A stretch of DNA of 64,000 bases, taken from positions 1 to 64,000 of the forward strand of contig JACGCM010001594.1 of the NCBI GenBank assembly GCA_014058105.1, written 5' to 3'. The stretch comes from Kingdonia uniflora. Taxonomy: Eukaryota > Streptophyta > Magnoliopsida > Ranunculales > Circaeasteraceae. The position numbers and the translations under genes were made by a program. The notes under the pieces were generated by a model. It saw only the letters and a list, made by a program, of their open reading frames with translations. It was not told the origin of the DNA and made no database searches. Of the stretch, positions 1 through 64,000 are shown one piece after another. Within the stretch, counting starts at the first letter, position 1. Each line of letters opens with the position of its first letter.

Positions 1-552
1 ACCTCTATGGTCTTCCAGTAGAAAATCCAGTGTTTGATAATTTACAAAGCTTTCATTAAGCCATTTGAAACACAATAAAAATCTGAAAAGACTGCTATGT
101 TTTCCAATGTATGTTACAAAACATTTTCCCCCTACATTAGTATGTTTTGAAGGTGATATGAAGAAGTATGCTCAACAAGTCCGTAAGGTTATTGCTTTCA
201 AAACTATGCCTTATGGGGAGAATGTGGTGAATAGCAGTTGAAACTCTTATAGGAAATCGCATCTTAGCATCTCCATTAAATATTCACCAAATCTCACGTG
301 TTTCTACGGTACAAGTACTAAATAGCACCAAATAGTATTTGAGAAAACCTTTTTATTATTTTTTCAGGAACTTCAATGAGCGTCTATAATAACTAAATAA
401 AAATGTGCAACCAAGTAACCTATATATCTTTTGTGAACAACTTGATTTCGATGGATCTTAGGCAAAATTTAGTTTTAACAGCATCACCTGCCTCACGATC
501 TCTATATTTAGTGTATTTATTTCTACTTTATATTATTCACTAATGCATTTAG
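1..552. other. AT-rich flank, no gene recognised
   Basis: No convincing gene was found. A short plus-strand reading around 140-240 (ending in a stop near 240) looks protein-like but is too short to name. The composite transposon begins right after this stretch. Confidence 0.3.
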
Positions 553-720
553 TTAGAGCATCTTCAGCAGGGTTTGGGTTTGGGATGGGTTTGTCAACTC
601 AAACTCAAACCCAAACCACTACTTTTGACCTCCCAGCAGCACAAAAAACGGTGGGGTTTGGTGAGTTGGACTTGTTAGATGCTAATGGATTGAGCTCTCA
701 AACTAAAAAATGAGTTTGAC

Positions 721-771
721 GGTGTTCCTTTTACCGCGCGGTGTTCTTTTTCGAGAGGTAAAAAGAACACC
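721..771. promoter_or_regulatory. Subterminal palindrome upstream of ORF1, copy A
   Basis: A GGTGTTCCTTTTACC arm, a CGCG core and a second inverted arm GGTAAAAAGAACACC form a potential hairpin about 165 bp inside the left TIR and 97 bp before the ORF1 ATG. The same module recurs at 3958-3976 and 7146-7190, and in copy B. Candidate binding site for the element's own proteins (inference). Confidence 0.6.
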
Positions 772-867
772 ACTTATCATAAAGCTTGGCTCAGCTCTCT
801 CTAACTACCTCTTCTTTCCCAAGCCCAATTGGCAGAGCACAGAGGAGAACCTCTACGCTCTCCCCAA

Positions 868-2274
868 ATGGCAAACTTCGGCACCAGCAGTAATAACTCC
901 ATACCGTCGACCCCATCCTCCTCTACCCACATTCAACACCATTCTCTCAGTACCATCATCACAATTACTCTATACCTCTACACAACCAATCTCAATTCCA
1001 ATCACAGACCCCACGTCCGTTACCATGTCGCAAGAGGATACCTTCAAAGGAGAGTAATAAAATCTATTTATACTCTCTCAACCGCAATTCAAGCGTTTAG
1101 CCCGTACTATCAACCCTACCGGTCACTCAACCTCAAGGTTTCAGCCGCTAATTACTTTCAGCACAATTAAAGTGGCACAAATGCGTAATAAATGTTGAAG
1201 CGGCGGCGCCCGAGAAAGAAAAAGAAAAATGAAGAAAGAAAAGAGCACTCGCAAAACAAAAACAAAGTGTGCAAGTGTCAGAAGATGCTGAGTTTTTGGA
1301 CGAGACGGATGATGCTGAACTGCATTGGACGGATGCAGACTCCACGTGTCTCGCAAGGGCTGGGTAACAGCTTCTGCCAAAAGTGGACCGCACAAAAGGT
1401 TTCACTTTCTATCAAAAGGTCAACATTACCTTTACAGAGACCGCGAGTACCCCACACGACGATCATGGGGTCGACCAAAGCTCAGTGGTACCCTTAATGT
1501 GCAATGTGTGGCGTACAAGGGGATAGTTGCTCAAGTACGATTTCGGCACGACAGCGGGAAAACCGATGAAGATCGGGTACGTTCGAATTTCTTTTAACTC
1601 AATTTCGTTTATTTTTCTTGGATATACACGTTATTTATTTGTATTGGTAATTTTGCGAATGTGGAGGAAAACGATGGACACAAGATCTATCAAGGTATGA
1701 ATGGTGGTAATGATTTCAAACACTGTGAAGCGTATAGGGTTTTAGCGCGAGAACTGCGATGGGCCAACCTAAAGGATGATGGGTTGAACCAGCGGGAATG
1801 TACCAAGAAATGTAGCCAGGAGATCATCGCATAATTCTTCTCGGGGGAACTCGGTCGGATCAAACAATCTATCGGAGGACCCCAACGACCCACTACATCT
1901 CGATCCCGGGCCAAAATTCTGAATAGATGGTTCGTTGTATAAGGGTGGGAAGCAGACCTATCGGCCAAAAACTTTTAGAAAAAACTTGTAACACAAAAGA
2001 CCTTGGATGGTGTTGTTGCATCTAGTAACGGTATCCAAACAATGTGGATAAACTACGGTTAGAGAATAGACAAACGAAATAAGAAAAGGAAAGAAAAAGA
2101 GTGGAAACAAATCAACAATGGCAAGCCAAAATGGATTTGGAACAAACAAGGGAAAATTACAAAATTAGGATAAAGACCTGAGTAATCCTTCTGGACATCA
2201 ATTACAATACAGATCTGCAAAGGCAAGCTGGGGTCATAGAACGTCTGGCCAAGAGGGGCAGACCAGGTACTTGA
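868..2274 (+). pseudogene. PIF/Harbinger ORF1, Myb/trihelix-like protein, copy A
   Basis: In PIF/Harbinger elements, ORF1 encodes a SANT/Myb (trihelix-like) DNA-binding partner of the transposase. The ATG at 868 begins MANFGTSSNNS, matching the intact start of copy B at 38345. Around 1330-1600 the reading resembles the LARAW...QCVAYKGI...KTDEDR pattern of this family, but it needs changes of frame. A second exon near 1660-2274 contains NDFKHCEAYRVLARELRWANLKDD, typical of the ORF1 C-terminal half, with a GRPGT ending. Stops and frameshifts make it non-coding as it stands. It converges with the transposase downstream. Confidence 0.75.
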
Positions 2275-2639
2275 AGTGATGATGAAATGTAATTTAACTT
2301 TGTTGTATATATAAGTTTATTTCCAAGAATTTAGTTTATCTTCCAATAATGTATCGTTTGAATAATGTACTTTGTTATTGAAGAATGTAAAATTTTTTTG
2401 AAATGTTTATTCCGAGAATATTGCATTAAAACAAATACAAGATTAATACAATATCAAAAACTTGTTCAATAAGCTTGCACGACAGAAGCATTAAATTACA
2501 TTAATAACACTCATATAATACTTGATTGCAACACTAGGTTTGAATATTCCCTTCACGACCCACAATGCTCGATTAGATCATCTTTTAGATCAAAGTGCAG
2601 TTGTCGATTTCGAATACGGTTCATTTTAATATAAAAGAT

Positions 2640-3843
2640 TTATTGTTCTGCGTTGCGTACAATATTGAACTGTTCGCCTTCGATAGTTGAGGGATTGGAC
2701 GGATCGTAGTCTAAGTATGATAAGAATAAATCTCATTCCTCTTCGACGATCATATATGCATTATCACGCACGCCTTCATGACATTGTTCAAAACCTCGGG
2801 TTTCTACAATTTACCAGATTATTTATAATATTGAACTGTGATTGTAAAATCTCAAACGCCTTTACGTCTTTTCGACAAATTTCTTGGTGGAGAAAAGAAT
2901 TGTGTTTCACTGTAACCGGATTGGATATGGTTTGAACAAGTGTTCCCCATTTGGGGTATATGACATCACTAGGTAATAACCCATATCATAAGTTTTTTCG
3001 GCAATTGTATAATTGTAAGGCGGGGCGATACCATCGGCCAGGTCGGTAAAAAGATGTGATTGTACAGGACATTAATCATTGTTAGACCCTGATAACCCAA
3101 AAAAAACATGCTAAAACAAAGGTCATGTGAAGCTACCGCTTAAGAAGCAGTGTCGTCTTGGGATAATGACCAATAAATTGACCGTGCCAAGCTATGGGAC
3201 AATTTTTTTATATCCAATACATGCAATCAAGACTTCCTAACATGCCGGGAAATCCCGTGACTCTCCTATCCCTTTTAGCCTTTCGACGTCGGCCGCGTTT
3301 GATGCTCAAAGATATTCCTCGCCAAAAATTTGTATATCCGCAACACAAACCTTTCCATACTTAACAAGGTTGCGTTTTCTCCTATTCAGATATACTCGTC
3401 AAAAAGATATGCTACAACACCGTAGCTTAGGAAACGTAGTGCCGCGACTACCTTTTGGTACAGTGATAATCCCATAGTAGTAGCGTTGTTGGGTTTTTGG
3501 ACAAAATAATGATCATGTGCAACGACTGATCGAATATACGCATAAACATTTGTCTACACATATGAAAACGTAGCCGAAATTTGTCTAGCTCATATGTGCA
3601 CCCCGGATTGAAGTAGTCCCGCATAAATTGTAATGCCCCAATAGATGATCACGCTTCTTCCTCTTATCCTTACGGCCCATGACACTCCCGCCGTGACACA
3701 AAGTTGCATCATGTACTACTAAGTTTATTGTATTTTGGTGCAGAACGATCATTGTCGTCGCACAATCAAAATAAGATCGTCAAAGGATGACGACGATACG
3801 CGTGGAGGATCATCAATGGATGAAAAGATGATGAGGAAGACAT
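2640..3843 (-). pseudogene. PIF/Harbinger DDE transposase (DDE_Tnp_4 type), copy A
   Basis: Read on the minus strand from an ATG at 3843 (MSSSSSF), this is a full-length but heavily frameshifted relative of the copy B transposase. Recognisable pieces are the FRLRFHMCRQMFMRIFD helix-rich N-terminal part, which copy B has lost, then IFGEEYL, the GSNND segment around the second catalytic Asp region, FTDLADGIAPPYNYTIA and a final LTIEGEQFNIV. The first Asp motif is garbled (LGSLDCMHWI in copy B reads EVLIACIGY here). No intact protein is possible. A TATA-like TATATATAAAG lies upstream, just inside the inner TIR at about 4062-4072. Confidence 0.75.
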
Positions 3844-3957
3844 TTGAGGCTGTGGAGTTGAGAGAATGGAGTTGAAGGTGAGGGTGGGGTAACAAGTTTT
3901 TAGAGAGAGAAAAAGGTGTAAGATAGGGGAAGAGGAAGTGGTTGGGAAAATCAGTTG

Positions 3958-3976
3958 ACGCGGTAAAAGAAAACCG
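3958..3976. promoter_or_regulatory. GGTAAAAG motif upstream of transposase, copy A
   Basis: GCGGTAAAAGAAAACCG is a decayed form of the palindromic module found at the ends of the composite element. It lies about 115 bp before the transposase ATG. Confidence 0.4.
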
Positions 3977-4061
3977 TTGCCTCTTGATTTCCAACAACGG
4001 CTAGTTCCTCTGGTGGGTCCTTTACAATAGCTAGTTTTGGCATCACAACGACTACTTTTGC

Positions 4062-4089
4062 TTTATATATATGTTGGTTGGAGATGCTC
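4062..4089 (-). repeat. Internal TIR copy with TATA box, copy A
   Basis: Reverse complemented, this reads GAGCATCTCCAACC followed by a TATATATAAAG box. It marks the boundary between the ORF1/transposase half and the second-ORF/PMD half. The equivalent in copy B starts at 31648. Its flank (TAA) does not match the left-end TTA. Confidence 0.7.
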
Positions 4090-4159
4090 TAACAACAGGT
4101 CCTCTACTTGAACTCAACAATGCCGAGTTTTTTTATCTCTAACAAAGGATTCTTCGGTG

Positions 4160-4616
4160 GTATTTGGCTAGAATGAAGATTGTGCGCCGTGGCGCGTTCT
4201 GGCAGTATTTTGTTGATAATCTACCTCTCCGACAACTCAACTTCAATCAGTTATGGAATAGAGTTCATGTCTAATTTAGGGAGCACACAGAACTTCAATA
4301 CCCTCATAGAGATTTATACAACAGGTAGAATATTCTTAAGGTTAAATGTGATGAGTTTCATGAGATACGGAAGAGTATTGATAGACAGGTCAGAGGTGTT
4401 TCACTAGCCTATATTCTTCGCGAAGCCAGAGATGAATGGTATGAGAAATATAACCAGTCGTTCCCTTTCGAGATTCTATACAATATTTTTTTACCGGAAC
4501 TACGTCCCGCTTGATCCTCCTATAAATTATCGTCTAGAAAACTATGAACGGGATCCGTTCCCCCTTACTGAATGGTCCGAGTTAATCCTTACATCAGCCA
4601 TGAACGATGATTAAAT
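4160..4616 (+). pseudogene. Second small ORF of composite element (possible ORF1-like), copy A
   Basis: The same sequence occurs in copy B at 31135-31575 on the minus strand. The best reading has WQYFVDNLPLRQLNFNQLWNRVH, then a DLYNR..KCDEFHEIRKSIDRQ stretch, AYILREARDEWYEKYNQSFPF, and an end DPPINYRLENYERDPFPLTEWSE reached after a frame change. The layout (helix, basic helix, then AY...REA..Y) vaguely recalls SANT-type ORF1 proteins, but the identity is not established. In-frame stops in both copies show decay. It converges with the PMD gene, mirroring the ORF1/transposase pair. Confidence 0.45.
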
Positions 4617-4840
4617 TTAATTGTATCTATTTTGAGTTTCATTTTGTGCGTAGAACTACTATTTAAGAATTGTAATTGCATTTCTATTTAAATTCAAGAC
4701 TCAAAATAAATTGATTAATATTGATTTATATAAAGAAATAGAACATCAAGTCGTACAAGTACTTATATAGAGAAACAATATTCTACAATAAAAATTGTTC
4801 AACACTGATGTTTACTACAAAAACATAAAAAAACTTATAT

Positions 4841-7033
4841 CTACTGAGACGGGTCAATATCATCTCCAGTACCCGGCCTCCCTGTGGCTACTACCGGCTC
4901 CCCTAGTTCACGGACTATGTCTGCAGGTCCCCTGTCTCGTCCTCGCGCTACCTCTAGTGGCAGCGACACCACCCGTACCTCACACTCCCTCCATATGTAG
5001 GTTCTGAACATGATAAAGAAATTTCATTTAGATTTTGATAAAATAAATATAAAATTAAGAAATAAATAAATAAATACATAAATAAATTACTTACATGCGA
5101 ATATAGCTGGTCGTCTATACTGTCCATGTTCCTCCTTAGAGCGGTGTTTTTATCAGTCAAGTCCTGGATCGTTGGGGCGTCCAGCACAACTCTGCAAGGA
5201 CGAGTCGCCGCATACCATGAGTCAGGCACCACAGCTCCTTTGTGCCGTCGGAGGAAGACATGGGTGGCGGGTCCCTCAAGCGGGGGATGGGGAGCATCTC
5301 ACGCCTCCCTATCTATTTCATGTGCCACCCGGGTCTGGCCCTCCTCCTCGCAAGGCAAACTGAAGTCTGAGACAAGCTATGAACCTCTACTAACACAACC
5401 ACCACGAGTGTAATACCAACCATGAGTGCAGTGGGTCCGAACAAATTTATATTCCCTATCCTCTAGGAATCTATCAACAGGTGGCCTATCTCATAAGTTT
5501 GGTTAGCCAGTATGAGGCCGTAAGTCTCTCACTCATCTATCACAAACTGGTCACAGTCAACGAAGCTGGCCTGTCTCATGGCCTGCAAATCAGCTGGACT
5601 AAGATGTGGCAACATGTTAAGCGGAGGATCCAAATGAATACCCGCAGTGCCAGTCAAGTGCCTCCACAACATCTATCCCCAAGTAACACTCACAATTTTT
5701 ATTTAGGACTTGAAGTGGCATCCTCTTACGGGATAGGAGCGACGCGGTATGCACTCATCTAAATCTAATGCCGCAGATTTCGCCCAAGGTTGCCAGTTAT
5801 CAACTCAATAGTTTGGTGGTCAATGAGGTAACTGCCTAGAGTAAACAATTTGTTACATGATCATTTATTTTCTTTTTGTTCCCTTTCACCCATGCTTTGA
5901 GATGCGAATACGACGTGATCTTAGTGCTTCATTGACAATAAGGTGACCAACCCCACAATACTCGTAGAACCAATAATGCATTTCGGAACAACATAAAAAA
6001 CAATTATAAATTCGATTTAAGATATTTATTGGAAGATATTTAATTTGTAGTTTGTAAGGAAAAAGTATTAGTGTACCTCAAGAAGTTGTGAAAATCAAGT
6101 GATGGCACCCCCGGTCGTGACTGCGATATCCAAACCATGGTACAGAGAAGCAAGAATAGCAGAACCCTAGTCATATTCGGCAGCTTCGTCTAAATCGGCC
6201 ACGGCCGCGAGATATCTAAGCGGGACGGTGTTGTTGGCCGTTTGGAAACATAAATGTCCCATCATGAAGAGGATAAAAGCACGAACAATGGTAATATCAT
6301 CATCCCGATCATTTGTGATAGTCAAGTACATCCTCAAATGTGAAATGCTAACGTTCTCACTCTTTATATTGCAACTTTCGATGCGGGGAGCAATTATCTC
6401 GCGTTGGATAAAACACTCCAGCTGTCCTCATACGACACTTGTGCAGGATATCTGCCAATTGCTAATAATGTCAGCATATGGAAATCCATTAGAGTAATCC
6501 CTATCTTCGCACAAGAGAACAGAAAAATGTACGTTGTCGGCCACCAAAGCTCTGTTAGCGCCTGAATTAGCCGATTATCAGAATTACCCAAGCGTATATC
6601 CATAAAGCTCCCGAATATCTTCACCACGGGACCCTTATTGTCATAATTATGAAAATCTTCTTCCAAACTTTGATCATCGTAGTGAATGTGTCGTACGGAC
6701 GCATTGAATCCTGATTTTGTTTATTATAGCATTTTGTCAAACACTTGATTAACGGAAATTACAAAGTCACAATGTACTAAAAAACTTACTGTGAGTTCCT
6801 TACTAGTGTAATATATATGAGTAACACCGTCTAGGAGGCCGGTAATAAACCTGGTTGGGTAGTTTTCTTGGTGTGAGTGTAGTATGCCTTGGGTTTGTTA
6901 TACATCTTCGAATTCTACACTTTATTTCTTCCTTCCGGACCTCGACCGAATTACCGCTCGCTATGGATTTTTTGTCCCTCTAAACCCAAATAATTTACTG
7001 GCGTGTGGGTCTCCCTCTGACATCTCCATTTGA
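4841..7033 (-). pseudogene. Plant-mobile-domain (PMD/MAIN-like) gene in transposon, copy A
   Basis: Read on the minus strand from an ATG near 7033 (MEMSEGDPHA) to a TAG at 4841-4843 after DDIDPSQ. Clear segments are the N-terminal ENYPTRFITGL...THIYYT, then KIFGSFMDIRLGNSDNRLIQ with WWPTTYIFLF, and MDFHMLTLLAIGRYP, the F-C-E-x-TLxDxxMLTGLxxxG pattern of the aminotransferase-like plant mobile domain. The C-terminus has a short coiled coil (DLTDKNTALRRNMDSIDDQLY) and a basic tail. Several stops and frameshifts are present. PMD proteins (MAIN/MAIL) are plant nuclear proteins and the domain is known from transposons. The assignment rests mainly on the better preserved copy B. Confidence 0.65.
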
Positions 7034-7145
7034 TTTTTAAAGGAATTAATTTTTTAAAAATAAATACCTTCGAATTGAGAGAGATGATGAAGTAAAATGA
7101 TAATGAGTCGAGTTGGAGAAAATGAAATGTTAACAGTTGCAACGG

Positions 7146-7190
7146 CGGTGTTCCTTTTATCGCGCGGTAAAAAGAACACCGCGCGGTGTT
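7146..7190. promoter_or_regulatory. Subterminal palindrome upstream of PMD gene, copy A
   Basis: GGTGTTCCTTTTATC-GCGC-GGTAAAAAGAACACC followed by a second GCGCGGTGTT half-site. It lies about 165 bp inside the right TIR and about 110 bp before the PMD start, mirroring 721-771. Confidence 0.6.
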
Positions 7191-7204
7191 TTGATTTCTT
7201 TTAA

Positions 7205-7208
<4 letters not shown>

Positions 7209-7242
<34 letters not shown>
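7209..7242. repeat. (TA)n microsatellite
   Basis: About 16 uninterrupted TA units between the right subterminal palindrome and the right TIR of copy A. Confidence 0.9.
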
Positions 7243-7245
<3 letters not shown>

Positions 7246-7627
7246 CACGTCACAAACTCGAACTTACTACTGGGAGAGCCTGGGTATGGGTTGGGTTTTC
7301 TGTGGGCCCCTGTCATAGCCCACACCTAAACTCGCTCTTTCTGCTGGAAATGCTCTTAGTATGTAACCCTTACTAGAGTTAGGGTTTCACTTAGTTTTGG
7401 ATTTAAATTGGGAAGCTTTTGGCTTGTTTTTGCCTTTTGAGAGAGAAAAAACACAAGTTTTTATTTTTTAGATTTATCGTAAAGTTGAGTGTTGGTTCTA
7501 TCAATATACAAGATTTATCTCAAAGAAAGAAGATAGTGCTAGCTTTCCGGCCTTTTCAAAAGTTGCAGTCAGAGCTTCCTGGTTATTGGATTTCGAGCTT
7601 CCTGGTTATTGGTTCAAAGTTATTTTA

Positions 7628-8590
7628 GATGGGTTTCTTACAGCCTTCAATTGTCCCAGTCCTCCTCCGTCATTCTTGGCATTTGTCCTTTGATAGGCAG
7701 ATGACTGATAAACTTACATAAGTACCACTTTCTTATTCCATGAATATGATTGATTCTCTTCATGGTGCTTCTTTATTCTTCAAGCTAGATTTGCAGTGTG
7801 TACCATCATATTCGCATGAAACCTAGGGATGAGTGGAAACTCGACCTCAAAGACAACGAACGGGATTTATAAATGCCTTGTGACGACTTTGGTCTCTCCA
7901 ATTCCCCTCTACATTTACAAGGCTTATGACGAAGATACTTCGCCAATTTTCGTTAATTACTACGGTTTATTTTGATGACATTCTTATTTATAAAATTTCC
8001 AAAGCTAACCACTTGCAGCATCTTAAGATTATTAGGTATTTTCGCGAAGAGAGAAGCTCACATTGAACCTAACTGCTCTATTTAATTAATACGTCAGGTG
8101 TAATTTGTGTGGATTAGATAATTTTGCAAAAAAGTGTGGATTAGATAAAGGTTTGCTCTATTTTAGATTACCCTATATGCCCCTACCACCGTATTTAGGA
8201 CTTCCTACCTTCTGCCGCCATTTTTGATGCATATAAACATAGATTCACACTTTTTAGCAAAATGGGTTACAGGCATCTTTTCAGTTTAGATGATAAATAG
8301 GGCAAAGATGACTTATTTTTTAGTATGAAGTTTTTTTATTTTGTGGTTCAATACACTTGGCAATAGCATTATTTGACTCACCAGGAGTTTATGTTATAGA
8401 ATCAGATCATGCTGCTCTTAAGTTTATCAACTCTCAACCAAAGGTGAGCTATTGGCATTCGATGTGACTTAACTCTGTTTATGTTTATACTCTCCAGTTC
8501 CTACACAAAAGCAGGTAGCGAACAACAGGTTGCCGATGCTCGCGAAGGATGCAGATTTTGGGCGTTTCTTCAGAGATTGTTTAGAACATC
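7628..8590 (+). pseudogene. Ty3/gypsy reverse transcriptase/RNase H remnant
   Basis: Scattered frames give IDSLHGASLFFKLDL near 7750, an AFPSTF.RLMTKILRQF piece, then YFDDILIY around 7970 (the YxDD polymerase site) followed by HLQHL. After an unrelated AT-rich insertion (about 8050-8330) a LKFINSQPK and a SEQQVADALAKDADF stretch match the end of a gypsy RNase H. No LTRs, gag or integrase were seen nearby, and there are many stops. Old fragment lying downstream of the Ca2+-ATPase gene. Confidence 0.7.
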
Positions 8591-8599
8591 ATGGGGCGT

Positions 8600-9589
8600 T
8601 TGGTGATTATAATAGATAAATATTAAATGGGAAGACTTTATGTATTGAGGTTTATTTTTTCCAATACCAAATTATTATGAGATAGATGTAGAAGTTCGGG
8701 AGAAAGAATGAAGAAGATTTGTACTTATCCGGAAGAAGTAGAGGGCCCTTGATGAGATATACCATCTTCTGTAAAAAGGCTGAAAATAACCACCACCCTC
8801 TCGAGCCCCAAAACGCTCCATTTTGTTAAAGGATCCATCTCAGGTTTGTTTCTCCAGTAACACGGTTGAAGTTTGATCGTAACCTACAACAATAATGGAA
8901 GACTCATTAGTCTAAATTATATAACCTATTTAAAGCTTAAAGAGCCTTGAACCTTACCTGCTTCTATTGAATCTTTAATAAGCTCTTGTACATACTCTGC
9001 TGAAGGAGAACTTCTACTCTTGTACATACTCTGCTGCTGAAAGGAGATTATTGACAGTTATATTTATCACCAAGTTTGTTCAAGCCAATAGGTATATCAC
9101 ATATACCTTCTTTTGCTTACACTAGCTCTAGCTGCTTGTTTAGGAGTTTCCCAGTCCTCACCCTCAGCAACAATGTTTTCCGCTTTTCTATTTCTGTCAA
9201 TAATCTCCTTTTTTTTTATTCTCCATTCGATCATGTCTTGAATTGAACTTTCTCGTCTTATAATCTCAACAACCTTCTAAAGGATGCAGAGAGGTATGTA
9301 TAATGTTTTAAATTTCGTGCACTCGGCAAGCAACACTTGCATTCAACTGGGAATGTTGCTTTGCTCAATAGATTCATGCATAACTGTATTTACAATAAAG
9401 GAGCAAAAAAAAATTGTCCTGCCCCCCAAGCAGAAAAAATCAAAAAACAAAACCATGGTAGGGGCAACTATGAATGGACCCGGCCGGGAATGATATACCC
9501 CTGCAGTGCAAACCAGGACATGGTAATAACAACTGATGTTTTCAGATCAATGACCATACGATTGTAATCTTTTCCTATCATGCCAGCTC
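8600..9589. other. Non-coding, likely 3' flank of the Ca2+-ATPase gene
   Basis: AT-rich. A direct duplication containing CTTGTACATACTCTGCTG lies at about 8986-9036. On the minus strand a short exon-like stretch with a GTAAG-type donor can be read here, but the product is not recognised. The proximal part (about 9400-9589) probably includes the 3' UTR of the ATPase gene. Confidence 0.3.
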
Positions 9590-9901
9590 TTAACCACATG
9601 GGAGCGGGTCATAACCATCATGAGGATCGTTGTATTGGACAGTATCCGCATTTTTCAGCAGTTCTATGGAGATACACTTTAGTGCAACCGCGACAATCAT
9701 ACTACCAGATCCGATGAGTATGCTTACTAACCATAACTTTGCACTTAAAGGCACAGTGCTTGCAAATGTACCGAGGAACTCCACCATTATAACTTGGGAA
9801 GTGATTATGGAGACCATTGTGACAATGAAAACCCAGCTGTTTACCAGGCCATGGAAAACATTTATGTTCTCAATTGCACGACTGTTAATTGCATTGAATA
9901 C
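9590..9901 (-). CDS. ACA4/ACA11-like: Ca2+-ATPase exon 7 and stop
   Basis: Acceptor TGTGACAG; codes [16 protein letters not shown], the last two membrane spans (with [14 protein letters not shown]) and the C-terminus [10 protein letters not shown] followed by TAA. Relatives have VFNEINSRE; here Glu is replaced by Ala. Confidence 0.92.
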   Translation of the reverse strand, partial: VFNAINSRAIENINVFHGLVNSWVFIVTMVSIITSQVIMVEFLGTFASTVPLSAKLWLVSILIGSGSMIVAVALKCISIELLKNADTVQYNDPHDGYDPLPCG

Positions 9902-12900
9902 CTGTCACAATAAGAGCGGGTTAAAAGAAAAGAAACTCAGTGTTTGACGTTTTAATTCTATGGCTTAAACATAAATCACTTAGTATGGAGTCATTTGGTT
10001 ACAGTCTAATGCTGGTATTGTTGTCTTTCCTAATAATAACTCCCACGGAAGGTACACCTAGATGGGAAGATCTTTAATCTAATCACTTTTGGGTTGGGCT
10101 GGTTTGGGACCATTTCTTGGACAGAGTGGTCACGAGTTCAATACTCAACACCGGCAGGATTTATCTGGACTTAAAATGGAGCGTACGGCTTGCGGAGGTA
10201 CCACGGCGAGCTCTGGGAGACTAGTTGGAAGAAGTGAAAATTAATGAACCCAAACGAACTTCCGGATTTCATAATAAAAAATCTTCAATCTAAGCTTCAT
10301 ATCAGATTCAGATACTCTTCTAGAAAGTGTAAATTTAATGCTGATGCAAGTGCCAAAGGAACAAGCAGATTACCCCTTAACACAAAGGAATCGCATTATG
10401 AATGCCCTACCTTTCTGAAGAAAATTGAGAGCACATTTAACAAATACTTAGGTTTCACTGATTCTTTTTTTTATTTTTCTACATAAGAGGATTCTCTCAT
10501 ACATAGTTTTGTAGGACTTGTCTACAGACTAAGTTTGTGGTTTCCTTTTCAATTCACTAGAGCTGTAAGACATGTCTACAAACTAAATTGTGTCCACCTA
10601 CATTTATACAATTTGCCTACCTTTTGGGAAGGAAAAAAAAAGAGAAAAGAAAAGAAAGTTAATGATTTGACTGCGTCACTGTTATTTGAAGGATAAACTA
10701 AAATATAAAAGAACTTATTCTCGGGCTACCCCATTCCATCGTCAGTTAATTTTTAGCTGCTATTGGCCGCCAAACCCAAATTAGTAAGAAATAAGACATT
10801 GAAAAAACATAACAGAATATGACAAGCCAATAAGTTCAAAATGATGGAGTATTATTCGTATCACGAAAGAGACTCAGCCTTGGCTGTTTACTATTCAGCA
10901 CTATTTTAGTATAAAGAAGTTGAATTTTGTTGCTGATAATCGCCCCAACGAGTTAGATTCCACTTATGAAAATTGGATGATTAATATTGGATGGTGTGTA
11001 AGTGGTTCTGGGAAGCCACATGTGGCTTCAAATGTGAAATTTTTGGATTGTGCAAAGAAGATATGGTTGTCTGAAGAAAGATAATTATCAGGAATGTAAT
11101 ATTCCTTGGATATATGATATATATTTTTCAATATTTAATAGGAGACAAAGGAAGCTTCTTTAAATGCCCATTATAGCGGTATGAAAGAACTATGAGAAGA
11201 TTTGAAGCAATACAGCCTTGATTACTGATTTGAAGAATAGAAGTGTTCCAATGAGAAGGGTTAGGCGGTCTTGTTCCTCTCCTGATTACAATATATATGA
11301 CCTCCTATGCATCTTCAGCTTTAGTTTCGAGTGGATGTGGTGGACTTCATAATGCTTAAGGTATATATACCGTAGTTGACGTGGATATGTGGAGGACGTA
11401 GTGGTCCTAGATTTTGCTTTATTTTGAATGAATGTTAGATTACATTTTTAAGCGATGTCTTACTGTATCACTTCTAGGTGTTTTCGAGAAACATGGTCTT
11501 TGGGGGGCAATTTGGGGTGTGCCCCAAAGTGGTGGTTAGGAGAAATTTTGAATGGGTGTGTTCATTCAATGGGTTATTTTGAGAGGTACCTTCTCTTCTA
11601 ATTATACCACATTGATCCATTTGTTACTAATAACTTAATTGTTTCTACTCCAGATCAATCTTGAGTTGTTTTTCTAAGGGAGTAAACTCGAAGTCTTGGT
11701 TCGATCGGCGGATAGATTGGAGAGCATTCTTCTACCCACGATTGATTGTTGTATCCTGGAAGACTTTTTATTTTTATTTTTATAAATGCAAATTTTATTG
11801 AAGAAAGGAACCGGAATACAAAAGAAGAAAAATAAACAAACATCTCCAAAGGGAGGAAGAACAAGGAAAAACCGCCTAGAAATAGCCCTACGCCTGAGAG
11901 CTCAAGCTAATAGCTCCAGCAATCGCAACCTTACACACTTCACAATAAGCGACTCGAAGGAGGGGACACATTTTTTCTATGTTCTTTATTATGGTAGACG
12001 TATTAAAGACTAGAGAGAAATGTACAACCAGTTTATCTCACAAGCAGGAGAGAGTCCCACATAAGAGGAAGATTGGTATTGAGAGTCTCTAATAAAACAT
12101 TTTTAGAGAAAATTTCTCACCAACAAAAAAATCCATGGCATTCTATGCAATTGAGATAAGAAGGTGATGATGAAATTGAGATTCCATGTAATTGAAGAAT
12201 TGGAATTGTTGAGGTTTTTTCTTTCATGTATCTATAAGGGTTTGCTCTTCCCAGACGAACTCGTTAAAATTTTTGAAGCGGTTTAATTTTAATCACAATC
12301 GCTGATGAATTATTGTGTTCTTTTGTGGGGACAAAGTGTTTCTTGATTCAACTTTTTCATTTTGAAATTGATGATCTGGTAAACTATCTGGGGTTTTTAA
12401 GAGGAACACGGAGTCTAACTCATTAAAGAGTTGGGATATGGATGGAAACTTCAGAGTATATGAATTTTCACGATTTTTCAAGAGGGGGTCTTTTATTCAT
12501 GTCCGACCAAATTTTTCAAAATTTTGCTGCAACCTTTAGGATAAATGGTCAAGGTACTTGCTCTGGGATATTCATGCTGCAATTGGTACAGGGCATACTA
12601 TTTTAATGACTTTCAGAAGAAGAAAAAACACATACCTGGGAAAACACAAAAGAGTTGAATATTAAGGTATTCAGAATAGGATTGACGTTGGAGCCATTAA
12701 GTTTTAGAAACTTCTTTCCGCCAAATTTGAGAATTGCAAATACAGCCAACTGATAAATACTCTGAGCAATGATATTCTTCCACATTGTGCCAGTGATAAA
12801 ACTCGCACCCCTTCCAACTGGAAATCTATTCATGAGTCCATCATTTGGAGGTTCAGTAGCCAATGCTAGCGCCCCAAGAATGTCCATAATCATATTGACC

Positions 12901-15900
12901 CACAGCAACTGTACAACTGTAAATGGAGAAGATCCTGAAAGTTCCAAGAAAATTACAAATTTACTTTAATTCCGGGAAGAAAAAACATGATGAACTATAT
13001 AGACTACGACAAATGGTTGTGGACTATCGCACCTAGTATGCATATTGAAACAAAACTGATCATAAGAGATACAATATTAATTGGCAACTGGAACTGCACA
13101 AACTTTTGAATGTTCAGGTAAATTCCACGTCCCCATTTAGCTAGAGTCACGATTGTGGTGAAGTTATCATCCATTAAAATCACATCAGCACTTTCTTTTG
13201 CAACCTGTGAAAACTCCCAAAGTAGTTGTAAGACATTGAGTACAAAAAAATTGATAAGACATTTGATGGATAGATGAAACAATAGAACATTAAGCATCAG
13301 TTTGACCTTCTGGAGAAGAGACAAAGAAAAGCCCGACTACAGACTACAGTAGTACCAACAAAGTGTTGGAGAGTATAGGTATTAGAAGTTATCTAGAATT
13401 AGGAGTTTCCTATTCCTAATAGTAGTAGAATTAGTTCTATGTTGCCTATATATAGGCCTTTCATGCAATAGTTATGAAATAAATTTGTTCCCTTTAATTT
13501 CTATACTCGTGCATCGCATGAGTGATTACACCGTCGGGATTAAAAGGGAACCTTGGGTGTTGCCGCCTATCGAGATATGCATTCGAATCCCTCTCGATTA
13601 TCCAGGATAACCTCGGATGGCTCTTAGCATCCGAGTATAAAGGCTTCTACATGCATAGTCGCATGCGTGGTACGCCGCTTGGTCTATTCCGCTGCAAACC
13701 AAGGTAATCCAAATCAACCGGGTCGTGACATCCACCTTGTACATTTTCAAGCTTTTTTTTATTTTTATACGATTCCATGGGGGCTAGACCCCTAGCTTGC
13801 CCTTCCAAAAACAAAAAATTAAAGAGAGAAATTGAGAGGAGGGTGAGAGAGGATTATCTACTCAAGCCATATGTTTGTTTATTTATAGTTAATAGTTGCT
13901 TGTAGCCTAAGCAACTTAATAAGTAATACCTACTCCAACTAAAACTTTACTACTTGTTAGATAACACACCTTCTGCTACTCTAACTCGTATTGCTCATAC
14001 TTCTAATATATCTCAAAGAGCATCTCTAGCAGTTGAGAAAACGAGTGTGGGTTGGGTTTTGGTAGCTACCTACACTATTGCCCTTCTAGCAGACAAAAAA
14101 AAAGAGTAAGTTGCTTACGTGACGTTGTCAGAACTCAACTCGGTTGCTTGCGTGGTGTTGCCGCCTATCAAGATATGCATTCGAATCCCTTTCGATTATC
14201 CAGGATAACCTCAGATGGCTCTTAGTATGAATCAAAGAGTTAAGACTTTAAAAACCAATTTTTCTCCCCTCATCTTTCTCTCACACTCTCTCTCTCAAAC
14301 TCTTTGATTCATCACTCACTCACGATGAAGACAAACATAGATTTAGTTTAGTTATTACCATAGATTCAAACAACAAAATCGAAAACCTAAATCGCAATAT
14401 GAGATCAAATTGCATCTAAACCATACATCAAGCAAAGAAACAAAGCAGACAACATTAGATTCCAATTTCACTCATTAATGGGGTTTAGAGGAAGAATTAG
14501 AGATGGGGATATGTTAGGGTTTATGAGGTGAGGAATGTTGGGGTCGATTTGGTTTGGGATTTGATGTGCTCAAATGGGGTTTGTAAGGAGATGAGGGTGG
14601 GGTTATGAAGGTGAGGGATTTTCCAACTCATCTTGTTGTTGTGTTTATCCCAAATCTCCCTTGCTGTTGTTGTTTTTGTGAAGGTGAATTATAGTAATCA
14701 ACAGTCTAGATTACAATTAGCAAAACCCTATTTTCAGAGATAGCTTTTTTCTTTAATAGATTGATACTACAGTTGTTCTTTGTAGTTTTGATTTGATAAC
14801 ATATCTATTTGATTCGTGAAATCATAGATTGGGGGGTTTTTGTCATTTTTGGGGTTTGCTGCGACGATATGGTTGGGGGTGAAAATCGGAGGGACGATAT
14901 GGTTGGGAATAACACGAGGGAGCGACGGTGTTTGAAACGCCGCATCATATAAAAGTTGGGCACGTAAGCAGAAACCCACACCCAACTGCTGGAAGTTGGT
15001 TTTTTTTTTTTTTTTTTTGCGTCTGACGTGGTGGGCCATATGAGGAACCAACACCCAACTGCTAGAGATGACACTCTTATAACTTGTACTCATACTACAT
15101 CAATCACATTAATAAGAATCCATACGGATGAAAGCAAATAATCAACAAATGTTGAACATGCCATCAGGAGCGGAGCTAGGGGGACCAGTGGGGTCATTTG
15201 ACCACTCACTTTCGACAAAATCAACATTTTTTGCTTAGCTTTGGATTTTTTGTTTGGTAGTAGAGTATAATTGACACCACTCAACATTGAACAGTCGAAA
15301 GGCATTGGTGGCTGAGTGTATTTGTTTTAGCAGCTTGGCCACAGTTCAATTCCTCTTATTCTTAATTATTTTTAATTTTAAACAAAATATCCAATTATAA
15401 TCACCTCTAAGGTTCTAATACATTTGTAGGCAATAATTAATTCAATGTATTTTTATATGCTATAAAAAGTGTTTATAGTGTAGCCATAGAAAAAATTTAA
15501 AAAACCATTACTGTATATTAAATATTTTCTCAGGGGCTCCCGTCCCCAAATCCCTTAACTAATCTTTGACCCCACTGAACTTAAGTTTTGGCTCCGCCCC
15601 TGCATGACATAATGGACAAAAGTACCCAGAAGTGGGGGTACTAAATCGCCATCAAACCAATTCTGCTTGCAATAACCCACACCTAATTTGCTTCATATTT
15701 TAATAGGAATCACCGTAATGCTAATAATCAAACAATGTCGGTTTCCCCCAAACAATCTCCATATTGCCAAAACTAGTAACAAAATCACCATGAAGCTACT
15801 TTTTCCCAAGGAGGCAGTGTCCATCAATTCCAATGTACAGCACACAACTTTAGGGGTTAGTTTCTACCTAAATGATCCAGTTTTAACTTTATTTTTATCC

Positions 15901-18900
15901 AAGATTGATGTCCTCTTTGGGGTATTGGAACATCATAACTATAATTCTAGTATTTCTTTTACATGAATCATTTTAGATCCTACGCATGCCGTGTATCAAG
16001 ACTGGTATTGGAGAGGAGTACCGAAAAAAAAAATTGGCATCGTGCAGCTGGGGTTACAGTGTGAAGATGAGAATGACAACAGGGGCATTACGGGCGGGGG
16101 CTTGTGTACGAGGAAGTCAGGTCCTTGCTTCATTTCGGTTAGCAAACCTCACAGCTTCTTCTCTATCTTCCTAACTCAAGTCTTGAGTGATCAATTTGGG
16201 TTGGGCTTCTCACTATAGATTTCCCACCATTAAAGGTTAGTCCTCCAATAATGCTAGTATCCCACTCATAACAATTTGATGCATCTAAACTCACGGAAGC
16301 AATTATATAAAAGTCACATAAATAAAATAAAGTTGTGGTTTTAGAAGAAATCCTTAAATCCCACTCAAATCGAGAAAACACTCCTGATTTTATTAATTAG
16401 ATTCCTTCTTTTATATCGAATCGATCATAACCACTACCTGAACATAAACCTAATTCAAAGATAGGGGTGCCCTTATTTATACGTTTTGTTTCGCAATCTT
16501 GTTTTAAGGAGAATTATGGATGTATGGGACAAGAAAGTTGATGAATAATTTCGCATTCTACATGAAATGAATTACTAAACCAACTCCAAGGATCAGAACG
16601 ATGAATTTTCATAGGTTTATCAAACTAAGAACAATTTCATTCTAGAAATAAAAATGACTCCCGACATTGCATAACAATCTTTCCCTAGAAAAGGTTACTT
16701 CATCTTAGAAAGTTGTTATTTTCTTATTATTGATAAAGATGTCATTCTAGAAAGTTATCTACGAATATAAGAAAACAATCAAATCCATAAACGGAGTTAA
16801 ACTCTTGAGGGTCCTTAATTGTCTACATGCACTACATCAATAACTCTCAACTAATAACTCTCAACCTTAGGAGGAAAAGCACTAAGTGATACACTTTCCT
16901 AATTGGCAAGCTACATTCTAACACCCATAGAGTCATACTGAACCCAAATTTAGAATAATATTGCGATCAATTTATGTGAACACGGGGTGCCATTAACGGT
17001 AATGCCAGGGTGGGGTGACAAGATTGGAGAGACATTAGCACTCAAAGTAGAAGCAGGTTCACCGGGATTGAGTACAAATAATGCCTATGATGTCCTATAT
17101 CAATAACCTTCTTCATTCTAAGGGCTCCTGAAAGTGCGACCAGATGGAGTTAATATCATCGAACATTTTAACCAATTCGAAATCTGGCTTACAGACGTAC
17201 AAAGTTATATGGGAAGGATTATGCCAGAGGAGAATGAGTCTTGGTATCATGCATCTCAGATACCACATCGTTTGCATCTTCTTAAGCAATATGAGATCTG
17301 GGGAACTGAGAACTAATTTTGTGATAGTATATAATGAATAAGGGTTGGAGTTTTAACTTACACATAAGTCAGCTAAGTGAAGAGAAAAAAAAACTAACAA
17401 AGTAGAGTGACAAAAAACTATCATGAGGATCTGAAGATAAAGAAACTTGCCCCAAACATGAAGCTCGATCTGCAAAAGCACTGGAGTGCCAGGACTTAGA
17501 GATATCAACCGCAACTTGGCATATGTAGGCTTCCTCCCCTGGTTTCAGCATTAGTCTAGGTATGACCAAAGCTACGACGATAATAATATACCTTATAACA
17601 ACAACCACCATAGCTATCACATACTCTTATCGCTCCCATGATCACCGTGATATGTACCACGACCTACGCAGCCACTACGATACCACGTCAACTCGAAACA
17701 CAATAAGTGGATTACTATGTGGATGTCAGGGAGCAATATAGATGCTTTAGAGACCTTCTCTGAAGCCGATAATAGCCTGAGTAGAAATGGTAAGCGCCTC
17801 ACAAGCCAGATTCTTACTGTAGTCACTTCAATTTGAAGAGCAATAAAGCAACATGAAACTTGTTAAAAACTACACGGAAACAACGATCTACATCACAATT
17901 AAACTAACCTAAAACTCGCCTTGAACACACTTAATTGCTTAAAAATAAAGGTCAGAGACCTGGGGTTTATGAGTTTTACCCCAAACTCTACATAACTCTC
18001 TAAGCTTTTTCTCTCACTAAACCCAATATTGAAAATAAACTAAGCATAGGCTCTCTTTTACAGGAGAAGAGACGTAGCACAAATAGAAACCTTAATACTT
18101 ATCTAATTAGGAAACTAATCTTATTATTCTAGAAATTAAATAAATAGAAATAACTAAATAAAAAGGTGCACATACGACGTACGAAACATGCTACGTGTGG
18201 TCATGGTTGCGACCATGTGACTTATCAAAACTCGTCTCTATATCCCTTCTATTCCTCCATATGTGTAGCCAAGGGTTGGTATTGCATCATTTTTTCCCCA
18301 CAACTACTTCAAAAGTACTAACACACATAACACTGATGGAAGTTTCCAAGATTCAAAGAGAATATACCAGAGAGAGAGAGAAAGAGATATAAGTTACTTC
18401 CAAGATTCAAAGGGCGGAGGCTTAACGAAATTGGCGGGACAGAAGGTAGTGTGAGAAGTACGCCTCACTAAAAAGGGGGAGCTTTACTTTTTCTCTTTTT
18501 TGCATAAGAAAATTAAATACGACAAACGGTGGTTTACCCACCCACATAGTGACCACTAGATTGTGTCTCTCTCACCCTTAGATCTTTTTCAATTTTCACT
18601 TTAAAATATTTAGTATTTTGCATAATTTAGGAAGTCTTTAATTCAAATTAGTGATTTCTATTTGTGAGGACCCCTTTAATCCACAATCTTGTAGAAGAAC
18701 AGTAATTGAAAGAAAAGAAGAACACAAAATCAAATTCGAGGAAATCTTCCTCAAGGATTTTCTCTTTATTGTTCAAACATGATTACAAAATAGAGAGGCT
18801 TGATTGCCCATTTTAGGGTTACAATACCTATTTATAGAGTAAAGCTAGAATCCTACTCATAATAGATATTAGGTTTTTGCTATGCCAAATAACTAAACTA

Positions 18901-21900
18901 GGCCTAAGCTGAATACATGGATTCAGGCCCAAAAATAGGCCGGTCATAGTGTAAAATATTACATCGAATTGATCAAAAAGTCCTTAATCTGTGTCGAAAT
19001 ACGAAGTCATAAATAAAGGGGTATTGATCATCCTGTTTCATGGCTTCCCCCTTTAGGAGCCTTGAGCTCCTACTCAAGCTAGAGCTGGAGATGAGGGAAC
19101 TCAGAAGTCCCCTTATCACGACTGTACCACTTGGACTTGTTAAGAATCTAGCCCTTTCTATCAATCCTGAAAGACTCAATGCTCTTCCTCCTAGTTGCAA
19201 TCACCTTCCTCTCTAGAATACCATCCTCCAAAGGATCTTCTCGTTGAATCCATAGATCATCAACTGATGGTAAACAAGTATCTATTATGGAGTTTTCATC
19301 AAGTAGAGATGGTTCAAAAAGCTTCAAGTGCTCGGCATTAATAACCAAATACATCTTCATAAATGGTGGCAAATCAAGCTGAAAAGCATTGTCACCAATT
19401 TTCTTGAGGATAGTAAACGATCAATAAGGAATAGGCTTTAATTTCTTCCCTTCTCCCTTTAGCCGCTCTTTACTTAAGTGTAACCACAGAAGGTCGCCCT
19501 CCTGAAAAGTACACTCCACGTGATGCTTATCATGTCAAGCTTTATACTTTGTCTGAGTTTTGATCAATTGTGCTTCAACTTCACTGTGAAGTTTGTTGAT
19601 CCTCTCCAATGAACGATGAGCTTTAACCTGATTCTTTTCCTCATTCCCTGTCACCTGCTTGTCAACAAGACTGAATGCCATATCAAAAGGACTATGAGGT
19701 AAGTACCCCAAACATACTTCAAAAGGAGCTTTCAGTGTAGAACCATGTATTGCTCGGTTAAAAGTAAACTGAAGATAAGGTAGACTCTCATCCCCAAGTT
19801 TTGGGATGCTTAAAATGGAATCCCCTCAATAAATGTACCAAAGTCCTGTTAACAACTTCTGTATGTCCATCTGTCTGCGGATGAAAAGCAGTGCTCCTCT
19901 TCAATCTCGTATCTATCATCCCCCACAAAGAACTCCAGAAATGGCTAAGAAAACGCCAATCTCTATCCGATATTATAGAAGAAGGTAGCGTAAAGTACTT
20001 CCACACATATATGAAAAAACTTAGCTGCCTCTTAACCTGTAACTGTCTTCTTGCACGGAATAAGGACTATCATCTTACTGAAGCGATCTACCACCACGAA
20101 CAAATAATCGTTCCCAGACTTGGTAATAAGGCAATCTGCCCATAAAATCCATCGAAATATTCCCCCAAGGTTAGTTAGGCACTGGTCAAGGAAGGTACAT
20201 CCTTAACTTACGATTGGAAGGCTTCAAAGTGTTGCATAAAACACAACCACAAACCACATGAGCAACATCTAAATGCATCTTCGGCCAGTAAACATAACGC
20301 CTAAGATTCATAAGTCTTCTCAACCCCAAAATGCCCAATACTCTAGAAGTATGAGCCTCATGAATCCATTGTAAATGATCTCCATCCTCTGAAATGCACA
20401 ATAAACTGCCCTTCCAAATCAAACCATCCTTCAGCCAGTACTCACTAGTCTTTCCCTGTAGCAGCTTTTGGTGAACCACCCCAAACTTTACATCTGCGTT
20501 ATACCCTTTAACATAATCTGAAGGTATAATAGGCTGAATTTGCATAGTCACCAGTAATATGGAACTTACTGGCGCTGGGAGTCGAGATAACATATCTACC
20601 AGCTTATTGTTCGCGCCCTTCTTATACTTGATAATGACGGTAAATTGTTGTACGTATGACAAGCAACTAATACTGTGTAGTCAAAAACTGTAGTGGCTTG
20701 TGAACTGAGTGCATAACAACTTTTTTCCCTAATAAGTAGATATACCAATACTTCATAGATTGATGCAACGCGTAGAGCTCTTTATCATAAGTAGGATAGT
20801 TGAGTACAGATCCACTAAACATCTCAGAATGATATACAACCGGCTTCCCATTCTAAAATAACACTGCCCCTAAAGCATAGTTGGACGCATCTGCTTCCAC
20901 CTTAAATGATCTCTGCAAATTCAGCAATGCTAACATTGGTGCTTCTGAGATCTTTTGCTTTAATAACTGAAAGGTCTTCTCATGTTGATCAGTCCACTCA
21001 AACTTTAGATTTGTCTTTGTCAAAGAGTGCAAAGGTGTTGAAATCTGTGAAAAATGTCTGATGAACTTACGTAGATACTAACACGAGTCCATGAAACTCC
21101 TAACTTCAATCACTGTATGGGGCCTAGGCCAATTAGTGATGACCTGAACCTTCTCTGGATCTACCTTTAGTTTTCCTCCACCAATAATGAACCCCAAGTA
21201 CACAAATTCTTCCTTCCCAAACTCGCACTTTTTCCCATTAAGGCATAATTAGTTTGCTTTCAATGCTTCCCAAACCCTCCGGATGTGAACAAGATGTTAT
21301 CCCTATGTTTTACTATATATCAAGATATAATCTAAATATACAATAACAAAATCATTAATAAACTCACGAAGTACCTCATTCATCAAACGGCATTACCATC
21401 TACTCGAAAAGTCCCTGTTTAGTCTTGAAAATTGTTTTCCATGTATCTTCTTCCCGGATTCTGACTTGGTGATGACCTGACTTCAAATGACTTCAGATCC
21501 AATTTAGTAAATTACCGAGCACTCTGCAACTGATCTAAAAGATCATCAATCCTTGGTAACGGGTACCGATTCTTCACAGTAATTTTGTTGAGCGCCCTAT
21601 AATCCACACACATCTGTCACGTCCCATCCTTCATTGACACCAACAACACTGGAGACCCACAAGGTGAACAACTAGGCTGGATTACTCCTTGTTCAAGAAG
21701 TTCTTGTATCTGTTTCTTAATCTCATCGGATTCAATGATAGAGGTACGATACAACCCAAAATAAGGTAAGGGTGTATCACTGAGTAACTGGATATCATGC
21801 TCTACCGCCCTCCTAGGAGGTCATACCCCATACACTACGAAACAACTCCTCAAACTCGGCTTGCAACTCACCAATATCGGTTTGTTGCTTAGGAGATAAT

Positions 21901-24900
21901 GTCACAGTAGACAAAACCCTAGCCGGCGAACTCTAATCAATCGGACGTATCATCAGCAACACAAACTTCCCGCTTGCATTAACCATCTTCTTAACCTGAG
22001 TCGCCATAACTAAATTTTTTGCAGTAGCGTGCTGTTTAGAAGCATTTATATGAAGCTTTTACCTTTCCTTCACAAGACGATACTTATGTAATCTACAATA
22101 AAGAATAGCATTTCGGTCCCATAAGTATGGACTACCAAAAATAACCTTACACATATTCAAGGGAACCACCTCACACATAACTTCATCAATGTACCGATCA
22201 GTGATTACAAATTTGAAAGTACACTGCTTGGTGATCTTTAGCTTTGCATCTTTCTGAATCCAGCCCAATCCGTACGGTTTACGGTTTGTGGCCAAACCCA
22301 ACTTCTTTACCACATCTTCTGAGATCTAATTCTTCTGACTTTTAGGATCAATTATTGCTTCTACCACACTCTGTTTAACCTGTATGTTGACATAAAAGAG
22401 CTTTTCACAACTCGCTTCCACGGAAACCGCTGGTTGTTTAAACATAAGAGTAAGTTTGGTGTCAGGCTTTTGTACGTCTTGAAGTTCTTCAGCAACCTGC
22501 GTCGCTAGTGTTCTCTTCTCCCTTTTCCCCTTCTCCTTCCGTCTGAGCTCAGGGTGGAGTTTCCAACACTTCTCTTGGACGTGCCCACTAATCTCGCAGT
22601 TGTTACAATATTTCTTCTTCCAAACAAAACCATCTCCGTTTTTTTCTCCTTGTTTACCGTTCTTCTAACCTGCTTTATTGCCAAATTTTTGCTTGTCTTC
22701 CTTCTTCTCAGCTTTAAGATTTTTGCCTTTATTGGCAATCGCCTTCACAGTAGCATCTTCAATTGTATCAACGGTGAACAATTTCGGTTCTTTCTATATA
22801 AATTCTGCAAGACCTCCCGTATACTTCATGAAGATATCGTACTCATCAACATCAATATTCAAAACAAAACTTGATTGTGGAATTCGGTGGTGTACTCTTG
22901 CACTGACTGCCCAAATTTTTGTCAGAAGTGTTGCCACTAAAACCACCAATCTTGTTCAAACCCAATAAGATAGAACTGTTTTTGGACCAATACTTTGAAT
23001 TTCTTCCAAGTCAATTTTGACACATTCTGACATTTTCGATAAGACTTCCACCATGAAAGAACGTGACTAGAAAATTTAAAGTTGAAAAACTGGTCCTTTG
23101 AAAATTAGAGTATTGATAGATGGTATAATACGTTTCCAATCTATCAATCCAATTATCCAAATTTTCAGCATCTACAAATCCATCAAAAACTGGGATATCA
23201 ATCTTAAAATCAATTCTAAGATTTTTCATGAGATTCATGGACTTACCAACTTTTGCATCTTCCACAGACTCGGCGTCGCTAGAACCTCTAGATTCGTTGT
23301 CTCCCTCCTCTTTCTTCTCAACCCCCTTCTTCTCCCCACGACCTTGCCATTTTCCAAAAGTGGAAGTCGTAGAGGCTTTGTTGGTAGGCAAACCTAGCAC
23401 CATCGTCTCCAGGCATGTTGTATGTCTTCTTCTTTGAACTCGACTTCCTATGAATCTTCAACCTTTCAATAGGTCTTTCACCAAATTGTTTGAGACGATC
23501 ACGCTTTGAGACTATAAACCACAATAATTCCCTAGTTAAATGAAACCTACTCTGATACCACTTAATCCGCAATCTTGTAGAAGAACAGTAATTGAAAGAA
23601 AAGAACACAAGAACAAATTCGAGGAAATCTTCCTATAGGGTTTTCTCTTTATTGCTCAAACTCGATTACAATATAAAGAGGCTTGATTGCCCCTTTTAGG
23701 GTTACAATACCTATTTATAGAATGCAGTTAGAATCCTACTAATAATAAAAATTAGGTTTTTGCTGTGCAAAATACCTAAACTATGCTTATGCTAAATACA
23801 TGGATTCAGACCCAAAAATAGGTCGGTCGTCGTGTAAAATATCAAAGCGAACCACAATTCCTTTGGTCCAATCTGCACCGAAATACGGAATCAGAAATAA
23901 AGGGGTATAGATCCTCCTGGATCACCCTTAGTCTATAATAGGGGATTCTAGTGTAGCCATTTGATGAGGTTGATTGGAGAAGAATTAAATGTAAATTGTA
24001 CTTGGCTTTATTGAGATTAATAAAATTAGCTTTCTTAATTTTTGAGTTCCCTTGATTATTATCAAAAGCTTCGCTTCCGCAGCTTTGACACAATCAAAAT
24101 ATCCTGCAATAATTTATTAAAAAAATGGCAATTGTATGTTTGTTATCTAGAGATTGTCGTTAAGCAAAACTTCCAAAGGGTATTTTTAGAAAATAACAGT
24201 AAATAAAAAGTTACATATCCACCTTGAGGCTTAATTTCAATTATAGGTTGTAGGTGCAACTGACGTACGCAAAACCTTCAAGATGCATAAGGCGTAATTA
24301 AGGCAGAGTGCCTTTTCGTAAATGTATACTCTCCCTCTCCTCATGTATAAAATTTCATAGCTAACATTGACACACTTACATATAGCTAAATACATGCCAA
24401 CTAAACCTATAACCAAAGACCTCCTCCACTTATAGAACGTGGATGGTACCTGAGTAATAAAACACCACCTGATAACTCTATTTTCATCTCATGAAGGGCA
24501 ACATCCAGCTATTCTTAGCTATGTTTTGACTGCTGAAAGATGCAGGATTTTTTTTTTTAAGTTGGAAGCTACTTGAGATGGGAATTGATCCTAGTACCTC
24601 TCCGATTTCCAAGCACTAGTGCTGCCAACTGAGCAAACCCTCACTGATCAAGTATGCTATTGATCTGGCAGCATTAAAAGCTAATGGCTTTCAGTAAAGA
24701 GCTGATTGCTAATTGAGCTAATTGCTTATTCCCCCATGCTGATTTTGAGATACTTCAACCAACGGTCCTCCACTCAGCCGAATCCTTATATATAATCATC
24801 GTACGTGTCATCATCAAGTTATACTCTGGAAGACTTCCTCCGAAACGACTTACAACTTAGATGGCATACTGTTCGCATACGTGTCTTAAGCGCGCACTTG

Positions 24901-27900
24901 CAAATGTTTCCACTGAAACACTGCAGAGTTTCTATACGCATTTTAAATTTGAGGTTTCTAACTACCATATTGAAGATGCTCTTACGGAAAAAACAAGTAC
25001 AGATGATGACCTAGGCCAACAAATGTTAGACAAACCTCTGTTCCTGCAATACCCATAGCTAGTCCAATATCAGCTTCATGCAGAGCGGGGACATCATTTG
25101 TCCCATCTCCAGTAACAGCAACAACTTCCCCGAATTTCCTCAAATGTGTAACCAAGGTGTGTTTGTCCAAGGGCGAGGACCGAGCCATCACCTGAAAACA
25201 AGATTTTAATATTTTTTAAGATCAATATTCTGAAGTACACATGAAAGCCAATAGTTACATGAAGCAACAGAAATAGGAACCTGAATTCTTGGTATCAAAT
25301 CATTCATTTCTTGAGGAGTTTTAGAGCGAAAATCTGGTCCCTCTATGGCCAAACCGCCATCTGTAAGGATGCCACATTCTTTAGCTATCGCTATAGCCGT
25401 ATGAATATTGTCCCCAGTGATCATTCTCACGGTTATGCCCGCAGCTATACAAGTCTGAACAGCATTTTTAACTCCAGGTCGCACTGGATTCTTGATTCCA
25501 ATAACTGCTAATAATGTATAACCTTCAACAGGAATTTGACGGCCATCGAAACTCTCATTCATATCCCTAAAAGCGAAACACAGAATTCTCAGAGCTTCAC
25601 AGGCAAAAGCATTAACGACACCCATTACATTCACCAGTTCTGCTTCTGATAGTGGCACAGATGATCCAGAGCCATCAATAATCTTGTCGCACATTTTCAC
25701 AATAACTTCCGGTGCACCATTGCAGAATGCTTGATACAAGCCATCTGGAAAAGATACTAAAATGGACGTTTTCTTCCTATCTGAAATAAAAGGCTCAAAC
25801 ATCACTGTCCTAGACTCCTGACGTTGGGCAAAGAAGTCACCTCCCAAAAGCAAGCCAAAATCCAACAGTGCAGACTCTGTAGGAGTACCCAAAACACTAT
25901 GTTTTCCACCCTTTCCTTTCACCACCTCCGCATTAGTATTTTTGAATATAGACTGCAAGAGGACAGTTAATACTGATTTAGATACTGCAGACTTCAGATT
26001 ACCCCCATTGGAGTTTCCACTTAAAGAGATACTTTTTTCACAGATCCATACTTTATCAACCACCATATGACTAGTCGTTAATGTTCCGGTTTTATCTGTG
26101 CAAATGCAACTAGCAGAACCCATTGCCTCACAAGCTGAAAGATGCATCACAAGCGCCTTATCATTCATTATCTTCTTCATTGCATAGGCGAGACTCAGTG
26201 TTACAGCCAAAGGTAAGCCTTCTGGAACTGCAATCACAACTAGAGTCACCGCAATAGCAATGTAGTTCAAAATGTCCAATGCATCACTGGCAAACCATTT
26301 TCGGAACTCATTGTGAAGTGTCTTCTCTACTAGAAACCTTGTCATCAGAACCACAAATGACAGAAAGGCGAACACCAATCCAAACTTTGCAATAATTGTG
26401 GTGACGCCATTTAGCTTTACCTGCAATGGTGTTTCGTCATCTCCCCCCTCATTCAGAGTATCCATCAATCTTCCCCATTCAGTGCTCATACCAACAGCTG
26501 TAACCAACATAACAACCTTTCCATCTTGCACAGTTGTCCCCGAAAGAAGAAAAGGATTGTGCCTGTTTACATGGACAGGATCACTCTCACCTGTCAAGCT
26601 TGACTCGTCAATTAACAACATAGAACCATATATGTAAATACCATCAGCTGGAATGTAATCTCCGGTGAACAAATGAGCAACGTCTCCGACCACCAAATCA
26701 GTTTTAGGTACCGTCTGGCTGTATCCATCTCTCGTAACCTTAACCAATATGTTTTTCTTTTCTCTATCCAAATCCTTGAACTGCAGGTATTGTTTATAAT
26801 CACTGGCCGCAGTAATGGTTATTACCAAGAAAATGCAAAGTATGATTCCCAACCCATTATACATACCACTTGGCTACCCTTCTACGGAAATACCAAGACC
26901 TATAGAAATTATAGCACAAACAAATAAGATAATTAGAGTCAAGTCTTGCAGCGCCTCCCATACAAATACCCAAAAACATTTCGGAAGTTTCCCAATAAAG
27001 TGGTTGTTTCCATAGATCTCCTCCCTTTTAGGTAGTTCACTTGTCTCAACTCCTTTCTCGAGCAACACGGAGAGGTTTCTCGCAATTCCTTCCACTCCTT
27101 TAAATGCACTTAAAGTTTTATTGTCACGTTTCTGAACAATAGCTGCAACATCATTCATATCGATACCAAAACCAGCTTCTCTAACTTTAATTGAGGGTGT
27201 GTATCTTTGTCGAATACCCCCTGTAGAAGAGAAGATAACTCTTTTATCGGTCGTAATAAATTAATATAAAATATTGTATTTACATATACATCAATGGCAT
27301 ATTATTTCAAAGAGGCCTGAATTTAATCGAGACTATACCATCAATAAATTGCAAAGCTGCTTTCTGAACGTACAAAGCAACTCTTATTTTCTCCTGTAAT
27401 CCAAAATAAGCGGCAATCATAAGTTCACAGAAACTCAATAAAGAAAAAGCTAAAGCTTAAGCTGTACTTGGTTCGCTGCACCACTTTGCAGATGCACCGG
27501 CCTGCGCCAATTTGAGTCTTACAAATGATTGGTTCGACTGTTCGAGCTAATGCACCGCCGTGCACTGTAGCAGGTTGCAGCGAGATCAAATTCCGTTACC
27601 AATATTTTGCACTTGCTTGCAGCTTAAATTGGGCTGGAACCCAGTGTTGCAGTGATGTTATTTACCCATCACTCATTTTCTCAGATCTCACAATTCCCCC
27701 CCCATTGTGATCTATATATATATATATATATATATTATAGAGTTGGAGTATTAGCTTTTCAGCCAGTAATGGAGGTAAAGAGCTGCTAAGATAGAACGCA
27801 TTGCAAAGTGACGAACCAATCACCCTTTTACAGTGCAATGCAAGATGGTCTATCGCACCTCGGTGCAATCGTAATTGCTTGCAGAATGCATGGGGGTGCA

Positions 27901-28402
27901 GCGAACCAAACACAGCCTATACTCTACAATAAGCATTGGAATTCATCCCCCTCTCTCTGCATTTGCTCCAAGAAATGGAGGGAAGTTAAACTCCATGTAT
28001 GGGGGGTACCCATCAGACAGAACCATGTATATCTGATAGACGCCGCCCACCAACGCCATCAACGTCCACAATTCAGACTTTGATAATGCTTTATTGCTTT
28101 TCGTTTATTTATTTTAGGTTTACGCCTTTACAGGCTTACTACTCTAATTACTCCACGCCTCTTTCTTAGGGATGTACAATCCAAGAGTCATTACTACTCT
28201 ACTAACAACAATTGTAGATACTACTAACCTGGATTTGAAACTTCTTTTTCTCGGCTTCAGACCTCTTGGAGAGATCGGCAACCATACGAAACCTTCTGCG
28301 AGGATTCTTGACTATGTTGACTGTTGATCTCCATCTCCTCAATGACTCTTGGGAGGAGTTCTTGTAATCGGTCTCGAAGTTTTCTTTTAGATATTTCTCC
28401 AT
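9590..28402 (-). CDS. ACA4/ACA11-like: Autoinhibited Ca2+-ATPase, type IIB, ACA4/ACA11-like; one in-frame stop
   Basis: P-type calmodulin-regulated Ca2+ pump that exports cytosolic Ca2+; ACA4 and ACA11 act at the vacuole membrane in Arabidopsis. Seven exons with GT-AG junctions sum to 3108 bp: 1035 codons plus stop, close to ACA4 length. Seen: an N-terminal basic calmodulin-binding region (RRFRMVADL...[18 protein letters not shown]), TM1, TGES (residues 286-289), PEGLP (409-413) in TM4, the phosphorylated Asp452 in [16 protein letters not shown] (750-756), VNMIMD in TM6, and the C-terminal [10 protein letters not shown] ending typical of ACA4/11. Oddities: codon 192 is TAG where relatives have Trp or Phe, and the residue after TGDGTND is Val instead of the near-invariant Ala. 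Everything else is in frame, so this is a recent pseudogene, an allele, or a sequence error. The promoter has been displaced by a transposon 43 bp upstream. Confidence 0.92.
9902..12635. other. Ca2+-ATPase intron 6
   Basis: 2.7 kb without a clear gene. An ORF at 10244-10486 contains [12 protein letters not shown], weakly similar to the start of a plant retrotransposon RNase H. Around 11760-11830 a sequence resembling the antisense 3' end of a LINE (ACCGGAATACAAAAG) is visible. Both readings are weak. Confidence 0.4.
12636..12934 (-). CDS. ACA4/ACA11-like: Ca2+-ATPase exon 6
   Basis: Codes [35 protein letters not shown] and up to [10 protein letters not shown]6 with its Ca2+-coordinating Asn/Asp, then TM7 and TM8. 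Acceptor CTTTCAG, donor CCCAG|GTATG. Confidence 0.92.
13033..13204 (-). CDS. ACA4/ACA11-like: Ca2+-ATPase exon 5
   Basis: Codes [19 protein letters not shown] to SFVSICIL, with KFVQFQL in the TM5 region. Acceptor TTTCACAG, donor CTAG|GTGCG. Separated from exon 4 by an 11.8-kb intron full of transposable elements. Confidence 0.9.
13363..13740 (+). repeat. Solo-LTR-like sequence
   Basis: Starts TGTTGGAGAGTATAGG, contains a TATA region CTATATATAGGC near 13447 and a following ATGAAATAAATTTG, the pattern of a copia-type LTR. No second LTR, PBS or target duplication was found, and the 3' border is unclear. Confidence 0.35.
14018..15076. mobile_element. PIF/Harbinger-type MITE in Ca2+-ATPase intron 4
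   Basis: Left end GAGCATCTCTAGCAGTTG and right end CAACTGCTAGAGATG plus a few bases to CTC are inverted repeats, closely related to the composite element's ends. It has no transposase. The target duplication is not clear. Subterminal sequence such as GTGTGGGTTGGGTTTT also resembles the composite element, suggesting it can be moved by the same transposase. Confidence 0.65.
15165..15602. mobile_element. hAT-type MITE with 8-bp target duplication
   Basis: 438 bp. Ends CAGGAGCGGAGC and, reverse complemented, CAGGGGCGGAGC. Flanks are CATGCCAT (15157-15164) and CATGACAT (15603-15610), 7 of 8 matching, as expected for hAT. No coding capacity. The internal GCTGAGTG and CAGTTCAATTCC segments look slightly tRNA-like. 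Confidence 0.75.
15603..18676. other. Intron sequence without recognisable gene
   Basis: AT-rich. Short open frames at 15986-16218 and 17134-17316 (the latter with [20 protein letters not shown]) are not recognised and lack context. They are probably old transposon or pseudogene debris. Confidence 0.3.
18677..19040 (-). repeat. 3' LTR of intronic gypsy element
   Basis: Minus strand begins TGAAACAGGATGATC and ends GATTGTGGATTA. Preceded by the polypurine tract at about 19041-19056. Confidence 0.9.
19148..20662 (-). pseudogene. gypsy integrase with chromodomain-like tail
   Basis: 20186-20662 holds the end of RNase H ([16 protein letters not shown]) and the integrase zinc-binding part ending C-VLC. 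19788-20006 holds the catalytic core end: [12 protein letters not shown] with the second Asp, and [18 protein letters not shown] around the Glu. 19148-19372 has LFEPSLLDE and [19 protein letters not shown], which resembles the beginning of a chromodomain (ILDRR...). Stops separate the pieces. Confidence 0.8.
20600..21760 (-). pseudogene. gypsy reverse transcriptase and RNase H (degenerate)
   Basis: Minus-strand readings give [52 protein letters not shown], then a disrupted catalytic half, followed by [30 protein letters not shown] (RNase H) and [15 protein letters not shown]. Multiple stops and frameshifts. Confidence 0.8.
22059..22400 (-). pseudogene. gypsy aspartic protease (degenerate)
   Basis: Reads [10 protein letters not shown], a decayed D-S/T-G-S active site, a stop, then [21 protein letters not shown] and [12 protein letters not shown], the characteristic PR/linker of this family. 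The homologous region at 36021-36584 keeps DPGS. Confidence 0.7.
22500..23420 (-). pseudogene. gypsy gag with zinc knuckle
   Basis: Capsid-like segment [28 protein letters not shown] (about 23130-23230) and a perfect CCHC zinc knuckle [14 protein letters not shown] near 22558-22600. Frame changes separate the parts, so no full Gag is made. The same domain is found in the 34320-37826 element, where the second Cys of the knuckle is Tyr. Confidence 0.8.
23563..23924 (-). repeat. 5' LTR of intronic gypsy element
   Basis: Minus strand begins TGATCCAGGAGGATC and ends GATTGCGGATTA. Directly followed (minus strand) by the PBS. Confidence 0.9.
24548..24645 (-). repeat. tRNA-derived SINE-like element in intron 4
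   Basis: On the minus strand: an A-box-like TTTGCTCAGTTGGCAG (about 24622-24637), a B-box-like AGGATCAATTCCC (about 24580-24592), and an A11 tail (24548-24558). This is the order expected of a tRNA-derived, Pol III-transcribed SINE. Not a functional tRNA: no acceptor stem was found. Confidence 0.6.
25036..25191 (-). CDS. ACA4/ACA11-like: Ca2+-ATPase exon 4
   Basis: 52 codons, [17 protein letters not shown] to GIAGTE, with the hinge motif TGDGTND followed by V-P-A-L (relatives have A-P-A-L). Acceptor TTTTCAG, donor GAG|GTTTG. Confidence 0.92.
25281..27220 (-). CDS. ACA4/ACA11-like: Ca2+-ATPase exon 3 (main catalytic exon), contains in-frame TAG
   Basis: 1940 bp, acceptor TTCTACAG, donor ATTCAG|GTTCC. 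Covers the end of the regulatory domain, TM1-TM4, the actuator domain with TGES, the phosphorylation site CTDKTGT, and the nucleotide-binding domain up to IPRIQ. The TAG at 26874-26876 falls in SVEG-stop-PSGMYN between TM1 and TM2. The next Met (26864) opens a long frame, but a protein started there would lack the calmodulin site and TM1. Confidence 0.92.
27339..27393 (-). CDS. ACA4/ACA11-like: Ca2+-ATPase exon 2
   Basis: 55-bp exon between acceptor ATTACAG and donor GATG|GTATAG, coding [18 protein letters not shown], a nearly invariant ACA N-terminal motif that completes the calmodulin-binding segment. Intron 1 contains a TIR element. Confidence 0.9.
27461..27916. mobile_element. TIR element (MITE) in Ca2+-ATPase intron 1
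   Basis: Ends GCTGTACTTGGTTCGCTGCACC and, reverse complemented, GCTGTGTTTGGTTCGCTGCACC are inverted repeats. No coding capacity. Contains a short TA microsatellite near 27715-27735. The target duplication was not resolved. Confidence 0.65.
28229..28402 (-). CDS. ACA4/ACA11-like: Ca2+-ATPase exon 1
   Basis: 58 codons from the ATG at 28402 ([13 protein letters not shown]), as in other ACA N-termini. Carries SLRRWRS and the basic [22 protein letters not shown] helix, the start of the calmodulin-binding autoinhibitory region. Donor CAG|GTTAG. Only 43 bp of original leader remain upstream before the transposon end at 28446. Confidence 0.92.
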
Positions 28403-28738
28403 TACAGAGTCGATTAGTATCAGCTACTATCTTTTGCTCCATTGAGAGCATCTCTAGCAGCCAGTTACAGTTTGGGTGTGGGCTCTAAGTGGGGAGGGGG
28501 TCCACAAAAAACCCAACCCACACCCGGCCTCTCCAGCAGCCAGTTGCAGTTGGTGACGTGTATTTTTTATTTTTTTATTTAGAAGAGATCAAAACACCGC
28601 GCGGTATTCTTTTTACCGCTGTTTGCACTGTTAACCCCAAATAAAACCCAACTCGAGTTTTTAACAAATTTTCTTCCTCTCTCTTTCTCTCAAATCGAAG
28701 CTATACCTGAAAATTTTCCCAATTTCTTTTAAAACACA
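28403..28738. promoter_or_regulatory. Divergent intergenic region, Ca2+-ATPase / PMD gene
   Basis: 336 bp between the ATPase ATG (28402, minus) and the PMD ATG (28739, plus). 43 bp are original ATPase leader; the rest is the transposon end, including the palindrome at 28593-28619. Any present ATPase promoter must lie in the transposon or further out (inference). Confidence 0.6.
28593..28619. promoter_or_regulatory. Subterminal palindrome upstream of PMD gene, copy B
   Basis: ACACCGCGCGGTATTCTTTTTACCGC, a decayed version of the module at 7146-7190, in the same relative position (about 150 bp inside the TIR). Confidence 0.6.
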
Positions 28739-30876
28739 ATGCATATGCCAGAGGATGACCCACACTCCAGTACATTACCTGGGTTTAGAGTAACAAGAGA
28801 TCCAGAGCGAGCCATAACTCGGTCGAGGCCCGGAAGGAAGAAAAAGCTAGTAGAATTTGAAGATATCCAACAACCTATACCAAACTCACCCGAAGAAAAC
28901 TACCCGCTGAGGTTTATTACTCAACTTCCATACGGCGTCACTCATATCTATTACACTGGCAAGGAGCACACGGTAAGTTTTAGTGTAATTGTGAATTTGT
29001 TATTTCCATAAATCAAGTGTTTGACAAAATGCTCCAATAACATAATCGGGATTCGATGCGTGTGCACGGCACATTCACTGCGGTGATCAAAGTGTGGAAG
29101 GAGATTTTCACAATTCCACCTGTAAGGGATGTTGCGGTGAATATATTCGGGCAGTTTATGGATATACGTTTGGGCAATTCTTATAATCGCTTAATTCAGG
29201 CGCTTACATAGCGTTGGTGGCCGACCACGCACACGTTTCTATTCCCGTGTGCGGAAATAGGGGTTACTCCTCTCGATTTCCAGATGTTGACATCATTGTC
29301 AATCGGCTGATATCCGACGCAGGTGTCGTATGACGACGTATGGAGTATTTTTATCCAATGCGAGGCAATTGCTCTCCAACATTGATTCCAGCCATATAAA
29401 GAGTAGAAACGTCAGCATTTCATATTTGAGGATGTACTTGACCATCGCAGCTGATCGGGAGGATAATATTACTATTGCTCGTGTTTTTATCCTCTTCATG
29501 ATGAGACATTTGTGGTTCTAAATGGCCAACGACACCGTCCCGTTTGGATATCTCGCGACCGTGGCCAATTTGGATGAGGCTGCCCAATATGACTAGGGTT
29601 CTGCTATTCTTGCTTCCCTATACCATGGTTTGGATACCGCAGTCACGACCGGGGGTGCCATCACTGGATTTGCCTAACTTTTGACGGTACACTAACACTT
29701 TTTCCTTATACAAATTAAATATCTTCCAATAAACGTCTTAAATAAAAATTTAATTATTTTTTATGTTGTTCCAAAATACAGTATTGGTTTTACGAGTATT
29801 GTGGGATTGGTCACCCTATTGTCAGGGAAGATGTTAAGTTCTCAGCCTATTCGTACCTCAGAGCATGGGAGAGGGAGAACAGGAAGAAAACAAATGACCA
29901 GGTAGGCAATTTGTTTATGCTAGACATATATCACATTGACCACCAGATTATTGAGACGATCACCTGGCGACTTTGGCTAAAATTTGTGGTGCCTAAGTTA
30001 GATGACGTACGGAGAGCGTCGCTTCTGTCCCGTATGAGTATTACTTGGGGGATAGATGTTGGAGGTAGTTGACTGGCACTGCGGGTATTCCTTTGGATCA
30101 TCCTCTTAGCATGTCGCTACATCTTAGTCCAACAGATTTATAGGCGATGAGACAGGCCGGCTTCGTTGACTGTGAGCAGTTTGTGATAGGGGAAAACGAG
30201 AGACTTACGCTTCATACTGGGCTAACCAAACTGTGTAGAAAGCCCTATGTTGACAGATTCCCAGAGGATGGGAAATATAGATATGTTTGGACCCTCTGTA
30301 CTCAGGGCTGGTATTACACCCGTGGTGGTGACGTTAGCGTCGGTTCATAGCTTGTCCCAGGACTTCAGTTTACCTGGCGAGCCTAAAGGGATAGATTCAG
30401 GGTGGCACATGGAATAGACAGAGAGGCGTGAGCTGCTCCCCATCCACCGCTTAAGGAACCCGCCAGAGATGTATGCCTCCTATAACGTAGAGGAGTTGTG
30501 GAACCTGACTCATGGTATGCGGTGACTTTGCCTTACAGAGTCTGCGCGGGACACCCAGAGGATACAAGAGTTTACTGATGAGGTAGCTACTCTGAGGAGG
30601 CACTTGGACAGTGTAAACGACCAGCTATATGCGCATGTAAGTAATTTATTTATGCTTTTTTTCTTCTTAATGTCATATTTATTTTGTCAAAATATTTATA
30701 AATTTTCTTTATCTTGTTCAGGACCTACATCTGAGGAGGGGCATGACGTACGGATGGTGCCGCTACCACCTGGAGGTGGCGCGAGGATGAGGCAACGTGA
30801 ATCTAGTCTGTTCACCAGGGGAGGAGGTACTAGCCGCAGGAGGCGGGGTACTAGAGATGATTTTGACCCGTCTTAG
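28739..30876 (+). pseudogene. Plant-mobile-domain (PMD/MAIN-like) cargo gene, copy B
   Basis: The ATG at 28739 (MHMPEDDPHSS) opens a basic N-terminal region and ENYPLRFITQLPYGVTHIYY, with donor ACG|GTAAG at 28973. Exon 2 gives IFGQFMDIRLGNSYNRLIQ, FLFPCAEIGVTPLDFQMLTSLSIG, RAFILFMM-type and YSCFPIPWF-type pieces in shifted frames: the F-C-E/TLxDxxMLTGLxxxG core and second half of the PMD fold. Further exons read YWFYEYCGIGHPIVREDVKF, YLRAWERENRKK, and AMRQAGFVDCEQFVIGENER. The C-terminus has a TLRRHLDSVNDQLYAHVS coiled coil, an intron, and a Gly/Arg-rich basic tail ending DDFDPS. Several in-frame stops. PMD proteins such as MAIN/MAIL are nuclear and act in genome stability and TE silencing. 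Confidence 0.7.
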
Positions 30877-31134
30877 TAGATATAAGCGTTTTTGATGTTT
30901 TTGTATACATAATATTTTATTGTAAACATCAGTGTTAAACAAATTCTATTGTTAATTTTGGGTTTGTTTCTCTATATCAGTACTTGTACGACCTGATGTC
31001 ACATTTTTTTTATATAAATCAATATTAATCAATTTATTTTGAGTCTTGAATTTAAATAAAAATGCAATTACAATTCTTGAAATAGTAGTTCTTCGCACGA
31101 AATATAACTCAAAACATATACAATTAAATTTAAT

Positions 31135-31575
31135 TCATCGTTCGCGTCTGATGTAAGGAATAAACTCGGACCATTCAGTAAGGAGGAGTGTATCCCGTCC
31201 ATAGTTTTTTAGCCGATAATTTGCAGGAGGATCAGGCGGGATGTAGTTTCGGTAAAAAAATATTGTATGGAGTCTGGAACGGAAAAGGCTGGTTGTATTT
31301 GTCATACATTTCATCCCTGGCTTCACGGAGAATATAGGCTAGTGTTCTGACCCGTATATTAATACTCATCCGTATATTATGAAACTCATCATACTTAGCC
31401 TTAATAACATTTCACCTATTGTATAAATCTCCAGGAGGGTATCAAAGTTTAGTGTGCATCCTAAATTAGACATAAATTCTATTCCATAACTTATTGAAGT
31501 TGAGTTGTCGAAGAGGTGGATTATCAACAAAATACTGCCAGGACGCTGCCAGGGCGCAGTCTCCATTCTAGCCAA
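31135..31575 (-). pseudogene. Second small ORF of composite element, copy B
   Basis: Counterpart of 4160-4616. Contains WQYFVDNPPLRQLNFNKLWNR, YILREARDEMYDKYNQPFPF and ends NYRLKNYGRDTLLLTEWSEFIPYIRRER, with frame changes. The end EWSEFIPYIRRER followed by TGA seems to be the original C-terminus. Function unknown; possibly an ORF1-like DNA-binding protein. Confidence 0.45.
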
Positions 31576-31647
31576 ATATCACCGAAGAATCCTGTATTAG
31601 AGCGGCAAAATTTGGCATTGTTAAGTTCAAGTAGAGAAATGTTATTA

Positions 31648-31675
31648 GAGCATCTCTAGCCAACATATATATAAA
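31648..31675 (+). repeat. Internal TIR copy with TATA box, copy B
   Basis: GAGCATCTCTAGCCAAC followed by ATATATATAAAGC. Same position relative to the transposase as 4062-4089 in copy A. Confidence 0.7.
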
Positions 31676-31797
31676 GCAAAAAGTAGTCGTTGTGGTCCAA
31701 AACTAGCCGTTGTGATCCAAAATAAGTAGCCAGTTGTGAAGGACCCACCAGAGGATGTAACCGTTATTGTTTGAGTATTAAATTTAAAATGAATTTT

Positions 31798-31960
31798 TCC
31801 AATGTCTATTCGAACAGACTATTTGTCTGTTCGAACAGACCCCTTTTAATTCCAACAAATTTTCCACTTGAGCAGTTTTATTTGAATAAACCCAAAGTCT
31901 ATTCGAACAGATTTTGGCCTTAGCTATTTTATTCGAATAGACCTTATATATATTCGAAGA
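31798..31960. repeat. TTCGAA-centred palindromes in transposase leader
   Basis: Repeated GTCTATTCGAACAGA-type units, including the perfect 16-bp palindrome GTCTGTTCGAACAGAC near 31827-31842, in a stretch absent from copy A. Confidence 0.6.
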
Positions 31961-31976
31961 AAATCAGGGATTTGGT

Positions 31977-32013
31977 GGTGAAAAGAACACCCCGCGGTGT
32001 TCCTTTTACCGCC
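31977..32013. promoter_or_regulatory. Palindromic module upstream of transposase, copy B
   Basis: GGTGAAAAGAACACC and GGTGTTCCTTTTACCGCC around a CGCG core, 117 bp before the transposase ATG. Confidence 0.6.
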
Positions 32014-32129
32014 AAATCCCTAATTTTCAAGACCCATATCTCTTTCTTCCCCTTTTTATACTTATCTCTTTAATTGGAAACTTGTTCCCCATCTGGTATT
32101 ACACCCTACTCTCAACTCCACACCCTTAA

Positions 32130-33001
32130 ATGTCTTCTTCATCATCCGATTCATCCATTGGTGATCCTCCACATATATCGTCGTCCTCCTCTGAGGATCT
32201 TATCTTTGATTGCAGATCATTTTGACGGGTATATCCGAATAGGAGAAAGCACAACCTTCTAATGTGTGGAAAGGTTTTATGTTGTGGTTATACAAATTTT
32301 TGGCGAGGAATATCTTCGAGCCCCAAACGCGGTCGACGTCAAAAGGTTAAAAGCGATTGGAGAGTCACGAGAATTTCTCTGTATATTAGGAAGCCTTGAT
32401 TGCATGCATTGGATATGGAAAAATTGTCCCATAGCTTGGCTCGGTCAATTTACTGGTCATTACCCCAAGGCAATACTGATTCTTGAAGTGGTAGCTTCAC
32501 GCGACCTTTGGATTTGCCATGCTTTTTTTGGGTTACAAGGGTCTAACAATTATATCAATGTCCTGCAACAATCACATCTTTTCACCGACCTGGCCGATGA
32601 TATCACCCCACCTTGCAATTATACAATTGCCGGAAAAACTTATGATATGGGGTATTACCTAGCAGATGACATATGCTCCAAATGGGGGACACTTGTCCAA
32701 ACCATATCAAATTCGGTTACAGCGAAACAATTTTTTTTCTCAACAACAAGAAAGTTACCAAAAAGACATAGAAAAGGCGTTTGGGATTTTACAATCTCGG
32801 TTCATTGTTGTAAAAAATCTGGTTAAATTGTGGAAACCCGAGGATTTGAACAATGTCATGAAGGCATGCGTGATAATGTACAATATGATCGTCGAAGAGG
32901 AATGCGGTTCATTCCCATCATACTTAGACTACAATCCGGCCGATCCCTTAACCATCGAAGGCGAACGGTTCAATATTGTATGCGAACGCAAAACAATATA
33001 A
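32130..33001 (+). pseudogene. PIF/Harbinger DDE transposase, copy B
   Basis: DDE-superfamily nuclease that would cut at the TIRs. The ATG at 32130 (MSSSSSDSSIGDPP) is followed by an internal deletion: the N-terminal helical region present in copy A is missing and the sequence joins directly to GYIRIGESTTF, a stop, then IFGEEYLRAPNAVDVKRL. Catalytic motifs: LGSLDCMHWIW (first Asp) and ASRDLWICHAFFGLQGSNN (second Asp). After a frameshift near 32740, YQKDIEKAFGILQSRF supplies the Glu region. It ends with CERKTI and TAA at 33001. Defective through the deletion, one stop and one frameshift. Confidence 0.85.
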
Positions 33002-34319
33002 TTTTTATATCGAAAATGAACTACATTCGAAGTCGAAAACTGCGCTTTGATCTAAAAGATGATCTAATCGGGCATTTGTGAGCCGTGAAGGGAAATCTTC
33101 AAACCTAGTACTCCATTTCTTGTATTTTCTGAGTGTTCTTCATGTAATTTAATGCTTCTTGTCGTACAAGTTTATTAAACAAGTTTTTGATATTGCATAA
33201 ATCTTGTATTTGTTTTAACGCAATATTATCGGAAATAAACATTTAGAAAACAATATTACATTCTTCAATAGCAAAGTACATTATTCAAACGATTACATTA
33301 TTGGAAGGTAAACTATATTCTTGGAAAGAAAACTTCTATATATAGCAAAGTTAAATTACATTTCATCACCACTTTAAGTACCTGGTCTGCCCATCTTGGT
33401 CAGACGTTCCATGACCTCCGCTTGCCTTTGTAGATAGTATTGCAATACTGGCCCAGAAAGATTACTCAGGTCTTTATCCATGATTTTGCTTGTTCCAGTT
33501 TCATTTTGGCTTGGCATTGTTGATTTGCTTCCGCTCTTCTATTTCTTTTTCTTCTTTCGCTTGTCTCTTTTTTAACCATAGTTCATTCAGCATTGTTTGG
33601 ATATCGCTGCCAGATGCAGCAATACCATCTAATGTTTTTTGTGTTACAAGGTTATTTCTAAAGAGTTTTTGGGCGATGGGCCTGCTTCCACCCTCATACA
33701 ACGAGCCATATAATTAAGAATTTGGGCCTATTGATTGAGGTGTAGGTGGGCTGTCGGGGTCCTCTGATAGATTATTTGATCCGACTGAGTTCCCCAGAGA
33801 AGAATTGTCCGATGTTCTTCTGGTTATATTTCTTGGTACATTCCCTGCATGGTTCAACCCATCATCCTTTAGGTTGGCCCATCGCGATTCTCGCGCCAAA
33901 ATCTTATACGCTTCGCAGTGTTTGAAGTTATTGCCGCCATTCAAGCCTTGATAGATCTTGTGCGCATCGTTTTCCTACAATTCACAAAATTACCAAATAC
34001 AAATAAATAATGTGTATATCCACGAGAAATAAACAAAATTGAGTTAAACCAAATGGGGAACGTACCCGATCTTCTACTATTTTCCCATTGCTATTCTTAA
34101 ATCGTTCTTGAGCAATTATCTTCTTGTATGCTACACATTGTGCATTAAGGGTATACTACTGAGATTTGGTCAACCCACTTGATCGTCGTGTGGGGCACTC
34201 GGGGTCACTGTTAAAGTCAATGTTGACCTTTTGATAGAAAGTGAAACCCTTTGTGCAGCCCACTGTTTGGATAGAAGCTGTTACCCACGCCCTTGCGAAA
34301 CACGTAAAGTCTGCTTCCG

Positions 34320-34808
34320 TGATCCAGGAGGATCTTGGTAAATTGGAAAATTACCCAAAGTCATTCGAACAAGGTTGAGAGTCGTTTGAACGACCCAATT
34401 CCACTTTTCTAGAATTTAGCCTAGGAAACCCAAGTCGTTCGAACGACTCCCAGTTTCATTCGAACAAGTTCTCAACTTTATAGAGTTTTAGACCAATTAG
34501 GCATAAAGTCGTTCGAATAAGTTTAGAAGCCATTTGAACGACTTTGGCGTAATTTATGATTTTCAGGCGTAGTTTTGCCTCGAGCTCCGTTCTTTTATTA
34601 TTTCGAGTTCCCTAGTATATAAAGGGAACTTAGGTTATTTTTTTACCTATGTTACATCTAGAAAAAGTTCTGAGGAAGAACTTAGGGTTTAGAGAATTAT
34701 CACCATAATTATTTTGTTTTTAGTAATTGAATCTCCTATTTTCCCAACCAATTGGTGTTCTTCATAATTTTTCTGCTAACTAGAGCTTTTTTATCATATT
34801 ATGGATTA
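34320..34808 (+). repeat. 5' LTR with TTCGAA palindromes
   Basis: Contains several AAGTCGTTCGAACGACT-type units (about 34352-34545) and a TATA box GTATATAAAG near 34615. Confidence 0.9.
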
Positions 34809-34958
34809 AGTGGTATCAGTTTTCCAGTTACAATCTTCAGGGGTTGATTATGGTTTATGGTCTTTATATGTAACCATCTCAAACAAACGAAGGAGAAGCT
34901 AGTGAGTCTGTTGACGATTCATCGCAAATCTAATTCGAAGAAGAAATGCGATTTGGAG

Positions 34959-35980
34959 ATGGGCGATTCCAACATTCAACTCATAACTTTAGAAATGACA
35001 GTTTCTAACCTAACTTCTACTGTAGGGGAGTTGGTAGAACAATTGTGTCTCACGAACCTCGCGAAGGCTTCTGCTTCAGCGACGCAGTGAGGCCGCTCTC
35101 ATCGGCGAGGCCGCTTAAGGAAGAAAGGGGTTATGGAGGTGGATGGAGACAACAATTTTATGAAGATCAATAGTGATTCTGGTGATGCCAAATCCGATAA
35201 GGAGCGATCGGGTATTGGTAAGTCATCGAATCCTATTCGTAATCTTCGTATCAATTTCAAGATTGAAATTCTGGTATTCGACTGTTCGATCGATGCCGAG
35301 AAGTTGGATAATTGGTAAGATAGGTTAGAAACTTATTTTTTCTTTTATGAATACTCCAATGCTCAGCAAATATGCTTTCCTACGATAAACTTTGCAAGTC
35401 ATGCACTCATGTGGTGGAAATCTTATCAGAAACACCACGATGTAGGAAATTTGGGTTGGAAAGAATTCTTGGTATTAGTCCGAAAGTAGTTTTATCCGAT
35501 TGGGTATGAGTAATAAAGATGGTATAAATGGCACAATTTGTGCCAAAAGTTTGAGCAATCCGTACAGGAGTACACTACAACGTTTTATAACCAAGCTTTG
35601 GTTTTGGACATTGATGTGGACTAGTATGAGATGTTCATAAAGTACATAGGGGATTTGCCGGAGTCTATTAGGAGAGTGTTGAAGCTCTTTACTGTGGCCA
35701 ATATTGAGGACGCTACCGTGAAAGAAATTGCCATTGAAGGCAAGTACTTGAAGAGTGATAAAGAAGGCGATAAGATCAAGTCGGGGTACAAGTCAAGTTA
35801 GATACACGAGCATAAGGGAGAGGCCAAGTGAGAGGGGTCTTCGTCCAAGGAGTTTCATTGCAATCATTATAAGGCGAGTGGGCATATTTATGATTATTGC
35901 TGGAAACTTTACCTAGAGCTTAGGCCAAAGAAGGAGAAGAGCAATAAAAAGAGATATGCACTAATCGCAGAGGTTGTTGA
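34959..35980 (+). pseudogene. gypsy gag
   Basis: MGDSNIQLITLEMTVSNLTSTV gives the N-terminal coiled part. NLRINFKIEILVFDCSIDAEKLDNW is homologous to the capsid segment of the intronic element. HCNHYKASGHIYDYCW is a zinc knuckle with its second Cys replaced by Tyr. Stops interrupt it. Confidence 0.75.
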
Positions 35981-36020
35981 CCTCCTAGATTTAGATAAAC
36001 CAAACCCTAAGCTTACACTT

Positions 36021-36584
36021 ATGTTTCAGCAGACTCTAGCTACCGAGGAGGAGAGTCGGGAAGAACTTTTTCATGTAAGTATTCCGGTGAAGCAAAGTTT
36101 AGTCGAGGCCATTGTGGATCCGGGTAGTCAGAATTTTTTTATTTTTGAGGCGTTGGCGAAGAAGATGGGTTTGACGACTACAGCTCATCCTAAGCTGTAT
36201 GGTTTAGGGTGGATTCATAAAGATATGGACTTGATGATCACGAAGCAGTGTATATTCAAGTTTGCGATCACTGAAAGGTTTATTGACGAGGTGACATATA
36301 AGGTGGTTCCTTTGGATGTCTGTCAGGTCATCTTGGGTAGCCCTTATCTTTGGGACCAAGATGCGATTCATTACCGTAGAGCTCGCAAGTATCGTCTTGT
36401 GAAGGAGGGAAATGAGTTCCATATCAATGCTTGTAAGGAGCATGTCACTACGTCTAATTTAGTAACGGTGACTCAGGTGAAGCGGTTGGTTAATGCGAGA
36501 GGCAAGTTTGTGTTATTGATACGACCGGTTCAAGAGGGTACGTCGGCTAGCGTGTTGTCTCTAATAATAATGTCTTATAAGTAA
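36021..36584 (+). pseudogene. gypsy aspartic protease region
   Basis: Open for 187 codons. AIVDPGSQNFFI carries the D-x-G-S active-site loop (Pro in place of Thr/Ser). KMGLTTTAHPKLYGLGWIHKDMDL and SPYLWDQDAIHYRR follow, as in the intronic copy. It ends where the RT should begin, because of the internal deletion. Confidence 0.75.
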
Positions 36585-37264
36585 TAAACTGGCATAGGGA
36601 AGTTACAAGAGGAGGTTGTGGTACATTCCGATCATAAACCGTTCTAGTTTTTAGCTACACAGTCCAAGTTACAGCAAGCTCGTCAGATAAAGGGGATGTC
36701 ATATCTCTAACAATTCCCCTTGATTATACAATATAGGAAGGGAGTAGACAACAAAATTGCTGATAGGTTATCTTGACCCCCATTACTAACTACTTTTGCT
36801 ATGTTGGTTTCTATGCAGATACAACCTTTTGTTACGTTAGGGTATGTTGTAGAATATGATAATCCCAAGGGGCGTAGTGTGTTTTGCCATAAATTGTTGT
36901 AAGGTAAGACATGTGAGTATGAATTAGATTTACCGCCTTCTATGCAGATATATTCAGTGATTACTGCCAAATATTTGAAGCTGTTTGAGCCATCTCTTTT
37001 AGATGAAGACTCTACAATCGATACTCGCCTATCGTCAATTAATGACTTATGGATGGATGGAGTAGATCCGTTGTAGGAGGATAGAATTCTAGAGAGGAAA
37101 GTTCATACTACAAGATGGGGTGGTATTGAGTCATTCCGCATTGGGAAGAAGGGTCAGCTACCTAGTAAGTCGAAGTGGTACAACAGGAAATTGGGCATGA
37201 CCGCATTCCTACATCTCCAATTCTATCTTGAATAGGAGCTCAAGGATCCTAAAGAGGGGAGCCA

Positions 37265-37826
37265 TGATCTAGGAGGATTTAAGGAAATTGGAAAATTACC
37301 TAAAGTCGTTCGAACGAGGTTGAGAGTCGTTCGAACGACCCAATTTCACCTCTCTGGAATTTGACCCAGGAAACCTAAGTCGTTCGAACGACTCCCAGTT
37401 TCGTTTGAATGCCCTTTTTCATGCTCTCTGGAATTAGGCCTATAGAAAATTTTTGTTCAAACGAATTGTCATACCGTTCAAGCGAGTTGTCAACTTTCTA
37501 GGGTTTTAGACCAATTAGGCGTAAAGTCGTTCGAACGAGTTTAAAAGCCGTTCGAACGACTTTGGTGTAGTTTGTGATTTTTAGGCATAAATTTGTCTCG
37601 AGATTCGTTCTTTTATTATTTTGAGTTCCCTAGTATATAAAGAGAACTTTGGTTATTTTTCTACCTATGTTAGATCTAGGAAAAGTTTTGACGATGAACT
37701 TAGGGTTTAGACAATTATCATTGTAATTACTTTATTTTTTGCAATTAAATCTCTTATTTTCCCAACCAATTGGTGTTCTTCGTATTATTTCTGCAAACTA
37801 GAGCTTCTCTACTGTATTGTGGATTA
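37265..37826 (+). repeat. 3' LTR with TTCGAA palindromes
   Basis: Same layout as the 5' LTR but longer, with extra TTCGAACGA units (about 37303-37562). Preceded by the purine tract AAAGAGGGGAGCCA. Confidence 0.9.
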
Positions 37827-38435
37827 TTCCGTCCAATGAAGTCCAGTATCATCCGTCTCGTCCAAAAACTCAACATCTTTTGGCACTTGCATGCTTTGTC
37901 TTTGTTTTGCGGGTGTTCTTTTCTTTATACCTTTTCCTTTTTCTTTCTGGGGTGCCGCCGCTTCAACAGGTATTGATGCATTTGCGTTACTTTGATGGTG
38001 CTGAGTAAATTCACCATGGAATAGATAGTTCTGAAAGTAATTTGGAGGTTAAAAACCTTAAGGTTGAGTGAGCGAATAAGGTTGATAGTACGGGCTAAAT
38101 GCTTGAGGTTACGGTTGAGAAAATGTAAATGGATTTTGATATTGTCCATAACTGGGATCCCCTTGCGATATGGTAAACTTAAGTGGGGTTTGTGATTGAA
38201 ATTGAGGTTGGAATTGTAATGGGTTGTGGTAGAGGTATGGAGTGAATTGTAATGATGGGTGTTGAGTGAATGGTGCTGAAGGTGGGTTATGGGAGAATGG
38301 AGTCAACGGTGTAGAGTTATTACTACTGGTGCCGTAGTTCGCCATTTGGCTCTATGCTTTGCAATTGGTTTTGGGGGAGAAGTAGTATCCAGGGAGTGAT
38401 TTAGAGAAATCATTGAGATTGGAGGAGTTTTGATT

Positions 38436-38500
38436 ACTGCGCGGTATTCCTTTTACTGCGTGGAAAATACGGGCGGTAAAAGGAACACCGCGCGGTAATC
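38436..38500. promoter_or_regulatory. Subterminal palindrome upstream of ORF1, copy B
   Basis: GCGGTATTCCTTTTACTGC and GGCGGTAAAAGGAACACCGCGCGG, inverted halves about 170 bp inside the right TIR and just upstream of the ORF1 start at 38345. Confidence 0.6.
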
Positions 38501-38888
38501 CAAATACGGCCAAACTCATTTTTTTTAGAGTTTGAGCTCCTCACACTCGGTTTGGTTCTGGCATGTACACCTCTGCAAACCCACACCTATTTTTGGGTTG
38601 CTGGGAGGCTCAAAGTGTGAGTTTGGGTTTGCAAACCCAACTCAAACTCCTATCTTGCTGGATATGCTCTAACTAGAGCATCATTTGACTTTAAAAGTGG
38701 CTAGGTGAGCCAACAGAGTCAGCTCACCTTAGCAAGTAACTGCACCATGTCATTTTTGAATTCCGAATTTTCCCCTTGAAAATACATTTAACAATTCCAA
38801 ATCATTTTACTATTGTTGAGAATAAAAGCAATTTTATCTACACTAATATAATATCATGCATCTACACATGCATCTACATAAGATAAAC

Positions 38889-40031
38889 CAAGGTTTAAAA
38901 TGGTACGTTATAACGGTGTTACATTATTTTTGGCTAGATGACAAGAAAAAATGTTATAACGGTTGCTATTTGTCCTGTAACGATATTATATTAAAATAAC
39001 GGTTGTGTTTTGATTTTCTCTATATATGAATATTAATTTTCAATTATAACAACCGTTATAGACGTTATTTTACAAATAATACCGTTATAACACCGTTATA
39101 GACGTTATTTTCTATATTTAAAAGGATAATAAAGGAAAAACCAAAGTACTTATTATTATTGAAGTTATTACTTATTATAACATTGAAACTACACACCATA
39201 CTACACCGACAAATTAAACATCATACCAAAGCATTAAACATCACACCTGAGCATTAAAAATTACATAAACATCAAATGGAAAATGATTATTCTGGAATGC
39301 AATATTGCATTCACTGGTAAACGGAGTCGAACTTATTGATATCAAATTTAGAGTAGTTCGAAGGTTGGTCATGCTCAAGATTAATTTGGCTGAAATCAAA
39401 ATCAAAATGTGCCTCAGGCAAAGGTTCTATTGGTGTTTGATACATAGGTATTTGTGACCAATTTTTTGGGAAATCTGTGTCAATAACAGAAGTAGAGTAC
39501 CTCATTTCCTCATTGACCTCCAAGTCTTCAACTGATAATTCTCTTTCAAGCTCTTCTGGCCATTCTTCATGTGTTGGCAGCAAAGGCTCATCGTCATCTC
39601 CAGCAATCCATTCACATAATGAATCTTCTAATAAAATAACAGACATACTTATGGGGTCTATACGATAACGTCGACGTCTATCTTCCTTTCTTCTTTCATA
39701 TCATATCATAAAAAAAGATTTTCCTCACCTTAGTGGCTATTTTAATCATATCACAAGAAATTATTTTCTTCAAGAATCATATAACGACATATAACGGTGT
39801 TATAACGATATATAACGGTGTATAACAGTGTATAACAGTGTATAATATTCGTTAAAGGTGAAGAAAAACATTAAAAATAATGTATTGTTATAACTGTAAC
39901 AACAACCGTTATAGTATAAAATAATGGTATGTAACAACAAATAACGGGTACTATTTTTTAGAACGGAACATGGAGTATAACGGAACGGGTTCAAGGCGCT
40001 ACCATTGTTATAATGGTTATTTAAAACCATA
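38889..40031. mobile_element. TIR element with ATAACGG subterminal repeats
   Basis: Left end GGTTTAAAATGGTACGTTATAACGG; right end, reverse complemented, GGTTTTAAATAACCATTATAAC. Both ends carry many copies of ATAACGGTGTTATA or its complement (about 38910-39110 and 39785-39960). The 8-bp flanks do not give a clear target duplication. Small internal coding remnant only, so non-autonomous; possibly hAT-related. Confidence 0.55.
39311..39646 (-). pseudogene. Acidic transposase C-terminal-like remnant
   Basis: 112 codons with LLPTHEEWPEELERELSVEDLE and an acidic tail. The LLP..EW..ELERE pattern occurs at the C-termini of some plant BED/hAT transposases (recollection, not checked). It lies inside the TIR element. 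Confidence 0.35.
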
Positions 40032-40302
40032 GATATAACATAATATGGAGAGAGAGAGCATTTTTTGATAAACTTGTAAGAGCATTGCCAGAAGCTAGGT
40101 AAAGGATGACATGGCAAGGTGAAAACCATCCTTCACCTTACCAATCCACCCACAACAGCTAGGTGAATCTGCTGAGCTGACCACCCAAAATCCACCTTGA
40201 GCAGGGTAGATTTTTGGTGGATTGATGCCCCGTAGTTCTAAACTACGCGTAGGCTATAAACCAATTACATGATGACACTTGCTAAGATTTTAGTGACTTT
40301 CG

Positions 40303-40330
40303 TGCCCCACAGTTCAGAACTGTGGGGCAT
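40303..40330. repeat. Perfect 13-bp-arm palindrome
   Basis: TGCCCCACAGTTC and its exact inverse around one central base. Related hairpins occur at 40228-40255 and 47385-47411, on both sides of the hAT insertion. Confidence 0.7.
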
Positions 40331-40658
40331 ATATACGATTATGATGGAGACACGTGGACAGCTGTGGTTTAAACATAGTTTGTAATGGCTAGGCCTATTT
40401 TCGGATCGGATCGGATCGGAAATAGAGGTGTTCGGAATTTTTCCGATTTTTTTCAGAACTAGAAAACCTGTTCCGATCCGATCCGATTTTTTTCGGAACA
40501 GCCAAAATAAATCCGAATCCAAAATTTTTCGGAATTTTCGGAATTCGGAAAAAAATTCGGAATTGGGAAAAAAATTCAGAATTTTCGGAATAAATTTCGG
40601 ATATTCCGAAAAATTAGCAAATAACAAAATTCTGAAAATTCTGAAAAATCTGATTTAA

Positions 40659-40660
<2 letters not shown>

Positions 40661-40711
<51 letters not shown>
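40661..40711. repeat. (TA)n microsatellite
   Basis: About 25 TA units just inside the left subterminal repeats of the hAT element. Confidence 0.9.
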
Positions 40712-40714
<3 letters not shown>

Positions 40715-41301
40715 ACAACTTAAAAATAATAGCAAATTAACAACTAAATACCACTTGAAAATAATAACACACATGAAAATAAATATTGTCCAAATAAGTT
40801 TACAAAATTAAACATCCATTTAACAAATTAAACATCATTTCAAAATTAAATATCATTTTTTGAAAATCTCGGCCACAGAAGTTCCATGTAATGCTTTCTC
40901 AACGAACTTGGCACTACAAAATCCACAAACATTCAAGAAAAATTATTAGCCAACAAGAAAATAAAGTTTCATTTGCTATGATGCTCATTTAAACAATTCA
41001 AGGAAAAAACAATTATTTTGTGAGAAACTACATCTAATATGATGGCAACTAGTGCATGCTAGTTGTTGAATGCATTTCATACTCATTATAGGATGAGCAG
41101 TCTATCCAATAACTATCAACATTTTAATAGTTATTGGATAAAAAAATGATATTAGTAGAATGCCAACCTATTTAAATAATTCTTAAGGCACAAGTTAATT
41201 TAAGCTTGTCGGTGATGATTTATAATTGTCAGGAGTAAATCATTCTACAAAGATGAAGCAAATAAAACAGTTGCATAACATCTGCAGTACTTATAGCAAA
41301 C

Positions 41302-41367
41302 CTCAGAAGAAGACATGATTTGCCAACACCAGAGTCCCCAATGAGCAAAAGCTTGAAGAGATAGTCA
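41302..41367 (-). pseudogene. Captured RABD/Rab1-type GTPase exon
   Basis: A 66-bp exon with acceptor TTTTTGCAG and donor GAG|GTTTG, coding [18 protein letters not shown] followed by LLLR: the first beta strand and P-loop (GDSGVGKS) of a Rab1/RABD small GTPase. Flanking sequence is intron-like and no other Rab exon was found. Intron-bearing structure shows capture at the DNA level, not by retroposition. Lies inside the hAT element, on the same strand as its transposase. Confidence 0.85.
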
Positions 41368-41684
41368 CTGCAAAAAGGAGGGCAAATATGTGCTTCACAT
41401 TAAGGAAGATGGGAGTTGCAAATATGAACTTTTATTACATTGACAAAATCAGAAGTCATTGGATGCATAGACAAAAGCCATTTGTTCATTATAACTTAAT
41501 AGCTATTCTTAAGAATTGGTTTTAATGGTCAATATTCATGACTCATGACAAATTTGTTGCATGCCTCTTAAGATCTGGAAATGAGAATGTATTTTGCTTA
41601 TTGTCATAGTTTGTCATTGGGATACTCTCATAACAAGCCCTATGCCCTTATCTAAAGGACTTGCACAGCAGCAAACTAATAGGC

Positions 41685-41705
41685 GGGGGGGGGGGGGGGG
41701 GGGGG
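41685..41705. repeat. G21 homopolymer
   Basis: 21 consecutive G residues in the captured PP2C intron. Length may be unreliable. Confidence 0.9.
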
Positions 41706-41831
41706 TGTTTATGTACATCTATTGGCTATAATTTTTGTTTTCCTATTAATGCTCTAACTCAAAGCATACGTAAATGATAACTAAATCTTTAAATAATGGT
41801 TTTCTCTTACTAATTACTATTTCTTATGCAG

Positions 41832-41886
41832 GGATTGCATGTCAAGCCAGCAACTAGTTGATTTTGTGCATGAGCAATTGAAAACT
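41832..41886 (+). pseudogene. Captured PP2C phosphatase exon A
   Basis: Acceptor TTATGCAG, donor ACT|GTAAG; codes (W)DCMSSQQLVDFVHEQLKT, part of the catalytic domain of a plant clade of protein phosphatase 2C. The usual upstream G-I-W is split by the intron. Joined in phase to exon B at 42507. Confidence 0.85.
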
Positions 41887-42506
41887 GTAAGTAGACTCGT
41901 AAAAACTACAGCAGAATTCCTCTTAGATAAAGCATTGATGACCGGCTTTATGAAGTTAGTTTTGCGTGGTTAGTTAAGGACTGGAAGAGGACCCCATAAA
42001 CCATTTAGTTTAGATAGAAAGAAACAGCTTTGAGCTTCTTTCTAGCAGTTCAGTTGTTTGTAGATTGGGACTTCTTGTTCCGTTGTCATTAAATCTGAGG
42101 GCATCACCTACTAAACATATTATATGAACAAGATTAGTGCTAAATTCTGAAATTTGAAGAAACCTACTTTGATGTACTAATTTAAGGATTTTTTGAGAGT
42201 TCAAAAATTATGAAAAAACTCCGTGTCTCGTCCAAAACTACTCAAATCAGCTAGTGATGCAATCGCATTCAGGGCTAATTTATTGGTTAGAGAGAAGGTA
42301 AACGTTTTTTCATGTAACATCTGTAACATAAAAAAATTACTAGGTAGTACTTATAAATAACTCTACATTTTTTCTTGTTTAATATTTTAGGTAATAGTTC
42401 TATATAAGGTAATATTGTTAGGCAGAAAGTTAAGCACATCAATTTGGCTAATAAGTTCACTTGACTCTGAATTTTTTCCTAACATTGAGCTTAAAATACC
42501 ATCAAG

Positions 42507-42773
42507 GAAAGCAAGCTCTCATTGGTATGTGAAAGAGCAATGGATAGGTGCTTGGCACCATCAACTGCCGGTGGTGAGGGATGCGATAACATGACTATGA
42601 TCATTGTGCAGTTCAAGAAACCAGCTATTGACACCTCTCCACCTCCGCAGGAGAAGTCTTCTGAACCAACAGTCGACAACTGTTCACCAGTGAAGGATCA
42701 ATCGTCTGAACAGGCAGTTGACACCCTTCCACCTGTGAATGACTCGTGTGAACTTGCAGAGCTCACAAAATAA
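42507..42773 (+). pseudogene. Captured PP2C phosphatase exon B and C-terminus
   Basis: Acceptor ATCAAG|GAAAGC; codes [18 protein letters not shown], then [18 protein letters not shown] (the C-terminal metal-binding Asp-Asn motif of PP2C) and a Pro/Ser-rich tail to TAA at 42771-42773. Reading frame intact from exon A. Missing the N-terminal majority of the enzyme, so not catalytic. Inside the hAT element, opposite strand to the transposase. Confidence 0.88.
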
Positions 42774-44069
42774 CGGCTAACCGCTGTAGTTGTCACTATT
42801 CTGATCAAGTGGCTCAATTTTAGGAATCTGGTGAGTACAGGTATCAAGGTTCATCCTTTCGCACACTAAAGGATACAAAAAACTTGGACGCTAATGTCTG
42901 TAAATGTAAAGATGGTTTAGCATGAAAGTGTAAATTAGTTTTGTAGAAGTTTGATTTTGTGTTTACAAATTTGGTATTAATTGGAATATCAGAGTGTACA
43001 GATGCTTCTAAAATCTGACCTCTATAAGAAATCTAAAAATTGTTGCCATGTTCACAGAATGTATTTGTTTTTGATTTGATATTATGATTCAAGTGGAGAG
43101 TTTGGGGAGTGTTACGGTTGAATCTGTTGACATCTGAAAATTGATGAGAAGCTCGATAAATGATTGAGCATTTCTGCTTGGTCTGTAGTCTAAAATTTCC
43201 TGTTATATTTAAATGAGGGGACTGCAAATTTGCAAGCCTTCCTTGGTTCAATTTCTCCCAAGATTTTTGATCTGATTTTCGGTAGCTACTTAACAGGACA
43301 TACGAGTTTGATTAAGCTTCACTGTGTTCCGCCTAAGTGAACAAAGAAAATCACTCAATATTTCTAGTTCAACATCTTAATCAAAGTTTGCTACGAAGGA
43401 ATAAGTGTACAAGGAAAAGCCATCAGTGGCTAAATATTCTATGACAGATGAAGAGGTCAGAGCTACAACAGCTAAGATCTAACCACATGATTGAACTCAT
43501 CTATTTGGTGGCATCAACTAGAACCTAGAACCTAAATGTATTCTTTTTGTTTCAATTGCCTACTTGTTTGCTGTATGCGCCGTGCTATCAGAAGGACAAG
43601 TACTCCGGAGGGCGGAGCAGTGACTGCTGGAAAAAAAGCACAGCAGCAGCATGCAGTACAAAGACAAGTTATTGTGAGGAGATTTCACTTTGTATTTCAG
43701 ATAGACTTATTGCTCATAGTAACAGACTGACTGGGACTAAACTGAGTGTACTCTAAATTTTAAGGGTTCAGAGTCTTCAAACTTTAGACATTGTAAGTAC
43801 TAAGTATATCCAAAAGGAACATTCTTAATTCCTACATCTACTACATCTGGAAGGATTCAAAAACTATATCATACTTGCAAAACATGATAGAACATGATAA
43901 AACATAGAAGATGAGGAAACTTACACAAGATCTTCAAAAACATCAAGAAGTTGATCCAAGCACTAAACTTCTCATCTCGTTAAATACAACTACAACAAAC
44001 ACAAGTATAAATCAAACTTCATATGAAAATGCAAAAATATAAACAAAATAACGAGTACAAACAACATAC

Positions 44070-46119
44070 CTTTTTCAATTTCTTCAAGATTATCAAGCTT
44101 CTCTTCAACACTTATTTCTTCTGGGATTGAGTTTCTTAGCCAATCTTGACTACATATCAAACTCTCAACAATGATCGGAGTCAAAGAACTTCAAAATGGA
44201 TCAAGTATCCGACCCGCCGTACTAAATGCACACTCAGAAGCTACCGAGGTCACGGGAATCGATAATACTTCACGTGCCATAATGGCAAGAGCATGATAGG
44301 TTGATACTTTCTCATGCCACCACCTCAAGACATCAAGACAGTCATCGTTCTCTACTAAACCATCACCCAAGTACCGCTCCAAATCATTCAAGGCATCCAT
44401 ATTGTCTTTTTGCTTCAAAATACCTCTAAACAACTCTTTGGCCTTAAGACGTTTAGATGCATTTTCAGCTGGATTAATAATGGGTTTTTGAGTGCTAAAT
44501 GCATTAACGTCCCTGATTGACGCATCTTCCAACTTGTAGTAATTGTAAAGGCGACTCATCAAGTCTTTCAACTTCTCCATAAAACCCACAACTTGGCCAT
44601 ATTTTTCTTTTTCGCTCAAGTGGCTAACTTTTTCCACGTATGCTGAATACCAAAATTCTACGTACTTCATTTTGTAACGAGGATCAAGGATTATTGCAAC
44701 CACCAATATTAGGTTCAGAGAATCAAAATTGCAATACTTATCAAATTTAGCATCCATCTTCATTGCCATTTCACGAAAATCTACATCATCATTAGTGAGA
44801 TTATCTATTAGAAGGTCTTTGGCTTGAGTTAATTCGTCAAAATATGTATTGGAAGTAACATACTTAGAACCAGATACCCGTTTTGTGAGTTTATAAAATT
44901 CTTCCAAAAATGTGTGTAGAGCTTATAACTTCCTCCAATCACTATCTCCCAATAAGCCCTCACCTTTTACATCACACTCAATCTTGTAATTTGGGTCATG
45001 TTCCTCCAGTCTATCAAAAACTTTCTCAAACTCCAAAGCCGCATCAATCATCAAATAGGTTGAATTCCATCTTGTTTTGACATCTAAACACAAAGCTCTT
45101 TTAGTTGTTATATTCTCATCTGAAGTACATTTTTTAAATATTTGCATACGAGAGGGACCACTTCTCACATATTTCACACTTCGCCGAAGGCGTTTGATTG
45201 TTCCCTTGACCTCATTGACACCATCTTTGACCACGAGGTTAATGATATGGGCAAAACACCTTATATGGGAGAACTTGCCTCCTAATAGTAATAACAATCC
45301 ATTACGTTTGTTCAATCGTTTCTTCAACTCGGCAACACAAGTGTCATTGATCTTAGCATTATCGAGGGTTATGGTCATCACTTTTTCTATGCCCCATTCC
45401 AACAAACAGTTTTCTACCGCCTTTGCAATTGCTTCACCTTTGTGCGGATGTGGAAGTACTCGAAAGTTGATTATTTTCTTTTGAAGTTTCCAATCCTTGT
45501 CAACAAAATGGGCTGTTAAAACCATATACCCAAGGTTTTGGATTGATGTCCACATATCCGTCGTGATACATACACGCCCTGACAACTCCTTTATATGTTC
45601 CTTTAACTTCTTCTTTTCCTCGTTGAAGATACCTATAACATCTTTTGTAACTGTGGTCCTTGAAATGACATGGAACTTGGGTTTCATTTCTCCGCAAAAT
45701 GACCTAAAGCCTTCTTTCTCTACATGGCTAAATGGGAGCTCATCAATAATAATCATTTTCGCTAGAGATTTGCGACATTTTTCTTGATCAAACCTCCATG
45801 CAGAAGGTTGACCCCCCGCTCCAGAAAAAGTAATCAATGGCTGGTTTTTATCTCCTTCAAAACCGGGAAAATCCTTACATCCCTTAAGATGGTTCCACAA
45901 TGGATTGGTTCCTTGAGTAGAAGGTGCTGAGATTAATTTTTGACAATACTTACAATCACATTCACCTGAATATTTGGTTGTCCCCTCTTTAAAATGTTTA
46001 TTAAAATGATTCCATACATCAGAAGGCCCATGATGTCTACTTTTTGATTCTATTTTTTGTCGCTTCTTACTAACTGCAGCATTCGGATCATTAGTAGTAG
46101 TCTCGTCCATTGTTGACAT
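44070..46119 (-). pseudogene. hAT transposase, BED zinc finger, two in-frame stops
   Basis: RICESLEEPER-type transposase. ATG at 46119 (MSTMDETTTN) just after an acceptor ACTTACAG. BED finger with C-x2-C and H-x-C: ECDCKYCQKL...NHLKGC. Catalytic Asp in CITTDMWTS, second Asp in TITLDNAKIND, Glu in SVASECAFS. The dimerisation domain has WWHEKVSTYHALAIMAREVLSIP. In-frame stops: TAA at 44923-44925 (after DWRKL) and TGA at 44191-44193 (after GRILDPF, where SSLTPIIVESLICSQDWL continues). The exon ends at EIEK with donor GTATG. Otherwise intact, so decay is recent relative to other elements here. Confidence 0.93.
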
Positions 46120-47478
46120 AACATCAACTGTAAGTCTATAACAATATGAAAGGACATAAAAATAAATAAATAAGAAATGAACCCAATCTATTGTATTATC
46201 GCCTATACCTAGCAAAACAAAAAAATTTAAAAGCTAGAAATATGTGGCTTAAAGGACTTTCCACAGTGTAGTGTTTAAGAAATTGTTTGCCTCAATGTCA
46301 CTGATAAGTCTATAAAATATGATGGCATGATAGATGATAACATCATTGTATCTTCTTTCATCAGTCATCACAGAAACTGAAATCAATTAAATGATATTTG
46401 TTTGTGCAACACGGTAACTTATAAATGGTGTGCTTATGAATGTGAAGAATTAAGAATATGATAAGTGACATACGATATCATGTGAAGGTATAATAAAATT
46501 ATATATCAACGGTATTTTTATGAGACATTTAAAAAAAACTAAATCTTAGCCACTGAATCAGAATATGATAAGTGGCAAAATCAAAATCTATATATAGAGA
46601 GAGAGTGTCACCTTGCGAATCAAAATTTGGACAGAGAATTGGAGTTCAATGTTCTTAGCCACTTAATCTTCTTAGCCAACCACTGAATCTTCTTAGCAAC
46701 TGAATCGTCGAACCAACCACTGAATCTTAAATCTTCTTAGCCACTGAATCTTAACTGCTTGATAATAACAAACTACTGAATCTGCAGATGAATTGGGAAT
46801 TGGAGATCATAGCTAAACCACTGAATCTTCTTAATATCAGTAGATATGAATTGGAGTTCCCAAATCCCAAATCCCTAATAGCAATTGGAGTTCCCAAATC
46901 CTCAACCTCTGAATCGTCGAACTAAATCAGAATATGGAGAGAGAACCTATCGTTAGGGCGATTAATAGATGGATATATGGAAAGAGAACCTATCGTTAGG
47001 GCGATTAATAGATGGTGAGAGAGAGAGGAGGAGGCAATTCAAACTCTACTAAGGAGGGGAGGCAGTAGAGAAGGAGGAGGGAAGGCAGCAGAGAAATAAC
47101 TTTGTTAGGTTTTTATTTTGAATTTTGATATTTTGGATTCGGATACTATTCGGAAAAATCGGATCGGCTATTTTCGGAAAAATCGGATCGGTTTTTTTCG
47201 GAATTTCGGAATTACAGAAGCCTATCCGATTCCGATCCGAATTTTTTCGGAAAAAATCGGAAATCGGATTTTCGAAAATCGGAACTGTAAAATTAGGTTC
47301 CAAAATCAGAAAAATCGGATCGGATTTCGGAAAAAATCGGAAGTTCGGACAAAAGTTGCAGCCCTAGTAATGGCTAGTTCATGTCGCGCAGTTCAGAACA
47401 ACGCGGCTAGGTCCTGCATAAATCTTCTTTGTTCTTCTCTCCATACTTGATTTTTTTGGTAACGTATATATCCATGAA

Positions 47479-47640
47479 CAAACTTGTTTGACAAGAAACT
47501 CAGCGACTAGTTTTTTTAGAAAGTTTATTGGACAAGAATCTCAATGGCTTTATTTTTTGGCAAACTTGTTTGACAAGCAGCTCAACGGCTAGTTTATTTT
47601 ATTAACTTGTTCAACAAGAAGCTCAGCGGCTAGTTTTTTT
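47479..47640. repeat. Four ~40-bp tandem repeats upstream of PIF transposase
   Basis: Units share AACTTGTTTGACAAG-A-CTCAGCGGCTAGTTTTTT with variation (starts near 47480, 47524, 47562 and 47601). They end directly before a TATA box CTATAAAAG at 47644. Confidence 0.8.
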
Positions 47641-47728
47641 CATCTATAAAAGCCATTCATCCACTATATTCTATTATCTTACTCTTCTACACTCTACTAT
47701 ATTTTATAGTTATCAATTTAGCCCAATC

Positions 47729-48163
47729 ATGTTTGACCTATCACTTTTATCCTTATCATCGTCATCCAGAGCCGAAGAGCTCTTCCGACGTGAAATTATG
47801 ATGATGCAGAAGTATAGCAAGATTCTCATTGAGATGAGAGAAGTGGAAGAAATAAAGCAAGATGCGACATCATTATGAAGGTGGAGGGGGGGGGGTATTA
47901 AAATGGGAAGGATTGACAAGCGGAAAAAATGTGATCATAAATTGGGTGAGTTTAGCCTTAATCGAGATTATTTTGGTTCCAACCCAGTCTTCAAAGGCAT
48001 CCCATTTCGTCATCGATTCCGTATGAGCGAAGGTGTGTATCAACGCATTCATGATCAAGTTACTTCTTCGAACACCTATTTTGTTCCAAAAGAAAATGCC
48101 ATTACAATGATGGGTTTATCGTCGCACCAAAAGATAACGTGCGTACTTTGCATGTTATGTTAC
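47729..48163 (+). pseudogene. PIF/Harbinger transposase 5' portion
   Basis: ATG at 47729 (MFDLSLLSLSSSSRAEELFRREIMM), then after a frame change KKCDHKLGEFSLNRDYFGSNPVFKG, RHRFRMSEGVYQRIHDQV and GLSSHQKITCVLCMLCY: the N-terminal helical part of a PIF/Harbinger nuclease, upstream of the DDE core. It is cut off by the Tat-like LTR at 48164 and its remainder was not found after 57549. Confidence 0.8.
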
Positions 48164-48638
48164 TGTAGTAGCATATTTCCCAGATTCGATAAGGAGAAAC
48201 TAAAGGAACTTAGTTGAAGATATTCCATCATTCGAGAAGATGTCACATCTGCGACCACAGTTCTTGACCCACTAAAGTAGCTGTTATGCTTGGTCAAATA
48301 AAGCCATTGCAGGGAGATCCGCGAAGTTCGCCCACTACCCGCCAAAATAGGAAACTGTTTTATTTTTGTAACTGCCTGTATCCACTATAAATATAGGCAA
48401 AGAATAGATTAATTAGTTTAACAACTCTACACTTCATACATTCTTACGTCTTTATTATTTATCACAATTGTAATAACTAACAAACTATTGGATTTTGTAT
48501 CTAAACCCTCCTCGAGGTTGTGGTTTTTCTCAGGCTTTACTGAGTTTCCACATAAAATCTTGTGTACTTAAGTTTACAGTTGCACAATCCTTACTATAGT
48601 ATTGACGAAGTTATCCTCCTGAAAAATACACCATTACA
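48164..48638 (+). repeat. 5' LTR of Tat-like element
   Basis: Contains a TATA-like CTATAAATATAGGC near 48386-48399. Confidence 0.88.
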
Positions 48639-48710
48639 ATTGGCGCCATTTGCAGGAATACTACACTTTTTCTTTTTCTACTGTGATCTTAGACAATCCA
48701 ATAACAAATA

Positions 48711-50203
48711 TGAATCTCCGAAGTGCCTCCAGTACTAAGAGGAACCATGAGATCAAACCCATACCAGAAATTATTGATCTGCACAGTACCGTGATCGAAC
48801 TTTAAAAGCAAATAGAGTTTGACCGAGTCGAGAGGCTTGAAGATCAGCGAATCCATGCTCTAACTCTTCAAGTCGAAAGAGACGAGACGAGAAAAGCCCT
48901 GGATTAATAGAGTCACACACATTGGAAAGAATTAGAGAATTTATGAAGATATCAAAACCGACTTACTGGCTGTCAAATAGCATTTCCTCTAGCCTAAAGT
49001 GATCATCGCTCCAGGGTAACCCATAAAGAAAACCTACCAAGGGAGGAACGAGTTTAAACTTATCGATCCAGATTAAGGAATCCAGACAGAGCTTTTTAAC
49101 ATTTTGGACTTACGTCCTCAGCGTCGACAACTCAAGGAAGTCGACGCACATGCCACCACACTCTGCCTCCACCGATGAGGCGACCAGAGAATGGTTGTGA
49201 TTTAAAGGATAAGGTAACTTTGATCCTCAAGTTGCAGCCGCACCAAATACTCTGTAGTAATTTATTACCCTGGATGACCTGAACAATATTATCCAAGCCA
49301 TACACTCTGAGAATCCAGGCCGAAGATCTGTTCTCGACAGGATTGAGACGAATCCTATTTGTCTTCATCTCGAAGTCGTGCCTATTCCAGAGAATTTCCA
49401 CATGCCAAAGTTTTATTAATATGGAGGCCTCATTGACCCTCTCACCCACGTCTGACATTTTAAAGTAGCAGTTGGATTGTACTCCAAACTCGATCACATA
49501 CTATGTAGATTATTTGACATTAGCCTTAAGGAAGAACCTTTCCTATGGTTTCATACTATTCCCAAAGGTTCTATCACTACATTCAGCCAGTTAGAGCGGC
49601 TCTTCGAGTTAAACTATGCTCATGCTAAGGAGCGAAAAAATAACAGTTAATTCTTTATTCTTTTTCGAGCAAGGTGCAAAAGAAACTTTAGCGAGCTTCT
49701 ATAATTTTTTTTTGTAGGAAACAAGGAAGATTGAGAATTTAGATCCTAAAATTGTCGTTCCAGCATTCACCTCCGCACTTCATATCGATTCTAAGGTTCG
49801 AGAAGAACTTACCTTGCACAAACCCAAAATAGTGACAAAAATTATCGATGTAGTTAATAACTACATCGAATTAAAACAGTCTAAAAAGGATAAGATGAAA
49901 AGCTCCTCAGTCATTTACTCCAACAAAGCATTTTCATTGCCACCTCTGAAGTCCGCAAGTAATGTAACTCCCAAACAACGTGGGAGGAACACTGACAACG
50001 TCAGGAAAAGAGGTAGGAAACTGGATAAAACCGTTCAAGTCATGCCTCATATGACAACTACACTCTCCGCTATCTTACCAATGATAAAGGGGGACGACTT
50101 GTTTCGTGAAGCACAAACAATTCTTGATGTGCCCAACAAACCCGTGTGTCAGTACCACAATGTGCATAACCGCAAAACTGACAATTGTTATTCACTGATA
50201 TGA
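48711..50203 (+). pseudogene. Tat-like gag (degenerate)
   Basis: Starts MNLRSASSTKRNHE at 48711. Later pieces include QGAKETLASFYNFF and LTLHKPKIVTKIIDVVNNYIELKQ, and CQYHNVHNRKTDNC near 50150, a zinc-knuckle-like C..H..H...C. Many stops. Confidence 0.65.
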
Positions 50204-50335
50204 ATCTTTCACTGCATTCAACTCACAGGGAGGCTACACGAGTATGTAGTCGACATCCAGAAGTTCTTTGAAGAAGAAACTAAAAGAAAGGAAGTTGAAC
50301 AAGAGAAAAGACAATGCCAAGCTCGCCATCTTTAC

Positions 50336-50755
50336 ATGATCAAAATTGGAAAGGGAAAGATGAGAAAGAAAGATGATAGAATTACGTCTTCCTGCAAGAT
50401 AACATCATCGGCCAAATCTGCAAAACTTCTACCCAACTTCAGCATAGCTAAATGTCCATATCACATTTCTTTTAAAGATTGCGACACCAACCATGTCAGG
50501 TACCCTCATGATGACCCCTTAGTCATAATTCTCAAAGTAGGTCAGGACTACTTACACATACTTATTGTCTATACAGGAAGTGCTCCAAACATTTTATTTA
50601 AAAGAGCTATCGATATTCTGGGCCTCAATGATTCGGTCAAGGTTTTGACAATAACCATCATAGGGTTTAACGGTTCTAAAGAATCTGCCATGGGAGAAAT
50701 CACACTGCCAGTTCAAACGGGACCAGAACCACTTTCGTTAAATTTATTATCATAG
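50336..50755 (+). pseudogene. Tat-like aspartic protease (degenerate)
   Basis: 139-codon open frame; VYTGSAPNILFKRAIDILGL is the retropepsin active-site loop with Asp changed to Tyr, followed by IIGFNGSKESAMGEITLPV. The catalytic Asp is lost. Confidence 0.75.
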
Positions 50756-51080
50756 ATGCCGAATCAAAGTATTTGGGAATCATAGGTCGAAGTTGGTTAC
50801 ATTCTATTAAGACAGTATCTTCGACATATCATATGGCCTTCTGATTTCCAATAGACCACGGAGTGTATGAAATCAGAAGAAGTCTAGCTGTAGCACGCAT
50901 GTCAAAAAATTTCACCACCAACTCTTGCATAGCAAAACTTTTGAAAGCATAACAATTACAGCAGGAGATACCACCAATATTTGAGCAACATGCAACTGAG
51001 GTGGTGGAATCCATCGAATTTGATGACAGGGAAGAAATACTTTTATTGGATCAAAACTGTCTTCTGAGAAAAAAGAGAGC

Positions 51081-52038
51081 TTGGTACAACTTTTGAAGAA
51101 AAATGTTAATATCTTTGCATGGTCTTTTCAAGAAATGCCCGTCAACGATCCCTTGATAGCATGCCACAAGCTCAACCTCCTCCCAGACAGTAAACCAGTT
51201 ATGCAGAAGCGTCGCAATTTAACCCCCCACCTTCGCGAAGCTGTTAATGAAGAAATAGATGAACTCCTTCGTGTTGGATTCATTCAAGAAGCTAAATATC
51301 CCAAATGGGTCTCAAATATTGTGGCAATTTCAAAGAATAATGGAAAAATCAGGGTCTGTGTCGACTTTACAGAGCCAAACAAGTTCACACCAAAGGATAA
51401 TTTTCCTCTCCCTCTAATCCCTCAACTCCTTAACTTTGTAGCAGGGCACAAACTTCTCTCAATGATGGATATAGCTTCCGGTGACAATCAGGTTCCTTTT
51501 GCTGAAAATGACCAAGAAAAGACAATATTTTTTACGAAAAGAGGTTTTTATTGTTATATAGTTATACATTTTGGATTAAAGAATGCAGGAGCCATTTGTC
51601 GACGACTTGTCACTAAAATGTTTAAAGATCATTTGGGCAAAATCATGGAAGTACACATCGACGATATAATTTTCAAAAGCTTTAAATGAGAAGATCATTG
51701 TAACAATCTACATACCATTTCTGACATCCTTGGTACTTACCAAATGAAACTTAACCCAGAAAAATGCCAATTTGGTGTCCTATCGGGGAAGTTTCTAGGA
51801 CATCTAGTTTGTAAGAGGGGAATAGAAATTGATCTGGCACAAATTAAAGCACTCATGGCAATGCCATCTCCTCAAACTTGAAAAGATGTACAAAAGCTTG
51901 CTGGCAAGATCGCAACCCTTCTCAGGTTCATCTCCAAGTTATTTGATTGATGCAAACTTCTTTACCTCATTCTTCGTGGAAATCCAGCTCCACTATCTAA
52001 AAAATATCCCAAAGAAATCATTTGGACCCCTGACATAA
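51081..52038 (+). pseudogene. Tat-like reverse transcriptase
   Basis: The first 202 codons are open: NIFAWSFQEMPVNDP, EIDELLRVGFIQEAKYPKWVSNIV, RVCVDFTEPNKFTPKDNFPLP, SMMDIASGDNQVPF, IHFGLKNAGAICRRLV, and VHIDDIIFKS, where the polymerase box YxDD is HIDD. After a stop the thumb continues: MKLNPEKCQFGV, KFLGHLV and KLAGKIATLLRFIS. It stops near 52038; RNase H is missing. Confidence 0.88.
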
Positions 52039-52043
52039 AAATT

Positions 52044-54322
52044 TTATACTACAGAAGAAGATGTTACTTCATCCACATTCAAAACACCTTCGGAAATAGG
52101 AACATCTGCTCGCTCCCGAGGACATGAGATATCAGGTTCCATCATCACCACATCGTCGACGACTTCCGTCTCATCATGAACATCAAAAGTCTCCGACACT
52201 TCATCTTCTGAACTTGAATCATTGAAGACAACACCGCTAGACTTCACCAACCCTTTATAAAAAAATGCCTCACCTCTGACTCTGCATACTGCCCTGCAAA
52301 ATGGGTCCTCACTTACTTACATCTCTTCAATTCTCAGCATTCAACTGAGCCCTAACCTCGTCAAGAGCCTTTCCCTGCTCTAGCTCTATTGCCTTCGGTG
52401 CATTGGCAACCTACTCCCTTACATCCTTCTCAAAATTTTCTTTCTGCAATGCCAAAGCCTCTTATTTTTTGTTTTTCAAAATTTTCTTCGCTTTACGAAG
52501 CGCAGCATCCTTCTTCTTTTTTGTATCCAGCTTTTAGGTGTTCAGCTTTGCATTCAGCCCATCCTTCTCCTCGATCAAATATTTCTCTATATTCATGTAC
52601 GCAAGAACTTGGTTTGCCAGATCACTGCTGCCGACAATACGATCTTTAGCTTCTGCCAGCAACTTCTTGATCTGCATTACATTCATAAATTGAGTACTCG
52701 AATGACTTACCAGTTTTTTTAATCGAAGCAAAGCAGTAAAATATATTACCTTCGACATATTTCGCTATCCCTAACCAAGAAATGTAATCAAGCTCTCAGT
52801 CCCCACCAAATAGCCATCCAACTCCACCTTCATTGTATTCACCCCAGACATATACGAGTCCATTGTCTTCTGAACTTCAGTCTCAAACTCTTCGACAAAT
52901 TTATTCTTCGACGTCTCACCACTCCCTCTCTTCTTCGGGAGCACACTCCCCGCATCCCATGGAGGATGCCCATCTACCACAACAACTGGATTAACGGTAC
53001 CAGCTACCTCCTCCGTTGTCGATTGTCGAGTAGTCCTCTTTTGAGGAAGCAGCGGAGGAACAGCTTGGCTCGCCACCGTTTTCATCTTACCCTATCCCAG
53101 AGATTCGCCAAACATGGCATCTATCTCCGTATCAGTATTATACCCAGTCAGGGAATGATTTTCCAAAGGCAGACTAGCCTCTGCAGCCCTCTAGTTCTTC
53201 ACTGACATTTTATCGTCGATGACAAAAACAACCGCACCTTTGGTCTCTGACCTCTTTAACCTGGCCTCTTTGAATAGGGTACTCACTCAATCTTGGTCGA
53301 TAACCAAATTATCGATCCTACCAAAGAATCCTTTCTTGGTCTTCTGCAACTCTTCTTTAACTTCAGAGTTTCTATCGATCTCCTTCAAAGATGTACATAC
53401 ATAACAATTCGGTTATAATAAATTTATAAACAGTCACTACTTACAACATTGACAATTCAGTTACCTAACCACAAACCTAGATGAAAGGTCTTTCTCTTTA
53501 AGGGCTCCACAGGGTCCTTCTTGCCGAACTCATAATTCCCAGAGACAAGTAAACGTTCGTCGCTGTATCGCCCTCGTGTTGACACCATGTCCTAAAACAA
53601 CGATCTTTTAAAAAACCTTGTTAAGTAGCGATAACCTAGTTTCTTCGGGTTCATCTTCAGTATGTAGTATACACATAAATTATCGACTGTTATCAACTCC
53701 ACCCCCCTGGCCTTAAGTCGACCATTTATTGCCCCATATACCCTAAACAGATCATATACATTTGGATTGAACTGACCAGGTGCTATATCAAAGAAGTTCA
53801 TTAACTTTTTATGGTCAGCTCAAAGGGGAAGCTTCAACCCTTTCTTAATTTATTCTCGATGAACCAGAATCCCGTCCAACGATATTTCCTGGTCAATCAT
53901 ATCATATTGGTCTTCTCTAGCCTAATATCTTCAGGAATACTGTATTTTTTTCTTAAGCCTTGATATTTCTTGCATCTCTGCACCTTCTCCATAACAGGCT
54001 CCTCACCCTCCACCACATCTTCCTCTCTACCCCCGCTACCTTCTCGATCACTAGCTTGAGGCTCGTGATCCACATCCGTCTCGGTAGCCTCCCCATTAGA
54101 TAGTTCGACAGCCCTAGGTGACATCCTATACTGATCCATACTAGCCATGTCTGCACTACAAGACCCTACCCTATATCTACCTTCCAACTGTTGTACACAA
54201 GTCCTTACATCAATCATTAGGGGCACTGCATCTTTAAGGTTCCCGTATATATCTTTATCATCAATATGAGTTAATTTAGCCATTTCGAGGAACCTATAAA
54301 TCAGATTCCATATTTTTACCAC
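52044..54322 (-). pseudogene. Long antisense ORF of Tat-like element
   Basis: Several minus-strand open frames line up as one original gene. The N-terminal part (54322-53897) has a DDKDIYGNLKDAVPLM segment and an acidic linker. The middle (53801-53592) has [23 protein letters not shown]. Next comes a Lys/Arg-rich stretch with [23 protein letters not shown] (53085-52771), then a coiled coil (52758-52320), and an acidic Ser/Glu/Asp end. Antisense ORFs of unknown function are known in Tat-lineage elements between the polyprotein and the 3' LTR. Stops present. The globular part resembles so-called putative plant transposon proteins. Confidence 0.6.
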
Positions 54323-54349
54323 AGTTAGTATTTATCATATCTGATACAT

Positions 54350-57109
54350 ATATATGTTCATATGTTCATATATTCATATTCGTATAGTTGTCAAGATTAC
54401 TCTCCAACATATCATTCTCAATTTACTATCTGCTACTATCATTATTACAGTTCATTTTAATACATGTCGTTCTCGATACAACTCATATGACTTATTTCCT
54501 AAACTCATATACATCGATTACTGTGCTACGTTCAGTTCTCGATGTGTATTTTGCTCCAATTTTAGGTATCACGAAAGTTCTCAAAGATCAAAGATACTAT
54601 AACGGTTTCCCACTAAAACTACTATCATTTAAACATACAGATATTGCCTTTTTCGGTACAAATTCTAGCCATATCAAACCTACTTCAAAATAAAATCCCT
54701 ACATTCTTGCCATGAACCCAACTGATCCCCTACAGTCGCGCCGTCATCACCACGACACAAACCACACTCTCTTCACCCCTCACCACCAATTACACACATC
54801 TCTCGCACCTCAACACCTTTATTAACCACTACAACTCCATTGCCCTTGGAGAAACACCATTAACAATTACCATCCACCTCTGTCAACAAACCCTAACCCC
54901 AGTCGTATCCCATATAACTCTAAATCTTCTTCACCCTACCCAACTTCCTTCTGTAATTATACTATATATATCTACATCTACCAATGATTTCAAATGCAAC
55001 CAAGCCAAAAACATAACAAAAATCATCACAGTTACTAACCTTGTTTACGCACTACTTCCGTATCCCTCTCTTTTGTCCGCTTTGCTCTTTTGATCAACAC
55101 GGAAATCTCCTCCTTCCCAATTATTGGCAATGATCCAAGTGATGAGCACAGTGAATTTGCACTGAACAATTTTATTCAGAATTTTTAAAATATGAACAAC
55201 CGCCCACCTCTGAACTATTTATGGACCCCACGCGACTGTTCACCATTCCACTTTGCGACCGTTTAAGTAATAGATCATAACGCCTTCTACGTCTCTTCTC
55301 AAAGTTTTTTATTCTTCAACTTCTTAACACCAATAACCCCCTACACTGTACCTCCAAACCTTCCATATCTCGAAGAACATCCTTCAAAATATCCTTACTC
55401 AACAATGTATACCCTATTTTATCGCAAAGATACTGCACATAATATTCTTTGTACTTCAGAATTTCACCCAAAGGAACACACCTTGCCATAATTAATTACT
55501 CTCATCTCCTCCCCCAATTTCCATTTAATCTACAAACCCCTATATCTAGGGCACACGTTCGTCAAAAACTCAAATTAAAATTTCAATCAATATTACAATT
55601 ACAATACTAGTCATTCTTACATTCCAAAATTAACTAACTCCAAAATTTATTCGACAAAAACTTATGCAACAAAACGTCAGCAACATCATTATAGCAACAA
55701 ATTTAAATCTCATTTCATTTTTAACTACAAATTCGACCATTACATCTTCTACTTACAAATTCAACTTACAACTCCTAACTATAACATTATCGTCTATCTT
55801 AATCAACTTCTTCACCCGATTCCACATGTAACCCACACATTCAGGCGGACTCCAATATTACAATTGGCGCAAAAACTAAAAGTCCTCATCAGCATCCTTT
55901 GCCTCTGCCTCTCTCATTCCATCATAGTTAGGTTCCACAGGATCTTCCATGTAGATATTCGCATTCGGAAAGTTGATGTACCGATCATATATTTCCTAAT
56001 ACTTTGCTTGAACACGGCTATATATCTCATTAGGCACCTGAGATCTTGTCTTCACCATTTGTTTAAACCAAAACAACTATCACTTCATACACTGAAGGAT
56101 ACTTATAGTCCCCCAAATTCAAAGTCAACACAACACATTTATTTCGCCTTGGAACTATACATTTTCAACAGTCATATCAATCAACCTCGAAATCCATTCC
56201 TGGACCCTCTCAGTCAACTATACTTTGAGTTGTTTAAACAATCCAGTACTGAATTTACTCACATTTTACATTGACAAAAATTAAATATACATAGTCGACA
56301 AAAAAAATATAAACACGAACTGAAGTAAAAAAAAAATCTTTCTTTAATAGACAAACTGTTACATATTACATTCGACAAACTGTATCCTTCGATTACATTA
56401 TATTAAACTGCACTGCTATCTTTACATTCGACTTGAGGGACTAATAACTTTGTACTTTTTTTAACCAGGATCCGAAATTCTTGTATCTTTTCACCATAAT
56501 CTGGCCTTATTTATGGTACCAAGAGCAACGATATCCTATGAAGCTCAATGAAATATAGGGCAACAACAAATTGTAGGAAGCCTCCTTCGTTCGGCAAGAT
56601 CCCTAGACGCCCACCAACCAGCACATCCTTGCCTTCACTACAAACAATAACCCCTTCGCCCCCAATTTGATACCCTTCCCTGCCTTCAACATTGCATAAT
56701 GACCCCAATGGAACCTACGCATGCATACATTCATTGACTTTAACTCTTCCCATCCTCCACGTCGCAGCAAGATCAATTGAAGGATTACTAAGAACCAGTT
56801 TGGGACAGAGCTGTACCTTATGTTATTCACCATCTTCATCCTCAGGGACGCGTTATGCCATACTTGGGGCAGCATCCTTATAATCCATAACCGTAACACC
56901 CTCCTTAAAATAGTCTATTTTTACCCAACTTGATCCTGCCAAGTTCAATGTACCGCTTTAATTGCTCATAGGGAAAGAGATGACCAGATACAGTTCACCT
57001 TGACCTCAAAAATGATAATCTGACGACGAGTGATAAAATTCGACAACCTCTTCTGCTTCCAATTTCTTCTCGATACAACCACAAGTACTTATGTCAAGAA
57101 TGGGGTGAT
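54350..57109. other. Tat-like element non-coding/antisense region
   Basis: C/A-rich on the plus strand. Short minus-strand frames (for example 56511-56899) hint at a second antisense ORF but are not recognised. An ORF at 55864-56274 (+) has no family resemblance. Confidence 0.35.
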
Positions 57110-57549
57110 TGTAGTAGCATATTCCCCAGATTCGACAAGAGTATGCCAGCAAAGCCTAGTCGAAGACAGCCATACATGATCAAAGACATATAGTACTTGA
57201 TAAGATACCTCGAGTCCTCGACCTACCAAAAGTTGCCATTGTGCCTGGTCAAGAAAGAGCTAATATAGATCCGCGAAGTTCGCCCATTCCCCCCGGAATA
57301 GGAGACTGTTTCTTTCTTTTTGTAAACTACATGTATCTATTATAAATACAAGCAGAAAATAGATTGTTCAAGGACCAGAATCCATAACTTTACTATCCTT
57401 GCTTCCTAATCCCTACTATCACTTCCAAAAACTTATAATAACTAGCAATATACTGGATTTTAAATCAAAATCCTCCCTGAGGTCGTGGTTTTTCTCAGCT
57501 TTTACTGAGTTTTCTACATAAAATATTGTTCATTTAGCCTTTTATTACA
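57110..57549 (+). repeat. 3' LTR of Tat-like element
   Basis: Matches the 5' LTR over its length, with CTATTATAAATACAAGC at the TATA position. Confidence 0.88.
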
Positions 57550-57557
57550 TTCTCCTT

Positions 57558-57863
57558 ATGAATAAGTATTGGCGGAGATTCACCTTTCGGAAAATACGCA
57601 ACTGCATGTTTGTCCATAGCTGCAGAGATATCGAGAGTGTCTACCTATTTATCAACAATACCATAAGAGGAATCACAGTTGTACTTGAATTACAGGTTTT
57701 AGGTAGTAACAGATTAAGAAGAATCAGAGTATTCATAAGAGGAATCAACTTCTCCAACTGGTTCGAGAGAGAAGTGAATGAGATGGGTTTAGGAGCTGCG
57801 GAGGAGAAGGTGATTGAGGATGAGATTGCAAGCTTCATTCGTGGAGTTGGGAGAAGAAATTAA
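57558..57863 (+). CDS. Unrecognised ORF next to Tat-like LTR
   Basis: 101 codons from MNKYWRRF to VGRRN. The second half (RIRVFIRGINFSNWFEREVNEMGLGAAEEKVIEDEIASF) is amphipathic, charged and reads like a real protein, whereas the first half is frame-ambiguous. It starts 8 bp after the 3' LTR. It could be the broken C-terminal exon of a host gene, or cargo. No function is proposed. Confidence 0.35.
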   Translation: MNKYWRRFTFRKIRNCMFVHSCRDIESVYLFINNTIRGITVVLELQVLGSNRLRRIRVFIRGINFSNWFEREVNEMGLGAAEEKVIEDEIASFIRGVGRRN

Positions 57864-58218
57864 TTATCTTTTTTGTATTTTTGATTTGTTGTAAGGGCAA
57901 TTTGGGGATAAAATTTATACTCAGACTCATACCTCCCACTCAGCTAGCTTATTAGATCTGAGTGGATAGAGGCTCAGTCAAATGTTTTATCTGAGTCTGA
58001 GTTAAGTTAGTTACAAAAACAAATGGCACTAAGTAATTTCAATCAGCCTAAATTACTGACTGGAGTTATACTCATCCCTCTGACTGCAGTCAGTCTAAAA
58101 ACTAAACGCCGCCTGAGAAAGATAAGAAATGTGAGACTGTGGGAGGGAGTGAAGATGACACAAATACCCTTGTTTAATGGGTCCCGCTAACTCATTATTG
58201 TGGCTCTTTCCTCAAACT

Positions 58219-59250
58219 TAGGGTTGCAACTTTTTTTTTCGAACTTCCAATTTTTTCTAAAATCCAAATTTTTTAATTTTGAAACTCTATTTTACGTTTA
58301 TGATTTTCAAAAATCCGATTTCCAATTTTTTTCCAAAAAATATCAGATTAGAATAGAATAGGCTTTTGTCATTCCAATTTTCTAAAATTTTCGATCTGAT
58401 TTTTCTGAATAAGATTCAATCTGATTCTTCTGAATAACATCTGATCTGATTCGTCTAAATAACATCCAATCTGATTATTCCGAATAATATCCGATTCGAT
58501 TTAATCTGAATTTCCCTACTTTCAACTTGAGGGAGTTAGGACTAAAACCTCGAACAAAACATACTTCTTCTAGGTCTGCCTCCATTTCTTCTTCCTCTTT
58601 GTACAAGGGTTTTCTCTCCCTCTTCTCCACCAGCGAAATCTCCCTCCCATTTTCTCTTTAAGGTAAGAATCTCTATCTTTTTCTTTCTAGAACTCTTGAA
58701 GCCATGGTGGGGGTGAGACATGGTTAGGTGATGCTCAGTTGGTTTTATGGGGTTAGACTTTTATGTTTAAGTAATAGTGGGTGGCTGTTATTTATCTTTC
58801 TTTACCTATCTCACAAAAGGATGTCATAGATATTTAGTGATATTTTTGTCTTAAAGCATGTTAACTAAGCTTGCGAAATAATGTTTTATTTAGTAAACTT
58901 TATAATTTGGAGAATATTTATTTTTAAGTTGTTATCATTTGTTGTGTACCAAAGTTTTTATGATGGTATCATTTATTATCACTTGTCAAATAATATGTTT
59001 ATGAGATATTAATATAGTGACAATTTCCTGCCAAATATAAAATTTCTGATTTTTCAAATTCTTTTCCAAAAAATTTCCAAATTTTTTGGAATTATGAAAT
59101 TTTGGATAAATCCAATTTTTTCGGATTCGGATTTATTTTTTATTTTTCTTAAAAAGAATTCAGATTGGATCGAAATAGATTTTATGTTTTTGAAAAAAAT
59201 TGAAAATTTTCTAACCTCCCTTATTTCTGATCTGGTCTGAAAATAGGCCT
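58219..59250. mobile_element. Short non-autonomous hAT relative, CpG-depleted
   Basis: Left end TAGGGTTGCAACTTTTTTTT matches the right end of the 40390-47366 element (reverse complement), and homology continues for about 250 bp. The right end TCTGAAAATAGGCCT matches that element's left end. TCGGAA/TTCCGA repeats have mostly become TTGGAA/TTCCAA or TTCTAA, the change expected from CpG deamination. The middle (about 58550-58700) has a pyrimidine-rich stretch and a GTAAG donor and may be a captured 5' UTR exon. Target duplication not clear. Confidence 0.7.
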
Positions 59251-59251
59251 T

Positions 59252-59920
59252 TTCACAGAAACCATTTCTTTTCTATTAACAACACAAAATTTGTAGAGAG
59301 AAGTCGAGCTGGGTCAGTTAGATGCAGGGATTGCTACTTCATCCAACAAGTGAACAATAACTGTAAAAATCATAATCCCTATAATTCGAATTACAATTTT
59401 ACTCATCATCTTTCAGCAAAATCTGCAAAAAAAAAATAAAAAAATACATAACACCTAACAATGGGAAAATGTCTCTTTGCCACAAAATCGATAACCAAAA
59501 CTTCGTCTAAATCACTATTTTAGCACCACCATAACAATACAAGCACACACATTCTCTTTCTCTATTTAACTAATTAAAACAATGAGTTCTCTTTCTTCGT
59601 CGACCAATTCCACCTTCAATAATTACAACCCCAAATCTCCAATGAGTAAATCAATCCATGATCTAAATCCCCAAAACCTCTACTAACAAAATTAAGATGA
59701 TCAAAATTCAGCCTACCAATCTCTATAGCCTTTGTATCCAATTTCCCATGACTATCCTCACCAATTTATTACAGAGGATAAGAAAATTGGGATTTCTCAT
59801 GATGATGGTGATGAGTAGGGGTTGTGAAGGGGTGCAGCCTTGTTGGGGGAGTTTCTTTGGGGTTAATAGTTAGGATATTTTGGTGGTGATGGGATGATGA
59901 TACCCACGGAGTCCCTCTCT
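59252..59920. other. AT-rich spacer, no gene recognised
   Basis: Nothing convincing. A short minus-strand frame at 59769-59954 has low-complexity His-rich sequence. Confidence 0.3.
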
Positions 59921-59921
59921 G

Positions 59922-61968
59922 TTGGATTTTACAAAACAATAAAATGTATTTCAAAATAATACATTTACTTGGGCTTGAACAAATGACCTCTTAGTCCTTG
60001 CTTCTTTAAAAACCTCTTTATAAAAATTATGTCTTTTTAGCCTTTTGTTCATTTAGTGTGTTGAGATAAAGAACCCAAGTTTTGCCTTGAGTTTTAGTCC
60101 CACATTATTTGTAAACTTTAGTGGAACTAAACATATAAGTTAGTACTCACATGATATGTTTGTACATGTGACTAAGAGAGAGTGTATATGTGTGTAAGTG
60201 TGTGAAGGGGCTTTTATACCCTTGGCATAAGTGGTTTGGGTTCAGACAATTGGCTATGGAGGCCTAGGTGGCCCTTTAGGCACGGGCTAGGCTCTCAATG
60301 TTCTTTTTGGTTCAAAGTCTTTTGATTTTGGGCCCAAACAACAGATACTTACGAACGACACGTACTCACATTGGAGGAAATATCTCACTCAAGTTCTTAG
60401 AGCCGTTGCTTTGTAGAAGTCTATAAAATGAACTAGGAGAAACGTATATCTTCTGTTCATTTAATTTCTCTTCCCTTTGTTTTGCAAATCGATCTCTCCT
60501 TCTTTTTTGATAGTTTTGGTAATTAATAAGTTCAGTACATTATTCCTCCAGTTCAAAGGAACTCTTGCATACTATACTTCACATTGTATCTTGGCAGGGA
60601 GATTCGGCAATTTACTACCAGTACTCGGGGTTGGGCGAATTATTCCTTAAAGAGAGTGTGACCCACACATCGAGTTTGGTTTTCTATTGCTGTTAATTCA
60701 AGAATTCTATTGTTATTCTAGCATATCATTCACGTTCCAGCCGCAGTAGTTCCCTCTCATATTAGTTCTAAGGAAGCTATAATCAGGTTCATCATTTCAT
60801 TATTATAAATAATCTTAAGGAAAAATTGTTAACCTGCTATTATGGCACTTACTTCTAACATTCTAAAATTTGATTTTAGCAAACCTAAAAAGTTTGACAG
60901 TCTCAATTTCAAATGCTGAAAAAGCAAGATGTTCTTTTATTTAACCCTAAAAGAAGTTGCTTATGTTATCGAATAAGACTGCCTTACTGAACCTCATATC
61001 CCCAACCCTGTAGAAGATTATAATATTATTGTAACTGAAACTGATAAGATTTTAGAATCAATATCAGACTAGACTGAGGCTGATTTCAAATATCGTAACT
61101 TTATCATGAACGATTTAGTAGATGATTTGTATGATTACCATCTACAATCCGACACTACAAAAATTGACACAATCTTAGTACATTATAACTAAGGGGGGAA
61201 TTTTGTGGAAAAGGATTTTTCTTGTAATAGAATGTTCAACGTTAGTCCAGAAATGAATAAATTTGCTTTCGCTAATTTAATGTCTTCATTTAATATTTGA
61301 CACTCTAAATTATGTCATATTAATAAGAAGTTAGAACACAATTTGAGTAAATTTGGTATGATTCCTAAAGTTGATATGAATGATTTAGAAAAATGCCAAT
61401 CCTGTAGTCAATCTAAAATGACTAAAACCTCGCATAAAAATGTTGTTAGGGAAACATAACTTTTTAATTTAGTCTACTCTAATATTTTTGAAATGGACGG
61501 CACTTGACTCGTAATGGTAAAAGGTATTTTATAACTTTTATTGATAATCACTCCAACTATACTCATATTTATTTAATGCATAAAAAAAGTGAAGCAATAG
61601 ATATGTTTAGTACATAACAGAGGTTAAAAATCAGTTTGATAGATACATTAAATGGTTTTGTAGTAATAGAGGCACGGAGTGTAATTCACATGAATTTCAA
61701 AACTTGTATGAATCCTTGGGATTTACCCATGAAACTATTTCCCCTTGTTCTTCAAAATTTAACGGTAAAGCTGAACGCAAAGATAGAACTTTCAAAGAGT
61801 TGATTGTTGCTATATTGCTTAGTTCTTGATCACTTAAATATTTATGGAGTGTAGCATTATTATCTATTTGTCATGTTTTAAACCGTATTCCTCTCATCAC
61901 ATATGATTTGTCACCTTATGAAATTTGAAAAAATAAAAAACCAAATGTTAGCTATTTTAATTCTAGGA
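59922..61968 (+). mobile_element. Truncated Ty1/copia retrotransposon
   Basis: An LTR-like start TGTTGGATTTTACAAAAC at 59922 runs to about 60785. A gag begins at 60842 (MALTSNILKFDFSKPKKF). After a deletion comes GAG-pre-integrase and integrase: HSKLCHINKKL, C-QSC, and near 61650-61850 WF.SNRGTE, NGKAERKDRTFKELIVAILLSS and LNRIP. It breaks off after NKKPNVSYF at about 61968, so RT, RNase H and the 3' LTR are absent. Second catalytic Asp is Asn; many stops. Confidence 0.8.
61302..61968 (+). pseudogene. copia integrase remnant
   Basis: Zinc-binding HHCC pattern (H-x4-H in SKLCHINKK plus CQSC), then the catalytic core with the DRGTE box changed to NRGTE and the NGKAER Glu present. In-frame stops at several points. 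Confidence 0.75.
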
Positions 61969-62850
61969 GCGTAATCTCGGAGAGGGGAGACCGCGCTCTT
62001 ACACCGTGGGATTAAATTAGACTAAGGAGATTCATAGATGTGTTAGGCGACGATTCTTGGGTTAACTGGGTAAACATACGTGCGTGGAGTCCAAGAACGG
62101 GATACTCCATGACCTCTGATGAGGATTTGAAAGTATAATGATATATATGAGAAAAGTTACAGTTACTGAAACACGAGAAAACTCGTAGTTGAAGGCTCTT
62201 TTCGCTGTTGGGGGTGTTTTGGCTCAGGTTTCACTAGCCTCCCTTTTGTAGATCTCATTCCCTATTTATAGGAGATAAGAAAGGGTGATTCACCATAGAA
62301 AGGTTAACTTACATATATGCCATTTTGGGCAGCTGCCATGTACGGAGATCGGTTCTACCACTGTGGCTGTCTGCCGACTTGTTTGCTAAATTGTCTAGTG
62401 AGTTGTCTACCAGGTTTGCCTGCCTTCAACCATACATTGATATGGATGAAGTCATCTTGAACTCGTGTTGGGTTCTGTCTGCTGCACAAATTTCCCAGGC
62501 TTCGAATCTCGCGATAGACTTCGAGTGATCGATTAGTCTTGGAAAGCTTCGGGTGGGCCTTGTGCCCAGGCAGTTTTGAATATATTAGGTTTCAAGTCTT
62601 CAATAAGCTTTGATATAACCTTCGAGTATTCGGTTAGTCTTGGAAGGCTGTGAGTAGGCTACTACATTCGCCCCCGTCAGCTGGGGCCTCAGAAACTATT
62701 GAAGATGGCATGTGTTGAAAAAATTATTATGCATTAGGAAGTTGTATAGTTGAATGGTGTGAATGTGCCAATTTCTGAAAGTATTAAAGGTGAGTATTGA
62801 TGGCTATGCTGATTGAGGAGCCATTAATGCCTAAATCATGGTATAAGTAG
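61969..62850. other. LTR-like or intergenic sequence, poorly resolved
   Basis: CTATTTATAGGAGATAAG near 62272 and CCCCCGTCAGCTGGGGCC near 62670 look like parts of a retrotransposon LTR, but no matching second copy or target duplication was found. A TATA-like GTATAAGTAGG lies at 62841. Confidence 0.3.
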
Positions 62851-62905
62851 GGGTTTGAGGGATAGGTTCATTGTAAGTTTTGTTCATCCTCTACCTCAAT
62901 TTGTT

Positions 62906-63094
62906 ATGTGTAAAGACGCCATGAAAACTCATTATCAACAATTGATGGAAGAAAAAGAGACACTTATGGGGGCCAAGGTAGTCGAGTTGAGGAAAATGCA
63001 CTTTAGGCGCAGGGACCTGGGGGCACCACTGCCGGACTTGGTAGACCTACACTGGAAAGAATTGACCGCCAAGGAATGGGAGGAGGCTGAGTAG
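62906..63094 (+). CDS. Small hypothetical ORF behind a TATA box
   Basis: MCKDAMKTHYQQLMEEKETLMGAKVVELRKMHFRR... to TAG at 63092-63094. The first half is a likely coiled coil. A TATA-like TATAAGTAGG lies about 65 bp upstream of this ATG, which fits a plant promoter. After the stop the same frame gives further protein-like sequence (FTFGWIMFQRHLLSV) up to about 63180, suggesting a truncated or broken longer gene. Not recognised. Confidence 0.3.
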   Translation: MCKDAMKTHYQQLMEEKETLMGAKVVELRKMHFRRRDLGAPLPDLVDLHWKELTAKEWEEAE

Positions 63095-63189
63095 TTCACC
63101 TTCGGGTGGATAATGTTCCAGCGACATCTTCTGAGTGTGAAGAAGTGCTCCCTCGCACTGAGGTAGTTGGTGTTGCGACTAGTGAAGGC

Positions 63190-64000
63190 CAAAGACGGTG
63201 GTGGGAGCTGTCTGTGGTACTGAAAGAGCTGCCCTGTGTGTAAGTAGGATGGTGGGGGGTTCTTCTATGGTTGTGGGTGGGGATATTGGATGTGTTATTG
63301 TTGTTGTTATGTTTTCATTCTTTATCTTCTTCTATTTTGAATAAAATGAAAATAGTAGTACTTCGCTCTTCTTTTGATATGAATAGTATTTTCAAAAGTA
63401 CTCGTAGGGAAAAAAATGTTCTCGATGATAATATAGGCGCAGTTAGTATGACGGAGACTGACAAAGTATTCGATGATTAAAAGTGAAATAAGCTCGATTC
63501 TTTGGGCGTAGGAAACGATATTTCCTTATCGAAGGTTTGGAAATTTGGAAAAGGGGTAAGTGCTATTGTATCGAAGTCAAGAGTGAAAAAAGTTTCGACA
63601 ATATGGGAAATTGAATGAGGTCGATAGTTTGAGAGATATAGAAAAGAAAAATGAAGATAGAAAATAGAGTGTGTGGGTAAAGTACGTGTTTAGCTTCGTC
63701 TGTAAGGACCTGACAACCGTAATTGCAGAACTGCCATGTGGGATATTGTGCCTGGAGCAGTGTGCTATGTAGACACTAATTATTATATGTTGGATATGGA
63801 GACGATTTGTTTTCCACGTGGATTATTAAGTGAGTTCCACATGTGGGGATAGGCATGATGTGATAGGTTGTCAGAAGTTTGTCGTCGAGGTTTATGGGGA
63901 GGAAAAGTTGAAGTATTGAAGGGTGAATATGAAATTGAAAGTATTTGGAATTATGGAGAAGTGTCAAAAGATAGAAGGGGAGAAATTGAGGGTATTTGGG
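63190..64000. other. No recognisable gene
   Basis: AT-rich with one short frame (63271-63480) lacking family resemblance. Confidence 0.3.

Follow-up and report, generated by a model that had tools for sequence, protein, structure and literature searches.

Two inverted copies of one gene arrangement lie in the stretch of DNA analysed here (the window, 64 000 nucleotides), and in each of them a PIF/Harbinger transposase and a plant-mobile-domain (PMD) gene stand on either side of an inner TIR. The question raised by this locus is whether the PMD gene is part of what transposes or only adjoins it. What transposes is very likely the whole composite of 6.8 kb. The best explanation of the whole, to which a probability of about 0.87 is given, is a PIF/Harbinger family whose composite, PMD gene included, was moved as one unit by its own predicted transposase. 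The original prediction of such a unit is supported by the fixed junction, by the outer duplications and by near-equal marker counts.

Organization of the two copies

Self-comparison of the window and reading of the ends established to the base the predicted pair of inverted copies, A (556–7355) and B (38669–28446), with one shared order: ORF1, PIF/Harbinger transposase, inner TIR, the spacer TAAYAAC, a second ORF (ORF X), the PMD gene and the outer TIR (Table 1). Three segments were paired by the self-comparison: A 550–1333 with B 38675–37828 (69%), A 1329–3412 with B 34320–32212 (84%) and A 4024–7356 with B 31713–28445 (78%). Homology ended at the outer TIRs, and the 300-base flanks of both copies matched only themselves within the window. 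The unit length of 6.8 kb is that of copy A; copy B is 10.2 kb long because an LTR retrotransposon is nested in it.

Table 1. Positions of the features of copies A and B in the window.
Feature	Position	Strand	Remarks
Target-site duplication, left of A	553..555	+	TTA
Outer left TIR of A	556..570	+	GAGCATCTTCAGCAG
Subterminal repeat, left end of A	720..751	+	CGGTGTTCCTTTTACCGCGCGG type
ORF1 of A	1260..2280	+	Broken
PIF/Harbinger transposase of A	2480..3860	-	Plant_tran PF04827; broken
Inner TIR of A	4075..4089	+	Apparently not used as an end
Spacer of A	4090..4096	+	TAACAAC; constant part of the element
ORF X of A (second ORF)	4120..4620	+	Broken
PMD gene of A	4840..7030	-	PF10536; inferred introns; broken
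Subterminal repeat, outer right end of A	7145..7187	+	
Outer right TIR of A	7341..7355	+	CTGCTGGAAATGCTC
Target-site duplication, right of A	7356..7358	+	TTA
Copy B	28446..38669	-	Order as in A; nested LTR retrotransposon at ~34320–37828; flanks TTA/TCA on own strand
PMD gene of B	28739..30900	+	Broken
ORF X of B	31100..31640	-	Broken
Inner TIR of B	31648..31662	-	Followed by TAATAAC
Transposase of B	32100..33160	+	N-terminal part missing; broken
ORF1 of B, 3′ part	33350..34320	-	
ORF1 region of B, 5′ part	37829..38370	-	

Outer ends and target-site duplications

Copy A reads TTA–GAGCATCTTCAGCAG...CTGCTGGAAATGCTC–TTA, with the 3-bp PIF/Harbinger duplication that had been claimed for it. Copy B reads TTA–GAGCATATCCAGC...GCTAGAGATGCTC–TCA on its own strand, which is equivalent to the TGA and TAA noted earlier at its outer ends on the forward strand. 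Further copies were taken from the 1.0-Gb assembly in which the window lies, most likely that of Kingdonia uniflora, and to which all genome-wide counts refer; loci were chosen by their junction and are composites by construction. The A locus is itself duplicated with its flanks in this assembly (A, L009, L010 and L011) and was counted once. Homology past the element ends was also seen in L012, L016 and L019.

Both outer ends were kept in six of the 17 independent junction loci (A, B, L018, L021, L023 and L025), whose flanks are unrelated. The search of the outer ends that had been proposed gave identical duplications in five of these six, TTA in A, L018, L021 and L025 and TAA in L023, i.e. 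the 3-bp TWA target-site duplication of PIF/Harbinger; copy B is the sixth, with TTA and TCA one base apart. GAGCA-type ends were found at the left, inner and right positions in A, in B and in most of the ends found, in keeping with the A or G at the start of PIF/Harbinger TIRs. Comparison of the joined flanks against the window and the loci fetched revealed no empty site. A subterminal motif scored above the shuffle maximum at five of six left ends, five of six outer right ends and four of six inner ends, and in none of six stretches after the junction. The left–right subterminal score was 51 in A and 38 in B (shuffle maxima 25).

Inner TIR and fixed junction

The inner TIR of A, GGTTGGAGATGCTC, ends at 4089 and is followed by TAACAAC; that of B, GGCTAGAGATGCTC, ends at 31648 and is followed by TAATAAC. 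The junction is not confined to one locus: its pattern was matched 389 times genome-wide at ≤2 mismatches (control 0). A 301-base junction query gave 40 scored matches, all of them at least 87% identical; four of these fall on the A locus, namely copy A and its three duplicates. Exact inner TIRs numbered 142, and TAACAAC (≤2 mismatches) came next in 99 of the 100 listed; the inner TIR is therefore not acting as a free end. Its flank is TAA (TAG in L025) regardless of the outer duplication. The view that the ORF1/transposase half, with TAA at the inner TIR, is not by itself the inserted unit was thus upheld, and copies ending at the inner TIR, which had been named beforehand as contrary evidence, were not seen among those 100.

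Coding capacity

Plant_tran (PF04827) was detected with Pfam at E = 7e-26 in A and 3.4e-53 in B, which identifies a Harbinger-type DDE transposase. Its column majority (11 copies) has no stop across 381 matched residues. The DCMHW, NNDI and ERAFG stretches of this majority, which we take to hold the D, D and E of the transposase, align to a Harbinger transposase. No transposase relatives were found in viral contigs, and none of the protein matches listed (best 120 of 243) is named Kingdonia. ORF1 of B gave weak NAM-associated matches in Pfam (0.011 and 0.027, under the cut-off), and ORF1 of A gave none in the three frames scanned. The N-terminal piece of ORF1 had no Myb match, and ORF1 had no Myb/SANT match above the cut-off.

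ORF X had sub-threshold Pfam matches only, among them Myb_DNA-bind_3 at 0.084 in the L013 copy. No protein homolog was obtained (six candidates, none scored) and the predicted structure was weak (mean pLDDT 63, pTM 0.35). Its interpretation as a second ORF1 was rejected: profile comparison with both ORF1 parts gave a 0.1% probability, and the match to the N-terminal part was no better than 20 column-shuffled controls.

The identity of the PMD gene, proposed for checking against PF10536, was confirmed in A (E = 4.8e-9; 36.3 bits, cut-off 34.9) and in the Kingdonia relatives P0001 (105.6 bits) and P0002 (100 bits); in B the matches (3e-7 and 6.8e-6) were below the cut-off in single broken frames. 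Comparison with solved structures gave no match. The PMD column majority (eight copies) is almost open over ~500 residues. Where P0002 matches, it has two stops, one of them in sequence missing from P0002 and interpreted as intronic, the other at a Trp codon. The C-terminal piece that P0001 alone matches has one further stop. The gene was therefore presumably nearly or fully intact at the start of the burst described below.

Copy number and amplification

Marker 30-mers, picked from the same copies as those read, were matched in the assembly at ≤3 mismatches 985 times for the transposase and 975 times for the PMD gene (controls 0). Among the exact matches listed, the 25 nearby transposase–PMD pairs all had the order and strand of the element, with none reversed and none on opposite strands. 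The junction was counted far less often (389) than the two genes (985 and 975). The limits on mismatches are not the same and the junction decays more quickly, yet some copies may lack it. Median K2P was similar for the two halves (0.164 and 0.178), and the trees of both halves, built from nine copies, are nearly star-like, which likely reflects a burst of about a thousand copies. Each copy that was read is broken, but the column majority of the transposase is open and that of the PMD gene nearly open. Every PMD or transposase match in the 20 fetched loci contains at least one stop, intron stops included. The codon-position test, which is uninformative in a burst, gave no constraint signal in the PMD gene, the transposase, ORF1 or ORF X.

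In the predicted mechanism, ORF1 and transposase would work on the outer TIRs together with the subterminal motif that the ends share; the whole unit would be excised and then inserted at TWA, and the inner TIR would be passed over as a relic end. The composite could be mobile in this way with the PMD gene and ORF X as passive passengers between working ends, of no benefit to the element, and we give this a little less than an even chance. The missing codon-position constraint and the stops in every match agree with it; the almost open PMD majority argues against it, as does the near 1 : 1 ratio of the PMD and transposase markers, although larger PIF/Pong elements moved less in a yeast assay (PMC10288884). 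The host PMD proteins MAIN and MAIL1 silence transposable elements (PMC5418596). The PMD protein of the element might interfere with this MAIN/MAIL1 pathway and so favour amplification; such a counter-silencing role is offered as a tentative suggestion.

Origin of the composite

According to the original prediction, the PMD gene and a second ORF had been captured beyond the original right end. Their place inside the moving unit stands; capture beyond the original right end is doubtful, as the outer right end shares the subterminal motif of the left end (five of six copies each; inner end, four of six). Instead, an autonomous PIF element may have become joined by fusion to the right half of an adjacent same-family element bearing ORF X and the PMD gene; the working pair would then consist of the first element's left end and the second's right end. 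Fusion of two same-family ends is favoured over a chance downstream TIR because the outer right end has the family's subterminal motif. Two-ended composite or macro-transposons are known in which the outer ends of two elements mobilise the DNA between them; here there is no second left end inside, and the composite has turned into a stable family that amplified. The full scenario is still rather speculative: a PIF lineage would have merged with a PMD-bearing sibling's right half and skipped the inner end, and action of the PMD protein against MAIN/MAIL1 would have driven the burst of about a thousand copies. If so, DNA transposons would have captured PMD for a third time, and elements of this superfamily for the first.

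Read-through beyond the old right end, as far as some TIR-like host sequence present by chance, which corresponds to the first proposal, is possible but not probable. It fits the inner end, which still resembles an old right end and is followed only by TAACAAC and by no left TIR of a second element; it fits poorly with an outer right end made of a TIR plus the family motif, above the shuffle maximum in five of six copies, and with the left–right scores of A and B. Insertion of the PIF left half near the left end of a same-family PMD-bearing element, with later deletions removing the left TIR of the latter, would account for two right ends and one left end. This order of events is improbable: TAA borders the inner TIR also in copies with TTA at the outer left end, the inner TIR is not followed by any trace of a further left TIR, and no intermediate was found. 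Finally, that the 3.5-kb left half (556–4089) is the sole true transposon and the PMD half flanking DNA spread by segmental duplication is almost certainly wrong, even though the left half has the look of an ordinary PIF element, with a TIR on either side and the motif at the inner end in four of six copies, and the A locus is duplicated with its flanks: the 389 junctions and the unrelated flanks rule out duplication of one locus, the inner TIRs continuing into TAACAAC in 99 of the 100 listed rule out the left half alone, and the outer-end duplications match.

Comparison with known elements

Autonomous two-gene elements of the PIF/Harbinger superfamily (PHIS) are described in PMC4482050 as having a TWA duplication, a TIR starting with G, a DDE transposase and an ORF1. 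Their average length is ~4.1 kb. The family found here is alike in its TWA duplication, G-initial TIR, Plant_tran DDE transposase and adjoining ORF1; it differs in its length of 6.8 kb and in the inner TIR, ORF X and PMD gene within the unit. MULE elements with a captured PMD-C, for which anti-silencing was speculated, are also DNA transposons bearing a PMD (Ikeda et al., 2017; PMC5418596). Assignment of copies A and B to these was rejected, the transposase being Plant_tran and the duplication a 3-bp TWA; the present elements belong to another superfamily, and in them the PMD stands as a gene of its own, apart from the transposase, at about a thousand marker matches. Ty3/Gypsy retrotransposons carrying PMD-A as an extra gene (PMC5418596) are likewise mobile elements with an additional PMD gene. 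They were excluded: the self-comparison showed no direct terminal repeats on the two sides of copy A, and no integrase, reverse transcriptase or other retroviral domain was found in the nine copy A frames scanned. Pack-TYPE elements, PIF/Harbinger ones included, also enclose gene sequence between TIRs and are without transposase (PMC8903248); here the unit contains its own transposase, at near 1 : 1 count with the PMD gene. In the open-licence papers searched, PMD capture was described for MULE and Gypsy elements and no case was found for PIF/Harbinger.

A further kind of PMD-bearing transposon, at about a thousand marker matches, repeats the association independently and offers many natural copies in which to ask whether transposons turn PMD against silencing. 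It is also an example of a PIF/Harbinger composite that seems to have exchanged one working right end for another and to have spread as a whole, relic end enclosed.

PMD gene models in Kingdonia

PMD relatives amount to 189 proteins at E ≤0.001; the best 120 of the 189 are all named Kingdonia, with no references from other plants among these 120. No model was at least 97% identical to the read loci over 40 residues, and the models therefore derive from other copies. Many Kingdonia gene models named 'aminotransferase-like plant mobile domain' are likely transposon genes, some of them chimeric. Five of the 120 listed (P0041, P0056, P0065, P0115 and P0120) extend on the same strand into left-half sequence, P0120 contains two PMD stretches in one model, and in P0020 the PMD and ORF1 are joined the other way round from what is expected.

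Structure of the two copies

Comparison of the window with itself showed two inverted element copies, A and B, with one common gene order and an inner TIR, as claimed in the original prediction. Similarity between them starts and stops at the outer TIRs and continues across the inner junction. Copy B is longer than A because an LTR retrotransposon lies within its ORF1 (about 34320-37828). Four copies of the A locus, flanks included, are present in the assembly (A, L009, L010 and L011). L009 to L011 are 94-98% identical to A, and L009 and L010 99.9% to each other; these are duplicated or unmerged haplotype contigs.

Coordinates of features (window positions unless a locus is named)
Feature	Position	Remarks
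A locus with flanks	1-9140	
Copy A	556-7355	
Second LTR element	18676-23919	direct repeats 18676-19035 and 23562-23919 (84%)
Integrase zinc-binding match	20186-20677 (-)	inside second LTR element
Similarity to interior of nested LTR retrotransposon	21848-23249	67%
P-type cation ATPase frame	25206-26873 (-)	555 aa; E1-E2_ATPase 3e-39
Copy B	28446-38669	inverted
LTR retrotransposon in copy B ORF1	34317-37828	LTR-like direct repeats 34459-34808 and 37477-37826 (85%), self-comparison
hAT transposase	44191-46233 (-)	BED finger, RNase-H fold, dimerisation region
Further long frames	49718-50755	without Pfam match
Reverse transcriptase match	51027-51686 (+)	PF00078
ORF X	between junction and PMD	
TIR-bounded piece, L016	1933-2320	element orientation 7681-8068
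TIR-bounded piece, L019	5296-5680	

Junction and ends across the genome

Searches were run on the assembly of 1,003,380,622 bases, in which the window is contig C1778. A 301-base junction query gave 693 first-look candidates; the 40 scored (copy A and three duplicates of its locus included) all matched at at least 87%. The junction is not confined to this locus: a 31-base pattern (inner TIR plus TAAYAAC) occurred 389 times with at most 2 mismatches, and its backward-read control 0 times. Twenty loci were read beyond A and B. Five were duplicates with common flanks (L009, L010 and L011 of the A locus; L016 and L019 of the L012 locus), leaving 17 independent loci.

Both outer ends are kept in 6 of these 17, and the predicted TTA/TAA duplications are identical in five of the six, copy B being the other. 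Only the left end is kept in L020 and L026, and only the right end, with TTA or TAA, in L013, L015, L017, L022, L027 and L028; the outer end is unclear in L012, L014 and L024.

Duplications and best subterminal motif matches (of 19; shuffle maxima 12 to 14) at two-ended loci
Locus	Duplication	Left end	Inner end	Outer right end	After junction
A	TTA/TTA	19	14	18	10
B (own strand)	TTA/TCA	18	10	16	10
L018	TTA/TTA	16	11	17	10
L021	TTA/TTA	16	17	15	10
L023	TAA/TAA	17	17	13	10
L025	TTA/TTA	11	15	17	9

In the loci read, TAA follows the inner TIR independently of the outer duplication, L025 with TAG being the exception. The exact inner TIR (24 letters) occurs 142 times in the genome (control 0), a survey limited to exact TIRs, whose pattern ended in 'not G' and may miss a few. 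Among the 100 listed, TAACAAC follows exactly in 57, with one mismatch in 33, two in 9 and three in 1; thus 99 of the 100 continue into the spacer within two mismatches rather than ending there. Given this fixed flank and continuation, the inner TIR belongs to the element, and its behaviour is not that of a working end.

Linkage of the two halves

Conserved 30-mers, picked from the element copies themselves, were found in the assembly 985 times (transposase) and 975 times (PMD) with at most 3 mismatches (controls 0). The junction count of 389 is lower; its mismatch limit was tighter (2 of 31) and the stretch is less well conserved, but the junction may also be absent from part of the copies. 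Exact places among the matches listed (100 inner TIR, 100 transposase, 81 of 100 PMD) gave 25 neighbour pairs 300-5000 bases apart: 12 TIR-PMD, 8 transposase-TIR and 5 transposase-PMD. These partly overlap, some copies being counted in several lists and some being loci read. All 25 match the element order and strand, with none reversed or on opposite strands.

As a junction-independent check, the window was matched against PMD protein models. The PMD gene search gave 189 proteins, of which the best 120 are all from Kingdonia uniflora. None of these 120 reaches 97% over 40 residues with any locus read, and they therefore represent other copies. Five (P0041, P0056, P0065, P0115 and P0120) extend into sequence of the left half while keeping the same strand, P0065 weakly (E 2e-4 and 6e-4). 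P0089 extends into ORF X in antisense (E 3e-4), and P0020 into ORF1 in opposite orientation, at odds with the simple element order. P0063, P0115 and P0119 combine PMD with an ABC transporter, protein kinase or magnesium-transporter domain and are likely annotation chimaeras involving the PMD-bearing transposon.

Genes of the element

Reading frames of both copies, with X written at stops, were searched against Pfam. Plant_tran (PF04827) matched in copies A (7e-26) and B (3.4e-53). The predicted PMD gene was recovered with PF10536, above the curated cut-off in copy A (4.8e-9) and below it in copy B (3e-7). ORF1 gave a weak NAM-associated match in copy B alone (0.011 and 0.027). For ORF X, neither a Pfam match above cut-off nor a homolog in the searched protein collection was found.

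Counting stops in introns, no PMD or transposase match in the copies read is free of stops, and most have frame changes. The transposase column majority (11 copies) is a single frame of 381 matched residues with 0 stops and retains DCMHW, NNDI and ERAFG stretches, which we take to be catalytic. Over the P0002 match, the PMD majority (8 copies) is interrupted by two stops, of which one falls at a Trp codon and the other within a stretch absent from P0002 and taken as an intron; the longer model P0001 adds a C-terminal piece with one further stop. A whole transposase and a PMD gene that was wholly or nearly intact were thus likely present in the founder. No signal of constraint came from a codon-position test of shared versus single changes, as expected in a burst whether or not PMD was under selection.

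History and origin

Median K2P between copies is 0.164 for the left half and 0.178 for the right half. In trees of both halves (9 copies), terminal branches are about 0.06 to 0.13 and inner ones, a few of them supported, 0.002 to 0.018, a nearly star-like shape as after a burst. At substitution rates of plants other than Kingdonia (6.5e-9 to 1.3e-8 per site per year), the burst would be about 6 to 13 million years old.

The left, inner and outer right ends have in common a TIR of the GAGCATCTYCAGC type and, near CGGTGTTCCTTTTACCGCG in sequence, a subterminal motif. From its sequence, the outer right end is likely a genuine end of the same PIF/Harbinger family, not a lucky TIR. Because it bears both, fusion is preferred, in which two related elements would have joined into the composite. 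Read-through capture past the original right end, as originally predicted, is less favoured given 13-18 of 19 motif matches at the outer right end. In L016 and L019, a stretch of about 390 bases bounded by TIRs, with GAGCATCTCCAACA at its ends, is possibly a small non-autonomous relative.

Relation to known systems

According to excerpts of the literature, PIF/Harbinger elements have a TWA duplication, mostly two ORFs, a TIR starting with A or G and a length of about 4.1 kb (PMC4482050). The Kingdonia element shares the duplication, TIR start and ORFs; its unit is longer, and its ORF1 gave no Myb/SANT match above cut-off. No PMD-bearing Harbinger element is described in the excerpts of PMC8616336, PMC7156037, PMC5418596, PMC8903248 and PMC4583175, nor was one found in the portion of open-licence literature covered; a description may exist elsewhere, for instance in Repbase.

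MAIN and MAIL1, which are PMD proteins of the host, silence transposable elements, and MULEs captured PMD-C genes twice, for which the authors offer anti-silencing as a speculation (PMC5418596; PMC8616336). A yeast assay included a PIF/Pong element of 7,126 bp; excision and insertion were more frequent for smaller elements (PMC10288884). Retention of PMD in a 6.8-kb composite during a burst would fit a benefit from PMD; PMD may also be a passenger.

Other features of the window

The second LTR element is partly related to the LTR retrotransposon of copy B. The hAT transposase consists of two adjoining stretches in one frame with a stop codon between; in the Kingdonia protein P0050, a relative of it is joined to a PMD gene. 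The P-type ATPase frame is the sole non-transposon match among ten long frames scanned.
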